Shown here piece by piece: positions 1 through 64,000 of a stretch of DNA of 64,000 nucleotides. Made by a program: the position numbers and the translations under genes. The notes under the pieces are model-generated. The model ran no database searches, had not been told where the DNA came from, and worked only from the letters and a program-made list of their open reading frames with translations. Every line of letters begins with the position of its first letter. Positions within the stretch are counted from its first letter, which is position 1. Location of the stretch: contig NZ_CP034767.1 of NCBI RefSeq assembly GCF_004005995.1, positions 3,884,501 through 3,948,500 on the forward strand, read 5' to 3'. This DNA comes from Devosia sp. 1566. Its GTDB lineage: Bacteria > Pseudomonadota > Alphaproteobacteria > Rhizobiales > Devosiaceae.

Positions 1-1
1 C

Positions 2-781
2 GGTCCCCCGCGTGATCCCGACGCCGCCCGGGCTGTTCTGCGCGAAGCCATTTCGGCCGGGGTCAACCACATCGACACCAGCGACTTCTATGGCCCCCAT
101 GTCACCAACCAGCTGATCCGGGAGGCGCTAGCGCCCTACCCTGCCGACCTCGTCATCACCACCAAGATCGGCGCGGTGCGGGGCGACGACGCCTCCTGGT
201 TGCCGGCATTCTCGGCCACCGACCTCGCCCAGGCGGTGGACGACAACCGGCGCAATCTCGGGCTCGATGTGCTCGACGTGGTCAATTTGCGCATCATGTT
301 CGGCATGGGCCCGACTGAAGGCTCGATCGAAGCTCCGCTGACCGCTCTGCTCGAGCTGCAAAGCCGTGGCCTCGTGCGGCATGTCGGGCTGAGCAATGTC
401 ACCGCGACCCAGGTTGCCGAAGGGCGCAAGCTCGCGTCCATTGTTTGCGTGCAGAACCAGTACAATCTGGCCCACCGCGAGGACGATGCGCTGATCGACG
501 AGCTCGCCGCTGCTGGCATCGCTTATGTGCCGTTCTTTCCGCTAGGCGGCATTTCCCCGCTGCAGTCGGCGACGCTGTCGAACGTGGCGGAGCGCCTCGG
601 CGCCACCCCGATGCAGGTGGCCCTCGCCTGGCTGCTCCGCCGCTCACCCAATATTTTGTTGATCCCCGGCACGTCCTCGGTGGCCCATCTCCGGGAAAAT
701 CTGGCCACCGCGCAACTTGAACTCTCCGCTGCCGATATGGAGGAACTCAACAGCATCGCCGCTCCCGCTGCAGCGTCGTAA
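2..781 (+). CDS. Aldo/keto reductase, 5'-truncated by the window edge
   Basis: NAD(P)H-dependent aldo/keto reductase of the AKR fold. The frame is open from base 2, so the N-terminus lies outside the window. The visible part carries the catalytic Asp/Tyr segment (HIDTSDFYG), the catalytic Lys segment (ITTKIG), the GLSN strand motif and a C-terminal LIPGTSS cofactor-phosphate loop. About 259 residues are seen; the family usually has 280-330, so roughly 30 to 60 are missing. The arrangement resembles pyridoxal-reductase-type AKRs, but the substrate cannot be read from sequence. It converges on the aldolase gene at 842; GC-rich inverted repeats (GGCCGGCC at 798 and 825) lie between them and may end both transcripts. 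Confidence 0.9.
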   Translation, partial: GPPRDPDAARAVLREAISAGVNHIDTSDFYGPHVTNQLIREALAPYPADLVITTKIGAVRGDDASWLPAFSATDLAQAVDDNRRNLGLDVLDVVNLRIMFGMGPTEGSIEAPLTALLELQSRGLVRHVGLSNVTATQVAEGRKLASIVCVQNQYNLAHREDDALIDELAAAGIAYVPFFPLGGISPLQSATLSNVAERLGATPMQVALAWLLRRSPNILLIPGTSSVAHLRENLATAQLELSAADMEELNSIAAPAAAS

Positions 782-841
782 CCGGCTTTGCAGCCTTGGC
801 CGGCCATGCGCTCCTCCAACGCAGGGCCGGCCGGCAGGGCC

Positions 842-1582
842 CTAGCGCAGCGGGTTCTCGCGCCGCCAGGCCTCGTATTCTTCCTGGGCATCGGGATGGA
901 GCGGGTAATAGCGCTGCAGCGATTCCCCGGCCATCAGCTTCATGCGCGAGAATTCCTCCCACTCGGCATGCTTCTGGCCGTCCTCGATCACTTGTTGCGC
1001 CATCGACACCGGCACCACCACCGCGCCATCGTCATCGGCCACGATGATATCGCCCGGCACCACGGTCACCCCGCCACAGGCAATGGTGACATTGACCGCA
1101 TAGGGGTAGATATCGGTCTGCACATGGTAGTTGGGCGACCAGCCCTTGAGCCAGAGCGCGAGGTCGAGCTTTTCCACATTGGGCCGATCGCGCATCACCC
1201 CGTCGATGATGATGCCCGCGCCCCCGCGGCCCTTGAAATAGGTGGACATCATGTCCCCGAAAATGCCCGAGCGCATGTCGCCGCGCGCATCCACCACCAC
1301 CACATCGCCATCCTGCACATGATAGAGCACATGCCGGTGCAGCTGCGTTTCGGGATCGGCATATTCGCCTTCGCTAAAGAGGTCGGGCCGCTGCGGCAGG
1401 CATTGCAGCGTCAGGGCCGGCCCGCAGATCACCTTGCCCTTGGTCTGGGGCAGGATGCCGGTCATATGCGGGTTGCGGAACCCCATATGCCCGAGCGTGC
1501 CGGCAATGGTCGCCGCGCCCAGCCCGCGCAAGCCCTCGATCAATTCCTTTGCCGGCCGTTGTATCTCGGCGCCACTCGTCAT
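842..1582 (-). CDS. RraA-like class II aldolase/demethylmenaquinone methyltransferase family protein
   Basis: RraA/HMG-aldolase family protein of about 246 residues. Members are divalent-metal pyruvate or oxaloacetate aldolases (4-hydroxy-4-methyl-2-oxoglutarate type), or RNase E regulators when the metal motif is lost. Here the D-X20-R-D metal/substrate motif is intact (FGD...GVMRD), which favours an aldolase. I chose the ATG at 1582 because GGAGGAAAG lies just upstream; an in-frame start five codons earlier lacks a ribosome site. It is the last gene of a six-gene minus-strand operon (binding protein, permeases, ATPase, dehydratase, aldolase). The likely role is to cleave the 2-keto-3-deoxy acid made by the dehydratase at 1611. 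The substrate is inferred only. Confidence 0.85.
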   Translation of the reverse strand: MTSGAEIQRPAKELIEGLRGLGAATIAGTLGHMGFRNPHMTGILPQTKGKVICGPALTLQCLPQRPDLFSEGEYADPETQLHRHVLYHVQDGDVVVVDARGDMRSGIFGDMMSTYFKGRGGAGIIIDGVMRDRPNVEKLDLALWLKGWSPNYHVQTDIYPYAVNVTIACGGVTVVPGDIIVADDDGAVVVPVSMAQQVIEDGQKHAEWEEFSRMKLMAGESLQRYYPLHPDAQEEYEAWRRENPLR

Positions 1583-1610
1583 TCGTCTTTCCTCCACTTT
1601 GGCCGGCCGC

Positions 1611-2771
1611 CTACCAATTGGTCACCGAACCATCTCGGCGCCGCAGATGCGGCGCTTCCCAGAACTCAAAACTCTGCCGCGCCAGGAGGTCTTCATTGAC
1701 CTCCACCCCCAGCCCCGGCGCATCGCTGACCCGGTAAACCGCGCCCTCCAGCTGCGGCTGCACCGGAAAGAAATCGGCGTTGTTAAAGCCCAGCCCGCGT
1801 TCGGGCTCCCGCGTCTCGAGCCAGGCGAAATTGGGCACGGCCGCCGCGAAGTGCACGGTCGCGGCTGTGCAGACCGGCCCCAGCGGGTTATGCGGCATCA
1901 GGTCGACATAATGGGCCTCGCTCCAGCCAGCGACCTTCATCGCCTCGGTCAGCCCACCGACATTGCACACATCGAGCCGATTAAACTGGTGAATGCCCCG
2001 CTCGATATAGGGCAGGAACTGCCACTTGCTGGAAAACTCCTCGCCGATGGCGAAGGGAATATCGGTCATCCCGCGCAGCGATTGGTAGGCTTCGGGCGTC
2101 TCGTCGCGAATGGGCTCCTCAAGGAAATCGAGCACGCCCTTGTCGAGCTTGTTGCAAAAGCTCGCCGCCTCCGCGACCGACAGGCGGTGGTGATAATCGA
2201 TCCCCAGCACCACGGCGTCGCCCAAGGCCTCGCGGGCCCGGTTAAGCAGGCGCGCCGTGCTGGCAATGGATTCGCGGGGCTCGAAAATGTCACGGCTATC
2301 CTGCCCGATGGGGAAAAAGCGGATCGCGTCGAACCCCATTTCCATCAGCTCAACGGCCCGCTCGATCGCGCCTTCCCCCGCACTGTCACCGGTGGAGGCA
2401 AAAGTGGGGATCACGTCGCGCTGCTTGCCCCCCAGCAACTGGTAGACCGGCACGCCCAGCGCCTTGCCCTTGATGTCATGGAGCGCAATGTCGATGGCCG
2501 AAATCGCGGCCTGCAGCACCCGCCCGCCCTCGAAATATTGGCTGCGATACATTTCCTGCCAGATCCGGCCGATCTGCATCGCGTCCTGCCCGATGAGGAA
2601 CTCGCGGTAATGCTCGACCGCCCCGGCCACGGCCTTCTCGCGCCCGGTGAGGCCACTTTCGCCCCAGCCAAAGATCCCGCCATCGGTTTCGATCTTGAGC
2701 AGGAACTGGTTGCGGATACCCACGCGCACGGCAAAGGGCGTAATGGCAGTGATCTTGAGCTGGAACGGCAT
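1611..2771 (-). CDS. Enolase-superfamily sugar-acid dehydratase (mandelate racemase subgroup)
   Basis: 386-residue enzyme of the mandelate racemase/muconate lactonizing group, predicted to remove water from an aldonic or uronic acid to give a 2-keto-3-deoxy acid. Visible features are an N-terminal capping domain (about 1-120), then a TIM barrel with metal ligands Asp (GIDYHH), Glu (FLEEPI) and Glu (IGEEF), and a catalytic His (MPHNPLGP). The second barrel strand reads IRFFP, not the KxK of racemases, so dehydration is more likely than racemization. The His two residues after the metal Asp is the arrangement of galactonate-dehydratase-like enzymes. The gene sits between the ATPase (18 bp upstream) and the RraA aldolase, in the same operon. 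Confidence 0.9.
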   Translation of the reverse strand: MPFQLKITAITPFAVRVGIRNQFLLKIETDGGIFGWGESGLTGREKAVAGAVEHYREFLIGQDAMQIGRIWQEMYRSQYFEGGRVLQAAISAIDIALHDIKGKALGVPVYQLLGGKQRDVIPTFASTGDSAGEGAIERAVELMEMGFDAIRFFPIGQDSRDIFEPRESIASTARLLNRAREALGDAVVLGIDYHHRLSVAEAASFCNKLDKGVLDFLEEPIRDETPEAYQSLRGMTDIPFAIGEEFSSKWQFLPYIERGIHQFNRLDVCNVGGLTEAMKVAGWSEAHYVDLMPHNPLGPVCTAATVHFAAAVPNFAWLETREPERGLGFNNADFFPVQPQLEGAVYRVSDAPGLGVEVNEDLLARQSFEFWEAPHLRRRDGSVTNW

Positions 2772-2789
2772 GAGCAGGGGTAATCCGGA

Positions 2790-3887
2790 TTATGCCGAGC
2801 GCAGCGCCATTTCGGTTTCGCCATCGAACAGATGCATGCGCTCCTGGTCGAATTCGAGCCAGACCTGCTCGTCGGGCGCGACCTGCACCGTGGGTGGCAG
2901 GCTGATATTGACGATCGAGCTCGCGACGAACGCCTGCACAAAGGTGATGTCGCCGGTGGGCTCCACCGTATAAACCCGCGCCGGCACCGCCCCGTCCACC
3001 GCCGATTTGTGCAGCCGGATGGTCGAGTGCCGCGCCCCCAGCACCACTTTGCGCGAACTGGCGCCCGCGACCTTGCGCGCATTGGCCTCCGAAAGCGGCA
3101 TGTGCCAGCCCTCGGCGCTGGTCAGCACCGTTTGCCCATTGGCACTGCTGGCTTCCAGCGGCACCAGACTCATGGCCGGGCTGCCGATGAAGCTTGCGAC
3201 AAACATGTTGACGGGGTGGGCAAAGACCTGCGCCGGGGTATCATATTGCTGCAGCAGCCCCCCATTCATGACAGCCATCTTGTCGGCCATGGTCACGGCT
3301 TCGAGCTGGTCATGGGTCACATAGATGATGGTCGCCCCCAGATCCTGGTGGAAGCGCTTGATTTCCGAGCGCATCTGCACGCGCAGCTTGGCATCGAGAT
3401 TGGACAGCGGCTCGTCCATCAGGAACACCGCCGGGTCGCGCACCAGCGCCCGCCCCAGCGCCACGCGCTGCTGCTGCCCGCCCGACAGCTCGCGCGGCTT
3501 GCGCTCGAGCAGATGGGTGATGTCGAGCACCTTGGCCGCCGCACTGACCTTGGCCTCGATCTCGGCCTTGGGGAGCTTTCTCATCTGCAGCGGGAAGGCG
3601 AGGTTCTGGAACACGCTTTTTTGCGGATAAAGCGCATAGTTCTGGAACACCATGGCGATGTCCCGGTCCTTGGGGTCGAGATCGTTGACCACCCGGTCCC
3701 CGATCACGATGTCCCCCGAGGTGATCGGAATCAGCCCCGCCACGAGATTGAGCGTCGTCGTCTTGCCGCAACCGGACGGGCCGACCAGGGCAACGAACTC
3801 GCCATCATTAACTGTCAGGGACACGTCCTTGGCCGCATAAATCGAGCCATAGGTCTTGACGAGATCCTTGAGAACCACCTGAGCCAT
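2790..3887 (-). CDS. Sugar ABC transporter ATP-binding protein (UgpC/MalK type)
   Basis: ATPase of a carbohydrate importer, about 365 residues, the normal MalK/UgpC size. Walker [10 protein letters not shown] is at residues 36-44, followed by the Q-loop, the signature LSGGQQQR, Walker [14 protein letters not shown] and the H-loop VTHDQ. A C-terminal TOBE/MalK regulatory region follows from about residue 240. The start is the ATG at 3887 (MAQVVLKD); the open frame runs on upstream to 4112, but that extension overlaps the permease gene in another frame and is spurious. The gene lies 11 bp after the MalG-type permease at 3899, consistent with one transporter operon. Confidence 0.93.
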
Positions 3888-3898
3888 GGGGCAACTTT

Positions 3899-4807
3899 CT
3901 AGTGTTTGACCGCGCCTTCGGTGAGCGCACGCACGAAATATTTCTGGAGCACGAGGAACAGCACCACCACAGGCACGCTCATCATGAAGCTTGCCGCCAT
4001 CAGACCCGGGAAATCGGTGGTGTTTTCCGAAAAGAACCGCTGGATGCCGACGGGCAGGGTCAGCTGGTCGTTCCGGGTGAGGAAGGTCGCGGCATAGATG
4101 TATTCGTTCCACGCCCCGATAAAGGAGTAGATCGCGGTGGCGATGATCCCCGGCGCCGAAAGGGGCATGACGATCAGGAGGAACGCCTGGAAGCGCGTGG
4201 CCCCGTCGATCCGCGCCGCCTGTTCGAGCTGTACCGGGATGTTGTCGTAAAACCCCTTGAGCAGCCAGATCGCCAGCGGCAGCCCGAAGGTCAGGTAAGT
4301 CAGGATCAGCGAGCCATGGGTGTTCACCAGTCCCAGCACCCGCATCAGGATGAAGAGGGGCACGAGGAAAATCACCGCTGGGAACATGTTGCGCAGCAGC
4401 ACCGCGAAAAACAGGAATTTCCGCCCGGGAAAGCTGAAGCGCGAAAAGGCGTAGGCGGCCGGCACCGCCACCACCACCGCCATGATCGTGGTGCAGACCG
4501 ATACAAAGAGGCTATTCCAGAAAAAGCGCAGGAAATCCTGGCCCACGCTGTTTTGCGGATCGAGCAGCTTCTGGTAGCTCGCCAGCGTCGGCTCGCTCGG
4601 CCACCATTGCGGCGGGAACTGCATGGCGGCAAAGCCCGATTTGATCGAGGTCAGCAGCATCCAGATCATGGGCAATGCGGTGTAAACCAGCATGAAGCCG
4701 AGAAAGATGCGCCCCGCCCAGCGCCAGCCATCGATCTTCTTGCGCCCACGCGGGGCGGTAATTGCGGTGCGGTCGGATGAGGCAGCGGTTTGGGTGATGC
4801 TGGTCAC
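3899..4807 (-). CDS. Sugar ABC transporter permease (MalG/UgpE type)
   Basis: Inner-membrane permease of about 302 residues with six predicted membrane segments and the EAA cytoplasmic loop ([15 protein letters not shown]), which docks on the ATPase. The C-terminus [12 protein letters not shown] is typical of the MalG family. The start codon is GTG at 4807, overlapping the TGA of the upstream permease (GTGA), so the two permeases should be translationally coupled. It acts with the 4804 permease, the ATPase at 2790 and the binding protein at 5844. The substrate is not determined by sequence; the dehydratase and aldolase downstream suggest a sugar acid or an oligosaccharide of one. Confidence 0.93.
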
Positions 4808-5763
4808 GCGCCGTGCTCCTTTTTCTCGTTGCCGCTGAGCGCGCGGACATAGAAGTAGCCCAGCGCCATCAGGATGATGAACAGCAGCACCGAATAAGCC
4901 GAAGCCACGCCCCAGCGCTGCCGCCCGAAGGCCAGCTCATAGATGTGGGTGATCCAGATATGGGAGGCGTTGGATGGCCCGCCGCCGGTCATGATCCAGG
5001 GGATAATGAAGGAATTAAAGTTCGCCACTGCCAGCAGCAGGATGGTGACCGTCGATACCCCGCTCAGATAGGGAAAGGTCACGTGCCAGAACCGCTGCCA
5101 GGTCGAGGCGCCATCGACCTTGGCGGCGCGCAGCAATTGCTCGGGCACGGTTTGCAGTCCGGCCATGATCATGATCATGGCAAAGGGGAACTCGCGCCAG
5201 ATATTGACCACGATCAGCGAGGGCAAGACGGTGTGGACATTGTCGATGAAGTTGGGCTGCTGGTCTACCAGCCCCATTTGCACCATCACCGCGCCCAGGA
5301 TGCCGAAATCGGAATGGTACATCCACTTCCAGATATAGGACGCCGCCACCGCGCTGATCACCCAGGGAATGATGAGGATCGCGCGCAACACGGCCCGGCC
5401 GGCGAAATCACGGTGCAGCGCCAGCGCCGCCGCATAGCCCAGCACAAAGGCGATGAGTGTCGAGGCAAAGGTCCAGATCACCGTGTTGAGGGTAACGCGC
5501 CAGAACACATTGCTTGAGAGGATCGTGGCGTAGTTCTCGAGCCCGACAAAGTTCTTGTCGCGCAGCTGCAGGCCGGGGGGCGTTTCAAAGAACGACAGGT
5601 CGATCGTGTAATAGATGGGATAGGCGATGACGATCAGCATGACGATGATCGCGGGCAGCACATAAAGATAGTCGGCCCGGCTGGACCATATCTGCTGCAA
5701 CACACTGGGGCGAACAATGCGCGCCTGGGCAGGGGCGCTGGCAAACCCGATCTGGGTGGTCAT
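4804..5763 (-). CDS. Sugar ABC transporter permease (MalF/UgpA type)
   Basis: First permease of the importer, 319 residues with six or seven membrane spans. The first span is near residues 30-55 (YLYVLPAIIVMLIVIAYP). The EAA loop reads EQLLRAAKVDGASTWQRF. The ATG at 5763 follows the binding-protein gene after an 80-bp gap that holds a stem-loop (about 5794-5815), a usual arrangement when the binding protein is made in excess. The 3' end overlaps the next permease start by four bases. Confidence 0.93.
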   Translation of the reverse strand: MTTQIGFASAPAQARIVRPSVLQQIWSSRADYLYVLPAIIVMLIVIAYPIYYTIDLSFFETPPGLQLRDKNFVGLENYATILSSNVFWRVTLNTVIWTFASTLIAFVLGYAAALALHRDFAGRAVLRAILIIPWVISAVAASYIWKWMYHSDFGILGAVMVQMGLVDQQPNFIDNVHTVLPSLIVVNIWREFPFAMIMIMAGLQTVPEQLLRAAKVDGASTWQRFWHVTFPYLSGVSTVTILLLAVANFNSFIIPWIMTGGGPSNASHIWITHIYELAFGRQRWGVASAYSVLLFIILMALGYFYVRALSGNEKKEHGA

Positions 5764-5843
5764 TGTGGCTCTCGTGGTGAGAGAAAAACTAACCGGCAGC
5801 GGCGCAGGGCTGCCGCCGGTCGCGTCTTCTGTGCCGGCTGGGC

Positions 5844-7328
5844 CTAGAGCCCGCCGCCGCCCGTCAGGTCGCGCACCTTTTGCGCCGCATCATCGGCCGC
5901 TTCATCGACCGTCATCGCCCCGGTCAATGCGTTTTGCAGCATGTCGGGAATGATGATGTTCATGATTTCGGGCGTCACTGGCAGCGCCGGGAACGGCACG
6001 CCATAGGGCAGCATGGCGGTGGTGACATCGAGGAACTCGATGTTTTCAAGCCGCTCCTTCATCCAGCTGGTCTTGAAGCCATTCAGATTGCCCGGATTGG
6101 AGCCCGCATAGGCCATTTTGAGCGACCATTCGGGGCTGGTCCAAAAGCAGGTCATCGCCTTGGCCGCTGCCTCGTCCACGACACCGCCATCCACATATTC
6201 AGGCTTGAGGATGTGGATATTGGAGCCGCCGAACACCACCGCGCGCCGCCCGTCGGGGCCGGTGGGAATAAGGCCATAGCGCATATTGTCGATGACGGTC
6301 TGTGCCTTTTCCTTGTCGGCGCCCGTGGCCTTGGCCTGCAGGTCCAGCATCACGTCATAGTCGGATGGGTGCGACACCATCATCGCCACCTGGCCGGCCA
6401 GAAACAGCGGCTGGTTGTCGGCCTGCTGGTTGGTCAGTGCTGAAACCGGCACCGATTTGTCGCGCACATACATGTCATAGGATGCCTGCAGCGCCGCCTT
6501 GCTTTCGGGGCTGTCGAGGCGAACCTCTTCATAAGTCGGGTTCGGGTCGGCTTCGTCGAACACGCCCCCGCCATAAGCCCAGAGCTGGGGCATGAAGCGA
6601 TAGGGGGTATTGCCCGCATTCTTGCGCGCGACGAGCCCATAGCCGGCAATGCCCAGCGTGTCGTGGATCTGCTTGGAATAGGCGACCACCTCGTCCCAGG
6701 TTGCCGGTGGCTTTTCGGGATCAAGGCCGGCCCGCTCGAAGATGTCGGCGTTCCAGATAAAGCCCATCGTCTCGTTATTGGTGGGAATGCCGTAGGTCTT
6801 GCCTTCCCACATCACCGACTTCATGGCGCCCGGCCAGAAATCCTCGCTCTTCCAGCCCACGTCTTCCGGGCTGAGCTCCTGCAAATAGCCCTTGGAGGCA
6901 AATTCAACCCCACCCAGGATCTGGAGGCGCACCATCATCGGTCCGGCATTGCCCAGAAGCGCCGTGCGGAATTTGTCGAGCAGGTCGTTATAGGTCAGCG
7001 CCTGCTCCTGCAGCTCGATATTGGGATAGGTTTCCCGGAAGGCGACAAAGAAGTCCTTGTAGTACTGGCGCAAGAGGTCCGGGTCGCCCTCGAACACGCC
7101 CTGGTACCAGAAGGTCAGCTTGCCTTGGTAATCGAGCGGGGTGACGGCCCCGCACTGCTCGGCCGTGTCGAACTCCTCGGTGCCCGCGATCGAGCGCACA
7201 TATTCCGGCGACCACTGGCTGATATCGACACTTTGCGCGAGCACGGAAGTGCTCATCATCGTCGACACAGCGAGCGCAGTTATTGCTGCGCCATGCACAA
7301 GGGCACGGCCCAAACTGGGCTTCCTCAT
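5844..7328 (-). CDS. Extracellular solute-binding protein, family 1 (sugar ABC importer)
   Basis: Periplasmic binding protein of 494 residues, long for the family (usually 400-450). It has an N-terminal signal peptide (about residues 1-32, ending SVLAQ) and an insert between the signal and the first lobe strand (LTFWYQG, near residue 70). Later segments such as YGIPTNNETMGFIWNADIF are typical of family 1 sugar binders. The ATG at 7328 has GGAGGA upstream. It heads the minus-strand operon binding protein, permease, permease, ATPase, dehydratase, aldolase, and is divergent from the GntR gene at 7544. The intervening 215 bp contain inverted repeats that could be regulator sites. Confidence 0.92.
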   Translation of the reverse strand: MRKPSLGRALVHGAAITALAVSTMMSTSVLAQSVDISQWSPEYVRSIAGTEEFDTAEQCGAVTPLDYQGKLTFWYQGVFEGDPDLLRQYYKDFFVAFRETYPNIELQEQALTYNDLLDKFRTALLGNAGPMMVRLQILGGVEFASKGYLQELSPEDVGWKSEDFWPGAMKSVMWEGKTYGIPTNNETMGFIWNADIFERAGLDPEKPPATWDEVVAYSKQIHDTLGIAGYGLVARKNAGNTPYRFMPQLWAYGGGVFDEADPNPTYEEVRLDSPESKAALQASYDMYVRDKSVPVSALTNQQADNQPLFLAGQVAMMVSHPSDYDVMLDLQAKATGADKEKAQTVIDNMRYGLIPTGPDGRRAVVFGGSNIHILKPEYVDGGVVDEAAAKAMTCFWTSPEWSLKMAYAGSNPGNLNGFKTSWMKERLENIEFLDVTTAMLPYGVPFPALPVTPEIMNIIIPDMLQNALTGAMTVDEAADDAAQKVRDLTGGGGL

Positions 7329-7440
7329 CTCGTCCTCCTGTCATCCGCTGGGCTCGGCGCAGCGGGCTCCCTTGGCGATCGGACAGCGGGCTTGTGCCTC
7401 TTCTGTCTCGCGCCACCTCGGGCAGGTTTGCAGACAACAA

Positions 7441-7504
7441 ATAATGTGTCAACGGGCTAAAATTGCACATTATCGGCAAGATTCATTGTACGATCCAGCC
7501 GTAC
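7441..7504. promoter_or_regulatory. Inverted repeats in the divergent GntR/ABC promoter region
   Basis: Two inverted repeats lie in the 215-bp gap between the binding-protein gene and the GntR/FCD gene. ATAATGTG (7441-7448) pairs with CACATTAT (7466-7473) across 17 bases, and GTACG (7488-7492) pairs with CGTAC (7500-7504) across 7 bases. FCD-type GntR repressors commonly bind short palindromes with a GTAC- or GT-N-AC-like core, so the second repeat is the better operator candidate. The role is inferred from position only. Confidence 0.4.
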
Positions 7505-7543
7505 GCTGGCTAGGCTGGTGCTCGCGTTCGACAATGCCAACCC

Positions 7544-8266
7544 ATGGAAGTGACGGGACTACCAATGAACGACTACAAGGCGCAGCCGCCCGTGGGCATG
7601 GAGCCCAGCGGCGCGACTCCAGCCGGTGATTCGGTTTACCAGCAGATCCGGGACGACATCATTTCGGGACGCCTTGTGGCCAACGAACGCCTGGTGGTGG
7701 CCGAACTGGCGCAGCGCCATAACACCTCCGCCAACCCCATCCGCGAAGCCCTGCAGATGCTGCGTGGCGAGGGCTTTGTCATCATTTCCCCCAATCGCGG
7801 CGCCCGGGTGCGCCCGATCGACCAGGATTTCGTGCGCGACATCTACGAGATCGGCGTCTTGATCGAGCCCGCACTCACCCGCTGGTTCGTGGGCATGGCG
7901 ACGAGCCAGGATATTGCGCAGCTCAAAGCGGTGCAGGACGAGATCGAGGCTAACAATTTCGCCGATCCCCTGCGCCACAGCGAACTCGATACCCGCTTTC
8001 ACACCATCATGTATGAGCGTCATTACAACCGCCATGCCGCCGAGCTCTGGTGGAAGCACCGCGAAGTGCTGCGCGCCGTCAGCCGGCGCTTTGATTTCAC
8101 CCTGGCGCGCCGCGCGCAGGTCATGCGCGAGCATCGCGAGCTGATCGCACTGATCAAGGCGGGCGATGCCGATGGGTCGGCGGCGCTCGTGGCCCAGCAT
8201 GTCGAGGGCTCGGGCCGCCATATTCTGGAACATATGCGTGCCGCCGAAACGGCACGGGCGAGTTAG
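7544..8266 (+). CDS. GntR-family transcriptional regulator, FCD domain
   Basis: Regulator of about 240 residues. The N-terminal winged helix-turn-helix covers about residues 28-90 (VYQQIRDDIISGRL...SANPIREALQML). A helical FCD effector domain follows, with Asp and His ligand positions typical of metal-dependent organic-acid sensing (DTRFHTIMYERHY). The start is either the ATG at 7544 or the one at 7565 (MNDYKAQ); neither has a strong ribosome site. It is divergent from the sugar-acid ABC operon and 42 bp upstream of the first of four dehydratase genes, so it is the likely local regulator of both arms. Confidence 0.9.
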   Translation: MEVTGLPMNDYKAQPPVGMEPSGATPAGDSVYQQIRDDIISGRLVANERLVVAELAQRHNTSANPIREALQMLRGEGFVIISPNRGARVRPIDQDFVRDIYEIGVLIEPALTRWFVGMATSQDIAQLKAVQDEIEANNFADPLRHSELDTRFHTIMYERHYNRHAAELWWKHREVLRAVSRRFDFTLARRAQVMREHRELIALIKAGDADGSAALVAQHVEGSGRHILEHMRAAETARAS

Positions 8267-8308
8267 CGCCGCATCTGCACAGCAATCGGCGCCTTGGGGA
8301 GGAAGGCA

Positions 8309-9478
8309 ATGAAGATAACTGGCGTCAAACCTTGGCTGATCAAGTCAGCCGCATCCTATTGGGGCGAGTTCCTCTTTGTGGAGGTGACCACCGACGAGGG
8401 CGTCTCGGGTTGGGGGGAGATCACCACCACCACCTATGTCGCCAACCGGGCGCTTTGCGTCATGCTGACCCAGATCAGCAAGATCATCGAAGGCGACAAC
8501 CCCGCCCATATCGAACGCATCTGGCACAAGATCTTCCGCAATTTCACCTATATGGGCAGCCGCGGCGCCGCAGTGGAATGCACCAGCGCCATCGACATCG
8601 CCCTGTGGGATATCCGGGGGAAGGTGCTGGGCCAGCCCATCTATGAATTGCTGGGCGGGCCGGTGCGCGAGGACATTCTCCTTTACACCCACCCTGACCA
8701 GCGCAAGTTCACCAGCCCGGAAGCCGTCGCCCAGGAAATCCGCGACATCGTGGCGTCCGGCCACACCGCGCTCAAATTCGACCCCTTCCCCCAGCAAGGA
8801 CCGGTGCTGGCCAACGGCATCGCCCGCGAACAGTTCGAGGGCTATCTCGATGGCACGATGACGCGCAAGGATGAGCGCGAAGCCGCTGAACTGACCGAAC
8901 TCATCCGTCAGACCGCCGGGCCCGATATCGAAATCCTCATCGATGCCCACGGCCGCTTTGACGTGCCCACCGCCATTCGCCTTTGCCGCTCGCTCGAGGA
9001 AGCCGGCGATATCGACTGGTTCGAAGAACCCGTGCCGCCCGAAAGCTTCAACGCCCTCCAGCAGGTGCGCGAGAAGGTCAATTGCCCCATTTCCTGGGGC
9101 GAGCGCGGCCACACCAAATGGGATTTCGTGCCCATCCTGCAAAACCAGCTCGCCGACTACATCATGCCCGACGTCACCTGGACCGGCGGCATCACCGAGC
9201 TCAAGAAGATCTCGGCGCTCTGCGAAGCCTACTACATCCCCGTTTCGCCCCATGATGCGGCCGGGCCCATCAATGTGGTGGCGGGCGCGCAGGTGATGAT
9301 GACCGTGCCCAATTTCTACCGGCTCGAAACCTCGGAATGGAATTTGAGCAAATACGACCACCTGATCGACAAGCCGCTCGACAACTCGAACGGCTCGCTC
9401 AAGCTCAACCGGGCCCCCGGGCTCGGCATCGAAATGAACCGGGCTTATCTGGAGGAAAACCTGGTGGACCTCGCCTGA
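8309..9478 (+). CDS. Enolase-superfamily dehydratase/isomerase, paralogue 2
   Basis: 389-residue enolase-superfamily protein. The capping domain covers about 1-125, with a flexible-loop region (SGWGEITTTTYV). The barrel has metal ligands Asp (LIDAHGRF), Glu (WFEEPV) and Glu (WGERG), and His (SPHDAAGP). The second strand reads ALKFDPF. The D-x-H pair at the first metal ligand matches sugar-acid dehydratases such as galactonate dehydratase. The start is the ATG at 8309 with GGGAGGAAGG before it; a TTG 15 bases upstream lies within that ribosome site and is rejected. First of four consecutive plus-strand paralogues after the GntR gene; the substrate is unknown. Confidence 0.88.
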   Translation: MKITGVKPWLIKSAASYWGEFLFVEVTTDEGVSGWGEITTTTYVANRALCVMLTQISKIIEGDNPAHIERIWHKIFRNFTYMGSRGAAVECTSAIDIALWDIRGKVLGQPIYELLGGPVREDILLYTHPDQRKFTSPEAVAQEIRDIVASGHTALKFDPFPQQGPVLANGIAREQFEGYLDGTMTRKDEREAAELTELIRQTAGPDIEILIDAHGRFDVPTAIRLCRSLEEAGDIDWFEEPVPPESFNALQQVREKVNCPISWGERGHTKWDFVPILQNQLADYIMPDVTWTGGITELKKISALCEAYYIPVSPHDAAGPINVVAGAQVMMTVPNFYRLETSEWNLSKYDHLIDKPLDNSNGSLKLNRAPGLGIEMNRAYLEENLVDLA

Positions 9479-9531
9479 AGGCGGGAACGGGCGCGTGGAG
9501 GCGCCCCAGTGGGAAAGGGAGGAATTGACCC

Positions 9532-10890
9532 ATGAACGAGATCAACACCAATGAGTTGATCCAAGCCAATGTGCGCACCAGCTCAAGCCCGAGCGATCTG
9601 CGCATCACCGATATCCGCGTCGCCGAAATCGTGGGGGCGCCGTTCATCAGCGCGCTCCTCAAGATCTACACCAATCAGGGCATAGTCGGCTTTGGCGAAG
9701 TGCGCGACGGCGCCAGCGCCACCTATGCGCTGATGCTCAAGAGCCGGCTGCTCGGCGAAAACCCGCTCGATGTGGATCGCCTGTTCCGCCGCATCAAGCA
9801 GTTCGGCGGCCACGGCCGGCAGGGCGGCGGCGTTTCGGCTATTGAGATTGCTCTATGGGACATTGCCGGCAAGGCCTATGGCGTGCCGATCTACCAGATG
9901 CTGGGCGGCAAGTTCCGCGACAAGGTGCGCATGTATTGCGACACCGATGCCAGCGTCGCCAGCGGCACCGAAACCGGCAAGCGGTTGAAGGAACGGATGG
10001 CGCTGGGCTTCACCTTCCTCAAGATGGACCTCGGGCTGATGCAGGTCGTCGATACCCCCGGCTCCGTTGTGGCGCCCGCGGGCTCGCTTGAGGGCTATCG
10101 CATCCATCCGCCCCGCGGCCACGGCAAGACGCTCGAAGACCGCCGCGCCCGCAACGCCGTCTACGACACCCACAATGTGCGCCACCCCTTTACCGGGCTC
10201 AACTTCACCGAGCGCGGGCTCGACCAGCTCGAGCAATATATCCACGAAGTGCGCGAGGTGATCGGCTACGAGATCCCGCTCGCCATCGACCATGTCGGCC
10301 ATATCTCGCTGCAAAGCGGCATCCGGCTCGCTCGCCGCATCGAGAAATACGCCCCGGCCTGGCTCGAGGACGTGATCCCCTGGCAATATACCGAGCAGTA
10401 TCGCGAGCTGCAGCAGGCCACGACCGTGCCGATCTGCACCGGCGAGGACATCTATCTGCGCGAGGGTTTCGAGCCGCTGCTGGGTTCGGGCATTTCGGTG
10501 ATCCACCCCGATCTGCTCACTTCGGGCGGGATTCTCGAAACCAAGAAGATCGGCGACGCCGCCCAGGAACAGGGTATCGCCATGGCCATCCACATGGCCG
10601 AAAGCCCCATTGCCTGCATGGCCGCCGCCCATGTCGCCATCGCCACGGACAACTTCATGGCGCTCGAATACCATTCGGTCGAGGTCGACTGGTGGGACGA
10701 CATCGTCACCGGCCTGCCCAAGCCCCTGGTGCAGAACGGCTTCATCACCGTGCCCGACAAGCCGGGCCTGGGGATCGACGACATCGTCGACGAGGTCATC
10801 GCCGAGCACCTGCAGGACGGCGTCAAGGGCATCTGGCTGCCCACCGACCACTGGAACGACGACTATTCCTGGGACCGGACGTGGAGCTAG
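9532..10890 (+). CDS. Enolase-superfamily protein, paralogue 3 (452 aa, long form)
   Basis: 452-residue member, about 60 longer than its neighbours. The N-terminus adds about 22 residues before the first strand. A barrel insertion around residues 185-235 includes [14 protein letters not shown] and a [10 protein letters not shown] segment. Metal ligands are Asp (LAIDHVGH), Glu/Asp (WLEDVIP) and Glu ([12 protein letters not shown]), and the C-terminal His is in IHMAESP. The first-ligand motif is D-H-V-G-H instead of D-x-H, so substrate contacts differ from the galactonate-dehydratase type. The second strand is FLKMDLG. The ATG at 9532 follows GGGAGGAATTGACCC. It is in series with paralogues 2, 4 and 5; the specific reaction is not assignable. 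Confidence 0.87.
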
Positions 10891-10923
10891 GCTTTTTCCC
10901 CGACGGGGAAAATAGCCCCGCCT

Positions 10924-11119
10924 CTTCGCGCAGCGAAGATGGCTCAGGCTTCCCGGCCTTTTCGCGCAGCGAAAATGGCGAGCGTCTATTCTGGGCAAAA
11001 CCATCGCCCACCCACTGAACGGCACCTCCCCCTTGATGGGGAGGCTGGGAGGGGGTGCGGGAGCCACGATGTCGGGGCGAACGCCCCTTACCCTTGATCC
11101 CTCCCCGCCCGGGGGAGGG
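10924..11119. repeat. Cluster of intergenic palindromic repeats
   Basis: The 277-bp gap between two dehydratase genes holds four stem-loops. Two tandem copies share TTCGC-GCA-GCGAA followed by AATGGC or GATGGC (10924-10938 and 10959-10975). CCTCCCC/GGGGAGG is at 11025-11044 inside a larger CACC(T)CCCCC...GGGGGTG frame, and CCCTCCCC/GGGGAGGG is at 11099-11119. The CCCTCCCC-type unit recurs at 25720-25891, so this is a dispersed genomic repeat and not a gene-specific signal. It may terminate or stabilise the upstream message; no T-tract is present. Confidence 0.7.
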
Positions 11120-11167
11120 TGTCGACTGAAAGGTCAGCGACACCGCCAACAAGGTTCAGGAGGAACC

Positions 11168-12367
11168 ATGAAAATCACCGATCTGCGCTGCGCCGTTATT
11201 GGCCGGCACCCCATTGTGCGCGTCGTCACCGATGAAGGCCTCTATGGCCTGGGGGAAGTGGAATACACCAAGGCTTATCTCAAACCCTGGGTGCTCCATT
11301 TCCGCGATGCGCTGATCGGGGAAGACCCCACCGATGTCGAGCGCTGCATGCTGAAAATCCGCCAGCGCGGCTCGTTCAAGCCCTATGGCGCCGCCGTTTC
11401 GGCCATCGAGCATGCCCTCTGGGACATCGCGGGCAAGGCTGCCAATGTGCCCGTTTACAAGCTCCTCGGCGGCAAGGTGCGCGACCAGGTCCGCGTCTAT
11501 AACGGCTCCATCCGCCAGAAACGCACCGGCGATCGCCCCGAGGATTATGCGGCCGACGTCAAATGGATGATGGAGCAGCCGCAGAACTTCTTCATGGTCA
11601 AGCAGGGCATCAGTTTTCATTCCAACATGAAAACCGCTGTTCCCGATTTCCATTATGGGGTTACCCAGCCGCGCCTGTTCCACGGCGCCATGGACCAGGG
11701 CCAGATCAGCGAGCACGCTTTCAACCACATGCTCGATTGCGTCATCGCCATGAAGGAAGTGCTGGGTGACAAGGTTTCCCTCGCGCTCGATTGCGGCCCC
11801 GGCTGGTTCCTGCCCGATGCCATCCGCTTTGCCCAGGCGGTCGAGAAATACAATCTGATGTGGCTCGAGGACATGCTGACCGGCGATTACGTGCCCTGGG
11901 TCAATCCCCAGGCCTATCGCGAGCTGACCACCTCGACCTCCACCCCCATCCATACCGGCGAGCAGATTTATCTCCGGCACAATTTCAAGGAACTGATCGA
12001 AACCCAGGCCGTGCGCATCATCGGCCCCGATCCTGCCGATATCGGCGGCATTGCCGAGCTCAAATGGGTGGCCGAGCACGCCTATATGCATTCCATCATG
12101 ATGGCACCGCATGGCACCGCCAATGGCCTTTTGGGCCTCGGCGCCCTCATCAATGTTTGCGCCACGCTGCCGGCCAACTACATCGCCTTTGAATATCCCA
12201 GCGCGTCCGATCCCTGGTGGGAGGACATCGTCATCGGCCTGCCCGACCAGATCGTCACCAATTCCATGGTCGATCTGCTCGAAGCGCCGGGCCTGGGGCT
12301 CGATATCGATCCCGAGGGGGCCCGGCCTTATCTGCTGGAAGATGATTTGGACTTTTTCGCCCCCTGA
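11168..12367 (+). CDS. Enolase-superfamily protein, paralogue 4 (His missing at first metal-ligand motif)
   Basis: 399-residue enolase-superfamily protein. The N-terminal capping domain (about 1-120) includes EVEYTKAYLKPWV. The barrel strand near the usual Lys reads MVKQGISFH. Metal ligands are Asp (ALDCGPGW), Glu/Asp (WLEDML) and Glu (HTGEQIYLRHNF), and His is in MAPHGTANG. The first ligand motif is D-C-G-P where close relatives have D-x-H, so a single His is left as the obvious acid/base. The ATG at 11168 is preceded by AGGAGGAACC; the open frame extends upstream to 11033 only by chance. It is separated from paralogue 3 by a repeat cluster and may be transcribed from its own promoter. Confidence 0.87.
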   Translation: MKITDLRCAVIGRHPIVRVVTDEGLYGLGEVEYTKAYLKPWVLHFRDALIGEDPTDVERCMLKIRQRGSFKPYGAAVSAIEHALWDIAGKAANVPVYKLLGGKVRDQVRVYNGSIRQKRTGDRPEDYAADVKWMMEQPQNFFMVKQGISFHSNMKTAVPDFHYGVTQPRLFHGAMDQGQISEHAFNHMLDCVIAMKEVLGDKVSLALDCGPGWFLPDAIRFAQAVEKYNLMWLEDMLTGDYVPWVNPQAYRELTTSTSTPIHTGEQIYLRHNFKELIETQAVRIIGPDPADIGGIAELKWVAEHAYMHSIMMAPHGTANGLLGLGALINVCATLPANYIAFEYPSASDPWWEDIVIGLPDQIVTNSMVDLLEAPGLGLDIDPEGARPYLLEDDLDFFAP

Positions 12368-12447
12368 GGAGAGGGGCGAGAGAGCAGCTTGCACACAACA
12401 ATCGGGCTGCACCGCAAGGGGCAGCCACGCGCGGGGAGGAGAACCAC

Positions 12448-13614
12448 GTGAAAATCACTTCGGTCACCACAGCGGCCACATCGGGCCATTGCATGCATCT
12501 ATGGGTGCGCATCGAAACCGATGCCGGCATCACCGGCCTCGGCGAATGCGTCCATGGCGGCCACCAGGCCATTGCCATCATCCAGCGCGAACTGGCGGGC
12601 AAGCTCGTCGGTCGCGACCCCTTCGCCATCGACGCCATCTTTGAGGAAATCCGCCGCAGCCTCGTTTTCGAAGGCGGCTTTGCCGGCGCCTTGATCACCG
12701 CGCTCACCGGCGTCGAGATCGCCCTTTGGGACCTCAAGGGCAAAGCCCTGGGCGTGCCGATCTATGAGCTCATGGGCGGCAAGTTCCGCGACCACATTCG
12801 CGTTTACTGCGATTGCGAAGTCTCGCCCGGCATGAACATGGACCAGGTGCAGGCCGAGGTCGATCAGGTGCTCGCAGCCGGTTTCACCGCCCTCAAGGTC
12901 GATCTCGATATCCGCGCCTATGGCCATACCGGCACCGAAACCGACTGGTATGAAAAGGACGGCTTCAACATGACTCCCAACAAATGGGAACATGACCGCA
13001 TGGTGCAGCTGGCCGAAATGGTGGTCAAGGCCGCCGGCAAGGAGGTGGAAGTCGCCTGCGACCTGCATACCCGCCTCGACAAGCACAGCGCCATCCGCCT
13101 CGCCCGCGATCTCGAGCACCTGCAGTTGATGTGGCTCGAAGAGCCCATTCCGCCCGAGAACATCGATGTCATGGCCGAGATCACCCGCAGCACCACGACC
13201 CCGATCTGCGCCGGCGAAAACCTTTATCTGCGCCACGGGTTCAGGAAGCTGCTCGAGCAGCAGGCGGTGGATATCATCATGCCCGATATCCCCAAATGCG
13301 GGGGCCTGTCGGAATGCCGCAAGATCGCCGAGCTGGCCGATCTCTACTCAATCCCGTTTGCGCCCCACAACGTGTCCTCGCCCATCGGCACCATGGCCTC
13401 GGCTCAGGTCTGCGCCACGGTGCCCAATTTCCTCGTTCTCGAGTTCCATTGGTTCCACCGCGATTACTGGTCCACCATCACCGATGGCGGCGAGATCATC
13501 AAGAACGGCAGGATTGCGCTCAGCGATCGGCCGGGCATCGGGCTCGAGCTCAACGAGGAAGTCGCCCGCGCCCACCAATATCCCGGCACGACCTGGTTTG
13601 AGCCGATGCAGTAA
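12448..13614 (+). CDS. Enolase-superfamily sugar-acid dehydratase, paralogue 5
   Basis: 388-residue member closest in motif pattern to galactonate/gluconate-type dehydratases. The capping domain is about 1-120. Metal ligands are Asp (ACDLHTRLD), Glu (WLEEPI) and Glu (CAGENLYLRHGF); His is in APHNVSSPIG. The Lys strand is ALKVDLD. D-x-H is present. It starts at GTG 12448 with GGGGAGGAGAACCAC upstream. Last gene of the plus-strand run; GC-rich hairpins follow (GCCGGCGC/GCGCCGGC at 13686-13706) between it and the convergent small gene at 13731. The reaction is inferred from the active-site pattern; the substrate is unknown. Confidence 0.88.
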   Translation: MKITSVTTAATSGHCMHLWVRIETDAGITGLGECVHGGHQAIAIIQRELAGKLVGRDPFAIDAIFEEIRRSLVFEGGFAGALITALTGVEIALWDLKGKALGVPIYELMGGKFRDHIRVYCDCEVSPGMNMDQVQAEVDQVLAAGFTALKVDLDIRAYGHTGTETDWYEKDGFNMTPNKWEHDRMVQLAEMVVKAAGKEVEVACDLHTRLDKHSAIRLARDLEHLQLMWLEEPIPPENIDVMAEITRSTTTPICAGENLYLRHGFRKLLEQQAVDIIMPDIPKCGGLSECRKIAELADLYSIPFAPHNVSSPIGTMASAQVCATVPNFLVLEFHWFHRDYWSTITDGGEIIKNGRIALSDRPGIGLELNEEVARAHQYPGTTWFEPMQ

Positions 13615-13730
13615 TCCGGCGCCACAGCGCCGGCGCTGCAAGGCACCGGTCGTTACCCCCGCGATCATGAACGGCAAAACCCTGCGCCGGCGCCTCAAGC
13701 GCCGGCCGCGTCATTATCCCCCAGCGGGAC

Positions 13731-14051
13731 TTACGCCGCCTGGGCTTCCAGCAGGTCGAAGGTCGCGACCTTGTTGGCAAAGGCGAATTTTTCAGCGGTG
13801 GAGCTGTCCATCGCCGTCATCGCCTGGTTCAGCAGCGCCTTGAATTCGACCAGCGCCGCGCTCGCATCATCCACCGAAAAGGGCTCGCCTTCGAACCGGG
13901 CGACAAAGCGTGCAGCCACCCGGCCAAGCAGGGCGAGAATGGCGGCATTGTCGCTATCCTGACGGGCCAGTTCGCGCACTTTCTGGTGGAACTCGGTATA
14001 GGTCCGGATCCCCCCGCTTTGTTCTTCAAGCCAGGTATAAAGGTCGTGCAC
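13731..14051 (-). CDS. Small hypothetical protein, 106 aa
   Basis: I do not recognise the family. The product is predicted helical, acidic at the N-terminus (MHDLYTWLEEQSGG), without membrane segments or Cys clusters. The start is GTG at 14051 with AGGAGA eight bases upstream, which supports real translation. It is divergent from the XRE regulator at 14138, so its 5' end lies about 50 bp from the regulator's candidate operator (14103-14120) and the two may share control. It converges with the dehydratase ending at 13614. Confidence 0.6.
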   Translation of the reverse strand: MHDLYTWLEEQSGGIRTYTEFHQKVRELARQDSDNAAILALLGRVAARFVARFEGEPFSVDDASAALVEFKALLNQAMTAMDSSTAEKFAFANKVATFDLLEAQAA

Positions 14052-14102
14052 TCTAGGTCTCCTGTCATAACAGACGCTTGCTGGACGGCGGAAACGGGCG
14101 TG

Positions 14103-14120
14103 TATATCAAAAGTGAGACT
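14103..14120. promoter_or_regulatory. Candidate autoregulatory operator of the XRE regulator
   Basis: The sequence TATATC-AAAAGT-GAGACT matches the TGTCTC-N6-GAGACA operator seen at 15088. The right half and A-rich centre are conserved and the left half is degenerate. It lies 17 bp before the regulator ATG and overlaps a plausible -10 (TGTATA at 14101, with TTGCTG at 14078 as -35, 17-bp spacing). That placement fits negative autoregulation. Confidence 0.55.
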
Positions 14121-14137
14121 TAGCGCAAAGGGAAAGC

Positions 14138-15031
14138 ATGTCCGCCCAATTCGAGGAAATCGGCAAACGACTGCGCGCTCATCGGATCGGCAAGAACCTG
14201 AACGCCGATGATATTGCCGCCCATCTTGGCATCTCTCGCGCTGCCGTTTACCGGCTCGAGAAGGGCGAAATCGTCAAGGTCCAGATCCTGGAATCCATCG
14301 CCCGCTTCCTTGATGTATCCCTGCCTTCGCTCTTGGGCGTTGGCGTCGAATACTACAGTAATGCCCTCTCGTTTTTCGAGCGCATGCGCCAGCTCGAAGA
14401 AAAGTCGCACTATCTCCTCGGCAATTTCTCGCCGGTCTCGTCTCTCTTGCTGTCGCCCGACTACATGGATTATCTTCGCCTGATGCTGGTGGAGGCCATT
14501 TCTGAAACCGAGCGCGACCGCCCCGCCGCTCTACACGCCATCGACAATATTCTCGATCTCCTCAATGAGCGCCGCCGCAGCGCCACAAGGCGCAATGTGC
14601 CCATCGTCTCCATCGTCGGCAGCCAGGATATCGAGCGGTTTTTGCTGTTGGGTCTCGTCGGGAGGCTGGATCTACCGCGTGAAGTCCAGGCCGAGCGCCG
14701 TGCCGCCGCCCGCCTCGAAATCGAGCGGCTATGCACCACGCTCGAGCGCCAGCCGATCGGCACCCAGATCGGCATCATCGATGGCCAGCCGCCCAGCCAG
14801 ACCTTCCAGATCTATGAGCGCGACGCCGATTCCGCGGTCACTCTCTCGCCCTACCGCCTTGGCGATCAACCCAATATTTCCTCGGGCATCGCCATTGTCA
14901 CCACCGCGCCCGAAGCGGTGCACCACTTCCGTGACACGCTCGAAGCGCAATGGGCCGTGGCGAAGAAAGGCCCCGATGGTGCCGCCATCCTGCGCCGCAT
15001 CATCGAGCGCACGGCCGCGACCTTCCCCTGA
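14138..15031 (+). CDS. XRE-family helix-turn-helix regulator of the pyrimidine-acid cluster
   Basis: 297-residue regulator. The N-terminal Cro/C1-type HTH covers about residues 6-62 (EIGKRLRAHRIGKNL...GISRAAVYRLEKGEI). A long C-terminal region follows, without a cupin or S24 peptidase motif I can recognise, probably for effector binding and oligomerisation. It is immediately upstream of the pyrK-pyrD operon. An imperfect 18-bp inverted repeat precedes this gene and recurs before pyrK, the TRAP operon and the 23180 gene, so it is the probable repressor of all of them. An orotate- or dihydroorotate-like inducer is inference. Confidence 0.88.
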   Translation: MSAQFEEIGKRLRAHRIGKNLNADDIAAHLGISRAAVYRLEKGEIVKVQILESIARFLDVSLPSLLGVGVEYYSNALSFFERMRQLEEKSHYLLGNFSPVSSLLLSPDYMDYLRLMLVEAISETERDRPAALHAIDNILDLLNERRRSATRRNVPIVSIVGSQDIERFLLLGLVGRLDLPREVQAERRAAARLEIERLCTTLERQPIGTQIGIIDGQPPSQTFQIYERDADSAVTLSPYRLGDQPNISSGIAIVTTAPEAVHHFRDTLEAQWAVAKKGPDGAAILRRIIERTAATFP

Positions 15032-15061
15032 GCGCGCGGGCGTACCGACCACGCAGGCCCA

Positions 15062-15105
15062 TTGACAACCTGCCCGGGGCTGCGCATTGTCTCAAAAATG
15101 AGACA
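15062..15105 (+). promoter_or_regulatory. pyrK promoter with overlapping operator; possible leaderless start
   Basis: TTGACA (15062-15067), a 17-bp spacer and CATTGT (15085-15090) form a -35/-10 pair. A perfect inverted repeat, TGTCTC-N6-GAGACA (15088-15105), covers the end of the -10 and the expected transcription start. The expected start point falls at or within a base or two of the in-frame ATG at 15098, so the mRNA may be leaderless. Binding of a repressor here would block RNA polymerase. Confidence 0.6.
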
Positions 15106-15943
15106 GGATGAAATCTCCGCCCTCGCCCCCGCCGCTCCTTTTATGCCGCGCATTGCGGATACCTCGGCGCGTGTCCTCAGCAATGACTGGGTTAATGCCG
15201 AATATAAGCTCGTCGTGCTCGATGCCCCTGGTGTCGCCGCCACGGCCGAAGCGGGCCAGTTCTTCAACATCGACTGCCCGGCAATCGGCGAAGACAAGCC
15301 GTTCTTTCGCCGCCCCATGAGCACCTATGCCGCCGACCCCGCGACGGGCCGGGTGGAGTTCCTCTACAAGGTCGCCGGCGCCGGCACCCGTGGCCTCGCC
15401 AGCCTCGCGCCCGACAGCACGCTGCGCATTCTTGGTCCCCTGGGGGTCGGCTTCAGCTTGCCCGAGGGTATCCGCTCCATTGTCGTGGTTGGGCGTGGCG
15501 TCGGGCTTGCAACCCTCGCGCCCCTGGCCGAACTCGCCCGCAGCTGCGGCATCGCCGTTACTGCCCTTGTCAGCGCCCGCGATCCCGCAGCTGTGCTCTC
15601 GGTGGAGCGCTTCCGCTCCGCCGGCGCTGCCGTCGAGATCGTGCTCGACAGCGATGGCACCAGCGAGCTGCCCCATGTCGAGGCCCTGCTGCGGCGCCTC
15701 CATGCCGATGGCCGCGCCGACGCTCTTTACACCTGCGGCTCCAACCGTCTGATGCTGCTGCTCCAGCGCCTCGCCGCTGAACTCGACCTTTACGGCGAAG
15801 TCGCCATGGAACAGCAGATGGCCTGCGGCCTGGGCATGTGCTTTTGCTGCGTGCGCAATTTCACTGTCGATGGGCAAACCGTTTCCAAGCGCGTCTGCTG
15901 GGATGGCCCCGTCTTTCCCCTTGCCGAGGCCACCTCATGGTAG
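15098..15943 (+). CDS. pyrK: Dihydroorotate dehydrogenase electron-transfer subunit, PyrK-like
   Basis: About 281 residues. It has a ferredoxin-reductase-type FAD domain (FFRRPMSTY, then YKVAGAGTRGLASL), an NAD-binding domain (VVVGRGVGLATLAPL) and a C-terminal [2Fe-2S] loop with Cys 243, 248, 251 and 267 (CX4CX2CX15C), close to the CX4CX2CX14C of Gram-positive PyrK. PyrK links class 1B dihydroorotate dehydrogenase to NAD, so the reaction can run toward orotate or, with NADH, toward dihydroorotate. I chose ATG 15098 from the promoter geometry; the frame is open from 15062. It overlaps the pyrD start (ATGGTAG). Class 1B enzymes are less usual in alphaproteobacteria, most of which use quinone-linked PyrD. 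Confidence 0.87.
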   Translation: MRQDEISALAPAAPFMPRIADTSARVLSNDWVNAEYKLVVLDAPGVAATAEAGQFFNIDCPAIGEDKPFFRRPMSTYAADPATGRVEFLYKVAGAGTRGLASLAPDSTLRILGPLGVGFSLPEGIRSIVVVGRGVGLATLAPLAELARSCGIAVTALVSARDPAAVLSVERFRSAGAAVEIVLDSDGTSELPHVEALLRRLHADGRADALYTCGSNRLMLLLQRLAAELDLYGEVAMEQQMACGLGMCFCCVRNFTVDGQTVSKRVCWDGPVFPLAEATSW

Positions 15944-16878
15944 ACCTGCGCACCGATCTCGGGCGAGGCCTGGTCCTCGCCAATCCCGTCATGCCCGCCT
16001 CGGGCACCTTTGCCGAAGGCCTCGCCGACGTCATCGACCTCAACACGCTAGGCGCGCTGGTCACCAAGACCATCACCGCCGAATTGCGCGGCGGCAATGC
16101 TACGCCCCGGGTGGCGGAAGTGGGCAATGGCATGCTCAATTCCATCGGCATCCCGTCCAAGGGGATTGCACATTTCCTCGCCGAAACCCTGCCCTTTTAC
16201 CGCAGCTTTGCGAGCCCGCTGATCGTCTCGGTCTCGGCGCCCACCATTGCCGAATTTGCCCAAGCGGCCGCGCAGCTCAACCAGCCCGGCATTGCCGGCA
16301 TCGAAGCCAATATTTCCTGTCCCAATATCGAGGAAGACGGCAAGGCCTTCGCCATGCGCCCCGCCACCACCGAACAGGCGATTGCCGCCATGCGCGCCGT
16401 CACCGACCTGCCGCTCTGGGCCAAGCTCACCCCCAACACCGGCGACATTGCCGGCGTCGCCCGCGCCGCTGAAGCCGCGGGCGCCGATGCCGTGGTCGTC
16501 GCCAACACCATCCTCGCCATGTCGATCGACATCGATACGATGCGCCCGACCCTCGGCAACATCATGGGCGGCCTGTCCGGCCCCGCCTTCAAGCCCATTG
16601 CCCTGCGCATGACCTATCAATGCGCCCGCGCCGTCCGCATCCCCGTGATCGGCTGCGGCGGCATCAGCAGCGCCCGCGACGCGGTCGAGTTCCTGCTCGC
16701 CGGCGCGCGCGCCGTGCAAATCGGCACCGCCACCTTCACCCGCCCCGGCACCATGCCCGAAGTGATCGCCGGCCTCGCGCAATACTGCGAACGCCATGGC
16801 TTCACGAGCCTCGACCAGCTCATCGGCGCCCTCGACACCGACATGCAGCTCCCCCACCTGATGGAGGCCGCCCAATGA
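15937..16878 (+). CDS. pyrD: Dihydroorotate dehydrogenase catalytic subunit, class 1
   Basis: 313-residue FMN TIM-barrel enzyme that interconverts dihydroorotate and orotate. The FMN-contact Lys 44 is in LVTKTI, the substrate loop NSIG is at 68-71, and the catalytic Cys 128 is in ISCPN, which marks class 1 (class 2 has Ser). The phosphate loop is GCGGISS. Size and pairing with PyrK fit class 1B. The ATG at 15937 overlaps the pyrK stop, and the gene's TGA overlaps the next ATG at 16875, so the three genes are translationally coupled. In this setting with an amidohydrolase and a transporter, the reductive, catabolic direction is possible. Confidence 0.9.
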   Translation: MVDLRTDLGRGLVLANPVMPASGTFAEGLADVIDLNTLGALVTKTITAELRGGNATPRVAEVGNGMLNSIGIPSKGIAHFLAETLPFYRSFASPLIVSVSAPTIAEFAQAAAQLNQPGIAGIEANISCPNIEEDGKAFAMRPATTEQAIAAMRAVTDLPLWAKLTPNTGDIAGVARAAEAAGADAVVVANTILAMSIDIDTMRPTLGNIMGGLSGPAFKPIALRMTYQCARAVRIPVIGCGGISSARDAVEFLLAGARAVQIGTATFTRPGTMPEVIAGLAQYCERHGFTSLDQLIGALDTDMQLPHLMEAAQ

Positions 16879-18167
16879 ACGCCCTTGCGCCTGCGGCCGA
16901 TATCGATTGGACCGCCTTCCCCACCGAGCATGAGCTCGCCACCGCCATCTTTGCCGAACTGGCCCGCTGCACCGGCGACGGCGTCGGCATCACCCGCGAA
17001 TGCTATGCACCCGGCGAAGACGCGGCGCTGGCCATCTTCTCGGCCGTCGCCCACGCCCATGGCTTTGCCATCAGCATCGATCCCGTCGGCAATCTCCTCG
17101 TTTGCCTGCCCGGCGATGATGGCACCCGCCCCGCCCATCTCATTGGCTCGCACGCCGATTCCGTGCCCCAGGGCGGCAACTACGATGGCGCCGCCGGCAT
17201 CGTCGCGGGTCTCGCCTGCCTTATCCGCATTGCCCGCTCGGGGCGCGAGCTCACCACCCCCGTGCGCCTGCTGATGCTGCGCGGCGAGGAAAGCGCCTTT
17301 TATGGCCGCGCCAATATCGGCTCGCGCGCCCTTTTTGGCATCCTCTCCCCCGCCGATCTTGCTGCCCGCTCGCGCGGCACCGGCCGGACCCTGGCCGAAG
17401 CCATGACCTCGGTCGGCATCGACCTCGCCCCCATCCGCGCCGGCCAGACCCTTTTTGACCCCAGCACCGCCGCGAGCTACCTTGAACTCCATATCGAGCA
17501 GGGCCCGGTGCTGATCGACCGCCGCCTGCCCGCCGCAGTCGTCTCGGGCATTCGCGGCAATCTGCGCCACCGCCGCGTCGTTTGCCGCGGGGAAGCTGGC
17601 CATTCCGGCACCATCCCTCGCTGGCTGCGAAAGGATGCCGTTTTCGCCTTTGCCGATCTTGTCGGGCGCCTCGACGAGCATTGGCGCGTCCTCCTCGAGC
17701 GCGGCCTCGACCTCGTGGTGACCACCGGCATTGTCGGCACCGATCCAGACCAGCATGCCCTCAGCCGCATCCCGGGCGAAGTCATGTTCTCCTTTGAAGT
17801 GCGCAGCCAGAGCCACGACACGCTCGAAAGCTTCTACGAGCTGTTCCGCGCCGAATGCCGCGCCGTCGGCCAGCAGCGCGGCGTCGTCTTCGAGCTCGAC
17901 GAGCGCGTTTATACCGAGCCCGCTCGCATGGACCCCGCCGTGATCGAGCGCCTCTGCGCCGCCGCCGCCGCTTGCGACCTCGATCCCCAAACGCTGCCTT
18001 CGGGCGCCGGCCATGATGCGGCGGTGTTCGCCAATGCCGGCATTCCCTCGGGCATGGTGTTCGTGCGCAACGCCAATGGCTCGCACAATCCCGCCGAAGC
18101 CATGGATATCGGGGATCTCATCAAAGGCACCGATGTGCTTTATAAGGCCGTGACCGCCACCAACTGA
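16875..18167 (+). CDS. M20-family N-carbamoyl-amino-acid hydrolase; candidate ureidosuccinase
   Basis: 430-residue di-metal amidohydrolase of the hydantoinase/carbamoylase (allantoate amidohydrolase, beta-ureidopropionase) family. Metal-site residues include His 93 (GSHADSVPQGGNYDG) and Asp 104, the Glu pair (LRGEESAF), His in ELHIEQGP, and a C-terminal His (ANGSHNP). The dimerisation-domain motif SGAGHDAAVFA is present. Family members hydrolyse N-carbamoyl amino acids to the amino acid, CO2 and ammonia. The gene is coupled to pyrD by ATGA and followed 17 bp later by pyrC, whose product is N-carbamoyl-L-aspartate. I therefore infer N-carbamoyl-aspartate (ureidosuccinate) as substrate. Other ureido acids remain possible. 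Confidence 0.85.
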   Translation: MNALAPAADIDWTAFPTEHELATAIFAELARCTGDGVGITRECYAPGEDAALAIFSAVAHAHGFAISIDPVGNLLVCLPGDDGTRPAHLIGSHADSVPQGGNYDGAAGIVAGLACLIRIARSGRELTTPVRLLMLRGEESAFYGRANIGSRALFGILSPADLAARSRGTGRTLAEAMTSVGIDLAPIRAGQTLFDPSTAASYLELHIEQGPVLIDRRLPAAVVSGIRGNLRHRRVVCRGEAGHSGTIPRWLRKDAVFAFADLVGRLDEHWRVLLERGLDLVVTTGIVGTDPDQHALSRIPGEVMFSFEVRSQSHDTLESFYELFRAECRAVGQQRGVVFELDERVYTEPARMDPAVIERLCAAAAACDLDPQTLPSGAGHDAAVFANAGIPSGMVFVRNANGSHNPAEAMDIGDLIKGTDVLYKAVTATN

Positions 18168-18184
18168 GCCAGGCCCCCGACCCC

Positions 18185-19225
18185 ATGCGATCCCTGACCA
18201 TCCGCAAGCCCGTCGACCTTCACGTGCATTTCCGCGACGGCGCGGTGCTCGATGCCGTCGTGCCCCACACCGCCCGCCAGTTTGCGCGCGCCATCGTCAT
18301 GCCCAATCTGGTGCCCCCCGTCACCACCGCCGCGATGGCCGCCGCGTATCGCGCGCGCATCGAGGCGGCGATCCCCGAGGGGGTCGACTTCACCCCCATC
18401 ATGACCTGCTACCTCACCGACGCCACCGACCCCGCCGACCTCATTGCCGGCCATCGCGACGGCATCTTTGCCGCCGCCAAGCTCTACCCCGCCCACGCCA
18501 CCACCAATTCGGCCCATGGCGTTACTTCCATAGCCGGGCTCGATCCTGTGTTCGCAGCGATGGCCGAAGCCGGCATGCCGCTCCTCACCCATGGCGAGCT
18601 CGTCCACCACGATGTCGATATCTTTGATCGCGAAGCGCGCTTCATCGATGCCGTCCTCGCCCCGCTGCTCGAGCGCCACCCGACGCTCAAAGTGGTGATG
18701 GAGCATATTACGACGAGCGAAGGCGCCCAGTTCGCGAGGAGCCACGGCAGCCGCGTCGCCGCTACCATCACCCCCCAGCACCTGCTTTATGATCGCAATG
18801 TGCTGTTCGAAGGCGGCATCCGCCCCCATTATTATTGCCTGCCCATCCTCAAGCGCCGCTCCCACCAGCTGGCGCTGCGGGAGGCGGCCACCAGCGGCGC
18901 GCCCAACTATTTCCTGGGCACCGACACGGCCCCCCATCTGCGCCATCTCAAGGAAAATGCCTGCGGCTGCGCCGGCGTCTTTTCCGCTCCCGTCGCGGTC
19001 GAGGCCTATCTCAAGGTCTTTGCCGAGGAAAACGCGCTCGACAAGTTCGAGGCCTTTGCTTCCCTCAATGGCCCCGCCTTTTACGGCTTTGCGCCGTCAC
19101 AAACCCGCGTCACCTATGAGGAACGCGCCTGGACCGCGCCCGCCAGCGTTTCGGTGGAAGAGCACCAGATTGTCCCGCTCTTTGCGGGCGAACGAGTTGA
19201 CTGGGCTTTGAGCCGCGGTTTATAG
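18185..19225 (+). CDS. pyrC: Dihydroorotase, class II
   Basis: 346-residue amidohydrolase, the normal length for E. coli-type PyrC. The zinc ligands His 13 and His 15 (DLHVHFRDG), the carboxylated Lys 99 (AAKLYPA), downstream His residues (LTHGEL, VMEHITT) and the late Asp (GTDTAPH) are all in place. It reversibly converts N-carbamoyl-L-aspartate and dihydroorotate. It lies in the pyrK-pyrD-M20-pyrC-pyrE series. With the M20 hydrolase it would complete a route from dihydroorotate to aspartate; in de novo synthesis it would run the other way. Confidence 0.93.
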   Translation: MRSLTIRKPVDLHVHFRDGAVLDAVVPHTARQFARAIVMPNLVPPVTTAAMAAAYRARIEAAIPEGVDFTPIMTCYLTDATDPADLIAGHRDGIFAAAKLYPAHATTNSAHGVTSIAGLDPVFAAMAEAGMPLLTHGELVHHDVDIFDREARFIDAVLAPLLERHPTLKVVMEHITTSEGAQFARSHGSRVAATITPQHLLYDRNVLFEGGIRPHYYCLPILKRRSHQLALREAATSGAPNYFLGTDTAPHLRHLKENACGCAGVFSAPVAVEAYLKVFAEENALDKFEAFASLNGPAFYGFAPSQTRVTYEERAWTAPASVSVEEHQIVPLFAGERVDWALSRGL

Positions 19226-19330
19226 CGAACCGGTTGCAATCGAGATTTAAGCACCCTGCGGCGCTGGACTTCCATCCGGCGGCCGCGATTTCGCGCGACC
19301 GCATGACGCAATGATGAAGGACTGTTTCCC

Positions 19331-20041
19331 ATGAGTGCACTGCACCGCAGCGAAGACAAAAAAGCCATCGCCCGGCAAACCGCCCGGATGATGCTCGAGA
19401 TCAACGCTGTTCACTTCAATGCCGAACATCCATTCGTCTTCACCTCCGGCTGGGCCAGCCCGGTTTACGTGGATTGCCGCAAGCTCATCTCCTATCCGCG
19501 CCTGCGTTCGGCGCTGATGGACATGGCCGCCCAGACCATCGTCACCGAAATCGGCTATGAGTCGATCGACGTGGTCACCGGTGGCGAAACCGCGGGCATC
19601 CCCTTTGCCGCCTGGATCGCCGACAAGCTGATGCTGCCCATGCAGTATGTGCGCAAGAAGGCCAAGGGCTTTGGCCGCAACGCCCAGATCGAGGGGGAAG
19701 TGATCGCCGGCGCCCGCACCCTCCTCGTGGAAGATCTCGCCACCGACGGGCGCTCCAAGGTCATGTTCGCCGATGCGCTGCGCAAGGCGGGCGCCAAGGT
19801 CGACCACTGCTTCATCGTCTTTTTCTACGACATCTTCCCCAACAGCCACGACCTGATGAAGGAGCTCGGCATCGAGCTGCATTATCTCGCGACCTGGTGG
19901 GATATCCTCGAGGCAGCCAAGGAATCCGGGCACTTCGATGCCAAGACCCTGACCGAGGTCGAAAGCTTCCTCAACGACCCCTCGAGCTGGTCGGCTGCCC
20001 ATGGCGGCATTTCCGAATTCTCCCCTACCCCTAAGGAATAA
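19331..20041 (+). CDS. pyrE: Orotate phosphoribosyltransferase
   Basis: 236-residue type I phosphoribosyltransferase that makes OMP from orotate and PRPP. Visible signatures are [16 protein letters not shown], the flexible-loop [10 protein letters not shown] and the PRPP-binding stretch [11 protein letters not shown] 105-bp gap separates it from pyrC, so it may have its own promoter; no copy of the XRE operator is visible in that gap. A strong bidirectional terminator follows at 20068-20096. In a degradation cluster it would let imported orotate enter UMP synthesis directly. Confidence 0.93.
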
Positions 20042-20067
20042 GCCCGTTTTCAACCGGCAAAACAAAA

Positions 20068-20096
20068 GGGCCGCCCAGTGGGCGGCCCTTTTTTTT
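20068..20096 (+). terminator. Rho-independent terminator after pyrE, bidirectional
   Basis: GGGCCGCCC (20068-20076) pairs with GGGCGGCCC (20080-20088) across a three-base loop and is followed by eight T (20089-20096). An A-tract precedes the stem, so it should also stop the convergent TRAP operon on the other strand. Confidence 0.93.
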
Positions 20097-20114
20097 GTCC
20101 CTCTGTGACCCCGG

Positions 20115-21398
20115 TCAGGGCGCCAGCATGCGGGGCAGGAACATCGAGATCTCGGGCAGATAGGTGATCACCAGCAAGGCCAGCAGGTTCACCACCACAA
20201 AGGGAAAAATGCCCGAAATGATCTTGCCCACCGACTCCCCGAGCGTCGAGGACGCCACGAAAATGTCGAGCCCGAATGGGGGCGTGATCATGCCGATACA
20301 GGTGTTGAGGCACACGATGATGCCGAAATGGATGGGATCGATGCCAAAGCTGACCGCCACCGGATAGAGCGCCGGTACGAGGATCAGCATGGTCGAATTG
20401 GGATCGATGAACATGCCGGCGACAAGGAACAGCAGGTTGACGATCAGGAGGAACATCACCCAGTTCGCATCGATCGCCCCGAGAAAGTCGATCACCAGCG
20501 TTGGCAGCTGCGCCAGCGTGATGAAATAGGCCACGATCGAGCCCATCGCCAGCAGCACGAAGATCGTGCCCGTGGTCACCGCCGCGCCGGTCGCGACCTT
20601 GAACACATCGCCCAGTTTCATGTGGCGATAGATCAGCACCTCGACAATCAACGCATAGGCCACGCTGACGGCGGCAGCTTCGGTGGGGGTGAAGAGGCCC
20701 GAATAGATACCGCCGAGCAGCACGACCGGCAGGCCCAGCGCCCAGATCCCGCGCCCCACCACTTTGAGCCGCTCGCCCCAGCTCAGAGGCGCATCGCCCT
20801 TGATGCCGTGGCGATAGGCGTAAAACAGCACATAGCAGCAAAACACGCCGGCCAGGAACAAGCCCACGACGAGGCCGGCGGCAAACAGCGCCGCCACCGA
20901 CGTGCCGGTGAGCCAAGCATAGATGATGAGCGTGATCGAGGGCGGGATCAGCAGCGATACTTCCGCCGAGGACACGATGAGCCCGAGCGAGAACTTGTCG
21001 GAATAACCTTGCCGCTGCATTTCGGGATAAACAATGCCGGCCAGCGCCGCCACGGTGGCCGGCGCCGAACCCGATACCGAACCGAAGGCCGCCGCGGCCG
21101 CCACTGTAGTCAGCCCCATGCCGCCCCGGCGATGGCCGAGAAAGGCCCCCACCAGCTGGATCAGGTGCCGCGCGATCACCCCCTTGGACATGATCTCGGC
21201 GGCAAAGATAAAAAACGGAATGGCCAGCAGCGTCGAATGGTTGATGCCCCCGACGATGCGCTGCCCATAGATCAAATCGGGCATGCCGGAAAAGAAGAAT
21301 TCCTTGGTCAGGATGCCCGGAATGCCGAGCACGATGAGCATTTCAAAGCCAAGGAAGAGGAGGGCCAGCGCCCCCGCAACAAGAACGGCAATCAACAT
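20115..21398 (-). CDS. TRAP transporter large permease, DctM type
   Basis: 427-residue membrane protein with about 12 predicted spans, the catalytic H+/Na+-coupled subunit of a TRAP importer. Typical segments are MSKGVIARHLIQLVGAFLGH, SGSAPATVAAL and GMITPPFGLDIFV. It starts one base after the DctQ stop. The operon order on this strand is two-barrel protein, DctP, DctQ, DctM. TRAP systems usually carry carboxylates; linkage and shared operators with pyrKD suggest orotate or dihydroorotate, which is inference. Confidence 0.94.
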   Translation of the reverse strand: MLIAVLVAGALALLFLGFEMLIVLGIPGILTKEFFFSGMPDLIYGQRIVGGINHSTLLAIPFFIFAAEIMSKGVIARHLIQLVGAFLGHRRGGMGLTTVAAAAAFGSVSGSAPATVAALAGIVYPEMQRQGYSDKFSLGLIVSSAEVSLLIPPSITLIIYAWLTGTSVAALFAAGLVVGLFLAGVFCCYVLFYAYRHGIKGDAPLSWGERLKVVGRGIWALGLPVVLLGGIYSGLFTPTEAAAVSVAYALIVEVLIYRHMKLGDVFKVATGAAVTTGTIFVLLAMGSIVAYFITLAQLPTLVIDFLGAIDANWVMFLLIVNLLFLVAGMFIDPNSTMLILVPALYPVAVSFGIDPIHFGIIVCLNTCIGMITPPFGLDIFVASSTLGESVGKIISGIFPFVVVNLLALLVITYLPEISMFLPRMLAP

Positions 21399-21399
21399 C

Positions 21400-21918
21400 T
21401 CAGTGGGCCTCAGCCTTGTTGGACCAGCGATCGATCAGCCCGAACAGGCTCATGGCATAGCGCAGCGCCAGCAGCAGAAAGCCGACAGGCAGCGCGTAAT
21501 ACAAAAGGGCGGCCGGGACGCCCAGGGTCGGGCTCATCTGCCCGGTGCGCCCCACGGTCTGCGCCATCTGCAGGCCGAACCAGGCGATATAAAGCGAGAG
21601 CACGAGCCCAGACAGATCAATGGCCCGGCGGATCCAGAGCTGGGCGCCCGAGGACATGCGCTCAAGGAAACTGGTCATGGCGATCTGGCGCCCTTCGGCC
21701 AGCGCCAGCCCCAGCGACAGAAACACCAGCCATACCATCAGATAGCGGGCGGCTTCGTCGATCCAGGCGAAATTGCGCGCATAGACGGGAACCAGTTCGC
21801 GCACGACCACACCGGTGACGTAAAGCGCGACCATGATCAGCATCAGGGCTGCTAGCGCGATCCGCTCCAGGGACGACCAGGCGGCGAGCGCCTTGGAAAA
21901 CTTGCTGTTTGGGCTCAT
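21400..21918 (-). CDS. TRAP transporter small permease, DctQ type
   Basis: 172-residue four-span membrane protein that bridges the TRAP complex. The spans are near residues 18-38, 47-66, 88-108 and 130-150. The DctQ hallmark WIDEAARYLMVWLVFLSLG is present. It is separated from dctP by an intercistronic terminator-like hairpin (21940-21975), so its level is probably below that of the binding protein. Confidence 0.92.
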   Translation of the reverse strand: MSPNSKFSKALAAWSSLERIALAALMLIMVALYVTGVVVRELVPVYARNFAWIDEAARYLMVWLVFLSLGLALAEGRQIAMTSFLERMSSGAQLWIRRAIDLSGLVLSLYIAWFGLQMAQTVGRTGQMSPTLGVPAALLYYALPVGFLLLALRYAMSLFGLIDRWSNKAEAH

Positions 21919-21939
21919 GTCACTGCGGGTTCCCTCTGC

Positions 21940-21975
21940 AAAAAAGAGGCGCCAGGGGAAAAGCTCCTGGCGCCT
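21940..21975 (-). terminator. Partial terminator between dctP and dctQ
   Basis: Read on the minus strand, AGGCGCCAGG and CCTGGCGCCT form a 10-bp stem, followed after one base by a run of six T (plus-strand A at 21940-21945). Position directly after the dctP stop suggests attenuation, giving more binding protein than permease. Confidence 0.75.
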
Positions 21976-22017
21976 GCTGGCTGCTGGCGCCTTGCGGCGC
22001 CGGTTCGCTCAATTGGC

Positions 22018-23034
22018 TTACTGCCCCGAGACCGCGCTGTATTGCGCCTCATAGGCATCCACGATTCCCTGCCCAGCGGCACCCGCATTGGCGAGATAGG
22101 CATCGCGCGCGGGGCCATACATGGCTTCCCGGAAAGCGGCGCGCTGCGCGTCGTCGAGCTCCTGGATGGTGATGTCGCTGGCGCGGATGGTTTCGAGCGC
22201 GGTGGCCTGGGCGGCTTCCTTGAGCTCTTCCACCTGCGGGCGCACTTCCTCGAAGGCCTCGATGATCACGGTCTGGTATTCGGCCGGCAGGCCATCCCAC
22301 CAGGCCTGGTTGAACATCACCACGTCCTCATTGGCGCCGTGCTCGGACACCAGCAGGTAGTCCTGCACTTCGTGGTACTTCATGGTCGCGATCGTATCGA
22401 GGGCATTTTCCTGCCCGTCGACCACGCCGGTCTGCAGAGCGGTGTAAAGCTCGCCAAAGGGCAGCGCCACGGCCGAAGCACCGACGGCATTGAACTGCTC
22501 GATCAGCACCTTGCTGTCCATGACGCGGAAGCTCTGGCCGGCGAAGTCCTCGAGCGCGGCAATCTCTTCATTGGAAGTCATCGACTTGCGCCCATTGGGC
22601 CAGATGGCAATGGCCTTGAGCCCGAGCGGGGCAAAGCTGTCGAGCACGGCTTGGCCGAAAGCGCCGGTGCGCAGCTCATTGGCCTGGGCGCGATCGGCGG
22701 GATACAGGAACGGCACGTCAAGGATCGATACGGCAGGGTTGAAGCCGGCAAGGAACGCGGCGGGCGACACGGTGCCTTCCATCAGCCCCAGCTGGGTGCC
22801 TTCATTCATCTCACGGGCCTGGCCGAGCTGGCCGGCGGGGAACAGCTGGAACGCCACGTTGCCGTCGGTGCGCTCCTTGACGAGGTCGGCCACCATCACC
22901 AGGCCCTTGTGACGCGGCTGCTGGTCCGATTCCAGGTGGCCGATCCGGGCGGTGAATTGCTGGGCGGCGGCGGGCAGCGCCCCGATCAGTGCGGACAGGA
23001 CCGCGACGCTGGCAAGCAAAACACGACGGTTCAT
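22018..23034 (-). CDS. TRAP transporter substrate-binding protein, DctP type
   Basis: 338-residue periplasmic binding protein with a signal peptide (about residues 1-27, ending LPAAAQ). The family's carboxylate-binding Arg is in the segment QSFRVMDSK. I chose the ATG at 23034 because GAAGGGGA precedes it; an in-frame ATG five codons upstream would place that ribosome site inside the gene. An operator-like inverted repeat lies at 23100-23117. It belongs with the DctQ and DctM permeases downstream and is probably regulated by the XRE protein at 14138. Confidence 0.93.
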   Translation of the reverse strand: MNRRVLLASVAVLSALIGALPAAAQQFTARIGHLESDQQPRHKGLVMVADLVKERTDGNVAFQLFPAGQLGQAREMNEGTQLGLMEGTVSPAAFLAGFNPAVSILDVPFLYPADRAQANELRTGAFGQAVLDSFAPLGLKAIAIWPNGRKSMTSNEEIAALEDFAGQSFRVMDSKVLIEQFNAVGASAVALPFGELYTALQTGVVDGQENALDTIATMKYHEVQDYLLVSEHGANEDVVMFNQAWWDGLPAEYQTVIIEAFEEVRPQVEELKEAAQATALETIRASDITIQELDDAQRAAFREAMYGPARDAYLANAGAAGQGIVDAYEAQYSAVSGQ

Positions 23035-23099
23035 TTGGTTCCCCTTCATTCAAAATTATTTTCGACAAAAGCCCTGCGCCCCAACGGAGTCAAGCGAAC

Positions 23100-23117
23100 T
23101 TTCTCAAAAACTAGACA
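23100..23117. promoter_or_regulatory. Candidate XRE operator before the TRAP operon
   Basis: TTTCTC-AAAAAC-TAGACA differs from the pyrK operator (TGTCTC-AAAAAT-GAGACA) at three of 18 positions. It sits 66 bp before the dctP ATG, in the gap after the 23180 gene, where a promoter is expected. On the minus strand TCTAGT could serve as a -10. Confidence 0.6.
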
Positions 23118-23179
23118 GTTCTGTTATCCTGCCCCAATGTTGGGCGGCCTGCCCAAACTCTGGCCCGGTTAGTACCCAT

Positions 23180-23819
23180 TCACGGCAGCGCCAGTTCCTC
23201 GGTAAATCCGGCCAGTTCCGTCCCCACCGGCAGCAGCGCCCGCACCGCTTCGCGCACCGCTATCACATCGACATCGCGCGCCAGCACCACCAGCACCACC
23301 CCTTGCGGCTCACCCACATCGCGCCCCTGTCGCTCTGCCGTGGGCAGCGCCGAGATGGCCTGGTCGGCCAGGCCCAGATGGCACCCCGCCACCCCAGGCA
23401 GCGCCGCAATCCCCGCCGCCACCGCCGCCCAGTCCTCCTCAGCCTCGGCCACAAGGCACCCCACCAGCACCCGCTCGCCCGGAGCCTCGCCAGCGCTGGG
23501 GCCAAAAAAGCCGACGCAGCGCCGATTGTTCTGAAACTGGCGCATCACCCGCTGCGTCCAGGGGCTGGGATCATTGAGCCGCGCCAGATACGCCGCCGAC
23601 CGGCTCACCTCGGGTTCCGCAAGGGTATACAGCGTGAAAAACTCGAGCGGCGCCTCGTCGGCCCGCCACCGCGTGCCACCCAAAAAGCCGGGGATGGCGA
23701 GGCGCTCGGGCATATGCTCCTCGCGGTGCCAATCGACGAAATCCTGCCGCCCTACGGCCGGGATCCCGTTCCAGATTGCGACAAAGCCGCGCCCCGCCAG
23801 TGAATGCATCCGTATCTCC
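23180..23819 (-). CDS. EthD-like/dimeric alpha-beta barrel protein of unknown function
   Basis: 213 residues, read as two ferredoxin-like (dimeric alpha-beta barrel) halves. The first half has FVAIWNGIP...DFVDWHREEHMPERL, the arrangement of EthD/DUF-type barrel proteins. The second half (from about residue 115) repeats a shorter strand-helix pattern (VLVGCLVAEAEED...VVLVVLARDVD). No signal peptide or membrane segment. I chose the ATG at 23819 because GGAG precedes it and the operator at 23871-23888 lies upstream; the open frame to 23956 would read through that operator. It is upstream of the TRAP genes, so a role in handling the imported compound is inferred. Confidence 0.75.
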
Positions 23820-23870
23820 GCAAAATCGGCCGGGCCATAACTGTAGCGCAGCCGCGCAACATCGCCGCTT

Positions 23871-23888
23871 CGTCTCACGATTGAGACG
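23871..23888. promoter_or_regulatory. Candidate XRE operator before the barrel-protein gene
   Basis: CGTCTC-ACGATT-GAGACG is a perfect inverted repeat with the same spacing as the pyrK operator. The symmetry extends outward (GCTT...AAGC with one extra A on the right). It lies 51 bp before the ATG at 23819. Confidence 0.65.
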
Positions 23889-24195
23889 AAAGCTCCATCT
23901 GCTTTGCCGCTTGTGCAGTATCCGCCCGCGTTCTGCTGTTGTTGCGCCTCGCACAACCCACCAGAACTTGGCGCCCAGCCCCGGCGGGCTGCTTATCCCG
24001 GCTGCCGCCAGCTTGGCAATGCCCACGCCCCCGCGTCCGGTTGCCCCAGCCGCCGGAGAACAGCTTTCCACAAACCGGCTTTTTGCAGAATTTGCTACTC
24101 CTCTGGAACCCAGCGCGAGCAGTCCATCTTCCTTCCACTAATGGAGTTGGCTGCCGCCCTGCCTTATGCTGCGGCACCCTTTTCGTGGAGCCCTC
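23889..24195. other. 307-bp intergenic stretch, no gene seen
   Basis: This gap separates two divergent genes. Open frames crossing it are extensions of neighbouring frames without ribosome sites. It must hold the promoter for the binding-protein gene at 24196, but I see no convincing -35/-10 pair and no further copy of the XRE operator. Confidence 0.5.
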
Positions 24196-25683
24196 ATGCC
24201 CAAAATTGCGCTTCTTGCCGCCGCCCTGCTTGCTGGCGTCAGCTTTCTGCCCGCCGCCGCCTTTGCCCAGGATTTTGATCCCGCCGCCACCATCCGCATC
24301 GGCTCGCTCTACGAGCCGCAGAACCTCGACAACACCGCGGGCGCTGGCCAGGGCATCAACGAGGCCTTCAACGGCAATGTTTATGAAGCGCTGTTCCAGC
24401 TCACCGATGCCGGCACCGTCGAGCCCCGGCTCGTGGCCGATTACACCGTCTCGGAAGACGGCCTCACCTATACCTTCACCCTCCGCGACGGGGTGACCTT
24501 CCATTCCGGCGATCCGCTGACCGCGGCCGACGTAAAGCACTCCATCGAGCGCGTCACTGCCGAAACCTCGCAAAGCTCGCGCAAGCGCAGCCTTTCGACC
24601 ATCACCGGCATCGAGACCCCCGATGACCAGACTGTGGTCATCACCCTTTCGCAGCGTTCCATCTCGCTGCCCTACAATCTCTCCTATGTCTGGATCGTCA
24701 ACGACGCCGCCCCCGACATCACCGCCGCCGAAGACGGCACCGGCCCCTACCAGCTCGCCGAATGGCGCCGCGGCTCGGCCCTCGCCCTCACCCCGTTCGA
24801 ACAATATTGGGGCGAAGCACCCAGCAATGGCGGCGTGCTGTTCCAGTATTTCACCGAGGCCACCGCGCTCAACAATGCGCTGCTGACCAATGCGGTTGAC
24901 ATCATCACCTCGGTGCAAAGCCCCGATTCCCTGGCGCAATTCGCCGACAACCCGGCCTTCACCGTCACCGAAGGGGCCTCCACCACCAAGGAAATCCTCG
25001 CCTATAACGACCGCCTCGCTCCCTTCGACAACCCCCAGGTGCGCAAGGCCCTCGCCCGCGCCACCAACAAGGCCCAGCTCCTGAACTCGGTCTGGGGCGA
25101 CTATGGCACGCTGATCGGCTCCTTCGTGCCCCCCACCGATCCCTGGTATGTGGATCTGACCGGCGTTGATGCCTATGACGTCGAATCCGCCAAGGCGCTC
25201 CTTGCCGAGGCCGGCTATCCCGACGGCTTCGAGTTCACCCTCGACACGCCCGACTACGACCCCCACCCGCTCGTGGCGCAGTTCCTGCAGGCGGAATATG
25301 CCAAGATCGGCGTCACGGTGAACATCAACATCATCACCGCCAATGAATGGTACACCAAGGTCTACCAGAGCCACGATTTCCAGGCGACGCTGCAGGAGCA
25401 CGTCAATCACCGCGACATCGTCTTTTACGGCAATCCCGAGTTCTACTGGGGCTACAACAACCCCGAAGTGGTCGAGCTGATCGCCAGCGCCGAAGCGGCC
25501 GCCTCCGAAGCCGAGCAGACGCAAAAGCTGACCGAAGCCAACCGCATCATCGCCGAAGACGCCGCCAGCAACTGGCTCTATCTCTATCCCCAAATCGTCG
25601 TTTCCGCCGCCAATGTCACGGGCTACCCGACCAACGGCCTCAACGCCCAATTCTTCGCCTACGACATCCAGAAGACCAACTGA
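24196..25683 (+). CDS. Peptide/opine-type ABC substrate-binding protein, family 5
   Basis: 495-residue periplasmic binding protein of the DppA/OppA class. The signal peptide is about residues 1-23 (ending AAAFAQ). Family 5 signatures include LVADYTVSEDGLTYTFTLRDGVTFHSG, split here over residues 78-104, and AADVKHSIERV. The start is the ATG at 24196 with GTGGAG upstream and a clear signal peptide; an in-frame ATG ten codons earlier is less likely. It supplies ligand to the permeases and ATPases at 26057-29434, from which it is separated by repeats and a terminator. Confidence 0.92.
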   Translation: MPKIALLAAALLAGVSFLPAAAFAQDFDPAATIRIGSLYEPQNLDNTAGAGQGINEAFNGNVYEALFQLTDAGTVEPRLVADYTVSEDGLTYTFTLRDGVTFHSGDPLTAADVKHSIERVTAETSQSSRKRSLSTITGIETPDDQTVVITLSQRSISLPYNLSYVWIVNDAAPDITAAEDGTGPYQLAEWRRGSALALTPFEQYWGEAPSNGGVLFQYFTEATALNNALLTNAVDIITSVQSPDSLAQFADNPAFTVTEGASTTKEILAYNDRLAPFDNPQVRKALARATNKAQLLNSVWGDYGTLIGSFVPPTDPWYVDLTGVDAYDVESAKALLAEAGYPDGFEFTLDTPDYDPHPLVAQFLQAEYAKIGVTVNINIITANEWYTKVYQSHDFQATLQEHVNHRDIVFYGNPEFYWGYNNPEVVELIASAEAAASEAEQTQKLTEANRIIAEDAASNWLYLYPQIVVSAANVTGYPTNGLNAQFFAYDIQKTN

Positions 25684-25719
25684 CGGCCTGACCCCGATCC
25701 ACCGGCAAACACCGGCCCA

Positions 25720-25891
25720 TCCCCTCCCCCTTTGCGGGGAGGGCTAGGGTGGGGGTTCAGGCCCATCCACCAGCCAGAACCCCGGCGCTTCCCTCAACGC
25801 TCGCCGCCAGCCTCTCCGCTCCCACCCCTCCCCCTTGCGGGGAGGGTAGCGCAGCTTGGGCCGCAAGGCCCTAGCGGAGCTGGGGTGGGGG
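25720..25891. repeat. Two dispersed CCCCTCCCC/GGGGAGGG intergenic repeats
   Basis: The first copy (25720-25755) and second copy (25821-25891) share a CCCCTCCCCC...GCGGGGAGGG stem followed by a GGGTGGGGG tail. In the second, a GC-rich stem-loop (GGGCC-GCAA-GGCCC) is inserted before the tail. A related unit lies at 11025-11119. Together with the terminator at 25969, these fill the 373-bp gap between 25683 and 26057; no gene is visible in it. Confidence 0.75.
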
Positions 25892-25968
25892 TCGTCGACC
25901 CTGCCACCGCTAGGCCCGCTCTTCTCCAGAGAGCGAACTTAGAGCACACATCCAAACCTTGGATAACC

Positions 25969-25999
25969 CCACCGGCCCTTTCGGGGCGCCGGTGGTTTT
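25969..25999 (+). terminator. Rho-independent terminator before the permease operon
   Basis: CCACCGGC (25969-25976) pairs with GCCGGTGG (25988-25995), then TTTT. It separates the binding-protein message from the permease/ATPase genes, so these must be expressed by read-through or from a promoter in the next 45 bp. Confidence 0.8.
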
Positions 26000-26056
26000 G
26001 TCCATCGCCCCCAGCTACACTGCGCGCGTCGCATCGCCGCCAAAGGACATCAGCCC

Positions 26057-27019
26057 ATTCTCGCCTATACCATCCGCCGCACCATCATCCTGCTGCTGTC
26101 CCTGCTGATCGCGGCCGTGGTGCTGTTCGTGCTGCTGCGCCTGCTGCCCGGCGATCCCGCCAATGCGCTGCTGGGCGTCGGCGCCACCCCCCAGCAGATC
26201 GAGGCCGCCCGCGCCCAGGTCGGCTCCGACCAGCCCCTCTTCACCCAGTTCACCACCTTCCTCGGCAATATCGCCCGGCTTGATCTGGGCACCTCGTTCG
26301 TCAGCCGCGCCTCCGTGCTCGCCGAAATCGGCAATCGCCTCGCCGTCACCCTGCCCCTCACCGCGCTTGGCTTTGCCATCGCGCTCCTCCTCGCCATTCC
26401 CCTCGGCATCATCTCGGCGGTCAAGGCCGATCGCTGGTATGGCGCCGCCATCTCGGTCGTCTCGCAACTCGGCATCGCCATTCCCGTGTTCTGGGTCGGC
26501 ATTCTGCTCGTTACCCTTTTTGCCGTGAACCTGCGCTGGCTGCCCTCGGGCGGCTTTCCCCTGCGCGGCTGGAGCAGCTTTGGCGAAGCCGCCACCGGCA
26601 TGATCCTGCCGGCCCTCACCATTGGCCTCGTCATGGGCGCCTCGCTGCTGCGCTATGTCCGCGCTGCCACCCTCGAAGTGCTCGGCAGCGATTTCCTGCG
26701 CACCGCCCGCGCCTTGGGCGCCAGCTTCCCCGAGGCTCTCATCCGCCACGGCATCCGCAATGGCGCCGTGCCGGTGATTTCCATTCTCGGCATCGAGCTG
26801 GCCTCGACCTTTCTCGGCGCCGTGGTGATCGAGCGCGTCTTCAGCCTGCCCGGCCTTGGCTCCATGCTACTCCTCGCCATCCAGCAGCGCGATTATCCCA
26901 ATGTGCAGGGCGTGCTCTTCGTTTCGACCCTCCTCGTCCTGCTCATCGGCTTTGCCGCCGATCTTGCCCAGCGCCTGATCGATCCGCGCCTGCGCACCCG
27001 CAGCGAGGCCCGCGCATGA
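26057..27019 (+). CDS. Peptide-type ABC transporter permease, DppB family, apparent ATT start
   Basis: About 320 residues with six spans; the first begins at ILAYTIRRTIILLLSLL. DppB hallmarks are LLRLLPGDPANALLG and the EAA-like loop FLRTARALGASFPEALIRHGI. No ATG, GTG or TTG lies in frame before the first membrane span. The best initiation point is ATT at 26057, nine bases after AAAGGA (26042-26047), where relatives have Met-Leu. GTG at 26117 is the first ordinary start but would delete most of span 1. Either ATT is used, or one base differs from an ATG in the true sequence. The 3' end overlaps the next ATG (ATGA). Confidence 0.85.
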   Translation: MLAYTIRRTIILLLSLLIAAVVLFVLLRLLPGDPANALLGVGATPQQIEAARAQVGSDQPLFTQFTTFLGNIARLDLGTSFVSRASVLAEIGNRLAVTLPLTALGFAIALLLAIPLGIISAVKADRWYGAAISVVSQLGIAIPVFWVGILLVTLFAVNLRWLPSGGFPLRGWSSFGEAATGMILPALTIGLVMGASLLRYVRAATLEVLGSDFLRTARALGASFPEALIRHGIRNGAVPVISILGIELASTFLGAVVIERVFSLPGLGSMLLLAIQQRDYPNVQGVLFVSTLLVLLIGFAADLAQRLIDPRLRTRSEARA

Positions 27020-27870
27020 CCAGCATTTCCACCACCGCCACCGCGGCCCCGCAGCGCCGCCCGCGCGCGCTGCTCCTTTGGGTCGGCATGGCCCTGGTGA
27101 GCCTCCATCTCGTTGTCGGGCTCCTGACCCTCGTCTGGACGCCCTATGATCCCACCGCCTTTTCCGGCGGCCGCCTCGAGGGCCCAAGCCTTCTCCACTG
27201 GGTCGGCACCGACCGGCTTGGCCGCGATCTTTGGACCCAGCTGATGATCGGCAGCCGCATTGCCCTTCAGGTCGGCACCGGCGCTGTCGCCATTGGCGCG
27301 GTGATCGGCGTTACCCTCGGGCTTCTCGCCGCCTTTGCCAGCAAATGGCTCGATGACGTGCTCGCCGCCGCCCTCGATATTCTCATTGCCTTCCCGACCC
27401 TCCTCATTGCCATGCTGGTGGTGGCGGCCAGCGATACGGCGAGCCTCGGCTCCGCCATCCTCGCGCTCGGCATTGCCCTTTCGGCCATCGTCGCCCGCCT
27501 CACCCGCATTCTCGCCAAGCGCGTTCTGGTGATGGATTACATCACCGCCGCCCGCACCTCGGGCAGTTCCTGGCCAAAGATCGTGCTCATCCACATCCTG
27601 CCCAATATCCTGCCGACCCTTTCGGTCAATTTCGCCCTCCAGTTCGGCCTTGCCGTCATTGCCGAAGCCTCGCTCTCCTATCTGGGCCTCGGCGCCCCGC
27701 CGCCCAATGCCTCCTGGGGCCGGCTGCTGCAGGAAGCCCAGGCCACGGTTTACACCGCCCCCATCGGCGCCATCGCGCCCGGCCTCGCCCTTGTGTCGCT
27801 GGTGATTGGCATGAACCTCCTCGCCGATGGCCTGCGCGACCGCGCCGATCCGACGAGGCGCAGCCGATGA
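27016..27870 (+). CDS. Peptide-type ABC transporter permease, DppC family
   Basis: 284-residue inner-membrane permease with five or six spans. Family marks are the N-terminal segment LLHWVGTDRLGRDLWTQLM (residues 56-74) and the coupling loop YITAARTSGSSWPKIVLIHIL. It overlaps its neighbours by ATGA at both ends, so it is translationally coupled within the permease-permease-ATPase-ATPase unit. Confidence 0.93.
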   Translation: MTSISTTATAAPQRRPRALLLWVGMALVSLHLVVGLLTLVWTPYDPTAFSGGRLEGPSLLHWVGTDRLGRDLWTQLMIGSRIALQVGTGAVAIGAVIGVTLGLLAAFASKWLDDVLAAALDILIAFPTLLIAMLVVAASDTASLGSAILALGIALSAIVARLTRILAKRVLVMDYITAARTSGSSWPKIVLIHILPNILPTLSVNFALQFGLAVIAEASLSYLGLGAPPPNASWGRLLQEAQATVYTAPIGAIAPGLALVSLVIGMNLLADGLRDRADPTRRSR

Positions 27871-28672
27871 GCCCCTTGCTGACGGTCGACAACCTTTCCA
27901 TCCAGGCCGGTACGACGACGCTGGTCTCGAATCTGAGCTTTACCCTCGCCCGCGGCGAACGCCTCGGCCTGATTGGCGAATCCGGCTCTGGCAAGTCGCT
28001 GACCGCGCTGGCCATCACCGGCTTGCTGCGGCGGGGCCTTTCCGCCACCGGCTCGGTGCATCTCGCCGGCCAGCAGATGGTCGGCACATCAGAGCAAAAG
28101 CTCAACCCGCTACGCGGCACCGCTGTCGCCACCGTGTTCCAGGAACCGCTGACCGCGCTCGATCCCCTGATGCGCATCGGCAAGCAGATCGCCGAGCCCC
28201 TGGCACGTCGCGCCCGCCGCGACGGCAAGCCCCTCTCCGGCAGCGCTCTCGCCGAAGCAGTGCAAACCCTGATGGGCGAGGTATCCCTCCCCGATCCCGC
28301 CCGCATTGCCCGTGCCTATCCCCATGAGCTCTCCGGTGGCCAGCGCCAGCGCGCGGCTATCGCCATGGCGCTGGCCTGCCGGCCCGATCTGTTGATCGCC
28401 GACGAACCCACCACCGCGCTCGATGTCACGACGCAAGCCGAAATTCTGCAGCTGCTCGATCGCCTGGTACGCGAGCGCAACATGGCGCTGCTCTTCATCA
28501 GCCACGATCTGCCCGTCGTCGCCAACACCGTCGAGCGCATCGTCGTGCTGCGCCGCGGCATTGCCGTGGAAGCCGGCCCGGTTAGGACCGTGTTCAACAC
28601 CCCCCAGCACGAATATACGCGCAGCCTCCTGGCCGCCGCGCGCAGCTTTGATCGGGCACTGGAGGGCCAGCC

Positions 28673-28676
<4 letters not shown>
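27867..28676 (+). CDS. Peptide-type ABC transporter ATP-binding protein, DppD family
   Basis: 269-residue ATPase. Walker A is [12 protein letters not shown] (about residues 36-44 for the core), the signature is [15 protein letters not shown], Walker B is [13 protein letters not shown] and the H-loop is ISHDLPVV. It is shorter than typical DppD (about 320-330) because the C-terminal oligopeptide-transporter extension is trimmed after [10 protein letters not shown]. Coupled to the DppC- and DppF-type genes by ATGA overlaps. Confidence 0.93.
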
Positions 28677-29430
<754 letters not shown>

Positions 29431-29434
<4 letters not shown>

Positions 29435-30219
29435 CCACCGCCCCCGCCGATTACACCGCCTGGCAAGACCGCCGCCTCGCTGCCCTCAAGGCCCCCGATG
29501 GCTGGCTCAACATCATTGCCCGCGATTGGCTCTCCGAAGGGACCGTTGCGGTCGGCAGCGCCGCCGATAACGACATCGTCCTGCCCGCCGGCCCGGCCCA
29601 TATCGGCACCCTCACTCAAGGCCCGGACGGCAGCGTCACCTATACGCCCGTTGGCGGCGAGCCGACCAAGCTCGCGCTCTCCAAAACCAACCCGCCCCGC
29701 TTCACCGCCGAAAACCTCCTGCTCGAAGTCACTACCCTCAACGGCGAAAACGCCCTGCGCGTGCGCGACACCGCTTCAACAGCTGGCGACGACCTGCCGC
29801 CCATCCAATACTTCCCCTATGATCCGAGCTGGCGCATCTCCGCCCAGTGGATCGCGCTCGACGCCCCCAAGCAGCTTTCCATCACCACCTCCAAGGCGAT
29901 CCCGACCGAGGTCGAGGCCTCCCACAAGGCCGTGTTCACCCGCGAGGGCACCACTTACGAGCTGCTCGCCACCCATGGAACGCCGCAAAGCCCACAATTC
30001 GTCATTCGCGACCTGACCGCGCAAAGCGAAACCTATGGCGCCTGCCGCTTTGTGTTCGGCGAGGAGGTCACCGACACCACCATCGTCCTCGACTTCAACA
30101 AGGCCATCAATCCGCCCTGCGCCTTCACCGATTTTGCCGTCTGCCCGCTGCCCCCCGCCGAGAACGTCCTGCCCATCCGCATCGAGGCCGGCGAAAAGCG
30201 TCTGGCCAACAGCCACTAG
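29431..30219 (+). CDS. DUF1684-family protein
   Basis: 262-residue cytoplasmic protein of the DUF1684 type. The C-terminal signature (VLDFNKAINPPCAFTDF, CPLPPAENVLPI) is clear. The N-terminal half has the WQDRRLAALKAPDGWL opening common to the family. No function is established that I can name. Translational coupling to the peptide-type ABC ATPase suggests work on the imported compound or on transporter assembly, which is inference. A strong hairpin follows the stop codon. Confidence 0.85.
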
Positions 30220-30242
30220 GCCGCGCGCTTTTCCCTTGCGCC

Positions 30243-30278
30243 ACCGTCCGGGGGAACACTGTTCCGCCCCCGGGCGGT
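30243..30278 (+). promoter_or_regulatory. Strong stem-loop between DUF1684 and metY
   Basis: ACCGTCCGGGGG (30243-30254) pairs with CCCCCGGGCGGT (30267-30278), 12 pairs including one G-U. The loop contains part of a second small palindrome (GGAAC/GTTCC). There is no T-tract. It could terminate the ABC operon by another route or be a 5' leader element of metY, 71 bp downstream. It does not match the SAM-II pattern I know. Confidence 0.5.
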
Positions 30279-30348
30279 TGCCGCCCTCACTTCGGCATGC
30301 TCCCTTGCAGCACCAGCCGACCGGCCCACAAAAACACTGGAGGAAACC

Positions 30349-31629
30349 ATGAAGCTCGAATCCATCGCCCTGCACCACGGCTATACCGCCGAAGCCACCA
30401 CCAAGGCCGCGGCCGTGCCGATCTACCAGACCACGTCCTATACCTTTGACGACACCCAGCATGGCGCCGATCTCTTCGATCTCAAGGTCGCCGGCAACAT
30501 CTATACCCGCATCATGAACCCCACGACCGCGGTGCTCGAAGCGCGGGTCGCCGAGATGGAAGGCGGCATTGGCGCCCTCGCTGTCGCCTCGGGCATGTCG
30601 GCCATCACCTATGCCATCCAGACCATCGCGGAAGCCGGCGACAACATCGTCTCCATCTCCCAGCTCTATGGCGGCACCTATAATCTCTTCCAGCACACTT
30701 TCCCCCGCCAGGGCATCGAAGTGCGCATGGTCGGCTTTGACGATTTCGAGGGCTTTGAGCGCCTGATCGATGCCCGCACCAAGGCGGTGTTCCTCGAATC
30801 CATCGGCAACCCGCTTGGCAATGTCGTCGACATCCAGCGCATCAGCGAGATCGCCCATCGCCATGGCGTGCCGGTGATCGTCGACAACACCGTCGCCACC
30901 CCGGTCCTCTGCCGCCCCTTCGATTTCGGCGCCGATATCGTCGTCCACTCCCTCACCAAATATATCGGCGGGCACGGCACCTCGATCGGCGGCATCATCG
31001 TCGATAGCGGCAAGTTCAACTGGGTCGCCAACAAGACCCGCTTCCCCATCCTCAACCAGGCCGACCCCTCCTATCATGGCGTGGTTTATACCGAAGCGCT
31101 TGGCGCCGCCGCCTTTATCGGCCGCGCCCGCGTCGTGCCGCTGCGCAATACCGGCGCCGCCCTTTCGCCCTTCAACGCCTTCCTGATCCTGCAGGGCCTC
31201 GAAACCCTGGCGCTGCGCATGGAGCGCCATTGCGACAACGCACTTAAGGTCGCCCAATTCCTCCAGAACCACCCCAAGGTCGCTTGGGTGAACTACGCCG
31301 CCCTCCCCGATAGCCGCTTCCACGCCGCGGCCCAGAAGATCACCAAGGGCAAGGCCTCGGGCATTTTGAGCTTTGGCATCAAGGGCGGCCGCGACGCCGG
31401 TGGCGTCTTCATCGACAACCTCAAGATGATCCTGCGGCTGGTCAATATCGGCGACGCCAAGTCGCTCGCCGCCCATCCGGCCACCACCACCCACCGCCAG
31501 CTCAACGCCGAGGAACTGGCCAAGGCCGGGGTGTCCGAAGACCTCGTGCGCATCTCGGTTGGCATCGAGCATATCGACGACATCATCGCCGATATCGAGC
31601 AGGCCCTGGCCGCCGTCCCGGCCGCCTGA
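30349..31629 (+). CDS. metY: O-acetylhomoserine sulfhydrylase (aminocarboxypropyltransferase)
   Basis: 426-residue PLP enzyme of the Cys/Met-metabolism family, converting O-acetylhomoserine and sulfide (or methanethiol) to homocysteine (or methionine). PLP-binding Lys 204 is in HSLTKYIGG. The MetY-type insert KFNWVANKTRFPILNQADPS is present at about 223-242, longer than in cystathionine synthases. The SQLYGGTYNLF stretch contacts PLP. The ATG at 30349 follows TGGAGGAAACC. It opens a sulfur-related block with a rhodanese and a YeeE/YedE transporter. Confidence 0.93.
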   Translation: MKLESIALHHGYTAEATTKAAAVPIYQTTSYTFDDTQHGADLFDLKVAGNIYTRIMNPTTAVLEARVAEMEGGIGALAVASGMSAITYAIQTIAEAGDNIVSISQLYGGTYNLFQHTFPRQGIEVRMVGFDDFEGFERLIDARTKAVFLESIGNPLGNVVDIQRISEIAHRHGVPVIVDNTVATPVLCRPFDFGADIVVHSLTKYIGGHGTSIGGIIVDSGKFNWVANKTRFPILNQADPSYHGVVYTEALGAAAFIGRARVVPLRNTGAALSPFNAFLILQGLETLALRMERHCDNALKVAQFLQNHPKVAWVNYAALPDSRFHAAAQKITKGKASGILSFGIKGGRDAGGVFIDNLKMILRLVNIGDAKSLAAHPATTTHRQLNAEELAKAGVSEDLVRISVGIEHIDDIIADIEQALAAVPAA

Positions 31630-31740
31630 CCCACTCCGCTCGCCGGCTGCATTCGCACCGCCGGCGAGCACCTGTCGTTTTGTTCAGAACGCGTTCATCA
31701 TCATGGCCAAAACCCGGCCAACCCGCCCCGGAGACCCCGT

Positions 31741-32430
31741 TTGCACCCCTTCACCACCCAGCTGCTCGACGCCATCACCACCGGCAATCCGGTCCCCCGC
31801 GCCACTGCCAATCCCCCGCAAACCCCCGCTGAAAGCGAAGCCATCCAGTCCGAATTGATCGCCGCCCTCGGTGGCATCGGTGCCTGGAAAGTCTCCCCCT
31901 GGTCACCCGGCGCCACCATGACGGCGGCTCCCATTCCCAAGGCCTGGGTTCACCAAAGCGCTGAAACCGTTGATCTTTCCGGCCTGCGCTTCGAGGTCGA
32001 GTTCGCCCTGGTTGTCGCTGATGACGGCTCCTTCCGCATCGCCCCCGCCCTCGAATTCATCCGCTCGCGCACTCAGGCCGACGCTGAATGGCCCGCCGCG
32101 GCCAAGCATGCCGACCTCCTCGTCACCGGCGGCCTCGTCCTCGGCACCCCCCAGCCCCTGCCCGCGGCGGACAGCGAAATTGCTGTGACAATCCAGCTAC
32201 TTGCCGGCGAGGAAAGCCAGACGCTGACCACCACCCTGTCGGTTCCCGACCTCCTGGAAGCGGCCCGCTGGACCAGCGAATACGCCAGCCGCATCGGCCT
32301 GCCCTTCACCCCCGGCACCGTCATCATCACCGGCGCCCGCCTCGGCCCGATCGAGCTAGCCGCCAATCATATCCGCGCCGAGCTCGACAGTTTCGGTGCC
32401 GTCGAGATCTTCCGCGCCGGGGCACAATAA
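31741..32430 (+). CDS. 2-keto-4-pentenoate hydratase-like protein (FAH superfamily)
   Basis: 229-residue protein resembling MhpD-type hydratases and decarboxylases of the fumarylacetoacetate hydrolase fold. Visible marks are GAWKVSPWSPGATMTAAPIP near residue 48 and a metal-site Glu pair region FEVEFALVV at about residue 82. It is slightly shorter than MhpD (about 260). TTG at 31741 is the best start, with CGGAGA ten bases upstream. A stem-loop (GCCGCCGAG/CTCGGCGGC, 32452-32486) follows. The substrate and link to metY are unknown; co-direction is the only evidence for a shared role. Confidence 0.78.
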   Translation: MHPFTTQLLDAITTGNPVPRATANPPQTPAESEAIQSELIAALGGIGAWKVSPWSPGATMTAAPIPKAWVHQSAETVDLSGLRFEVEFALVVADDGSFRIAPALEFIRSRTQADAEWPAAAKHADLLVTGGLVLGTPQPLPAADSEIAVTIQLLAGEESQTLTTTLSVPDLLEAARWTSEYASRIGLPFTPGTVIITGARLGPIELAANHIRAELDSFGAVEIFRAGAQ

Positions 32431-32591
32431 ACTCCGCCCGCGGCGATACTTGCCGCCGAGTAGAATTTTCTTCTCTGCTCGGCGGCCAAAACAACGAGCC
32501 TTTTATCCAATCCGCCTGCGCTTTGGAGCGCCAGGCTTCGCTTCCGCACGCCCAAGGCCTTATGCTCCCAGCAACTTTGCAGGAGTGTGGG

Positions 32592-33494
32592 ATGCGTTTT
32601 TCGTCTTTGGTTGCGGCCGCCATGCTGGTCGCGGTTCCCGTGTCCGTCCAGGCCGCCGAGGTGACCCCGCTGGTCACCGCCGACTGGCTCAAGGCCAATG
32701 CCGGCGATGAAAACGTCAAGATCATCGACATCCGTGACGAGATCGAAGGCACCGACCTCGGCGAATTGCCCTATATCGCCAATGCCGTGGTCGCTCCCTA
32801 TGCCAGCGCCGGCTGGCGCACCGAGGTCGACGGCGTCCCCGGCCAGATCCCGCCCGAAGCTGAGATCGCCGAGCTGATCGGCAATCTGGGCATTGATGGC
32901 GACGATCACGTCGTGATCGTTCCCTGGGGCACCGATTCCTCCGAATTTGGCGGCGCCACGCGAGTGTACTGGACGTTCAAATATCTGGGCCACAACGATG
33001 TTTCCATTCTCGATGGCGGCTGGCGCCAATACGACGCCCAGGGCGGCGAGCGCGTCGCCGAGGCCGCCAAGCCCGTGCCCGTTGAGTTCCCCTACGAGAT
33101 TCAGCCCCAACTGCGCGCCACCACCCCTGACGTGCAGGCTGCTCTTGAAAAAGGCACCAAGCTCATCGATGGCCGCCCCACCGAGCAGTTCGTCGGCCAG
33201 TCCAAGAGCCCGGTCGTTCGTGTCACTGGCACCATCCCGGGCGCGGTCAACATCCCGCACTCCACCCTTTACAGCGGCGAATATGCGAGCTTTGCCCAGC
33301 CCGAAACCATCGCCACCCTGGCGCAGGGCGTGGGCCTGGCCGAAGGCGAAGAGAACATCGTCTTCTGCAACACCGGCCACTGGGCATCAATCGCCTGGTT
33401 CGCCCTGAGCGAAGTGGCGGGCAACAAGAACACCGCCATGTATGACGGCTCCATGGCCGAATGGGCTGCCGATCCGGCCCGCCCGATCCAGTAA
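32592..33494 (+). CDS. Secreted two-domain sulfurtransferase (rhodanese)
   Basis: 300-residue tandem rhodanese. A signal peptide covers about residues 1-22 (ending VSVQA), so it acts in the periplasm. The first domain (25-150) is inactive, with no catalytic Cys in the loop. The second has Cys 259 in FCNTGHWAS, the persulfide loop. The CRxGxx pattern of thiosulfate sulfurtransferases is changed to CNTGHWA. The ATG at 32592 follows AGGAGTG. Its neighbour 93 bp downstream is a YeeE/YedE transporter; together they could capture sulfane sulfur from thiosulfate outside the cytoplasm. Confidence 0.88.
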   Translation: MRFSSLVAAAMLVAVPVSVQAAEVTPLVTADWLKANAGDENVKIIDIRDEIEGTDLGELPYIANAVVAPYASAGWRTEVDGVPGQIPPEAEIAELIGNLGIDGDDHVVIVPWGTDSSEFGGATRVYWTFKYLGHNDVSILDGGWRQYDAQGGERVAEAAKPVPVEFPYEIQPQLRATTPDVQAALEKGTKLIDGRPTEQFVGQSKSPVVRVTGTIPGAVNIPHSTLYSGEYASFAQPETIATLAQGVGLAEGEENIVFCNTGHWASIAWFALSEVAGNKNTAMYDGSMAEWAADPARPIQ

Positions 33495-33587
33495 AAACCT
33501 GGTGCCGGCCCTCCACCACCATCTTGGGTGTTGCGCTTGACCGGCGCAGCATCCAAAGCTTTTTGAACACACCAGTTTCCGAGACCT

Positions 33588-34805
33588 ATGAGCCAGATAT
33601 CTGCGGCCGCCCCGCCCAAACTGCTCCCCACCATTGTCCCTGACCGGGCGCCGCTCCTCGTGGCGAGCGCCATGCTTGTCCTGGGCTTTGCCCTCATTAC
33701 TTGGCAGGTCGACCTGCGACAGGGCGGGCTCTTCCTGATCGGCGCCGCCCTGGGCGTTGCGCTTTACCACGGCTCCTTTGGCTTCACCGGCGGCTGGCGA
33801 CGTATGGTGGTGGAAAAGCGCGGCCGCGGCATGCGCGCCCAGATGCTCGCCATCGGCGTGGCCGCGATCGCCATGATCCCCCTCGTGGCTGCCGGCAATA
33901 TCGGCGGCCAGGCCATGGTTGGCGCCATGGCCCCGGTCGGCCTTTCCGTCCTGCTCGGCGCCGCTATGTTCGGGTTGGGCATGCAACTGGGCGGCGGCTG
34001 CGGCTCGGGCACGCTGTTCACAGTTGGGGGCGGCTCCGCCCGGATGCTGGTGACGCTGGTCTTCTTCATTATCGGCGCCGTCGCCGGCACGGCCCATCTG
34101 CCGTTCTGGCTGCAGCAGCCCTCGCTGCCGCCGATCAGCATCGGTGCCGAACTGGGTGTCGGCTTTGCCATTGCCGTTACCATCGCGGGCCTGGCCATCG
34201 TGGCGCTAATCACCGCGCTGGTGGAAAAGCGCGTGCATGGCAATATCGAGCACGAACCGGCGCCGGTTCGGGCCGATTGGGGCTGGATCCTGCGTGGACC
34301 CTGGCCTCTCGTGGGTGCCGGTCTGGTGCTGGCGCTGCTCAATGTTGCCACGCTTCTGCTGGCCGGCCACCCCTGGTCGATCACCTATGGCTTCGGGCTT
34401 TGGGGCGCCAAGATCGCCCAGGCCGTCGGCATCGATGTCGCCAGCTGGGAGTTCTGGACCTGGCCGGCGCAGGCCCAGGCCCTGCAGTCCAGCGTTTTGG
34501 CCGACACCGTTTCGGTGATGGATTTTGGCCTTGTGCTCGGCGCCGCCGCTGCCGCCGCCATCGCCGGCAAGTTCGCGCCCAAGGCTGCCTTGCCTCTCGG
34601 CTCGCTGCTTGCTGCCATTGTTGGGGGCCTCCTCATGGGCTACGGCGCCCGCCTGTCCTTTGGCTGCAATATCGGCGCGCTGTTTTCGGGCATCGCCACC
34701 GGCAGCCTGCATGGCTGGCTCTGGTTTGCCGCAGCTTTCGTGGGCTCGTTCTTCGGCATTGCCCTGCGGCCGGTATTCGGACTTGATGGACTGGCCAAGA
34801 AATGA
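33588..34805 (+). CDS. YeeE/YedE-family sulfur (thiosulfate) transporter
   Basis: 405-residue integral membrane protein with about ten spans in two repeated halves. Each half contains the conserved Cys-centred motif (GMQLGGGCGSGT near residue 131 and LSFGCNIGALFSG near residue 360). In the structurally studied TsuA/YeeE thiosulfate importer such cysteines relay the substrate. A start at the ATG at 33588 is plausible. Its TGA overlaps the next ATG (ATGA), coupling it to the Pro/Ala/Cys-rich protein. Confidence 0.9.
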   Translation: MSQISAAAPPKLLPTIVPDRAPLLVASAMLVLGFALITWQVDLRQGGLFLIGAALGVALYHGSFGFTGGWRRMVVEKRGRGMRAQMLAIGVAAIAMIPLVAAGNIGGQAMVGAMAPVGLSVLLGAAMFGLGMQLGGGCGSGTLFTVGGGSARMLVTLVFFIIGAVAGTAHLPFWLQQPSLPPISIGAELGVGFAIAVTIAGLAIVALITALVEKRVHGNIEHEPAPVRADWGWILRGPWPLVGAGLVLALLNVATLLLAGHPWSITYGFGLWGAKIAQAVGIDVASWEFWTWPAQAQALQSSVLADTVSVMDFGLVLGAAAAAAIAGKFAPKAALPLGSLLAAIVGGLLMGYGARLSFGCNIGALFSGIATGSLHGWLWFAAAFVGSFFGIALRPVFGLDGLAKK

Positions 34806-35239
34806 GCGCGCGTAACACCCTTCTGTTTGGCGCCGCTCTGGCCGTTTCCACTGCCGCGATCGCCTATGACCACCTGACCAATCCGGTGCCGCCGCGTCCG
34901 GGCACCCAGACCGCTGCCGCAGCGGGGGGTTCTGCCCCTTGTGCAGCCGCGCCCTGTGCTGCGGGGGCCTCTCCCTGCGCCGCCGGCGCGCCGGCCGCAC
35001 CCATGCGCGCGGCTCCCCCACCCCCAGCCGCTGCACCCTGCGCGGCCGGTGCGCCACAGCTGGCGGCGCCTCCGCCACCCCCGGCCACCCCGCCTGCTGC
35101 CGGCAAGGCACCGCCCCCGCCACCACCGCGGGCGACACCTCCGGCTCAGCCGCAGGCTGCGCTGGCTGCCCCGCCACCTCCGCCCAAGGCTAAGCCTGCG
35201 GGTGCGGAAGCGCCTGATCTGGTTCTGGACCCGTCCTGA
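34802..35239 (+). CDS. Pro/Ala-rich low-complexity protein with repeated PCAAG motifs
   Basis: 145 residues; I do not recognise the family. An N-terminal hydrophobic stretch (LLFGAALAVSTAAIAY) is a likely signal or anchor. The rest is Pro- and Ala-rich with four Cys in short repeats (SAPCAAAPCAAGASPC, then AAPCAAG) and polyproline runs, so it would be disordered and outside the cytoplasm. Start-stop overlap with the transporter gene and with nothing but one base before the next gene argues that it is translated. Surface cysteines beside a sulfur transporter and a secreted rhodanese suggest a thiol or persulfide carrier, or an envelope-spanning spacer; both are inference. Confidence 0.7.
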   Translation: MSARNTLLFGAALAVSTAAIAYDHLTNPVPPRPGTQTAAAAGGSAPCAAAPCAAGASPCAAGAPAAPMRAAPPPPAAAPCAAGAPQLAAPPPPPATPPAAGKAPPPPPPRATPPAQPQAALAAPPPPPKAKPAGAEAPDLVLDPS

Positions 35240-35240
35240 G

Positions 35241-35825
35241 ATGAGTGAGGACGCCCGCCGGCAGGCCCTGGCTGAAGTCGCCTTTTGCGAGACAATCCTC
35301 GCCAAGGGCGGCCTCAATGTGCTGAGCGAAACATTTGCCGGCGTGACCACGATTGAGGCATGGGAGCATTATCCCCCCGGCGATGTGTTCGACCCTGCGA
35401 GCAATTCCCAATGGTTCTACCATTGCCACCCGGCAGAGGAAGGCGCGCGCGAGCACGGCCATTTCCACTGCTTCCTGCGCCCGGAGGGTCCCGCCGGTCC
35501 CATCCACCATCTGGTGGCGATCGGCGTCGATGGTGAAGGGCGCTTGCTGCGCCTCTTCACCTCCAATCAATGGGTGGTAGGCGACGACTGGGCCGATGCG
35601 TCCACGACGATCCCGCTGCTCGAGCGCTTCGACATGCAGATGCCCCGGCCCTCTTATCTGGTGAACCGGTGGCTGACGGCGATCATCGTTGCCTATGGGG
35701 AGCAGATCGCGGACCTGCTGCGCCAGCGCGATGCAGCTCTGGCGGAAGGCGGCGGGGATATCGACGCCCGCCGCCAGGATCGTTCGCTCGAAGTGCTCTC
35801 AGAGTTCTTTCCGGCCGCCGCCTGA
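35241..35825 (+). CDS. His-rich conserved hypothetical protein (DUF6969-like)
   Basis: 194-residue cytoplasmic protein. Conserved-looking His clusters are WEHYPPGDVFD, WFYHCHP, REHGHFHCF and IHHLVAIG, resembling a metal-binding site. I believe this is the DUF6969 type but cannot confirm it. The ATG at 35241 is one base after the preceding stop. It is the last gene of the YeeE/YedE unit and converges with the epimerase at 35851. Confidence 0.75.
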   Translation: MSEDARRQALAEVAFCETILAKGGLNVLSETFAGVTTIEAWEHYPPGDVFDPASNSQWFYHCHPAEEGAREHGHFHCFLRPEGPAGPIHHLVAIGVDGEGRLLRLFTSNQWVVGDDWADASTTIPLLERFDMQMPRPSYLVNRWLTAIIVAYGEQIADLLRQRDAALAEGGGDIDARRQDRSLEVLSEFFPAAA

Positions 35826-35850
35826 GTCGACAGCCGGGTTTGTTGACCGG

Positions 35851-36699
35851 CTAAATTAACCGGTACTGCTTGGCCTTGTTGCGCAGGAACGGCAGGCCCT
35901 TGTCCATCACTTCCTCAAAGCTGTTGGCGACGGGCCGCCAAACCGCAAGGCCATAGGCAAGCTCGGGCGGCATGTTGATGAAGCTTTCCATGGCAATGCC
36001 GCCCTTGAAGCCGATAGCGGCGAGGGTTGCATAGATTTCGTCCCAATCGCAGGTGCCTTCGCCGGGGGTACCGCGATCGGATTCCGACATATGGATATAC
36101 CGCAGCAGGTCCCCGGCATCGATGATGCCGTTGCCCGCGCCCTTTTCCTCGATATTCATGTGGTAGGTATCGAGGTGAACGAAGATATTGTCGGCGCCCA
36201 CCTTTTCGATCATCCAGCGGGCCTGTGCTGCCGTGTTGATCAGGTGGTTCTCGTAGCGATTGACGGGCTCGATGCCAAAGGCCAAGCCGACTTGCTTGGC
36301 ATGACGCGCCGCCGCTTCCAGCGCCCGGGCCATGTTGTCATATTCCTGCGCCGTGGGGGGCAGCCCGCTGCGCTGGCCGATGCCGCCATAGGTGACGCCC
36401 GACAGGGCCTCCGCCCCCATGGCTGCGGCAACATCCATGACATGCTTGAGATGGGCGATCCCCGCTTCTGGATCAACCGAAGGCCAGCTGCCCTCAGGCA
36501 GGCCGAGCGAGCAGACCGCCCGCATATTGTGCTGCTCGAGCAGCGATCTTGTATGAGCCGGATCCACCACACCCGGGTTGACCAGGGCGATTTCGATGAA
36601 ATCCATCTTGTAGGCCGCAGCGGCGGCAACCGTGCGCTCCGCTCCGGCCCGATCCCAGTTCATCGTCCACATGCTGGTGTGAACACCAAAGCCTTGCAT
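35851..36699 (-). CDS. Ketose 3-epimerase (D-tagatose/D-psicose 3-epimerase family)
   Basis: 282-residue TIM-barrel sugar isomerase/epimerase. The metal and catalytic set of the D-tagatose/D-psicose 3-epimerases is visible: Glu in GIEPVNRYENH, Asp in VHLDTYHMNIEE, His in IHMSESDRG and Glu in AMESF. These enzymes invert C3 of free ketoses. It is the last gene of the pentitol operon (regulator, binding protein, ATPase, permease, dehydrogenase, kinase, epimerase), so it probably converts a ketose made by the dehydrogenase into the form taken by the kinase. Confidence 0.88.
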   Translation of the reverse strand: MQGFGVHTSMWTMNWDRAGAERTVAAAAAYKMDFIEIALVNPGVVDPAHTRSLLEQHNMRAVCSLGLPEGSWPSVDPEAGIAHLKHVMDVAAAMGAEALSGVTYGGIGQRSGLPPTAQEYDNMARALEAAARHAKQVGLAFGIEPVNRYENHLINTAAQARWMIEKVGADNIFVHLDTYHMNIEEKGAGNGIIDAGDLLRYIHMSESDRGTPGEGTCDWDEIYATLAAIGFKGGIAMESFINMPPELAYGLAVWRPVANSFEEVMDKGLPFLRNKAKQYRLI

Positions 36700-36771
36700 T
36701 GCCTTTTCCTCTTCTCGTCAGAAATCTTGACTACGGTGCCGTCTTAAATAGCCAGAAACCAACATGGCGCC

Positions 36772-38391
36772 TCAGAACCGATGGGCGGCGGCAAGGTTGC
36801 GGAGGTCCCGCGCCGTAGCCTGCAAGGTGAGGAACGCCTGGTAGCGGAAATCCTGCAGCGCCCGCAGGTCAGGGTTGGGCAAGCAGCGCGCCGCTACGCG
36901 GGACATAGCCGGCATTGCCGTTTGCAGGTCCGGGTAAAGGTTCGACGCCACTGCGCCCAGCATGGCCGAACCCAACAGCACGGGTTCGGGGCATTCGGTG
37001 ATATCGACCGGCAGCCCCGTGGCATCGGCGAGCAATTGCCGGGTCAGCGGATGGGCGCCGGCGCCACCGCTGATGCTGATCGTTCCCACCGGAGCGCCAT
37101 GAGCCGCCTGCGTCTCGATGATCTGGCGCAGGCCATAGCCCAACCCGCAAATGCCGGCGACGTAAAGGGCCACCAGCGAGTCGGGACCCGATTCCATGCC
37201 TTGGCCCATGAGCACGGCGCGGGCATGCGGATCGGCAAAGGGCGCGCGGTTGCCCAAAAATTCCGGCACCACATGCAGGTCGTCGGCCAGCCGCACCGTG
37301 GCGCTGGCGTTGCCGGCGAGCTGCAAGGCGCGATCGGCCAGCCATCCCGGCAGGGACATGCCGGCCGCTTTTGCTAAGGCCGTCGCTTCCGCATTGCCGG
37401 GATGCAGTTTTACGAGCTGGTCGATGGCCGCTCCGGCCGCCGACTGCCCGCCTTCGTTGAGCCAGGCGCCGGGCACCATGGCCGAATAATAGGGTCCCCA
37501 GACACCCGGCACAAAGGCCGGTTTTTTGGTGGTCGTCATGGTGCACGATGAGGTGCCGAACACATAGCCAAGGCAGCGCGTGGCGTCGCCACCGGCCGCA
37601 ACCGTGCCCAACCCACCCGCATGGGCGTCGATCAACCCGGCTGCCACGGCCGTGCCCGGCAACAGGCCCATCGCTTGTGCGGCGGTTTCGGTCAGCCCCT
37701 GTCCCAGCGGCGTGCCGGGGTCAACCACGCTTTGCCCGATACGCTCGAAGTCCTGGTCGGCCAGGTCCGCCAGGCCAATCTGGCGGAAATAACTCGCATC
37801 CCAACGACGCTCATGCGCCAGATAGGTCCATTTGCAGGTGACCGTGCAGGCCGAGCGATCCAGCGCCCCGCTGGCTTTCCAGGTCAAGAAATCCGTGAGG
37901 TCAAAGAAATTAGCGGCGCGGACATAGATGTCCGGGCGATGCTCGCTCAACCACAGCAGTTTCGGGGTTTCCATCTCGGGCGAAATGCGGCCGCCCACAT
38001 ATTGCAGCACGGGATGGCCCTGCGCATTGATGCGCTCGGTCTGCTCCAGCGCCCGATGATCCATCCAGACGATGATGTCGCGTTCGGGATGGGCGGGGTC
38101 GCCCACCGGCAGGCTTTCGCCCTGGGGGCCCAGCACGACCAGCGAGCAGGTGGCATCGAACCCAAGCCCGCGCACATCGGCCGGGTCGATCCCGGCTCGG
38201 GCCACGCTTTGCCGAACCGTTTCGCAAACGGCCTGCCAGACTTGCGCGCTGGATTGCTCGGCAATGCCGCCGTCCTCGCGGTGCATGTCGATATTGCGGC
38301 GCGCCGTGGCCAGCATGCGGCCATCTGTGTCGAACACGCCGGCTCGCGCTGAGCCGGTGCCGACATCAACCCCGATAACATAGCTGGCCAT
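36772..38391 (-). CDS. FGGY-family pentulose kinase (D-ribulokinase-like)
   Basis: 539-residue two-domain sugar kinase. The N-terminal phosphate loop is GVDVGTGSARAGVFD. The sugar contact region is WMDHRA, then AGLIDAHAGGLG, and the C-terminal adenosine motif is ISISGGAGAHPLTRQLLAD. Size and the WMDHRA/DAHAG segments match the FGGY ribulokinase group (about 540 residues), which is longer than xylulokinases. With the ribitol-dehydrogenase-like gene it would give D-ribulose 5-phosphate. Lies in the LacI-controlled operon. Confidence 0.9.
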   Translation of the reverse strand: MASYVIGVDVGTGSARAGVFDTDGRMLATARRNIDMHREDGGIAEQSSAQVWQAVCETVRQSVARAGIDPADVRGLGFDATCSLVVLGPQGESLPVGDPAHPERDIIVWMDHRALEQTERINAQGHPVLQYVGGRISPEMETPKLLWLSEHRPDIYVRAANFFDLTDFLTWKASGALDRSACTVTCKWTYLAHERRWDASYFRQIGLADLADQDFERIGQSVVDPGTPLGQGLTETAAQAMGLLPGTAVAAGLIDAHAGGLGTVAAGGDATRCLGYVFGTSSCTMTTTKKPAFVPGVWGPYYSAMVPGAWLNEGGQSAAGAAIDQLVKLHPGNAEATALAKAAGMSLPGWLADRALQLAGNASATVRLADDLHVVPEFLGNRAPFADPHARAVLMGQGMESGPDSLVALYVAGICGLGYGLRQIIETQAAHGAPVGTISISGGAGAHPLTRQLLADATGLPVDITECPEPVLLGSAMLGAVASNLYPDLQTAMPAMSRVAARCLPNPDLRALQDFRYQAFLTLQATARDLRNLAAAHRF

Positions 38392-38414
38392 GGCGGTCTC
38401 TCCCCTAGCCCGTG

Positions 38415-39146
38415 TCAGACGCGATCGAAACTGGTGGGGAGCACGATCATGTCGCGGATCGTCACCGTGCGCTTACGCGTGAGCATAAAAACAATGGCGT
38501 CCGACACTTCCTCGGGACCCATGAGGCTGCCGGCTTCCTTGGCCTTGCGCAGATTCTCCTCGGGCCAGTCGGCCAGCAGGGCCGAAACCACTGGCCCCGG
38601 CGAGACCTGGCCGACGCGGATACCATGGGGAATGAGCTGGCGGCGCATGCCCTGCACAAAGCTCGTAATGGCCCATTTGGAGCCCGAATAAACCGGCTCC
38701 CAATAGGTCGGGAAATGCCCGGCCACCGAGCAGGTAACGAGGATATCGCCGGTCTTGCGCTCCATCATATGGGGCAAAACGCCATGCACATTCTTCATCA
38801 CCGCATTGACGTTGAGATTGAGCATCCGGTCGATGGCTTCGGGCGTGGTTTCAAGCAGATCGCCGCCGACATAGGTGCCGGCATTGCAGTAAAGGATGTC
38901 GATATGAGGCACCTTGGCGAGGATCTCGGGCACCATGGCGTCGCAGCTTCCGGCATCGAGCAGGTCGGTGACCTGGACCACCGCCTTGTCGCCCAGTTCG
39001 CCCGCAAGCGCCGTCAGTGCCGCCTCGTTGCGGTCGACCATCACCACCGTCGCGCCTTCCTTGAGCAGGGCCTTGGTCGTTGCCAAGCCGATGCCCGAAG
39101 CCGCCCCGGTGATCACCGCGATCTTGCCTTGCAGGGGTTCCGCCAT
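38415..39146 (-). CDS. SDR-family oxidoreductase, probable ribitol 2-dehydrogenase
   Basis: 243-residue short-chain dehydrogenase. The NAD(P) motif is TGAASGIG (about residues 14-21), with VDRNEA after strand 2, where Asp favours NAD. The active site is Ser in LVTCSVAG, Tyr in YSGSK and Lys in the same motif. The overall pattern resembles rhizobial ribitol dehydrogenases. A kinase and an epimerase follow, so oxidation of ribitol (or another pentitol) to a ketopentose is the most likely job. A 121-bp gap with a stem-loop (39209-39233) separates it from the permease. Confidence 0.87.
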   Translation of the reverse strand: MAEPLQGKIAVITGAASGIGLATTKALLKEGATVVMVDRNEAALTALAGELGDKAVVQVTDLLDAGSCDAMVPEILAKVPHIDILYCNAGTYVGGDLLETTPEAIDRMLNLNVNAVMKNVHGVLPHMMERKTGDILVTCSVAGHFPTYWEPVYSGSKWAITSFVQGMRRQLIPHGIRVGQVSPGPVVSALLADWPEENLRKAKEAGSLMGPEEVSDAIVFMLTRKRTVTIRDMIVLPTSFDRV

Positions 39147-39267
39147 TCTTGTTCTCCTGGATAAAGGGGTTGAAGCGGGCCGCAGCCTTGTGGCTCACCC
39201 AAACTGTTGCTGATGGCGGGTTTGCCCATCAGCCTGATTCTTGCATGCCCGCGGGCAGTTTTGGCTC

Positions 39268-40527
39268 TCAAGCCCGCCCATGCGAGGCGCGCGAGCGCCG
39301 GGCCAGCGAATCCACGATCACGGCGATGGCCAGCACGGCACCGGTGATCATGTAGCGCAGGGACGAATTGAGGTTGAGCAGGGTCAGCCCATTGGCGATG
39401 GCCTGGATGACGATGATGCCTAGGAGCGCCGAATAGGCACTGCCCCGCCCGCCAAAGAGGCTCGTGCCGCCGATCACCGCTGCGGCAATGGCGTTGAGGT
39501 TCACGTCGCCCGTGCCGGCCTGCTGGCTCGAGGACGCCAGGCGCGACGCCGCCAGCACGCCGCCCAGCGCGGCAAAGGTCGAGCACAGGATAAAGGCACT
39601 GGCATAGATGCGCCGCACATTGATGCCGGCGCGGCGGGCCGCTTCCTTGTTGCCGCCTACCGCCTGCATGGAGCGGCCCCATTTGGTGCGGGTAAAGGCG
39701 TAATCCATGATGATGACCAGCGCCACAAAGAGGCCGAACATCCAGGGCACGCCCCGGCCGAGATTGAGGTAATATACCGCTCCCTCGATCACGAGGGTCA
39801 ACACCGCGGCCTTGAACAAGAGCCCGCCCATGCCCCCGGCACTCAGATTAGCCGCGCGCCGGCGCTGGATCGTCCGCATACCCAGAACGATGGTGAAAAT
39901 CCCGGGCAGCAAGCCCAGCGCATGGGAGAGCCATTTAGGCATCATCAGGATCTGCCCGAACATCACCAGCGGCGACTGATAGGGCAGGTTGATCGAGCCG
40001 GCATTACCCAGGATGTAAAGCTGCAGACCCAAAAGAGCGAGTAGCCCCGCAAGCGTGGCCACAAAGCTTGGCATCCCAAGCCGATTGTAGAGCAGCGCAT
40101 AGATGCTGCCGACGACGACGCCGGCGAGGAGGGCAGCAAGGAGCGCGACCTCAAAAGGCCAGCCCTGCGTCACCCAAAGCGAGCCGAACAGGGCGGAAGC
40201 CAGCCCGCTCATCGAGCCAACCGACAGGTCGATCTCGCCCAGCATCAGCACGCAAACAATGCCAAGCGAAATGATGCCGACCGTGGCGCAATCGAACAGC
40301 AGGTTCACGAGGTTGTTGGGCGCCAGATAAACTGGGTTGAGGGCGCTGAACACCAGCGAGATCACCACCAGCCCGACGGCAACGGGCAGCATGCCGAGAT
40401 CGCCCGAACGCACCCGGTCGAAAAAGCCTCGGATCGCGCCCGAGACGCCCTCGTCATGCCGGACGCGTACATCGCTGCGGTCCAGTTCACGGGAAGCCTC
40501 AGGCTTTACCTGATCGAGCTGGCTCAT
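39268..40527 (-). CDS. Sugar ABC transporter permease (XylH/RbsC type)
   Basis: 419-residue permease with about ten spans, longer than RbsC (about 320) and close to XylH. Family marks include FDCATVGIISLGIVCVLMLGE and DLSVGSMSGL near residues 83-112, and INVRRIYASAFI near residue 305. It overlaps the ATPase gene by ATGA. A pentitol or pentose substrate is inferred from the catabolic genes. Confidence 0.92.
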   Translation of the reverse strand: MSQLDQVKPEASRELDRSDVRVRHDEGVSGAIRGFFDRVRSGDLGMLPVAVGLVVISLVFSALNPVYLAPNNLVNLLFDCATVGIISLGIVCVLMLGEIDLSVGSMSGLASALFGSLWVTQGWPFEVALLAALLAGVVVGSIYALLYNRLGMPSFVATLAGLLALLGLQLYILGNAGSINLPYQSPLVMFGQILMMPKWLSHALGLLPGIFTIVLGMRTIQRRRAANLSAGGMGGLLFKAAVLTLVIEGAVYYLNLGRGVPWMFGLFVALVIIMDYAFTRTKWGRSMQAVGGNKEAARRAGINVRRIYASAFILCSTFAALGGVLAASRLASSSQQAGTGDVNLNAIAAAVIGGTSLFGGRGSAYSALLGIIVIQAIANGLTLLNLNSSLRYMITGAVLAIAVIVDSLARRSRASHGRA

Positions 40528-41348
40528 CGCATTGCCTCCTGGTCGGATGTGTCCGCAGCAAGTTGTTTGCGGCTCATGCGCCGCGACACGGCGTTTTCAG
40601 TAGCGCCGGTGATGGCCGCCACCAGCTCGTGGTTGGAATCCTCGGGCGTGAACACGCCATTGTTGCGGCCCAGGCGCAGCACGACAATGCGGTCCGCGAC
40701 TGCCCGCACATCCTCCATGTTGTGGCTGATCATCAGCACACCCAGCCCCCGCGCGCGAACCCGCTCGATCAGGTTCAACACTTCGGCGGTCTGCGCCACG
40801 CCAAGAGCGGCAGTGGGCTCGTCAAGCATGATGAGCTTGGGTTCCAGCAGCAGCGAGCGAGCGATGGCTACGGTCTGGCGCTGCCCGCCCGAGAGCGACG
40901 CCACCGGCTCGCGCACCGAAGGAATGCGGGCGGACAGCTCGTTAAGCAGCGTCCAGGCGCGCACTTCCATCGCCACCTCATCAAGGCGCCAGGGGTTCTG
41001 CTCGCGCCCAAGATAGATATTGGCGACAACATCGAGGTTTTCGCACAGCGCCAGATCCTGGAACACCGTGGCGATGCCAAGATTAAGCGCTGCGGCGGGG
41101 CTGTCGAGGCTCACCTCTTGCCCATTGAAACGGATAGTGCCTGCCGACGGCTGGTGCACGCCAGCCAGGATCTTGACAAGGGTCGACTTGCCAGCGCCGT
41201 TGTCGCCCACCAGCGCCACGACCTCGCCAGCATGCACCTCTAGCTCGATATCGGTCAGCGCTGATACCGCGCCGAAATTCTTGGAAATGCCACGCAGGCT
41301 GAGTACCGGCTCGCCAGTATGCTGCGCAGTTGATGACTGGTCGGACAT
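40524..41348 (-). CDS. Sugar ABC transporter ATP-binding protein, single-domain (FrcA type)
   Basis: 274-residue ATPase with a single nucleotide-binding domain. RbsA and XylG have two, so this is the FrcA-like half-size type working as a homodimer. Walker A is GDNGAGKSTLVK, signature LSGGQRQTVAIARSLLLEP, Walker B IMLDEPTAAL and H-loop ISHNMEDV. Preceded by a stem-loop after the binding-protein gene. Confidence 0.93.
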   Translation of the reverse strand: MSDQSSTAQHTGEPVLSLRGISKNFGAVSALTDIELEVHAGEVVALVGDNGAGKSTLVKILAGVHQPSAGTIRFNGQEVSLDSPAAALNLGIATVFQDLALCENLDVVANIYLGREQNPWRLDEVAMEVRAWTLLNELSARIPSVREPVASLSGGQRQTVAIARSLLLEPKLIMLDEPTAALGVAQTAEVLNLIERVRARGLGVLMISHNMEDVRAVADRIVVLRLGRNNGVFTPEDSNHELVAAITGATENAVSRRMSRKQLAADTSDQEAMR

Positions 41349-41376
41349 GGCCTGCCCCTTCGCTCAGGAGAAACAT

Positions 41377-41403
41377 CCGCCCGGCCATGACCTGGCCGAG
41401 CGG
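41377..41403 (-). other. Intercistronic stem-loop after the sugar-binding protein gene
   Basis: CCGCCCGGCCA pairs with TGGCCGAGCGG (10 of 11 bases) around a five-base loop. It lies in the 67-bp gap between binding-protein and ATPase genes. Such hairpins often protect the binding-protein message; no T-tract is present. Confidence 0.55.
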
Positions 41404-41415
41404 ACGGGGTGGCGC

Positions 41416-42471
41416 TTACTCGAGAATGCCCAGTTCGCGGCAGCCTTCGGCATATTCACCCGTGCACACTTCCTCTGCGCTGGCGATGTCCTTGTCGAAG
41501 ATCTCGGCCTTGATGTTTTCGCGCGTCACCACAACCGGCACGAACAGCTCCGAGGGCGTGTCGTAAAGCGTCGTCTTGGCTTCGGGGGTTTCCCCGTTCA
41601 GCAGCTTGTAGGCGACTTGCGCCGCAGCAGCCGCCACGATCTCGGACGGCTTGGAGATGGTGTTGTACTGATCCCCCGAAATGATCAGCTGCAGTGCCGC
41701 GATCACCGCGTCATTGCCCGTGACGGGCGGAACGGGGTCAACGCCTGCCGCCTTGAACGCAGCGATGGCGCCGCCGGCAGTGCCGTCATTGGCCGCAGCC
41801 ACGCCCACGATCTGGTCGCCAAAGCGAGTGATCTGTCCGCTCGCCCATTGCTGGGCTTCGGCCGGCACCCAGTCGGGGGTATCGAACTCAGCCAGGGTCT
41901 CGTAGCCGGACGCATCGAGCGCCGAGTCAATGCCGTCCCGGATCAAGCCGGCTGCCGCGTCGGTGGGCGAACCATTGATCTGCAGCACCCCCGCGCCCTC
42001 GGGCACGCCCTCAGCCTTGAGGTGGTCCACCAGCGACTGCGCGATGGCCCGGCCAATACCTTCATTGTCGAAGGACACATAATAATCCGCCGGGGTATCG
42101 GGGATCGGGCGGTCATAGGCGATCACCTTGACGCCCTGGGCATGGGCCTGCTGCACCAGCGATGCGGCGGCCGAGGAGTCCACCGGGTCAAGCACGATCA
42201 CCGTGGCGCCCTGGGTAATGGCGGAGTTGAACTGTTGCTGCTGCAGCGCGGCATCAGCCGTGGCGTTCTGGTAGATCAGATTGCAGTTGGCGCAGAGCTT
42301 TTGCATCTCTGCCTGGAAGCCCGGCCAATCATGCTCCTCGTAGCGCGTGGAGCCCTGGTCCGGCATCAAAAAGGCAATCGTGGCATTTTCGGCCTGGGCG
42401 AAAGCTGGGGCCGCCATCAGCAAGCCAGCAAGCGTCGTCGCCAGCGCAGTTCCGATCAAAGTTCTAGACAT
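41416..42471 (-). CDS. Sugar ABC transporter substrate-binding protein (XylF/RbsB type)
   Basis: 351-residue periplasmic binding protein. The signal peptide is about residues 1-25 (ending APAFAQ). The fold pattern is that of the periplasmic-binding/LacI superfamily: IAFLMPDQG, ITQGATVIVLDPVD, VKVIAYDRPI and VAAANDGTAGG. It is nearest in pattern to XylF. Three Cys occur, two close together (LCANC), which is unusual for the family, plus one near the C-terminus. It follows the lacI-type gene on the same strand after about 90 bp. Confidence 0.92.
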   Translation of the reverse strand: MSRTLIGTALATTLAGLLMAAPAFAQAENATIAFLMPDQGSTRYEEHDWPGFQAEMQKLCANCNLIYQNATADAALQQQQFNSAITQGATVIVLDPVDSSAAASLVQQAHAQGVKVIAYDRPIPDTPADYYVSFDNEGIGRAIAQSLVDHLKAEGVPEGAGVLQINGSPTDAAAGLIRDGIDSALDASGYETLAEFDTPDWVPAEAQQWASGQITRFGDQIVGVAAANDGTAGGAIAAFKAAGVDPVPPVTGNDAVIAALQLIISGDQYNTISKPSEIVAAAAAQVAYKLLNGETPEAKTTLYDTPSELFVPVVVTRENIKAEIFDKDIASAEEVCTGEYAEGCRELGILE

Positions 42472-42560
42472 GTAGTCCTCCCATTGTGGTTGATTTCACT
42501 CACTCCCCCCGCCCGACTTTGTGTCTGGGCCGGGATTCCCTTGATTCTTCCTGGCGGCGC

Positions 42561-43613
42561 TTAGCGCCGTCGGCCGAGCGTCAGCAGCTCTGCGCCTCCT
42601 GTTGCGTGTCCCACGCTCTTGCCCGTGGAGCCCGGTGCGGCGGTCGATTCACGCAGCACCAGTTCCACCGGCAGCTGCCGGTGCACCGGGCCACCGCTGG
42701 CGCCGTTGATGCGTTCGAGCAATCGCGACCAGGCCAGCCGCCCTATGAGGTCAACAGGCTGCCGGATCGCGGTGATGGACGGCCGGGCAACCGGCATCCA
42801 GGAATAATCATCAAAGCCCACCAGCGACACGTCGTGAGGTACCGCACGCCCAGTGCGGTTGAGCGCCGCCAGCACTTGCAGTGTCGTGGTATTCATCAAG
42901 GCAACGATCGCGCTGGCGCTGGCAATCTGCGCCTCCGCCGTGTCTGGCAACGCTTCGGGCACGCCGCCAAGGCCGGTTTCCACCACCAAGGGTTCGGCGC
43001 CGAATTCAGCCAGCACTTGCGCCACGCCGGCGATGCGCTCGCGCAGATTTCGCACTCCCAGCGAGGGGGTGCAGACGGTGATTTGTCGATGACCGAGCTG
43101 CACCAGGTGGCGGGCCGCTGCCGCACCGGCGGCAACATTGTCGATCTCGACGAAGTCGCTGGGCTCGCCGTCGGGCGCCCGATCGGCAAAGACCAAGGGG
43201 ATGCGGGCCGCCTCGATCTGCTTGCGGGACGCAAGTCCGGCCGAGCAGGGTATGATGATGAAGCCGGCGGGCTTCCATTGCATCAAAGCGTTGATGCGGG
43301 CTTCCTCGATTTCGGGCTGATGGGCGGAACTTGCCACGATCAGCTCGAAGCCATCCTTCTGGCAGCTGGCTTCCACTGCCGCCAGGATGGTGGGAAAGAA
43401 TGGGTTGTCGAGGGCCGGCACGATCGCCGCTACGATCTTGGAGCGCCCGCTGCGGAGATAAGAGGCCGCCGGATTTACCCGGTAGTTGAGCGCCTCGACC
43501 GCCGCCATGACCTGCTCGCGCGAGCCGGCACGAACCGGCTTGTCGCCCGATAGCACGTTGGACACCGTCGCGACGGAAACGCCCGCGCGCTTGGCAACGT
43601 CCTTCATGGTCAC
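42561..43613 (-). CDS. LacI-family transcriptional regulator of the pentitol operon
   Basis: About 350 residues. N-terminal LacI HTH (MKDVAKRAGVSVATVSNVLSG) with the YRVNPAASYLRSG hinge, then a periplasmic-binding-like sensor domain. Start is uncertain: GTG at 43613 or ATG at 43607, both close to the HTH; the open frame to 43655 has no ribosome site. A perfect 22-bp palindrome with a central CG (43667-43688) lies just upstream and is the probable operator, giving autorepression of the whole operon that follows. The inducer is probably a pentitol or ketopentose. Confidence 0.9.
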   Translation of the reverse strand: MTMKDVAKRAGVSVATVSNVLSGDKPVRAGSREQVMAAVEALNYRVNPAASYLRSGRSKIVAAIVPALDNPFFPTILAAVEASCQKDGFELIVASSAHQPEIEEARINALMQWKPAGFIIIPCSAGLASRKQIEAARIPLVFADRAPDGEPSDFVEIDNVAAGAAAARHLVQLGHRQITVCTPSLGVRNLRERIAGVAQVLAEFGAEPLVVETGLGGVPEALPDTAEAQIASASAIVALMNTTTLQVLAALNRTGRAVPHDVSLVGFDDYSWMPVARPSITAIRQPVDLIGRLAWSRLLERINGASGGPVHRQLPVELVLRESTAAPGSTGKSVGHATGGAELLTLGRRR

Positions 43614-43666
43614 GTTGATCTTGATCTTCCCACCCTCCCCGGTGAGCCGCCTCAAGCCGAAGCTAA

Positions 43667-43688
43667 AAACGATTTACGTAAATCGTTT
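43667..43688. promoter_or_regulatory. 22-bp palindromic LacI-type operator
   Basis: AAACGATTTAC (43667-43677) is perfectly mirrored by GTAAATCGTTT (43678-43688). Central CpG and length are typical of LacI/GalR operators. It is 50-60 bp before the regulator start. I found no second copy before the binding-protein gene. Confidence 0.8.
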
Positions 43689-43754
43689 CACGGCGCCGCG
43701 AGGCTGTCAAGCGGGTGCTTTGCTCGCGGCAGGAGGAGGGAGGGCTGCAGAAGC

Positions 43755-44792
43755 CTATGCAGGCGCTGCCGCCTTGTCTCCGGCGGAGTCCCGAGGAAGA
43801 AAGGTGGCGTCCAGAAGCGACACCAAGAGCGCGGCGAGCAGCGTACCGGCCACCGTCAAGCCCGCCCGCTGGACAAACGCGAAACCGGGCTCGGAGGTGG
43901 CCAGCGCGCTGCCGACCAGCGAAATCATCACCGAAGCAGCATCCTGATAAGCCATAGAGGGCAACCGGCCGCTCAGCATCTTGTGCCCCAACCAGAGGGT
44001 CGCGAGAAAGACCAGGCACAGCAGCACAGCCAGATGCCCGACCCAATTGAGCAGCGCAAGAATGGTGAGCGCCAGCACTCCCCCCAGGATCACTGAAAAG
44101 CTGCGCTGCCCTGCCTCTGCCCAGATCGAGCGGCGCGTCGATTGCACCAGCACGAACATGCCGGCGACTGCCAGCATCATGTTGGAGAAGTCGAGGATCG
44201 TGTACAAAAACAAGCTATAGCCCAGCATGACCACCGTGCGATTGGCCGCACGGATCCCCCATCCTGAGGGAAATGCCGGTTCATACTTGTCCACATTGAT
44301 CTCGGTGGTGCAGGGCGGCAGCAGCACATAAAGCAGTGGGATTACGACGGCTGAGCACAAGGCCGCCTTGCTCATCTCGCTGCGCAGATAAGCCATGGCC
44401 GGGTAGGAGCCGAGGCCCATGATCGACATTAGCGCCACGGCGACGATGATCAGCAAGCCAAAGGCGTTGCCGGTTCGCTGGATCAGGTAAAAGGCCAGAA
44501 AGTAGATGCCGCCGATCACCAGCAACAGCAGCGCCGGGATGCCTGAAAACAGCAGCACCACACCCGACATCAGCCACAACACCCCGCTGAACATGATGGG
44601 AGCGGCAAAGACCCGCCGGGCGTCGAAAGCCTTCCGATTGCCCGCCAGGAGCGAGAACATCAGGGTGGGAAAAACCATCGCCAAGGGCGAGCGGAAGGCC
44701 ATGCCAATGAGGAGCCCGATAACAGGCATGATGGCAACCCGCACGGCAAATAGCGGGTCTTCATCGATCAGCGGCCGGGGAGCGATGAACAT
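43755..44792 (-). CDS. DUF2955-family membrane protein (efflux partner)
   Basis: 345-residue membrane protein with about ten predicted spans in a FUSC-like pattern. DUF2955 proteins are found next to HlyD-type membrane-fusion genes and are thought to act with them in export of aromatic or toxic compounds. The start is 9 bp after the HlyD-type gene, which supports one complex. The substrate is unknown. Confidence 0.82.
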   Translation of the reverse strand: MFIAPRPLIDEDPLFAVRVAIMPVIGLLIGMAFRSPLAMVFPTLMFSLLAGNRKAFDARRVFAAPIMFSGVLWLMSGVVLLFSGIPALLLLVIGGIYFLAFYLIQRTGNAFGLLIIVAVALMSIMGLGSYPAMAYLRSEMSKAALCSAVVIPLLYVLLPPCTTEINVDKYEPAFPSGWGIRAANRTVVMLGYSLFLYTILDFSNMMLAVAGMFVLVQSTRRSIWAEAGQRSFSVILGGVLALTILALLNWVGHLAVLLCLVFLATLWLGHKMLSGRLPSMAYQDAASVMISLVGSALATSEPGFAFVQRAGLTVAGTLLAALLVSLLDATFLPRDSAGDKAAAPA

Positions 44793-44801
44793 GGCTGCCC
44801 G

Positions 44802-46004
44802 TTAGTACAGATAGGAGAAATAAGCGTTGAGCGTCTGCAAGGCAGAGGCCGCAACAGCCACCGGATGCGAGCGGCCCTGCGCGTAAACCAGCGCACTGGC
44901 CTTTGAGCCCACCCGAACATTGTCCGGCCAGGTTTGGTCGGGCGCCAGTTCAACATGCACCGGGATCGTCCGGGCCGGCTCGAACCAGCGGGCCATGGCC
45001 TGATTCTGCGGCAAGCCGTTAGCAGCGGTGCGGCCGGGATCAATGCCCCAGGCAATGCCGCGCACCACGCCAGGATATTTGCGGCCCGGTGCGCCATCAA
45101 ACAGGATATCAGCGTCATCGCCGACATCGATATTGGCAAGCTGATTTTCGCGCATATCGACCACCACCCAGGAACTATCGGCCTCGATAAAGGTGAGCGC
45201 GGGGGTGCCGGCATTCACATACTGGCCCTGGGCGAGCTTGAGATTGGTGACCACCCCGTCAGCGGGGGCCAGCACCGAAGCAAAGGATCGGTTGAGCCGC
45301 GCTTGCTCGAGCTGCACCGCAGCCGTTTCCACCTGCGGATTGGCTTCCTTGCCACCGGCACGAAGCCGGGCGCTTTCAAGTTCCGCAGTGGCGGCATCAA
45401 GTCCCGAACGCGCCGATGCCAGTTGTGCATTTGCCGCATCGAGCTGAACCTGTGATGCCAAACCACGCTGATGCAGGCTCGTGGTGCGCTCGGCAGCGGT
45501 CCGGGCCGTATCAAGGCTGGCGCGCGCCTGCTCAACTTTGGCTTCAGTCGCCACCAGCGAGATGACCGAAGCGTCAAGGGTTTGCGTGACTTGAGCGAGA
45601 TTGGCCTCGGCTTGCCGGACCGCCAGGTCAAAGGGAGCCGGATCCAGTTCAAACAGCGGCGTACCCCGGACGACAAACTGATTGTCCTGCACCAGTACAG
45701 TTTGCACCTGTCCCGATACCCTGGGGGCCATCAACGCGGTTAGCGCCGTCACCGAACCCGAGGAACTCGCCGGAGCCACCAGGTCGGTCGCTACATGCCA
45801 GCCCAAAGTGCCGATAAGGACAACAAGGATCACCCCGGCCACCTTGCGTGCCGGGTTGGCTCGTTTGGCGGCCGGTTCCGCACGCGGCGCAGCTTCATCT
45901 GGCTTGCCTGCCGCAGCGTGTGGCTGCAGCGCCTGCGCGGGAGTTGCAACTTCGGCATCGATTTGAGCAGTTGTGCGAACCACGTTTTTTCGTCCTTGCT
46001 TCAA
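44802..46004 (-). CDS. HlyD/EmrA-family membrane-fusion protein
   Basis: 400-residue adaptor of an efflux system. A cytoplasmic N-terminal tail rich in Ala and charged residues (about 1-52), one membrane span (about 54-72, VAGVILVVLIGTLGW), a beta-lipoyl region split around a coiled-coil hairpin (about 130-240, Ala/Gln/Leu-rich), and a C-terminal beta domain (SSWVVVDMRENQLANI). Divergent from the MarR gene at 46053, the probable repressor. Confidence 0.9.
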   Translation of the reverse strand: MKQGRKNVVRTTAQIDAEVATPAQALQPHAAAGKPDEAAPRAEPAAKRANPARKVAGVILVVLIGTLGWHVATDLVAPASSSGSVTALTALMAPRVSGQVQTVLVQDNQFVVRGTPLFELDPAPFDLAVRQAEANLAQVTQTLDASVISLVATEAKVEQARASLDTARTAAERTTSLHQRGLASQVQLDAANAQLASARSGLDAATAELESARLRAGGKEANPQVETAAVQLEQARLNRSFASVLAPADGVVTNLKLAQGQYVNAGTPALTFIEADSSWVVVDMRENQLANIDVGDDADILFDGAPGRKYPGVVRGIAWGIDPGRTAANGLPQNQAMARWFEPARTIPVHVELAPDQTWPDNVRVGSKASALVYAQGRSHPVAVAASALQTLNAYFSYLY

Positions 46005-46052
46005 GGGGCCGACGCCTCTAGAAGTAATTTGTCTTCACCGTAGAGATACTTC

Positions 46053-46523
46053 ATGGAAGAGAAACCGTCAAGCAGCAGTGCGCGCGACCTGAAGATGCGC
46101 CGGCTCGGATCGGCGCTGCAAAATCTGATGCGCAATGTGGAAAGCGCGCGTGAGGCCGCTGCCCGCGCCCAGAAGCTGCATCCAACCGATTTCTCCTGCA
46201 TTGGCCTACTGGCCCGAGCAGGAGCACCGATCAGTCCCAAGCAGATCATTGACGAGCTGCATCTGAGTTCGGGCTCAGGGACGGCCTTGCTGGATCGCTT
46301 GGAACGGGCCGGCTTTGTGCGTCGCCTTCCCAATCCAGACGATCGCCGCAGCGTGTTGATCGAACTCGACAAACAGCAGGCCGCCGAGCCGCTGGCGAGG
46401 TATCGGGAAATCGAACAGGCCTATGTTCGGGTGACGGAAAACCTGACCGACAACGATATGGACACTGTGGCGGACTTCCTCGATGGCGTTGCCGCCCTTA
46501 CCCGGCTGCATCCCCGGCCGTGA
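46053..46523 (+). CDS. MarR-family transcriptional regulator
   Basis: 156-residue winged-helix repressor. The DNA-binding core is PISPKQIIDELHLSSGSGTALLDRLERAGFV, residues about 59-90, split here by description only, and the wing is RLPNPDDRRSVLIEL. Divergent from the HlyD/DUF2955 efflux pair with only 48 bp between starts. GAAGTA (46021-46026) and TACTTC (46047-46052) form an inverted repeat across 20 bases right before the ATG and could be part of its operator; the spacing is long for a MarR site. Confidence 0.88.
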   Translation: MEEKPSSSSARDLKMRRLGSALQNLMRNVESAREAAARAQKLHPTDFSCIGLLARAGAPISPKQIIDELHLSSGSGTALLDRLERAGFVRRLPNPDDRRSVLIELDKQQAAEPLARYREIEQAYVRVTENLTDNDMDTVADFLDGVAALTRLHPRP

Positions 46524-46539
46524 TTTGAGCCTTCCCAGC

Positions 46540-47244
46540 TCAGGCGGAAAACCAGTTGGCATGGGCCTCCGCCAATTTGGGCAGCGAAGTCAGGATTTCG
46601 CTTAGGTGTCGCTGCATCCCCGCTTCGGCGCTATCGGGATCACGGCGGCGGATGGCGTCGGCAATTACCGCGTGCTGCTCGATCAAGGTCTTGATCGGCG
46701 TGGCGTCTGAGAGGGACAGGTAGCGCACCCGGTCCATCTGCGCCTTGAGGCTCTCCAGCAAACGCCAGGCATGTTCGCAATCGGCAGCCAGTGCAATCGC
46801 CTGGTGAAAGGCTTCATCGAGGCGCAAGAATTCCACATGCTCGCCGGCATCATTGGCCTGGCGCTGCCGCTCGATCAACCCATCGAGAATGGAATGGTGA
46901 CGAGGGTCGGCCTCGGCGGCCGCCTTGCGCACCACGGCTACTTCAACGGCTTCCCGAATGAACCGGGCGTTTTCCACTTCCCGGCGTGAAATCATCACCA
47001 CCGAAGTGCCCCGCTGGGGCCGAATCTCCACCAGCCCCACCTCCGCCAGTTTGATGAAGGCTTCGCGCACGGGCTGGCGAGACACACCGAGCTGGCGAGC
47101 CATCTCGGCTTCCGACAAGGGATCGCCTGGCCGCAACTGCAGCTGGATGATGGCCTGGCGCATGGCCTCAAAGACCTTGTTGCCTACGGTAGCGGGCCGC
47201 CCCAATTGGGCAGCCTCATGGGTCAGGGGTGCAATCGTTACCAT
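46540..47244 (-). CDS. GntR-family regulator, FCD domain (hexuronate cluster)
   Basis: 234-residue regulator. N-terminal winged HTH (about 20-85: AMRQAIIQLQLRPGDPLSEAEMARQ, then SRQPVREAFIKL) and an all-helical FCD effector domain with the His/Asp pattern (LDEAFHQAIA). Divergent from the TRAP/uxuA genes at 47335, with tandem octamers in the gap. It is the probable regulator of hexuronate or mannonate uptake, like UxuR and ExuR, which are also GntR/FCD proteins. Confidence 0.9.
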   Translation of the reverse strand: MVTIAPLTHEAAQLGRPATVGNKVFEAMRQAIIQLQLRPGDPLSEAEMARQLGVSRQPVREAFIKLAEVGLVEIRPQRGTSVVMISRREVENARFIREAVEVAVVRKAAAEADPRHHSILDGLIERQRQANDAGEHVEFLRLDEAFHQAIALAADCEHAWRLLESLKAQMDRVRYLSLSDATPIKTLIEQHAVIADAIRRRDPDSAEAGMQRHLSEILTSLPKLAEAHANWFSA

Positions 47245-47258
47245 GTTGACTCCTTTGA

Positions 47259-47274
47259 ACTACCATACTACCAT
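47259..47274. promoter_or_regulatory. Tandem ACTACCAT octamers, candidate GntR site
   Basis: ACTACCAT occurs twice without a gap (47259-47266 and 47267-47274). Read on the other strand the unit is ATGGTAGT. It lies 15 bp before the GntR start and 61 bp before dctP, so it could control both directions. Confidence 0.4.
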
Positions 47275-47334
47275 TTTTGCGAAGCCGTTGCCTAGAGCAC
47301 GGAACGTCGCGGCTACGCCGCTTGGGAGGAAATC

Positions 47335-48312
47335 ATGAAATTCACACCGCTCGCCGCGGCGCTTGCTGCTGGCTTGGTCATCTCGTACTCGGTTCCCGCG
47401 ATGTCGGCTGACTATACCCTCAGCGTCAACACGGCGCTGGCCACTTCAGACCCGCTGTATAAGGGGCTTGAAGCCTTCCGCGACAATGTCGCCACCGCCT
47501 CCAATGGCGCCATCGAAGTCAAGCTCTTCCCCAATTCGCAGTTGGGCGCCGATGAAGACGTGCTGGAGCAGGCCCGTGCCGGAGCGCCGGTCGCTGTGGT
47601 GGTTGATGGCGGTCGCCTCGCCGCATTCGTCAACGAATTTGGCGTGCTCGGCGCTCCTTATCTCGCTTCGGGCTATGAAGGCATCCGCAAGGTGGCCGTT
47701 TCCCCGCAGATGGAGGAATGGATCACCAAGCTGCACGACGCTTCGGGTCACCAGGTGCTCTCGTTCAACTGGTGGCAGGGTGAGCGGCACCTCTGGACCA
47801 AGATGCCGGTCAATGTGCCCGCTGACCTCAATGGCTCGCGCATGCGTACCCCAGGCGCGCCGGTCTGGGTGGAAACGGTTTCCGCCATGGGCGCGACCCC
47901 AACCCCCATGCCGTTCTCGGAAGTTTATTCGGGCCTTGAGCAGAACGTGATCGATTCCGTGGAAGCCCAGCTTCCTGCCGGCTTTGGCTCCAATCTGCAG
48001 GAAGTCACGTCCGTCCTGACCAAGACCGGCCACATCAACCTGATCACCGGACTTGTCACCTCCGGCCCCTGGTTCGACAGCCTGCCGGCCGAGCTGCAAA
48101 CCGTGCTCCGCGACGAGGCCCTTAAGGCTGGCGATATCGCTTCCTATGGCACCCAGGATGCCCTGGCCCAGATCGAGGCCGACCTCGTCGCCGCCGGAAT
48201 GACTGTCAACGAGATCGACGTCACCCCGTTCAAGGAAGCGACGGCCGGCGTTTATGACAAGCTCGGCTATGGCGCGCTGCGCGACGAGTTGCAGGCTATC
48301 GCCAACCAGTAA
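47335..48312 (+). CDS. TRAP transporter substrate-binding protein, DctP type (hexuronate cluster)
   Basis: 325-residue periplasmic binding protein. The signal peptide is about residues 1-24 (ending AMSA). The family's carboxylate-binding Arg is in SRMRTPGAPVW (near residue 165). The ATG at 47335 follows GGGAGGAAATC. The frame is intact, unlike the three genes that follow. Linkage to uxuA suggests glucuronate, fructuronate or mannonate as ligand. Confidence 0.92.
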   Translation: MKFTPLAAALAAGLVISYSVPAMSADYTLSVNTALATSDPLYKGLEAFRDNVATASNGAIEVKLFPNSQLGADEDVLEQARAGAPVAVVVDGGRLAAFVNEFGVLGAPYLASGYEGIRKVAVSPQMEEWITKLHDASGHQVLSFNWWQGERHLWTKMPVNVPADLNGSRMRTPGAPVWVETVSAMGATPTPMPFSEVYSGLEQNVIDSVEAQLPAGFGSNLQEVTSVLTKTGHINLITGLVTSGPWFDSLPAELQTVLRDEALKAGDIASYGTQDALAQIEADLVAAGMTVNEIDVTPFKEATAGVYDKLGYGALRDELQAIANQ

Positions 48313-48365
48313 TTCCCTATGGCGGGTCCTGCGGAGCCCGCCATTCCATTGCTCAGGTAAAATCC

Positions 48366-48888
48366 ATGCTCAAGCGTTTGGCTCAACTCGAGCTGGCGAT
48401 CTGCTTCGCCTTGCTCGCCGGCATCACCGGCCTGGTGTTCACCGCCGCCCTTATGCGGTTCTTTGGCCATCCGCTGATCTGGTCGGTGGACATGGCCCAG
48501 CTCCTCTTCATCTGGCTGTGTTTTTTCGGCTCCAACAAGGCCATGCGCGAAAAATCGCACCTGGGCATGGAAGTGCTGGTGTCGCGCCTGGGCTACAAAC
48601 GCCGGTTCTGGCTGGAATTTGCTTGCACGCTGCTGATCATCGCCTTTTTGCTGGTGCTGGCAGTTGAGGGTTGGAAGCTGACCATGCTCAACCGTGAACG
48701 CACTTTTGGCGACAGCACCCTTTCTTATTCCTGGGTCACCGTTGCCGTGCCCGTGGGCTGCGTGCTGCTCGCCGCCACACTGATTTACAATACGGTTCGG
48801 GCGTTCAAGGGCCGCCAGCAGGAACTGCTGATCTATAACCGCACGCAGGCCGAAATGGAGCGCCAGCGCCCCCACACTGGAGCTCTGA
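48366..48888 (+). CDS. TRAP transporter small permease, DctQ type, 3' end frame-shifted
   Basis: DctQ with four spans. As read, the frame runs past its proper end to 49091, giving a 241-residue product with a nonsense tail. Removing one C from the run at 48869-48873 gives a 173-residue DctQ ending at TGA 48886-48888, two bases before the dctM ATG at 48891, with GGAG as ribosome site. This matches the 172-residue DctQ elsewhere in the window. It is the first of 17 homopolymer insertions in this stretch. Confidence 0.85.
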
Positions 48889-48890
48889 TC

Positions 48891-50184
48891 ATGGCCCTGA
48901 TTGGTATCGCCTTTGTTGTGCTTGATGGTCCTGGGCATGCCCGTTGCCTTCGCGACCGGCATTTCCGGCTTCATCTTCTTCATGACCACGCAGGGCATGC
49001 CAATGTCCATCGGCGTGCAGAAGATCGCATCGATGAGCCAGAGCTTCCCCTCTGCTCGCCGTGCCCTTCTTCGTACTGGCCGGCCACCTGATGAATGAAA
49101 GCGGCATCACCGGCCGCCTTCTCAAGGTCGCGCCTGCTCTCGGTAGGCTGGATGTCTGGCGGTCTGGCGCAGGTGGCCATAGTGCTTTCCACCTTGATGG
49201 GTGGCGTTTCCGGCTCCGCCGTGGCCGACGCCGCCATGGAAGCGCGCATTCTTGGCCCCACCATGACTGCCAAGGGCTATGGCAAGGGCTTCTCGGCCGC
49301 CGCAATTGCCGGTGGGCTCGCTTATCACCGGCCACCATTTCCGCCGTCCATCGGGCTGATCCTTTATGGCTTTGTCGGCAATGTCTCGATTGGCCGGCTG
49401 TTCCTGGCCGGCATCATTCCTGGCATCCTGATGATGGTGGTCCTGATGCTCACCACCTATCTCATTGCCAAGAAGCGGAAATATGTAGTCGCCGACAGCA
49501 AGAAACCGACGGTCAGGGCGCTGGCCGCCGCCTGCTGGGATGCCAAATGGGCGCTGCTGTTTCCCGTGGCCTTGGTGCTGGCCATCCGGGGCGGCCTCTT
49601 TACGCCTTCCGAGGTCGGCTCCGCCGCCGTAGTTTATGCCCTCGTCATTGGGTTTTTTCGCCCATCGCGAGCTAACTATGGAAAAGGTTTGGCGCTGCTT
49701 TGGTCAGGCGACCTCCGATGTTGGCCTGATCATGCTCATTATCCTGATGAGCGGCATGGTAGGCTATGCCACCATCTATCTGCAGGTGCCCCAGGAACTG
49801 GCCGGCTGGATGCTGGCCGGCATCACCGATCCCAACATGATCGTGCTCGTCATCCTGATCTTCCCTCTTGGTGGCCGGCCTGGCGCTCGACAGCACGGTG
49901 ATGGTGCTGCTGCTGACACCGATCTTTGTGCCCATCATCACGCAGGTCGGCATGGATCCCGTCCATTTCGGCATTCTGATGATGTCAATCGTCACCCTGG
50001 GCGGCATGACCTGGCCCAGCGGTTCGGCTATGTTTGCCGTGTGCTCGCTGATGAATGTGTCGATCGAAGAATATTCCATCGAATCGATCCCCTTCATCGC
50101 TGCCGTCGGTCGCTCTGATCGCTGTGCTGCTCTTTGTGCCCGACCTCGTGCTTCTGGCTGCCGCGCCTCGCCTTTGGCAGCTGA
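48891..50184 (+). pseudogene. TRAP transporter large permease, DctM type, ten +1 frameshifts
   Basis: The DctM protein is recognisable throughout but spread over all three frames. Ten single-base extensions of homopolymer runs break it, near 48922, 49047, 49142, 49314, 49330, 49338, 49653, 49863, 50108 and 50152. Removing one base at each gives 1,284 bases and 427 residues ending at TGA 50182-50184, exactly the length of the intact DctM at 20115. Repaired landmarks include SGSAVADAAM, TATIPPSIGLILYG and WPSGSAMFAVCSL. No missense stop or deletion is needed, so this looks like sequence error rather than a decayed gene, although as given it cannot make a working permease. Confidence 0.85.
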
Positions 50185-50239
50185 CGACGCCGTTGGAGCC
50201 GCGTGCAGCGGCTCCGACCCTATTCCCTCGGAGATCGAC

Positions 50240-51466
50240 ATGAAGCAGACTTGGCGCTGGTTCGGGCCCCATGACCTCACCAGCATTGACGACATCATCC
50301 AGAGCGGTGCCGAGGGCGTGGTCTCGGCCCTGCACCACATCCCCAATGGGGAGGTCTGGACGCCCGAGGAGATCGCGCTGCGCCAGCGCCAGATCGGCAC
50401 TCGCAAGGATGGCTCCCCTTCGGGGCTTCGCTGGGACGTGGTCGAAAGTCTTCCGATCTCGGAAGACATCAAGCAGCAGACTGGCGATTGGCGCCTTCAC
50501 ATCGCCAACTACCAGACCAGCCTGCGCCACCTCGCCGAAGCCGGGCTGGAGGTGATCTGCTACAACTTCATGCCGGTGCTCGATTGGACGCGCACGGCGC
50601 TTCGCTGGCGGCTCGCCCATGGCGGCACCTGCATGCGCTTCGAGCTCAACGATTTCGCGGCCTTCGACATCCACATCCTGGAACGCAAAGGCGCTGGGGG
50701 ACGACTACCCCGAGACTGTGGTCGAGGAAGCGGGCCGGCGCTTTGCCGATATGAGCGATGCCCGATAAAATCACCCTCGCCCGCAGCGTGACCATGGGCC
50801 TGCCCGGCTCCACCGAGTCCATGTCGCTTGCCGACATGCACACCCACCTCGCCCGCTATGGCGCGATCTCCCCCGACCAGTTGCGCGCCCATTTCATCGC
50901 TTTTCTGGAAGAAGTGGTCCCGGTTGCTGAAGATCTGGGTTTGCGGCTCTGCTGCCACCCCGACGACCCGCCGTTTCCGCTGCTCGGCCTGCCGCGCATT
51001 ATGTCGACCGGAGAGCACTTCCGGCTGATCCTGGACGCGGTCAACAGCCCGGCCAATGGCATGACTTTGTGCTCGGGCTCGTTGGGTGCCCGGCCGGACA
51101 ATGACCTGCCCTCCATCATGGCAGAGCTTGGCGACCGCGTGCACTTCCTGCATCTGCGCAATGTGACGGCGCGAAAACGATGCGATCATGGGCTCGTTCT
51201 ACGAAGCCGAGCATCTGGGCGGCGATACCGGACATGGTCGCGCTGATCGCGGCGGTACTTGCTGAGGAAGGGCGCCGCAAGGCGGCGGGCCGCACCGATT
51301 GGGAAATCCCGATGCGTCCCGACCATGGCCAGGACATTCTCGATGACCTCAAACCGCAGTGCCCAACCCGGCTATCCGACCATCGGTCGCATGAAGGGCT
51401 TGGCCGAACTGCGCGGCATCACCAAGGCGCTGCAACACGGGCGCCGTTCGCTATCAAGACGCTTAG
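50240..51466 (+). pseudogene. uxuA: Mannonate dehydratase, six +1 frameshifts
   Basis: UxuA converts D-mannonate to 2-keto-3-deoxygluconate. The family is clear from the start (MKQTWRWFGPHDLTSIDD, ALHHIPNGEVW, ICYNFMPVLDWTRT) and later from [21 protein letters not shown] and IPMRPDHGQ, which hold metal and catalytic His/Asp residues. Six one-base homopolymer extensions interrupt it, near 50696, 50761, 51168, 51230, 51354 and 51439; the second creates a TAA. Removing one base at each restores 1,221 bases, 406 residues, ending at TAG 51464-51466. The ATG at 50240 follows CGGAGATCGAC. With the TRAP genes and GntR it forms a hexuronate/mannonate operon. Confidence 0.88.
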
Positions 51467-51487
51467 GAGCGAAGCCCGCCTCCGGTA

Positions 51488-53152
51488 CTAAGCTTTGTTC
51501 CGGTGCCCCAAGCGATCGGCTCCCAATTCCTGCAGGGTCTTGAGCAGCCTCGGCTCAATGGTTTTAGCCTGTAGTGCGCTTTCGAGGCTAAAGGCTTGCT
51601 GCACCTCGAGAAACTGCACCGCAAAGCCGCCGCGGGTTACCCGCACGACCTGGGCGGCGATGGCGCCGATCGCGAGATAGTCGCCGACCCCCAGAGCCAG
51701 AAAGGTCAGCACAACCGCGCCCGAGGCCGAAACATTGGCAATGCGGCAGCGGGTTTGCCGGCCATCGGGCAGGAAGATCAGCGCCTGCGTATTAAGGGGC
51801 ACAAAGCGGGGATGAGCGCGCAATTCCGCCCGGTCATCGCCAGCAGCCGAGCTTGGAAGCCGGTCCCCAAACAGCGGCGCAAAGCGCGCATGCGAGCGCG
51901 GCGTGGCGAGCGTACTGTGCACCGCAGCCCCGCCTAGATAATTGAACTGAGCGGAATAGGCCGCTTCCGCCTTGCCGATCGTATTGGCGCCATAAGCAAA
52001 GCTGGCCAGACCGGCAAGCCGCGCTTCCCGCCCGAACCGCTCGAGTTCGCTCGCCATTTGCAGGTTTTCGCCCTCGGCTTCGCCCAGCGAGATGGACAAC
52101 CCCCAGGTCGCGCCGCGAACGCCATCGTTCAACCGGTCGTCCCAGGGCGTAACTTGCAACACGACACGTTCGGTGATCTCGCGCGCCGTTCTGACGACCT
52201 GGAGCAACTCAAACGCACTTGCCGCGGAAGGCACGCCGATAACATCGAGCAACAGGAACTTGCGATAGGGTGGAGGCAGGGCCGCGCCCAGTTCGATGAA
52301 CTCGGGCGAAGCACCCAGCAGAGTTTGAAACTGCACCGGAACCATGACGCTGGCCTGCTTGATGTCTCCAAGCGCCTGATGCAGGCCTTCGACGGACTTG
52401 GCGAACAACACGCAATCAAGATTGGCGAGCGCCTCCAGCAGCTCATCTCGGCTTTCAAGCGCGGTAAGATGTTCGGCCGCCGCGGTCCCTACCCAGCTAT
52501 CAAGCAGGCTCCGGTTGATGGTTTTACCAAAGGCGCGGCTGGGCCAGAGCGGCTGGAACAGGGCACTGGCATAACGGAGCGCGGTGATGCGGTGGCGTTT
52601 GGCCGACCGGTCGCTGACCTGATCGCGAATGTCAAGCAAGCTGGCATGGAGGGCCGCCAGGGGGTCGCTGGTTTCGGTGAAACGTTGCGAGTCTACGGCC
52701 GCGGCAAAGCTTTCGACCGACACCATGGAAGCGCCATGTTGCAGCTCCAGCTTGATCCTTTCCTCGATCCGCGCCGCGATACGCTGCACCTGGAAGTGCG
52801 CGAACGCTTCGTCCTGGGTCTCAAAGCAAACCTGAAACGCGCCACTGGGCAACAGCTGGAACACATCCTGCGGGCCGAGAAATTGCTGCAGCACCTCCTC
52901 GGCTATGCCAGTGGCGCGATCCGCGAGCGTGTTCCATCCCTCCCCAACGCGCGCCCGGATCTCGTCCAGCCCGACAAGGAGCACGCACCCCGCCATCACG
53001 GCCGTTGAATTGCGCGCGCGTATATGGCTGACCAGGCCAGCAATGTCATTGACGCGAGGCGAGGACGCCGATGTTGCGGCGGCAAAGCCCACAGCCTTGC
53101 TCGATCCGGTGAATAGCTCTCGGACGCGCTTCAACAGGTAATCAGTGCGCAC
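51488..53152 (-). CDS. PilZ-domain protein with degenerate GGDEF-like N-terminal region
   Basis: About 554 residues. The C-terminal PilZ domain (about 445-525) has the c-di-GMP motifs R-x3-R (RAHPRF) and N-x-SASG ([10 protein letters not shown]). Residues about 45-150 follow the pattern of a GGDEF fold ([16 protein letters not shown], then [19 protein letters not shown]), with the GGDEF loop replaced by PSGAF, so no cyclase activity is expected. The middle (about 270-420) may be a degenerate EAL-type barrel, but I cannot show this. Start is taken as GTG 53152 with AAGG upstream; TTG at 53182 is the alternative. No operon partner; it converges with uxuA. Confidence 0.75.
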
Positions 53153-53287
53153 GATATTGCCTTGTTGCTTGGCAGTCTCCAAACCGAAAGCGGTTCAGTT
53201 GGCGCCGTATTCTCCGCTTGAGCATGCCGCGGCTTTACAAAGCATTAACCTCGACGCATTTGCCGTGTCGGAGCACGCGCCGGTTGA

Positions 53288-53326
53288 CCGCTGCTAACCT
53301 CCGAGGGAGGCGTAGCCCCGCAGCGG
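53288..53326 (+). other. Nested stem-loops in the gap before the GNAT gene
   Basis: CCGCTGC (53288-53294) pairs with GCAGCGG (53320-53326), enclosing CCTCC-GAG-GGAGG (53298-53310). It lies 82 bp before the acetyltransferase start. I cannot match it to a riboswitch class that I know. Confidence 0.35.
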
Positions 53327-53407
53327 CACCCAGGTGAAAGCCCCGCAGATAAAGCCAAATGTGCTACTTGCCGGGGAAGAGAACGGCAGCAGCAAAGCAC
53401 CAAGCAG

Positions 53408-53827
53408 ATGAGCATTATTTTGACCGTGACAGCCGAGCCCTCGGCCGCCGACCTGTCGGCGATCAGTAAAGGATTGGCAGCCTTCAACCGGGCGGATGTC
53501 GGGCCAGCGGAGCGGCGAGCCCTTGCCGTGACACTCAAAGACGGTACTAGCACGCTTGTGGGCGGGCTTTCCGGTTACACGGCCTGGGGCTGGCTTTACG
53601 TGCAGTGGCTGTGGCTGGATGAAGGCCAGCGCGGCCACGGGTTGGCCAGTCGCATGCTCGAGCAAGCGGAAGCAGAAGCGCGTAGCCGCGGCTGCCACGG
53701 CGCTTACATCGACACATTCAGCCCCGTTGCGCTCAAGGTTTATCAGCGTGCGGGCTATGTGCCCTTTGGCGCCCTGCCCAACTTCCCGGCAGGGCGAACA
53801 CGCACCTTTTTGCAAAAGCCGCTTTAG
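53408..53827 (+). CDS. GNAT-family N-acetyltransferase
   Basis: 139-residue acetyltransferase, normal for a single GNAT domain. The acetyl-CoA motif A is [20 protein letters not shown] (about residues 73-92), motif B is [14 protein letters not shown] with the usual Tyr. The substrate is unknown. Its stop overlaps the convergent anmK stop by four bases. Confidence 0.88.
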
Positions 53828-54954
53828 CCGGCAATGCGCCCGCCGGTGAGAGGATGGGGCGCCCCGGTGGTGGTCGGAAAACTGATCGGCAGCCCCCGCA
53901 GCACGCGAGCCGCAAGGAAGGCGAAGCATTCCGCCTCCACCGCATCGCCACGCCAGCCGACTGCTTCGGCGGGAATGGCTTCCACGCCGGCGCGCTCATG
54001 CAACATCGCCATGATGGTCGGGTTATGCCGCCCGCCCCCGCACACCACCAGCTTGGTTGGGCGCTCCGGCAACAGGTCCAGTGCCTTGCCGACCGCTCCA
54101 GCGGTAAACGCGGTAAGGGTCGCCGCACCCCTTGCGGGTTCGAGACCGTCGGCCATCGCAGCGGTGAAGTCGAAGCGGTCGAGCGATTTGGGAAAGGGCG
54201 CGGAGAGATAAGGATGCTGCAGCAATTGCGCGAGCCGTGCCTCGTCGACCTCGCCGCTGGCGGCAAGTGCACCGTCGCGATCCATCTCACCCAGGCCCAG
54301 GGCCTTCATGAAGTCGTTAAGCGGGGCGTTGGCGGGACCGGCGTCAAAGGCAATCAGCCCAGCCTCCCCGTCCCACCAAGTGACATTGGCCACCCCGCCC
54401 AAGTTCAGCACCGCCGTGTCGCCGCTCGCCCCAATGCCCCGCAGCAGCGCCTGGTGGTAGACCGCCGCCAGAGGCGCGCCTTGCCCACCGGCGCGCACAT
54501 CGGCCGAGCGAAAATCGAACGCAACTTTCACGCCAAGCAACTGGCTCATCAGCGCACCGTCACCCAGTTGACGGGTTGCTCCCATTCGGTCCGGTTGGGG
54601 CGCCCGGTGCAACACCGATTGGCCATGGAAACCGATAATGCCGATATCAGCCATGCTGAGGCCCGTGCTTTCCACCAACTGTCGCACCGCTTCAGCTTGG
54701 GCGCGGGTGAGCGCGGCTTCGGCTTCGGCAAAAATGGCAGGCTCGGGCCCCTCGAAGTTCCACTGCCGAGCGGCGGCCAGAGTTGCTGCGAGCAATTGGC
54801 GAACCTCGCTTGTATATGGCGCCAGCGTATAGGCGCCGAACTGCTCGATCCGCTCGCCATCGGTCTTGAGCAGCGCAACATCGATATTGCCGTCCAGCAC
54901 CGTGCCGGTCATCAGCCCAACAGTCCAGATCGGGTCCACGGTGCTATTCTCCAT
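53824..54954 (-). CDS. anmK: Anhydro-N-acetylmuramic acid kinase
   Basis: 376-residue ASKHA-fold kinase that opens 1,6-anhydro-MurNAc and phosphorylates it to MurNAc 6-phosphate during cell-wall recycling. The N-terminal phosphate loop reads [17 protein letters not shown]; most AnmK have GTSxDG, so the Ser is replaced but Asp is kept. Other family marks are [25 protein letters not shown], the catalytic-Asp region [12 protein letters not shown] and [12 protein letters not shown]. It overlaps the serine-hydrolase gene by 11 bases and is the last gene of the peptide-ABC operon. Confidence 0.94.
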
Positions 54955-55951
54955 TGCCGCTGATAAGATCGCCTACGGCGCGCCGCAGGCTCATAATGCC
55001 ACTGTCGAAATGCCGGGTCGGATGGACGCGATTGGTCAGGAGGGTCCAGGCCCGGCTATTGGCGAAATCGATCCATAGGCCGGTGCCGGTAAAGCCGGTA
55101 TGGCCAATCGTCTGGGCCGAGCAAGCCTCCCCACCCGACCACCCCTCATAGGGGCGCTCCCAGCCATGGGTCCGGCGTCCCGACACTGGGGTGCGCATCA
55201 GCTCGATTGCCTTGGCCGAAGCACCCGTGCCATTCAGGAGGCCTTCGGCAAAGTCGAGCACGGCGCCAACGGTGCCGAACAGCCCGGCGTGACCGGAGCC
55301 CTGCAGCGCATAACAGTTCTCGTCATGCACTTCGCCAACCATGACCCGGCCCCGCCAGGGATCCTGTTCCGTTGCGACAGCACGGGCGGGATCCGCCGAC
55401 CAGGCGAAACCCGGTCCGGGATCGATCTGGCGCATGGAGCAGCCCTGCGACCGCTCCAGCACAAAGCCCAAAAGGATGAAATTGAGATCGGAATAAACCG
55501 CGGGACCGGACGCCCATTCATGCTGCATCACAAAGGCGCGCAGCAGGTCGGGATCACTGCCATAGGTATAGATGGGGAACACTCCGGGTAGCGGCGTCTG
55601 GTGCCCCAGACACTGCCGAAAAGTAATCTTGCGTTCCCAATTATCCGCATTGTACTGCCGCCAATCTGGCAGCACCGAGATGATGGGTGCGTCGAGATCG
55701 ATGGTGCCCGCATCCGCCAGCGCCAGAATGCGCGGGGTGGTAAAAATCACCTTGGTGAGTGACGCCAGATCGAACCAAGAGGCTTCGCTGATGGGGCGCT
55801 GCTCTGGTACCAGCTGTGCCAAGCCGATAGCCCTTGTTGCCCGAGAGCCGTCCCGCTCAACCACTCCGAGCACGCCGCCGGGGATGCGTCCTTGTTCAAT
55901 CGCGTGCCGCACGGGGGCAAAAGCGCGCTCCGCTACATCCTCTAGGCTCAT
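54944..55951 (-). CDS. Serine hydrolase of the beta-lactamase/penicillin-binding class C family
   Basis: 335-residue enzyme. The active-site SxxK is Ser 64 to Lys 67 (ASLTK). The YxN position reads YSD ([12 protein letters not shown]), and the KTG box is replaced by HTG (GHTGFTGTG). No signal peptide is visible, so it would be cytoplasmic. This type is often found beside anmK and a peptide ABC importer and may cleave D-Ala-containing or other peptides from recovered muropeptides; the exact bond is not known. ATGA overlap with the ATPase gene upstream. Confidence 0.87.
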
Positions 55952-57678
55952 GCGTCCTCCAGCCTTACCCGGTGATCAATACCAGCATCTCGCCAGTTCG
56001 GCGTAGCTGGCTCATAGCCCGGCGGCCGCACCAGCGATGGGATCTGGGTGGCATCCACCGTGAAGTGCTGACGCCGCCGCTCGATAGTAGGCACCGCCGC
56101 AATCAAGCGCTTGGTATAGCTGTGCTGCGGATCAGACAGCACCGAGGCCGCAGCTCCAATCTCGACGAACTGGCCCGCATACATCACGGCAATCCGGTGG
56201 GCGATCCGCTCCACCACGGCCATGTCATGCGAGATGAAAAGGTAAGCGAGCCCGAATTCCTGCTGCAGTTCCACGAGCAGATCCAGCACTTTTGCTTGCA
56301 CCGACACGTCAAGTGCTGACACGGCTTCATCCAGCACCAGAACATTGGGGTTCAGCATTAACGCCCGCGCAATGCAGAGCCGCTGGCGCTGCCCGCCCGA
56401 GAACTGATGGGGAAAGCGCAGGAGAGCATCTTCGGGCAGCCCAACACGGTCCAGCAGCATGCTCATGCGCTCACGCACTTTTCCATCCAGCTTCTGACCA
56501 GCGGCAATGGCAGGCTCGGCCATCAGGTCACGCCCATTGAGACGGGGATTAAGCGAACCGAACGGATCCTGGAACACCATCTGCATCGGACGCTCACCTG
56601 CGCCCCTGGCCGTCTCGATGTTGCCACGGGTCCTGGCGACGAGGTCCAGCATGGCCCTGGCGGTAGTGGATTTACCCGAGCCGCTTTCCCCCACAATGGC
56701 CAGCGTTTCGCCGGGCGCCAGATCGAACTCGACCCCATCCACCGCATGCACCGCGCCCCTAGCGCGCGCAAACAGCCCCCGCTTGAGCGGGAAGCGAACC
56801 ACCAGGTCCTCTACAGCCACCGCCCGTGGCTCAGAGCCTTTGCGCGGCGCATCGCTGCGCACCGCACTACCCCGGTTAAAATGGGGCACCGCTCCGAGCA
56901 GGTGCTTGGTATAATCGTGCTGCGGCCGGTCCAGCACGCCATCGAGCGCCCCCTGCTCCACCGCAACCCCGTTCTGCATCACCATGATCTGGTCGGCAAT
57001 TCCGGCCACGAGCCCGATGTCATGGGTAATAAAGATCATCGCCATGCCGGTTTCTTCGCGCAGTTCGGCCAAGAGCGCCATGATCTGCGCCTGCACCGTC
57101 ACGTCGAGCGCCGTGGTCGGCTCATCGGCAATCAGCAGACGCGGATTGCTGGCGATCACCATTGCGATCATCACGCGCTGGCGCATGCCACCCGATAGCT
57201 GGTGTGGATAATAAGCGAGCCGCGCCTTGGCATCGGGAATGCGCACCCGCTCCAGCGCCTGCTCTGCCGCCAGAGTTGCCGCGCGGCCCTCAAGCCGGCG
57301 GTTGAGGCGGAAGGCTTCCTCGATCTGCTTGCCAATGGTTTGCACCGGATTGAGCGAAGTCATGGGCTCCTGGAAGATCATGCCGATTTCGCGCCCCCGA
57401 ATCCGGCGCAGCACACCCTCCTCGGCACCGGTAATATCGAGCAGGTCGCCGTCGGGCCGCTGCAGCTTTACGCTGCCGCCAGTGACGCGCCCGCCGCCAA
57501 AATCAACCAGCCGGTTGATCGACAAGGCCGTAACTGACTTGCCCGAGCCGCTTTCCCCCACAATGGCGAGGGTCTGCCCTTGGTCGAGCTCAAAGCTGAC
57601 GCCCCGCACCACTTCATTGGCTTTGGGATCACGGCCAAAGCCCACCCGCAGGTCACGAACAGAAAGCAGCGGGCTCAT
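55948..57678 (-). CDS. Peptide ABC transporter ATP-binding protein, fused DppD-DppF type
   Basis: 576 residues with two complete ATPase domains, as in YejF and GsiA. First Walker [13 protein letters not shown], signature [14 protein letters not shown], Walker [14 protein letters not shown]. Second Walker [15 protein letters not shown], signature [15 protein letters not shown], Walker [13 protein letters not shown]. Both H-loops are present. Overlaps by four bases with the permease upstream and the hydrolase downstream. Confidence 0.94.
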
Positions 57679-58514
57679 GGGATGCGCCCCTGCGTGCGAG
57701 GATCAAGAATGTCGCGCAGGGCATCGCCGAAGAGATTGAAGCCCAAAATACCAAACATGATCGTCAGCCCGGGAAAGATCAGCAGCCAGGGCGCCTGCTG
57801 CATTAGGTTGCGCGCCTCGCTCATCATCAAGCCCAGCGAAGGCGACGGGGGCTGAGTGCCGAGACCGAGAAAGCTGAGCCCCGCCTCGGTGAGAAGGGCC
57901 CATGCCAGCGCCAGCGTCACCTGCACGGTCAGCGGCGCCACGAGATTGAGCAGCAGGTGGCGGGTCAGGATAAACCATTGCGAGGATCCAAAGGTCTTGG
58001 CTGCCTCGATGAATTCCCGCCGCTTCAGCGACAAGGTCGGGCCGCGCACGACGCGCGCAAAGATCGGTGTATAAACAATGCCGATGGCGGCAATGCTGGT
58101 CATGGTGCCGGGGCCGACAATAGCGATGATCAGCAGCGCCAGAAGGATCGCGGGAAAAGCCAGGAGCACATCCATCAACCGCATCAGCACGCCATCGGCC
58201 GGGCCGCCCCACCAGGCGGCAAACAGGCCAATGACCGTCCCCGCCAGCGTCGCAATGCCAACCGAAGCAAAGGCGACAACGAAGGACTGCCCGATCGCCA
58301 CCATCAGCCGGCTGGCCGTATCGCGTCCAAGAAGGTCAGTGCCCATCAGATAGGTGCCGTTCGGCGCCTTCATCCGGTCAATGCGAAACTGTTGCAGGGC
58401 ATCATGAGGGGTGATGCCCACAGCCCCAAGGATTGCGAGGAAGATATAAAGGGTGACGATGGCAGCGCCGATCCGGCCGCTCGGATGAGCGGCAATAGCT
58501 TTGAGCAAACCCAT
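57675..58514 (-). CDS. Peptide ABC transporter permease, DppC family
   Basis: 279-residue inner-membrane permease with six spans. Family marks are TYLMGTDLLGRDTASRLM, the coupling loop EFIEAAKTFGSSQWFILTRHL and the C-terminal GFNLFGDALRDILDPR. The start overlaps the stop of the DppB-type gene by one base (TGATG), a strong sign of co-translation. Confidence 0.93.
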   Translation of the reverse strand: MGLLKAIAAHPSGRIGAAIVTLYIFLAILGAVGITPHDALQQFRIDRMKAPNGTYLMGTDLLGRDTASRLMVAIGQSFVVAFASVGIATLAGTVIGLFAAWWGGPADGVLMRLMDVLLAFPAILLALLIIAIVGPGTMTSIAAIGIVYTPIFARVVRGPTLSLKRREFIEAAKTFGSSQWFILTRHLLLNLVAPLTVQVTLALAWALLTEAGLSFLGLGTQPPSPSLGLMMSEARNLMQQAPWLLIFPGLTIMFGILGFNLFGDALRDILDPRTQGRIP

Positions 58515-59473
58515 CAGCGACTCCCCAGCCGAATGCGGGGATCAAGCGCCGCATAGGCGAGATCAACCAGAAGATTGACGATGAGGAAGTTGAAAGCCAC
58601 GAACAATACCGATCCCTGCACCAAAGCGTAATCGCGCTGGCTGATTGCATCCAGCGTCAGCCGCCCAAGCCCTGGCAAAGCAAAGATCTGCTCGACGATC
58701 ACGGCGCCGCCCAGCAGATAGCCAAATTCCACTCCGCTCAGCGTCACCACGGGAATGAGCGCATTGGGCAGGGCATGGCGCCAGATGACGCTACGCGCCG
58801 AGGCGCCCTTGGAGCGTGCGGTGCGTACATAATCCTCATGCAGTACATCGAGCATGGCCGAGCGCGAAATGCGGGTCACCGAGGCGGCAAAGGCAAAGCC
58901 GAGCGTCAGCGACGGAAAGATCAGTTGGCTCAAATTGGCGAGGGGATCGACGTGGAGCGGTGTGAACGTGCCCATCGCCGGCACGACTCCAAAATAAACC
59001 GACAGCACGAAGATAATCACGAGGCCCACCACAAAGCCGGGGGTAGATTGGCCGAGCATGGCCAGCACCCGCACGACAAGGTCGGTGGGACGCTGCGCCC
59101 GGGTGGCCGCGAGCACGCCTGCCGGCACCCCGATGCTGAGCGCTATGAGCATGGACAAAACGGCCAGTTCCAGCGTCAGTGGGAAGCGCTCGAGGATCAC
59201 GGACAACACCGGCCGGCCATAGGTGACCGACACGCCCATATCACCTCCGAACAGCCCGGTGAGCCAGCGCCAATATTGCAGGTGGATGGGTTGGTCGATG
59301 CCGAAATAAGCAGCAAGGGACGCACGTTGCGCCGGGGTCAGCAGGCCCGCTTCCGTGCCGAGCATGGCGGTGATCGCATCGCCCGGAATGAGCCGGATCG
59401 ACACGAATACCAGCACCGAAACGCCCAGCAGGATCAGCGGAAAGGTCAGCAGCCGCTGCGCGACGTAGTTCAT
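58514..59473 (-). CDS. Peptide ABC transporter permease, DppB family
   Basis: 319-residue permease with six spans. DppB marks are the N-terminal VAQRLLTFPLILLGVSVLVF, SIRLIPGDAITAMLG, and the loop DYVRTARSKGASARSVIWRH. It lies 49 bp after the binding-protein gene; that gap holds a tight stem-loop (59496-59514). Confidence 0.94.
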   Translation of the reverse strand: MNYVAQRLLTFPLILLGVSVLVFVSIRLIPGDAITAMLGTEAGLLTPAQRASLAAYFGIDQPIHLQYWRWLTGLFGGDMGVSVTYGRPVLSVILERFPLTLELAVLSMLIALSIGVPAGVLAATRAQRPTDLVVRVLAMLGQSTPGFVVGLVIIFVLSVYFGVVPAMGTFTPLHVDPLANLSQLIFPSLTLGFAFAASVTRISRSAMLDVLHEDYVRTARSKGASARSVIWRHALPNALIPVVTLSGVEFGYLLGGAVIVEQIFALPGLGRLTLDAISQRDYALVQGSVLFVAFNFLIVNLLVDLAYAALDPRIRLGSR

Positions 59474-59495
59474 GAAATCAACCGTTGGGAAAGGA

Positions 59496-59514
59496 GGCGG
59501 GCCCCTGGCCCGCC
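59496..59514 (-). other. Stem-loop after the peptide-binding protein gene
   Basis: GGCGGGCC (59496-59503) pairs with GGCCCGCC (59507-59514) around a three-base loop, directly downstream of the binding-protein stop. It is likely to protect or attenuate the message so that binding protein exceeds permease. Confidence 0.6.
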
Positions 59515-59522
59515 TTCAGGCA

Positions 59523-61043
59523 TCAGGGGGTGACGGAAACCTTGGTCAGGCCGAACAGCGTACCGGTCGGCGAAGGCTCAAAGCCCGACACGGTCTTGAG
59601 CTGGGCCGTATAGGTGTTGGAGGTCGACAGCCAAATCCACGGGGCCATCTCCACCAGATGCGCCTCGAACTGGCCAAAGATTTCCTTGCGCTTGGCGGGG
59701 TCCGTTTCGATCCGGCCCTGCTGCATCAAGCTGTCGAGCTCGTCATCGACATAGTTGGAAACGGCGAGCAGATTGCCATCCTTAGTGAAGTACCGATTGT
59801 ACATTGGATAGGGGTCGGGACGGCCGCCGTTCTGGGCGACTGCCATGTCGAAATCACCGGCCAACCAGGTATCGACAAAGACATTGAGCTCCATGATCTT
59901 GATCTCGAGATCAACCCCGATCTCTGCCAACTGGCTCTGCAGCACCTGGGCCTCGGCCGAGGCGACCGGAGGTTCCCCGCTGGCGGCGATCACGGTGGCC
60001 TTGAACCCGTCAGCCATCCCGGCTTCTTCCATCAGCGCCTTGGCTTTTTCCAGGTCCTGCTCATAGCAGAACAGCGTGCTGGGATCGCTGGCATAGGCCG
60101 GCATGGTCAGGGGGCCGGTGACCTGCCCCTCACCCACTAGGGCGGTATCGAGCACTTCCTGGCGGTTGACCGCGCAAGAGATGGCCTGCCGCACCAGGAG
60201 GTTGTCCATCGGCGCTCGCGAGGGATTGAGCTGGAGCACGTTGTACGCAAGGCCCGGAATAGCATTGAGCTGCAGGTTCGGCTCATTAGGAACGAGCGTG
60301 GCGATCAGCGGATCGTTGAGCAGGGCAAAGTCGGTTTGCCCCGCACGCAGGGAGGCCAGGATCGCGGTCTCATCGGGCAGAACCGAAATGGTGATGCCAT
60401 CGATGGCAAGCTCGCCGCCCGCCCATTCGGGATTGGCGCTCAGCACTTCGCGCGAATTAGGATCCCACTGGTCGAGCTTGAACGGACCCGAGCCAAGCGC
60501 TGTGGTGCCGATGCTGCCCGCCGTAATAGCGCTGGTCGGTACCACAGCGGCATTGATCGTGGCCATGGCCACGAGGATCGGCGCATCGGGCTGGGACAGG
60601 GTGAACACCACCGTGCCCTCGTCGGGGGTGTCGATGGAGGCAATGGACAGGAAATTGGAGCGAGCCGCGGCACCTGTTGCTTCATCCAGCAACCGCTCGA
60701 ACGAAGCCTTGACGTCCGCGGAGGTCACTGGCGTGCCGTCGCTGAACTTGGCATCGGCATCGAGCTTGAAGGTCAGCGTGGTGCCGTCTTCGGAAAAGCT
60801 CCAGCTTTCGGCAATCGCCGGCACCACATTGAGTTTGCCGTCGAGCCGCACGAGAGGCTCATAGATCAACTCCAGCAGCCGCAGGGACGAGAATGCGGTC
60901 TGGGTGTGCGGATCAAGCCCCGTGGCGTCCTGCGCCCAGGCCATGCGCAAGCTCGCCGCCTCAACGGGCAGCGCCAGGGCTGCGGAAAACATCGTCGCTA
61001 TGGCGACGCTGGACAAAAACGGCTTGCCGAACTTCAGATGCAT
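59523..61043 (-). CDS. Peptide/muropeptide ABC substrate-binding protein, family 5
   Basis: 506-residue periplasmic binding protein of the DppA/OppA class. The signal peptide is about residues 1-31 (ending ALPVEA). Family 5 marks are AESWSFSEDGTTLTFKLDAD and SADVKASFERLLDE. The ATG at 61043 is preceded by CGGAGATCACA; the open frame to 61088 lacks a ribosome site. It is the first gene of an operon ending in a serine hydrolase and anmK, so muropeptides or murein-derived peptides are the probable ligand. Divergent from the UTRA regulator at 61269. Confidence 0.92.
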   Translation of the reverse strand: MHLKFGKPFLSSVAIATMFSAALALPVEAASLRMAWAQDATGLDPHTQTAFSSLRLLELIYEPLVRLDGKLNVVPAIAESWSFSEDGTTLTFKLDADAKFSDGTPVTSADVKASFERLLDEATGAAARSNFLSIASIDTPDEGTVVFTLSQPDAPILVAMATINAAVVPTSAITAGSIGTTALGSGPFKLDQWDPNSREVLSANPEWAGGELAIDGITISVLPDETAILASLRAGQTDFALLNDPLIATLVPNEPNLQLNAIPGLAYNVLQLNPSRAPMDNLLVRQAISCAVNRQEVLDTALVGEGQVTGPLTMPAYASDPSTLFCYEQDLEKAKALMEEAGMADGFKATVIAASGEPPVASAEAQVLQSQLAEIGVDLEIKIMELNVFVDTWLAGDFDMAVAQNGGRPDPYPMYNRYFTKDGNLLAVSNYVDDELDSLMQQGRIETDPAKRKEIFGQFEAHLVEMAPWIWLSTSNTYTAQLKTVSGFEPSPTGTLFGLTKVSVTP

Positions 61044-61231
61044 TGTGATCTCCGGTGCGAAACTCTTGCGCGCTCTTTGATGCCTCATGGGCCATCACGG
61101 TGCCGAAGGCGAGCTTATGCCTGGGAGAGCGGGAACGGCAATCAACCAACAGGTCGATAGCCTCGCTTTACAAAGCTTGGCAGCGCTTCTTGCGTTGACG
61201 AGCTTAGCGCCATAACGTCTGCTCTGTCGAG

Positions 61232-61247
61232 ACTGGTATCATACTGG
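61232..61247. promoter_or_regulatory. Candidate GntR/UTRA operator before the regulator
   Basis: ACTGGTATCATACTGG contains the short palindrome GTAT-C-ATAC and the ACTGGT half seen in NagR/DasR-type sites. It is 22 bp before the regulator ATG in the divergent gap. ACTGGTAT recurs at 62125-62132 before the ABC ATPase gene. Confidence 0.45.
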
Positions 61248-61268
61248 ATCTATCGGGAGGGGCCGGTG

Positions 61269-62066
61269 ATGGCAGAAAACGGGCTGGCGGCGCTTGCGCC
61301 CCAGGGTGAAGAGCTGCCCTCTGCCCTGTCGCAGGCCATTGTTGCTGCCATGCGCAGCGACATGGCCCATGAAGACCCACTTTATCTGCAGCTCGCCCGC
61401 GCCATTCGCGGCCTGATCGAAAGCGGTCACCTGCGTTACCGCGAATCGCTGCCTTCGGAGCGCACTTTGGTCCGGGCCACCGGCATTTCCCGTGTCACCG
61501 TGCGCAAGGCTATTGATCAGCTCTTCCGCGAAGGTCTGGTGTCCCGCCGGCCAGGAGCCGGCTCCTATGTCGCGCGCAAATTCGATCAGCCCATGTCGGT
61601 GTTGGTCGGGTTCACCGCTGACATGACGCGCCGGGGCCTTGCGGGTCGGTCCATTCTGCTGGACAAGACGGTCAGCCTGCCCAAGCCCGACGAATTGCTC
61701 AAGCTCGCCCTTTCTCCCAGCGACAAAGTGCTCCGCCTTTCGCGTGTGCGCCTGGCGGACGACGAGCCGCTGGCCATTGAAAACGCCGTGGTCCCCTTGT
61801 TTGCTGTTGAGCCAGACCGGATCGAGCATTCACTCTACGAAGCCATGCGACACACCGGTAACCGACCGGTGCGCGCTCTGCAGCGGCTGCGCGCCGCGGT
61901 AGCGGACGCGGACGAGGCCCGTCATCTAGACATTCCCGAAGGCAGCCCGATCCTTCATATCGAGCGCCATTCCTTTCTCGCCAATGGCAAGCCCATTGAG
62001 GTGACTCACTCCGCTTACCGCGGTGATCGCTATGATTTTGTCGCCGAACTGCACCTGGAAGACTGA
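61269..62066 (+). CDS. GntR-family regulator, UTRA domain (HutC/NagR type)
   Basis: 265-residue regulator. The winged HTH covers about residues 35-100 (PLYLQLARAIRGLIESGHL, then SERTLVRATGISRVTVRKA). A UTRA effector domain follows, with the usual ending (PIEVTHSAYRGDRYDFVAEL). The ATG at 61269 follows GGGAGGGG; GTG at 61266 is also possible. Divergent from the peptide-ABC/anmK operon and upstream of a sugar ABC operon. NagR-type UTRA proteins sense amino-sugar phosphates, which would fit cell-wall recycling, but the ligand here is inferred. Confidence 0.92.
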   Translation: MAENGLAALAPQGEELPSALSQAIVAAMRSDMAHEDPLYLQLARAIRGLIESGHLRYRESLPSERTLVRATGISRVTVRKAIDQLFREGLVSRRPGAGSYVARKFDQPMSVLVGFTADMTRRGLAGRSILLDKTVSLPKPDELLKLALSPSDKVLRLSRVRLADDEPLAIENAVVPLFAVEPDRIEHSLYEAMRHTGNRPVRALQRLRAAVADADEARHLDIPEGSPILHIERHSFLANGKPIEVTHSAYRGDRYDFVAELHLED

Positions 62067-62124
62067 GGCAAAATGCGACAAGTGCTTTACATCGGCAGCG
62101 CCTTGTTCAATGCTGTGGTATTGC

Positions 62125-62137
62125 ACTGGTATGGTCC
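62125..62137. promoter_or_regulatory. Second ACTGGTAT copy, candidate operator
   Basis: ACTGGTATGGTCC lies 18 bp before the ATPase start and just before its AGGAGG ribosome site. Its first eight bases equal those of the 61232 site. Weak evidence alone; the shared octamer and location raise it. Confidence 0.35.
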
Positions 62138-62155
62138 GTGCGCAGGAGGCCATGC

Positions 62156-63220
62156 ATGGCGCGGTTGAACCTTCGTGGCGTCAAGAAACGCTTCAAGAGC
62201 ACTGAAGTGCTCCATGGCATCGATCTCGACATCGGTGACCGTGAATTTGTGGTGTTTGTCGGCCCCTCCGGCTGCGGCAAGTCGACCTTGCTGCGCCTGA
62301 TCGCCGGCCTCGACCCCATCAGCGAAGGCGAGTTCATCCTCAACGGCCGGCGCATGAACGAAGTGCATCCGTCCCAGCGCGGCATCGCCATGGTCTTCCA
62401 GAGCTATGCGCTTTACCCGCATATGGATGTCTACGAGAACATGGCCTTTGGCGCTCGCCTGATGGGCCTGAGCAAGACCGAGGTCGAAGCCCGCATCGCC
62501 CAAACCGCGCGCATGCTGCAGCTCGAGCCGCTGCTGAAGCGCCGCCCGCGCGAATTGTCGGGCGGCCAGCGCCAGCGCGTTGCCATTGGCCGCGCCCTTG
62601 TGCGCAAGCCCGAAGTGTTCCTGCTCGATGAGCCGCTGTCCAATCTCGATGCAGCCCTGCGCTCCGAAGTGCGCCTCGAAATCGCGCGCCTGCACCGGGA
62701 AATCGGTGGCACCATGATCTATGTGACCCACGACCAGGTGGAAGCCATGACCCTGGCCGACCGGATCGTCGTCATGAATGCCGGTCGGATCGAGCAAGTG
62801 GGCTCGCCCCGCGAACTCTATGAAACCCCGGCCAATCTCTTTGTGGCGACCTTTATCGGCTCGCCCAAAATGGCGGTGATCAATGCTGAGCGCACCGGCA
62901 ATGCCGTGACTGTCGCCGGCGCCACGGTGCCACTCGCTCGCCTGCCCGCCGGTGGAGGTGCGCTACGCCTGGGCATTCGCCCCGACGCCATGCGCATTCA
63001 GCGCGAGCCGGGTGCCAGCGCCATTCCGGCCAAAGTCGTTTACACCGAATATCTGGGTGAAAACGCCTTTGTTTATGCCCGGCTCGTGGATGGCACGCTG
63101 GTGGGCATCCGCACCACGCCCAATGATCTCTATGAGCCCGACGCGCCGGTCGGCCTGCTGCTCGACAATGACGCGATCCATTTCTTTTCTGCCGAAGATG
63201 GCCGCCGGTTACCCGCGTAA
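62156..63220 (+). CDS. Sugar ABC transporter ATP-binding protein (UgpC/MalK type)
   Basis: 354-residue ATPase. Walker A GPSGCGKST at about residues 37-45, signature [15 protein letters not shown], Walker [14 protein letters not shown] and H-loop VTHDQVEAM, then a C-terminal TOBE domain. The ATG at 62156 has AGGAGG seven bases upstream; an in-frame GTG at 62138 is rejected. It precedes the binding-protein gene at 63276, so it is the first cistron of a sugar importer whose permeases lie outside the window. Confidence 0.94.
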   Translation: MARLNLRGVKKRFKSTEVLHGIDLDIGDREFVVFVGPSGCGKSTLLRLIAGLDPISEGEFILNGRRMNEVHPSQRGIAMVFQSYALYPHMDVYENMAFGARLMGLSKTEVEARIAQTARMLQLEPLLKRRPRELSGGQRQRVAIGRALVRKPEVFLLDEPLSNLDAALRSEVRLEIARLHREIGGTMIYVTHDQVEAMTLADRIVVMNAGRIEQVGSPRELYETPANLFVATFIGSPKMAVINAERTGNAVTVAGATVPLARLPAGGGALRLGIRPDAMRIQREPGASAIPAKVVYTEYLGENAFVYARLVDGTLVGIRTTPNDLYEPDAPVGLLLDNDAIHFFSAEDGRRLPA

Positions 63221-63275
63221 TCCAGGTGGCGAGTTGATGACGATTACGCCTGCAAACAAATCAAGGGAGTTGAAA

Positions 63276-64000
63276 TGCCAAGCACACTCATTCGGATCGG
63301 GGCCGCACTGGCCGCCATCACCGTCGCGGCGCCCGCACTGGCGCAGGACCTGACCTTCTGGAGCTGGCGCCAGGAAGATCGCGCCCAGTATGACCAGTTC
63401 ATCGATACGTTCGAAGCCGCCAATCCCGGCATCACCGTAAACTTCGAAACCTTCGAAGCCACGAACTACAACACCATTCTCGCCACGGCTCTCGCCGGCG
63501 GCAGCGGGCCCGACCTGATGATGGTCCGCGCCTATGGGGGGCTCGAAAACATCGCCGTGCCCGGCTATCTCGAGCCGCTGACGACCGAAATCGTGCCGGC
63601 TCTGGCCAACTACACGCCCGAAGCGCTGGCCGCCGAAACCGTGCGCGCCGACGGCAAGGTCTATGCCGTGCCCTTCGCCAGCCAGACTCAGCTCGTGATC
63701 TACAACAAGAAGATTTTCGATGATGCAGGCCTCAGCGAACCCCAGACCTGGGACGAGTTCATGGCGCTGAGCCAGAAGCTCAAGGACAGCGGCATCATCC
63801 CGATCGCCAATGGCACCGCCACGGCCTGGCAGAACGAGACCGTGACCTTCGACTTCGTGTCCTCGCTGATGGGCAAGGATTTCGTTGCCGATATCATGTC
63901 GGGCGAAACCGACTTCACCGATGAGCGCTTCACCAGTGCCCTGGCCGCTCTCAAAGACCTGTCACAGTACTTCCCGGACGGCTTTATCGGCCTTGATTAT
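63276..64000 (+). CDS. Extracellular sugar-binding protein, family 1, 3'-truncated by the window edge
   Basis: The frame is open from ATG 63276 (AGGGAG upstream) to the end, about 241 residues. Signal peptide about residues 1-23 (MPSTLIRIGAALAAITV...ALAQ). The mature protein starts DLTFWSWRQEDRAQYD. Sugar-binder marks are AGGSGPDLMMVRAYGG and PFASQTQLVIYNKKIFDDAG. About 170-190 residues are missing for a family 1 protein. Same operon as the ATPase at 62156; the ligand may be an amino sugar by context. Confidence 0.9.

Follow-up and report, generated by a model that had tools for sequence, protein, structure and literature searches.

Does the run of pyr genes in this part of the Devosia sp. 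1566 genome serve pyrimidine synthesis, or does it form a regulon for the uptake and degradation of orotate? The stretch of DNA analyzed, referred to as the window, comprises 64,000 nucleotides (NZ_CP034767.1, positions 3,884,501 to 3,948,500), and the gene cassette spans window positions 13731-23887. A sequence-only reading had listed pyrK, pyrD, an M20 hydrolase, pyrC, and pyrE in series, a dedicated regulator, and, on the opposite strand beyond one terminator, a TRAP importer and a two-barrel protein. All of these genes were found, with their coordinates and families as given below, but the gene of a 106-aa protein and the operators at 14104, 15089, 23101, and 23872 had been overlooked.

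13731..14051, minus strand: 106-aa protein gene, family unassigned, divergent from the regulator gene (iterated HMM)
14104..14119, no strand: operator-like site ATATCAAAAGTGAGAC with 2 mismatches, in the gap separating the regulator gene from the small gene; an identical 16-base sequence adjoins the small gene in relative loci L073-L076
14138..15031, plus strand: XRE-type regulator with an N-terminal HTH and a C-terminal domain (Pfam HTH_3)
15089..15104, no strand: perfect putative operator palindrome GTCTCAAAAATGAGAC, upstream of pyrK (genome-wide pattern count)
15143..15943, plus strand: PyrK-like FAD/[2Fe-2S] electron-transfer subunit (PF10418)
15937..16878, plus strand: class 1B-type dihydroorotate dehydrogenase catalytic subunit PyrD (PRK07259, TIGR01037)
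16875..18167, plus strand: M20 carbamoylase, candidate N-carbamoyl-L-aspartate hydrolase (ureidosuccinase) (TIGR01879)
18185..19225, plus strand: dimeric-type dihydroorotase PyrC (TIGR00856)
19331..20041, plus strand: orotate phosphoribosyltransferase PyrE (PRK00455.1-3)
20064..20092, plus strand: terminator-like hairpin of 13 pairs followed by a T run, between the convergent pyrE and dctM
20115..21398, minus strand: TRAP large permease DctM (PF06808, TIGR00786)
21400..21918, minus strand: TRAP small permease DctQ (PF04290)
22018..23049, minus strand: TRAP solute-binding protein DctP, predicted to bind orotate (similarity to 4NN3)
23101..23116, no strand: degenerate operator-like site with 3 mismatches, upstream of dctP, weak when taken alone
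23180..23809, minus strand: putative barrel-like ORF, first gene of the TRAP strand (no family match)
23872..23887, no strand: perfect putative operator palindrome GTCTCACGATTGAGAC, upstream of the barrel/TRAP strand (genome-wide pattern count)

The starts of PyrK and the barrel-like ORF were set at the ATG at 15143, with earlier starts possible, and the ATG at 23809, respectively. Terminator-like matches across the region numbered 9, compared with a shuffle mean of 9.9. Since this count was not above that of the shuffles, only the quality and the place of the hairpin at 20064-20092 carry weight.

The enzymes were compared with curated families, PDB structures, and a sample of 80 relative loci picked by PyrD, in which genes were counted within the fetched flanks. 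PyrD scored 348 bits against PRK07259 (cut-off, 269), which assigns it to class 1, and 299 bits against TIGR01037 (cut-off, 270), and its best PDB matches were 5UE9, 5KSW, and the PyrDB structure 1EP1. The catalytic Cys128, located in NISCPN, was present in 81 of 81 sequences, and this residue together with the family score places the protein in class 1B. PyrK scored 44 bits against PF10418, the DHODB Fe-S domain (cut-off, 23.9), and its alignment with the PyrK chain in PDB 5KSW covers the region of the cysteines; with its gene adjoining pyrD, it answers to the description of a FAD/[2Fe-2S] subunit. On the other hand, it fell below every NCBIfam PyrK equivalog cut-off (best, 113.5 bits versus 314), and it is therefore called PyrK-like and is not placed in any curated PyrK equivalog family. 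PyrC scored 420.7 bits against TIGR00856 (cut-off, 293) and was thus identified as a dimeric dihydroorotase. PyrE scored 389 bits against PRK00455.1-3 (cut-off, 245) and 103.9 bits against TIGR00336, just under the cut-off of 106.8.

All three parts of the TRAP importer exceeded their Pfam cut-offs. The best PDB match of DctP was the TRAP protein 4NN3 of Maridesulfovibrio salexigens (425 bits; the next match, 181 bits), with 194 of 332 residues identical (58.4%). According to PMC11668362, the 4NN3 protein carried bound orotic acid, and its residue 152 is Lys, where Arg is usual. Window DctP and 4NN3 share Lys152, Arg173, Phe196, and Asn213; among the 46 cassette DctPs, window included, Lys152 was found in 45, and Arg173 and Asn213 in all. 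The two proteins appear to differ around positions 75/76, where the window DctP has Gln-Ala and 4NN3 has Asn (position 76), an Asn that 33 of the 46 also have. The close sequence relation and Lys152 mark DctP as a 4NN3-type protein, which suggests that it binds orotate. Of the two ligands named in the sequence-only reading, orotate and dihydroorotate, the former is accordingly the better supported.

One alternative is that the cassette breaks down, instead of orotate itself, a similar compound such as orotidine or a different carboxylated pyrimidine or hydantoin. Cassette PyrDs read PSK in 80 of 81 sequences where the PyrDB structures read QNP; they therefore make up a subfamily of their own, which might act on another substrate. 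In addition, the cassette neighborhood in some rhizobia contains an NMT1-type ABC importer, a phosphopentomutase, and a uridine-phosphorylase-like protein that is under the equivalog cut-off, a combination suggestive of a nucleoside. However, seven more active-site Lys/Asn/Thr positions of PyrD besides Cys128 were identical in 81 of 81 sequences, the dimeric PyrC lies far over the dihydroorotase cut-off, and DctP is related to a structure described as orotate-bound. A related compound is therefore considered an improbable substrate.

The absence of pyrB from the locus had been taken to argue against a de novo operon, and pyrB indeed sits elsewhere in the genome, adjoining a second, long pyrC (1810308-1812493). 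A second pyrD, of class 2 (quinone type), is located at 538450. Cassette PyrC is thus the second dihydroorotase of this genome, and the cassette lacks the marks of a de novo operon, namely a pyrB within it and sole copies of pyrC and pyrD. The expectation of a quinone-type pyrD and a separate pyrC was borne out; that of a separate pyrE was not, since no second pyrE was found in the genome, where one of nine phosphoribosyltransferase matches was left untyped. The cassette pyrE is therefore apparently also the housekeeping copy. This apparently single pyrE and the order pyrD, pyrC, pyrE would suit a standard pyr operon of housekeeping type that merely has an importer and a hydrolase, unrelated to it, as neighbors, a view contradicted by the second pyrD and by the pyrB-pyrC pair elsewhere. 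Furthermore, cassette PyrD (E <= 1e-60) was found in none of the six other same-genus genomes of the order sample, and the cassette PyrE type in only 7 of 61 genomes of the genus sample, which indicates that the gene set is accessory. All six of the other genus-sample genomes with the cassette PyrE also have M20-PyrC-PyrE-DctM.

The exact palindrome GTCTCAN4TGAGAC occurs twice in the genome of 4,168,745 bp (4.17 Mb), and both copies are at the cassette locus. With two or fewer mismatches, 41 genome sites were found against 30 for the reversed control, and hence only the exact copies stand out. In the 80 relative loci (1,572,359 bp), the core TCTCAN4TGAGA occurred 50 times and the reversed pattern 0 times; 41 of these loci contained the exact core, and the rest did not. 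Upstream regions containing the core numbered 25 of 65 for XRE, 18 of 46 for DctP, and 10 of 80 for PyrK, compared with 33 of 4000 random windows. The AlphaFold model of the XRE regulator had a pLDDT of 91.8, and a fold search pointed to a possible resemblance of its C-terminal domain to PLD/TrmB-type domains; the HxK(x4)D motif was absent from 66 of 66 XRE regulators. The XRE protein probably binds the palindrome, and an effector and a sign of control are suggested below with the same reserve. The earlier proposal of a regulon is upheld by the rare palindrome in common and by co-occurrence across species. Operators common to the locus and unique in the genome also speak against a housekeeping operon, as does linkage repeated in distant taxa and on plasmids, and that explanation is judged extremely improbable.

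PyrK was present in all 80 relative loci, M20 in 79, PyrE in 66, XRE in 65, DctP in 45, and PyrC in 41. The constancy of PyrK and M20 indicates that the grouping is not due to chance. No PyrE match was detected within the flanks of 14 loci, no XRE match in 15, and no dihydroorotase in 39, where ring opening must use another copy. The importer class varies among TRAP, MFS, and ABC. Plasmid-borne cassettes were found in Klebsiella, Pseudomonas putida, Variovorax, Agrobacterium, and Nitratireductor. In the five plasmids inspected, tblastn verified PyrK, PyrD, M20, and XRE without exception. The Klebsiella plasmid cassettes adjoin lacYZ in three records inspected.

The M20 protein scored 257 bits against TIGR01879 (cut-off, 204), and this score, the metal ligands, and the fold identify it as a hydantoinase/carbamoylase amidase. 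It fell short of the cut-offs of the equivalogs compared, among them the ErtE N-carbamyl-L-glutamate amidohydrolase equivalog, against which it scored 280 bits (cut-off, 520). Cassette M20s share arginines missing from nearly all other carbamoylases compared, the subfamily residues being R136, R227, R249, R298, and N399, and form a subfamily separate from 8C46 (N-carbamoyl-beta-alanine amidohydrolase), 3N5F (L-carbamoylase), 1Z2L (allantoate amidohydrolase), and ErtE. The signature was complete in three of five plasmid M20s, the other two lacking only position 249; R227, R249, R298, and N399 were absent from the M20s of two gammaproteobacterial loci (L105 and L106). The extra arginines would fit a substrate with a second carboxylate, and together with the gene context they make M20 a candidate ureidosuccinase (EC 3.5.1.7). 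PyrKD probably works in the reductive direction, for which the M20 gene is the main ground.

Pyrimidine salvage or biosynthesis, in which imported dihydroorotate or orotate feeds PyrE and UMP, PyrKD is oxidative, and M20 has a side role, would account for the apparently sole pyrE in the locus, for its recurrence among the relatives, and for the pyrF relative that occurs within the flanks in 4 of the 80 loci and in the Agrobacterium plasmid. However, the M20 that almost always accompanies PyrKD would drain such a pathway, the genome already has a de novo route (pyrB, long pyrC, and class 2 pyrD), and the presence of an importer and of operators suggests that uptake is regulated. Salvage is thus regarded as unlikely, and it is very probable that the cassette is a regulon by which orotate is taken up and degraded reductively, one that includes a candidate ureidosuccinase gene.

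The 106-aa protein belongs to the cassette. Its relatives were found by iterated HMM as a separate ORF of <260 aa in 59 of 80 loci, and a six-frame search added 2 further loci; no Pfam family scored above its cut-off. In two more loci (L126 and L150) and one Agrobacterium plasmid it is fused to the C terminus of M20, and on account of such fusions in some rhizobia it may be a subunit or domain of the hydrolase. The barrel-like ORF had no Pfam or NCBIfam match, none with a named function among the 120 matches listed of its 838 homologues, and counterparts in only 4 of 80 relative loci. Both proteins may have roles in the proposed regulon.

Clostridium (Zymobacterium) oroticum ferments orotate reductively by means of an NAD-linked dihydroorotate dehydrogenase, dihydroorotase, and ureidosuccinase. 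Its dehydrogenase is assigned to class 1B in a table entry and a reference title of PMC10395836. The cassette likewise has candidates for all three steps, a class 1B-type PyrKD, a dihydroorotase, and a carbamoylase, but its host is an alphaproteobacterium that also has a de novo route, and it includes a TRAP importer, an operator, a regulator, the 106-aa protein, and pyrE. None of the papers listed by the literature searches made described a comparable set of genes. The reductive uracil (Pyd/PreTA) pathway follows the same logic of reduction, cyclic amidohydrolase, and carbamoylase, and PreA, M20, and dihydropyrimidinase are encoded in this genome between 17296 and 26521, at a locus separate from the cassette. 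The cassette differs from that pathway in that its PyrD has retained the dihydroorotate dehydrogenase NxIG loop and its cyclic amidohydrolase, PyrC, is a dihydroorotase and not a dihydropyrimidinase.

In the proposed regulon, the TRAP importer would take up orotate, and PyrK-PyrD, running in reverse with NADH, would reduce it to dihydroorotate. PyrC would open the ring to give N-carbamoyl-L-aspartate, which M20 would hydrolyze to L-aspartate, CO2, and ammonia for carbon and nitrogen metabolism, and PyrE, apparently the sole copy, could convert part of the imported orotate directly to UMP. XRE would bind GTCTCAN4TGAGAC before pyrK and the importer strand and, at the weaker site, before its own gene, presumably repressing until its C-terminal domain senses orotate or dihydroorotate.

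A wider picture can be drawn only tentatively, and it is rather doubtful that all of it holds together: a mobile aerobic orotate-catabolic system in which the M20 clade supplies the ureidosuccinase gene, the 106-aa protein is a hydrolase subunit or domain, and the regulator joins an HTH to a catalytically dead PLD/TrmB-like sensor of orotate or dihydroorotate; the rhizobial version would import and split orotidine, and the Klebsiella lacYZ version would use orotate in cow's milk. If orotate degradation is indeed the function, the cassette would offer genes through which the breakdown of orotate in bacteria other than clostridia can be tested, and a concrete candidate carbamoylaspartate hydrolase gene with a defined regulator and operator. 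Annotation would also be corrected: the plasmid PyrD is labeled as pyrimidine biosynthesis (GO:0006221) in all five records inspected, and PyrK and the small protein of the Klebsiella plasmids as 'hypothetical', yet the set looks catabolic. Its recurrence with differing importers makes the question of substrate directly testable.

The genes named in the sequence-only reading (pyrK, pyrD, the M20 carbamoylase gene, pyrC, pyrE, the TRAP importer genes and the regulator gene) were each found where that reading had placed them, but the set proved to be larger, since it also includes a gene for a 106-aa protein and four sites resembling a palindromic operator. The nearest named relatives of the locus were those of Pelagibacterium and Devosia, with PyrD identities of 81-82%. 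The features concerned are as follows.

13731-14051, minus strand: gene for the 106-aa protein
14104: operator site with two mismatches, between the regulator gene and the 106-aa gene
14138-15031: XRE regulator gene, coding for an HTH region (residues 1-69) and a domain at residues 68-294 (predicted model, pLDDT 91.8)
15089: perfect operator, 39 bp 5' of the pyrK start
23101: operator site with three mismatches, 5' of dctP
23180-23809, minus strand: barrel-like gene
23872: perfect operator, 63 bp 5' of the barrel-like gene

The whole genome (4,168,745 bp) has exactly two perfect copies of the palindrome GTCTCAN4TGAGAC, both of them in the locus. When up to two mismatches were allowed, 41 sites were found in the genome compared with 30 for the reversed control; thus, the exact copies alone stand out. 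The window holds 12 three-mismatch sites, fewer than the 17 expected, and a lone one means little. Single-mismatch copies at genome positions 2722415 and 3476669 were set aside as chance occurrences because open frames, known as ORFs only, cross both of their centres. By eye, three successive enolase-superfamily genes of the mandelate racemase type lie directly upstream of the locus (9532-13614), and an oligopeptide-type ABC system begins at 24166. Neither has an exact operator, and both were left outside the regulon. A database search gave 838 homologues of the barrel-like protein, which matches no Pfam family.

Relatives of the locus were picked by PyrD, a relative of which was encoded in 128 loci, and the best 80 of the 128 were kept. 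The core sequence TCTCAN4TGAGA was present in 41 of these 80 loci, with 50 copies in 1,572,359 bp as against none of the reversed pattern. Between positions -250 and +30, the core was observed at 25 of 65 XRE genes, 18 of 46 dctP genes, 10 of 80 pyrK genes and none of 46 dctM genes, compared with 33 of 4000 random windows. The loci L126, L128, L144 and L150, all four rhizobial, have it in front of both an ABC operon and pyrK. Among the plasmid loci inspected, those of Agrobacterium and Nitratireductor have the exact core, and those of Klebsiella, P. putida and Variovorax do not.

Besides HTH chains, the top fold matches of the XRE domain at residues 68-294 were PLD-type domains, some presumably so named, and TrmBL2 (moderate matches, among the matches listed). 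An HxK(x4)D motif was absent from all 66 XRE proteins, and on the predicted model this domain is therefore likely to sense rather than to catalyse. Homologues of the 106-aa protein were encoded as ORFs of <260 aa in 59 of the 80 loci and were found by six-frame search in two more (L107 and L148); in L126 and L150 the protein is joined to the C-terminus of M20, which brings the total to 63 of 80. The same fusion occurs on an Agrobacterium plasmid. No Pfam family scored above its cut-off, and a protein search yielded 10 matches, of which the two carrying the name given by their source are both called 'hypothetical protein'. The fusion to M20 suggests that the 106-aa protein acts together with the hydrolase.

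Three DHO_dh matches were found in the genome: the window PyrD, a dihydropyrimidine dehydrogenase of PreA type at genome position 17296 and, at 538450, a class 2 quinone-type enzyme. PyrB is encoded at about 1810308, and after it, at 1811387, comes a dihydroorotase gene of the long type. The sequence-only reading proposed, as a check, a search for second copies of pyrD, pyrC and pyrE elsewhere; the first two are there, but no second pyrE was seen, the window copy being the sole match in a protein search of the genome. Nine phosphoribosyltransferase-domain matches included the window PyrE; seven others were typed as hypoxanthine PRT, ribose-phosphate diphosphokinase, xanthine PRT, PRK06031, adenine PRT, purF and uracil PRT, and the ninth, at 3530620, has internal stops and was left untyped. 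PyrKD and PyrC are thus extra to the de novo route, and PyrE appears to serve the housekeeping route as well.

The presence of the set is also patchy. At E <= 1e-60, a sample of 297 genomes from the order had PyrD relatives in 27, the own genome among them, and the 6 other same-genus genomes of that sample had none. The phylum sample was scored at a stricter E <= 1e-90, with at most 5 candidates taken from each genome, and there only the own genome had one (1 of 398), which is a weak negative. The window PyrE type was present in 7 of 61 genomes of the genus, own included (E <= 1e-30), and the arrangement M20-PyrC-PyrE-DctM surrounded it in all 6 others. On the second pyrD, the pyrB-pyrC pair and this patchiness, the housekeeping operon was rejected. 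A uracil (DPD-type) role of PyrD was likewise rejected: its score with PRK08318 PreA was 146 against a cut-off of 335, and a true PreA lies elsewhere in the genome.

Lys44, Asn68, Asn125, Cys128, Asn130, Lys163, Asn190 and Thr191 of PyrD, whose roles we presume from dihydroorotate dehydrogenase structures, were invariant in all 81 sequences. The substrate loop reads PSK in 80 of 81, compared with QNP in the PyrDB structures 1EP1 and 5UE9, which we take to be from Lactococcus lactis. The best PDB match of DctP was 4NN3, a TRAP binding protein of Maridesulfovibrio salexigens (425 bits, 194 of 332 residues identical; next entry, 181 bits). PMC11668362 describes 4NN3 with bound orotic acid and as set apart from its relatives by Asn76 and by a Lys at 152 in the numbering of 4P47, and the review PMC5812351 includes orotic acid among TRAP ligands. 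Lys152 is kept in 45 of 46 cassette DctPs, the window protein among them; positions 75/76 are Gln-Ala in the window protein and Asn-Gln in 33 of 46. Of the two ligands proposed from the sequence, orotate is preferred on the likeness of DctP to 4NN3, and dihydroorotate is less favoured.

In tblastn searches, the 80 loci encoded PyrK (80), M20 (79), PyrE (66), XRE (65), DctM (45), DctP (45), DctQ (44), PyrC (41) and the barrel-like protein (4). Dimeric PyrC was lacking in 39 loci, and in these neither a dihydropyrimidinase-like protein nor a long dihydroorotase was detected (three queries, E <= 1e-10). Pairwise identities of M20, PyrD, PyrK and XRE across loci rise and fall together (r = 0.84-0.90), and their correlation with those of DctP is lower (r = 0.52-0.62), both uncorrected for species relatedness. 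Importers, classed by distance rules, were TRAP alone in 39 loci, MFS in 21, NMT1-type ABC in 6, TRAP plus ABC in 4, MFS plus ABC in 2 and none in 8, one of which (L082) has TRAP genes just past the limit. Three MFS proteins tested had the aromatic acid/H+ symport family as top model, at a score below its cut-off.

One family of the order (f17) contributes eight genomes (L065-L072) whose PyrD shows 47-50% identity. Seven of them also encode PyrE and five PyrC, and M20 gave no match in the short loci retrieved; this is possibly a biosynthetic cousin. L105 and L106, whose records bear the names Candidatus Symbiopectobacterium and Serratia marcescens, encode XRE, PyrK, PyrD and the small protein, and their M20 is divergent (30% identity) and without most of the cassette signature residues. 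All five rhizobial loci L126, L128, L134, L144 and L150 encode a phosphopentomutase-type protein and an NMT1-type ABC importer, and all except L126 a uridine-phosphorylase-like protein. Perhaps these loci serve orotidine uptake and cleavage.

PyrD relatives were also found in 81 plasmid records of PLSDB (E <= 1e-60), 13 at 60-80% identity and 68 lower; 53 of the 81 are from Klebsiella. The Klebsiella cassette comprises an MFS gene, PyrK (annotated as hypothetical), PyrD, a Zn-hydrolase, pyrC, an HTH gene and the small protein; tblastn confirmed PyrK, XRE and the rest. It is at least 99% identical across most of its length in 53 plasmid records, its last 215 bases alone occur in 2 more, and a near-mode search of the E. 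coli set did not find it. In all three records inspected (L212, L217 and L218, all IncFIB-bearing), lacY lies 1.4 kb away, with lacYZ as the neighbour. Nine of the 53 records are listed as from milk or mastitis milk, a count without a baseline in a set with many human isolates. Orotic acid is present in cow's milk and not in human milk according to the available part of PMC12399412; that of PMC12724306, on acquired lac plasmids in mastitis, contains no occurrence of orotat-, dihydroorot- or pyrC. A connection with milk is a lead only.

To our knowledge, EC 3.5.1.7 has no assigned gene. Among the matches listed from the open-access literature, with subscription papers mostly outside it, there was no bacterial orotate-catabolic operon; nor did any paper of the open-access collection searched join ureidosuccinase with orotate, or orotate and dihydroorotate with a TRAP transporter. 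Judged from the listing, papers on orotate degradation, catabolism or utilization concerned genetic tools, plasmids or drugs. EC 3.5.1.7 itself has no entry in the available part of PMC1940265.

The genetic form of the system, with its importer, regulator, M20 subfamily, small protein and mobility, was not found among the matches listed from the open-access literature searched. Its predicted chemistry is that of orotate-fermenting clostridia. The reading of the locus as a candidate regulon for orotate uptake and degradation stands, with pyrE re-read as a gene apparently shared with the housekeeping route and with the operator and the small protein added.
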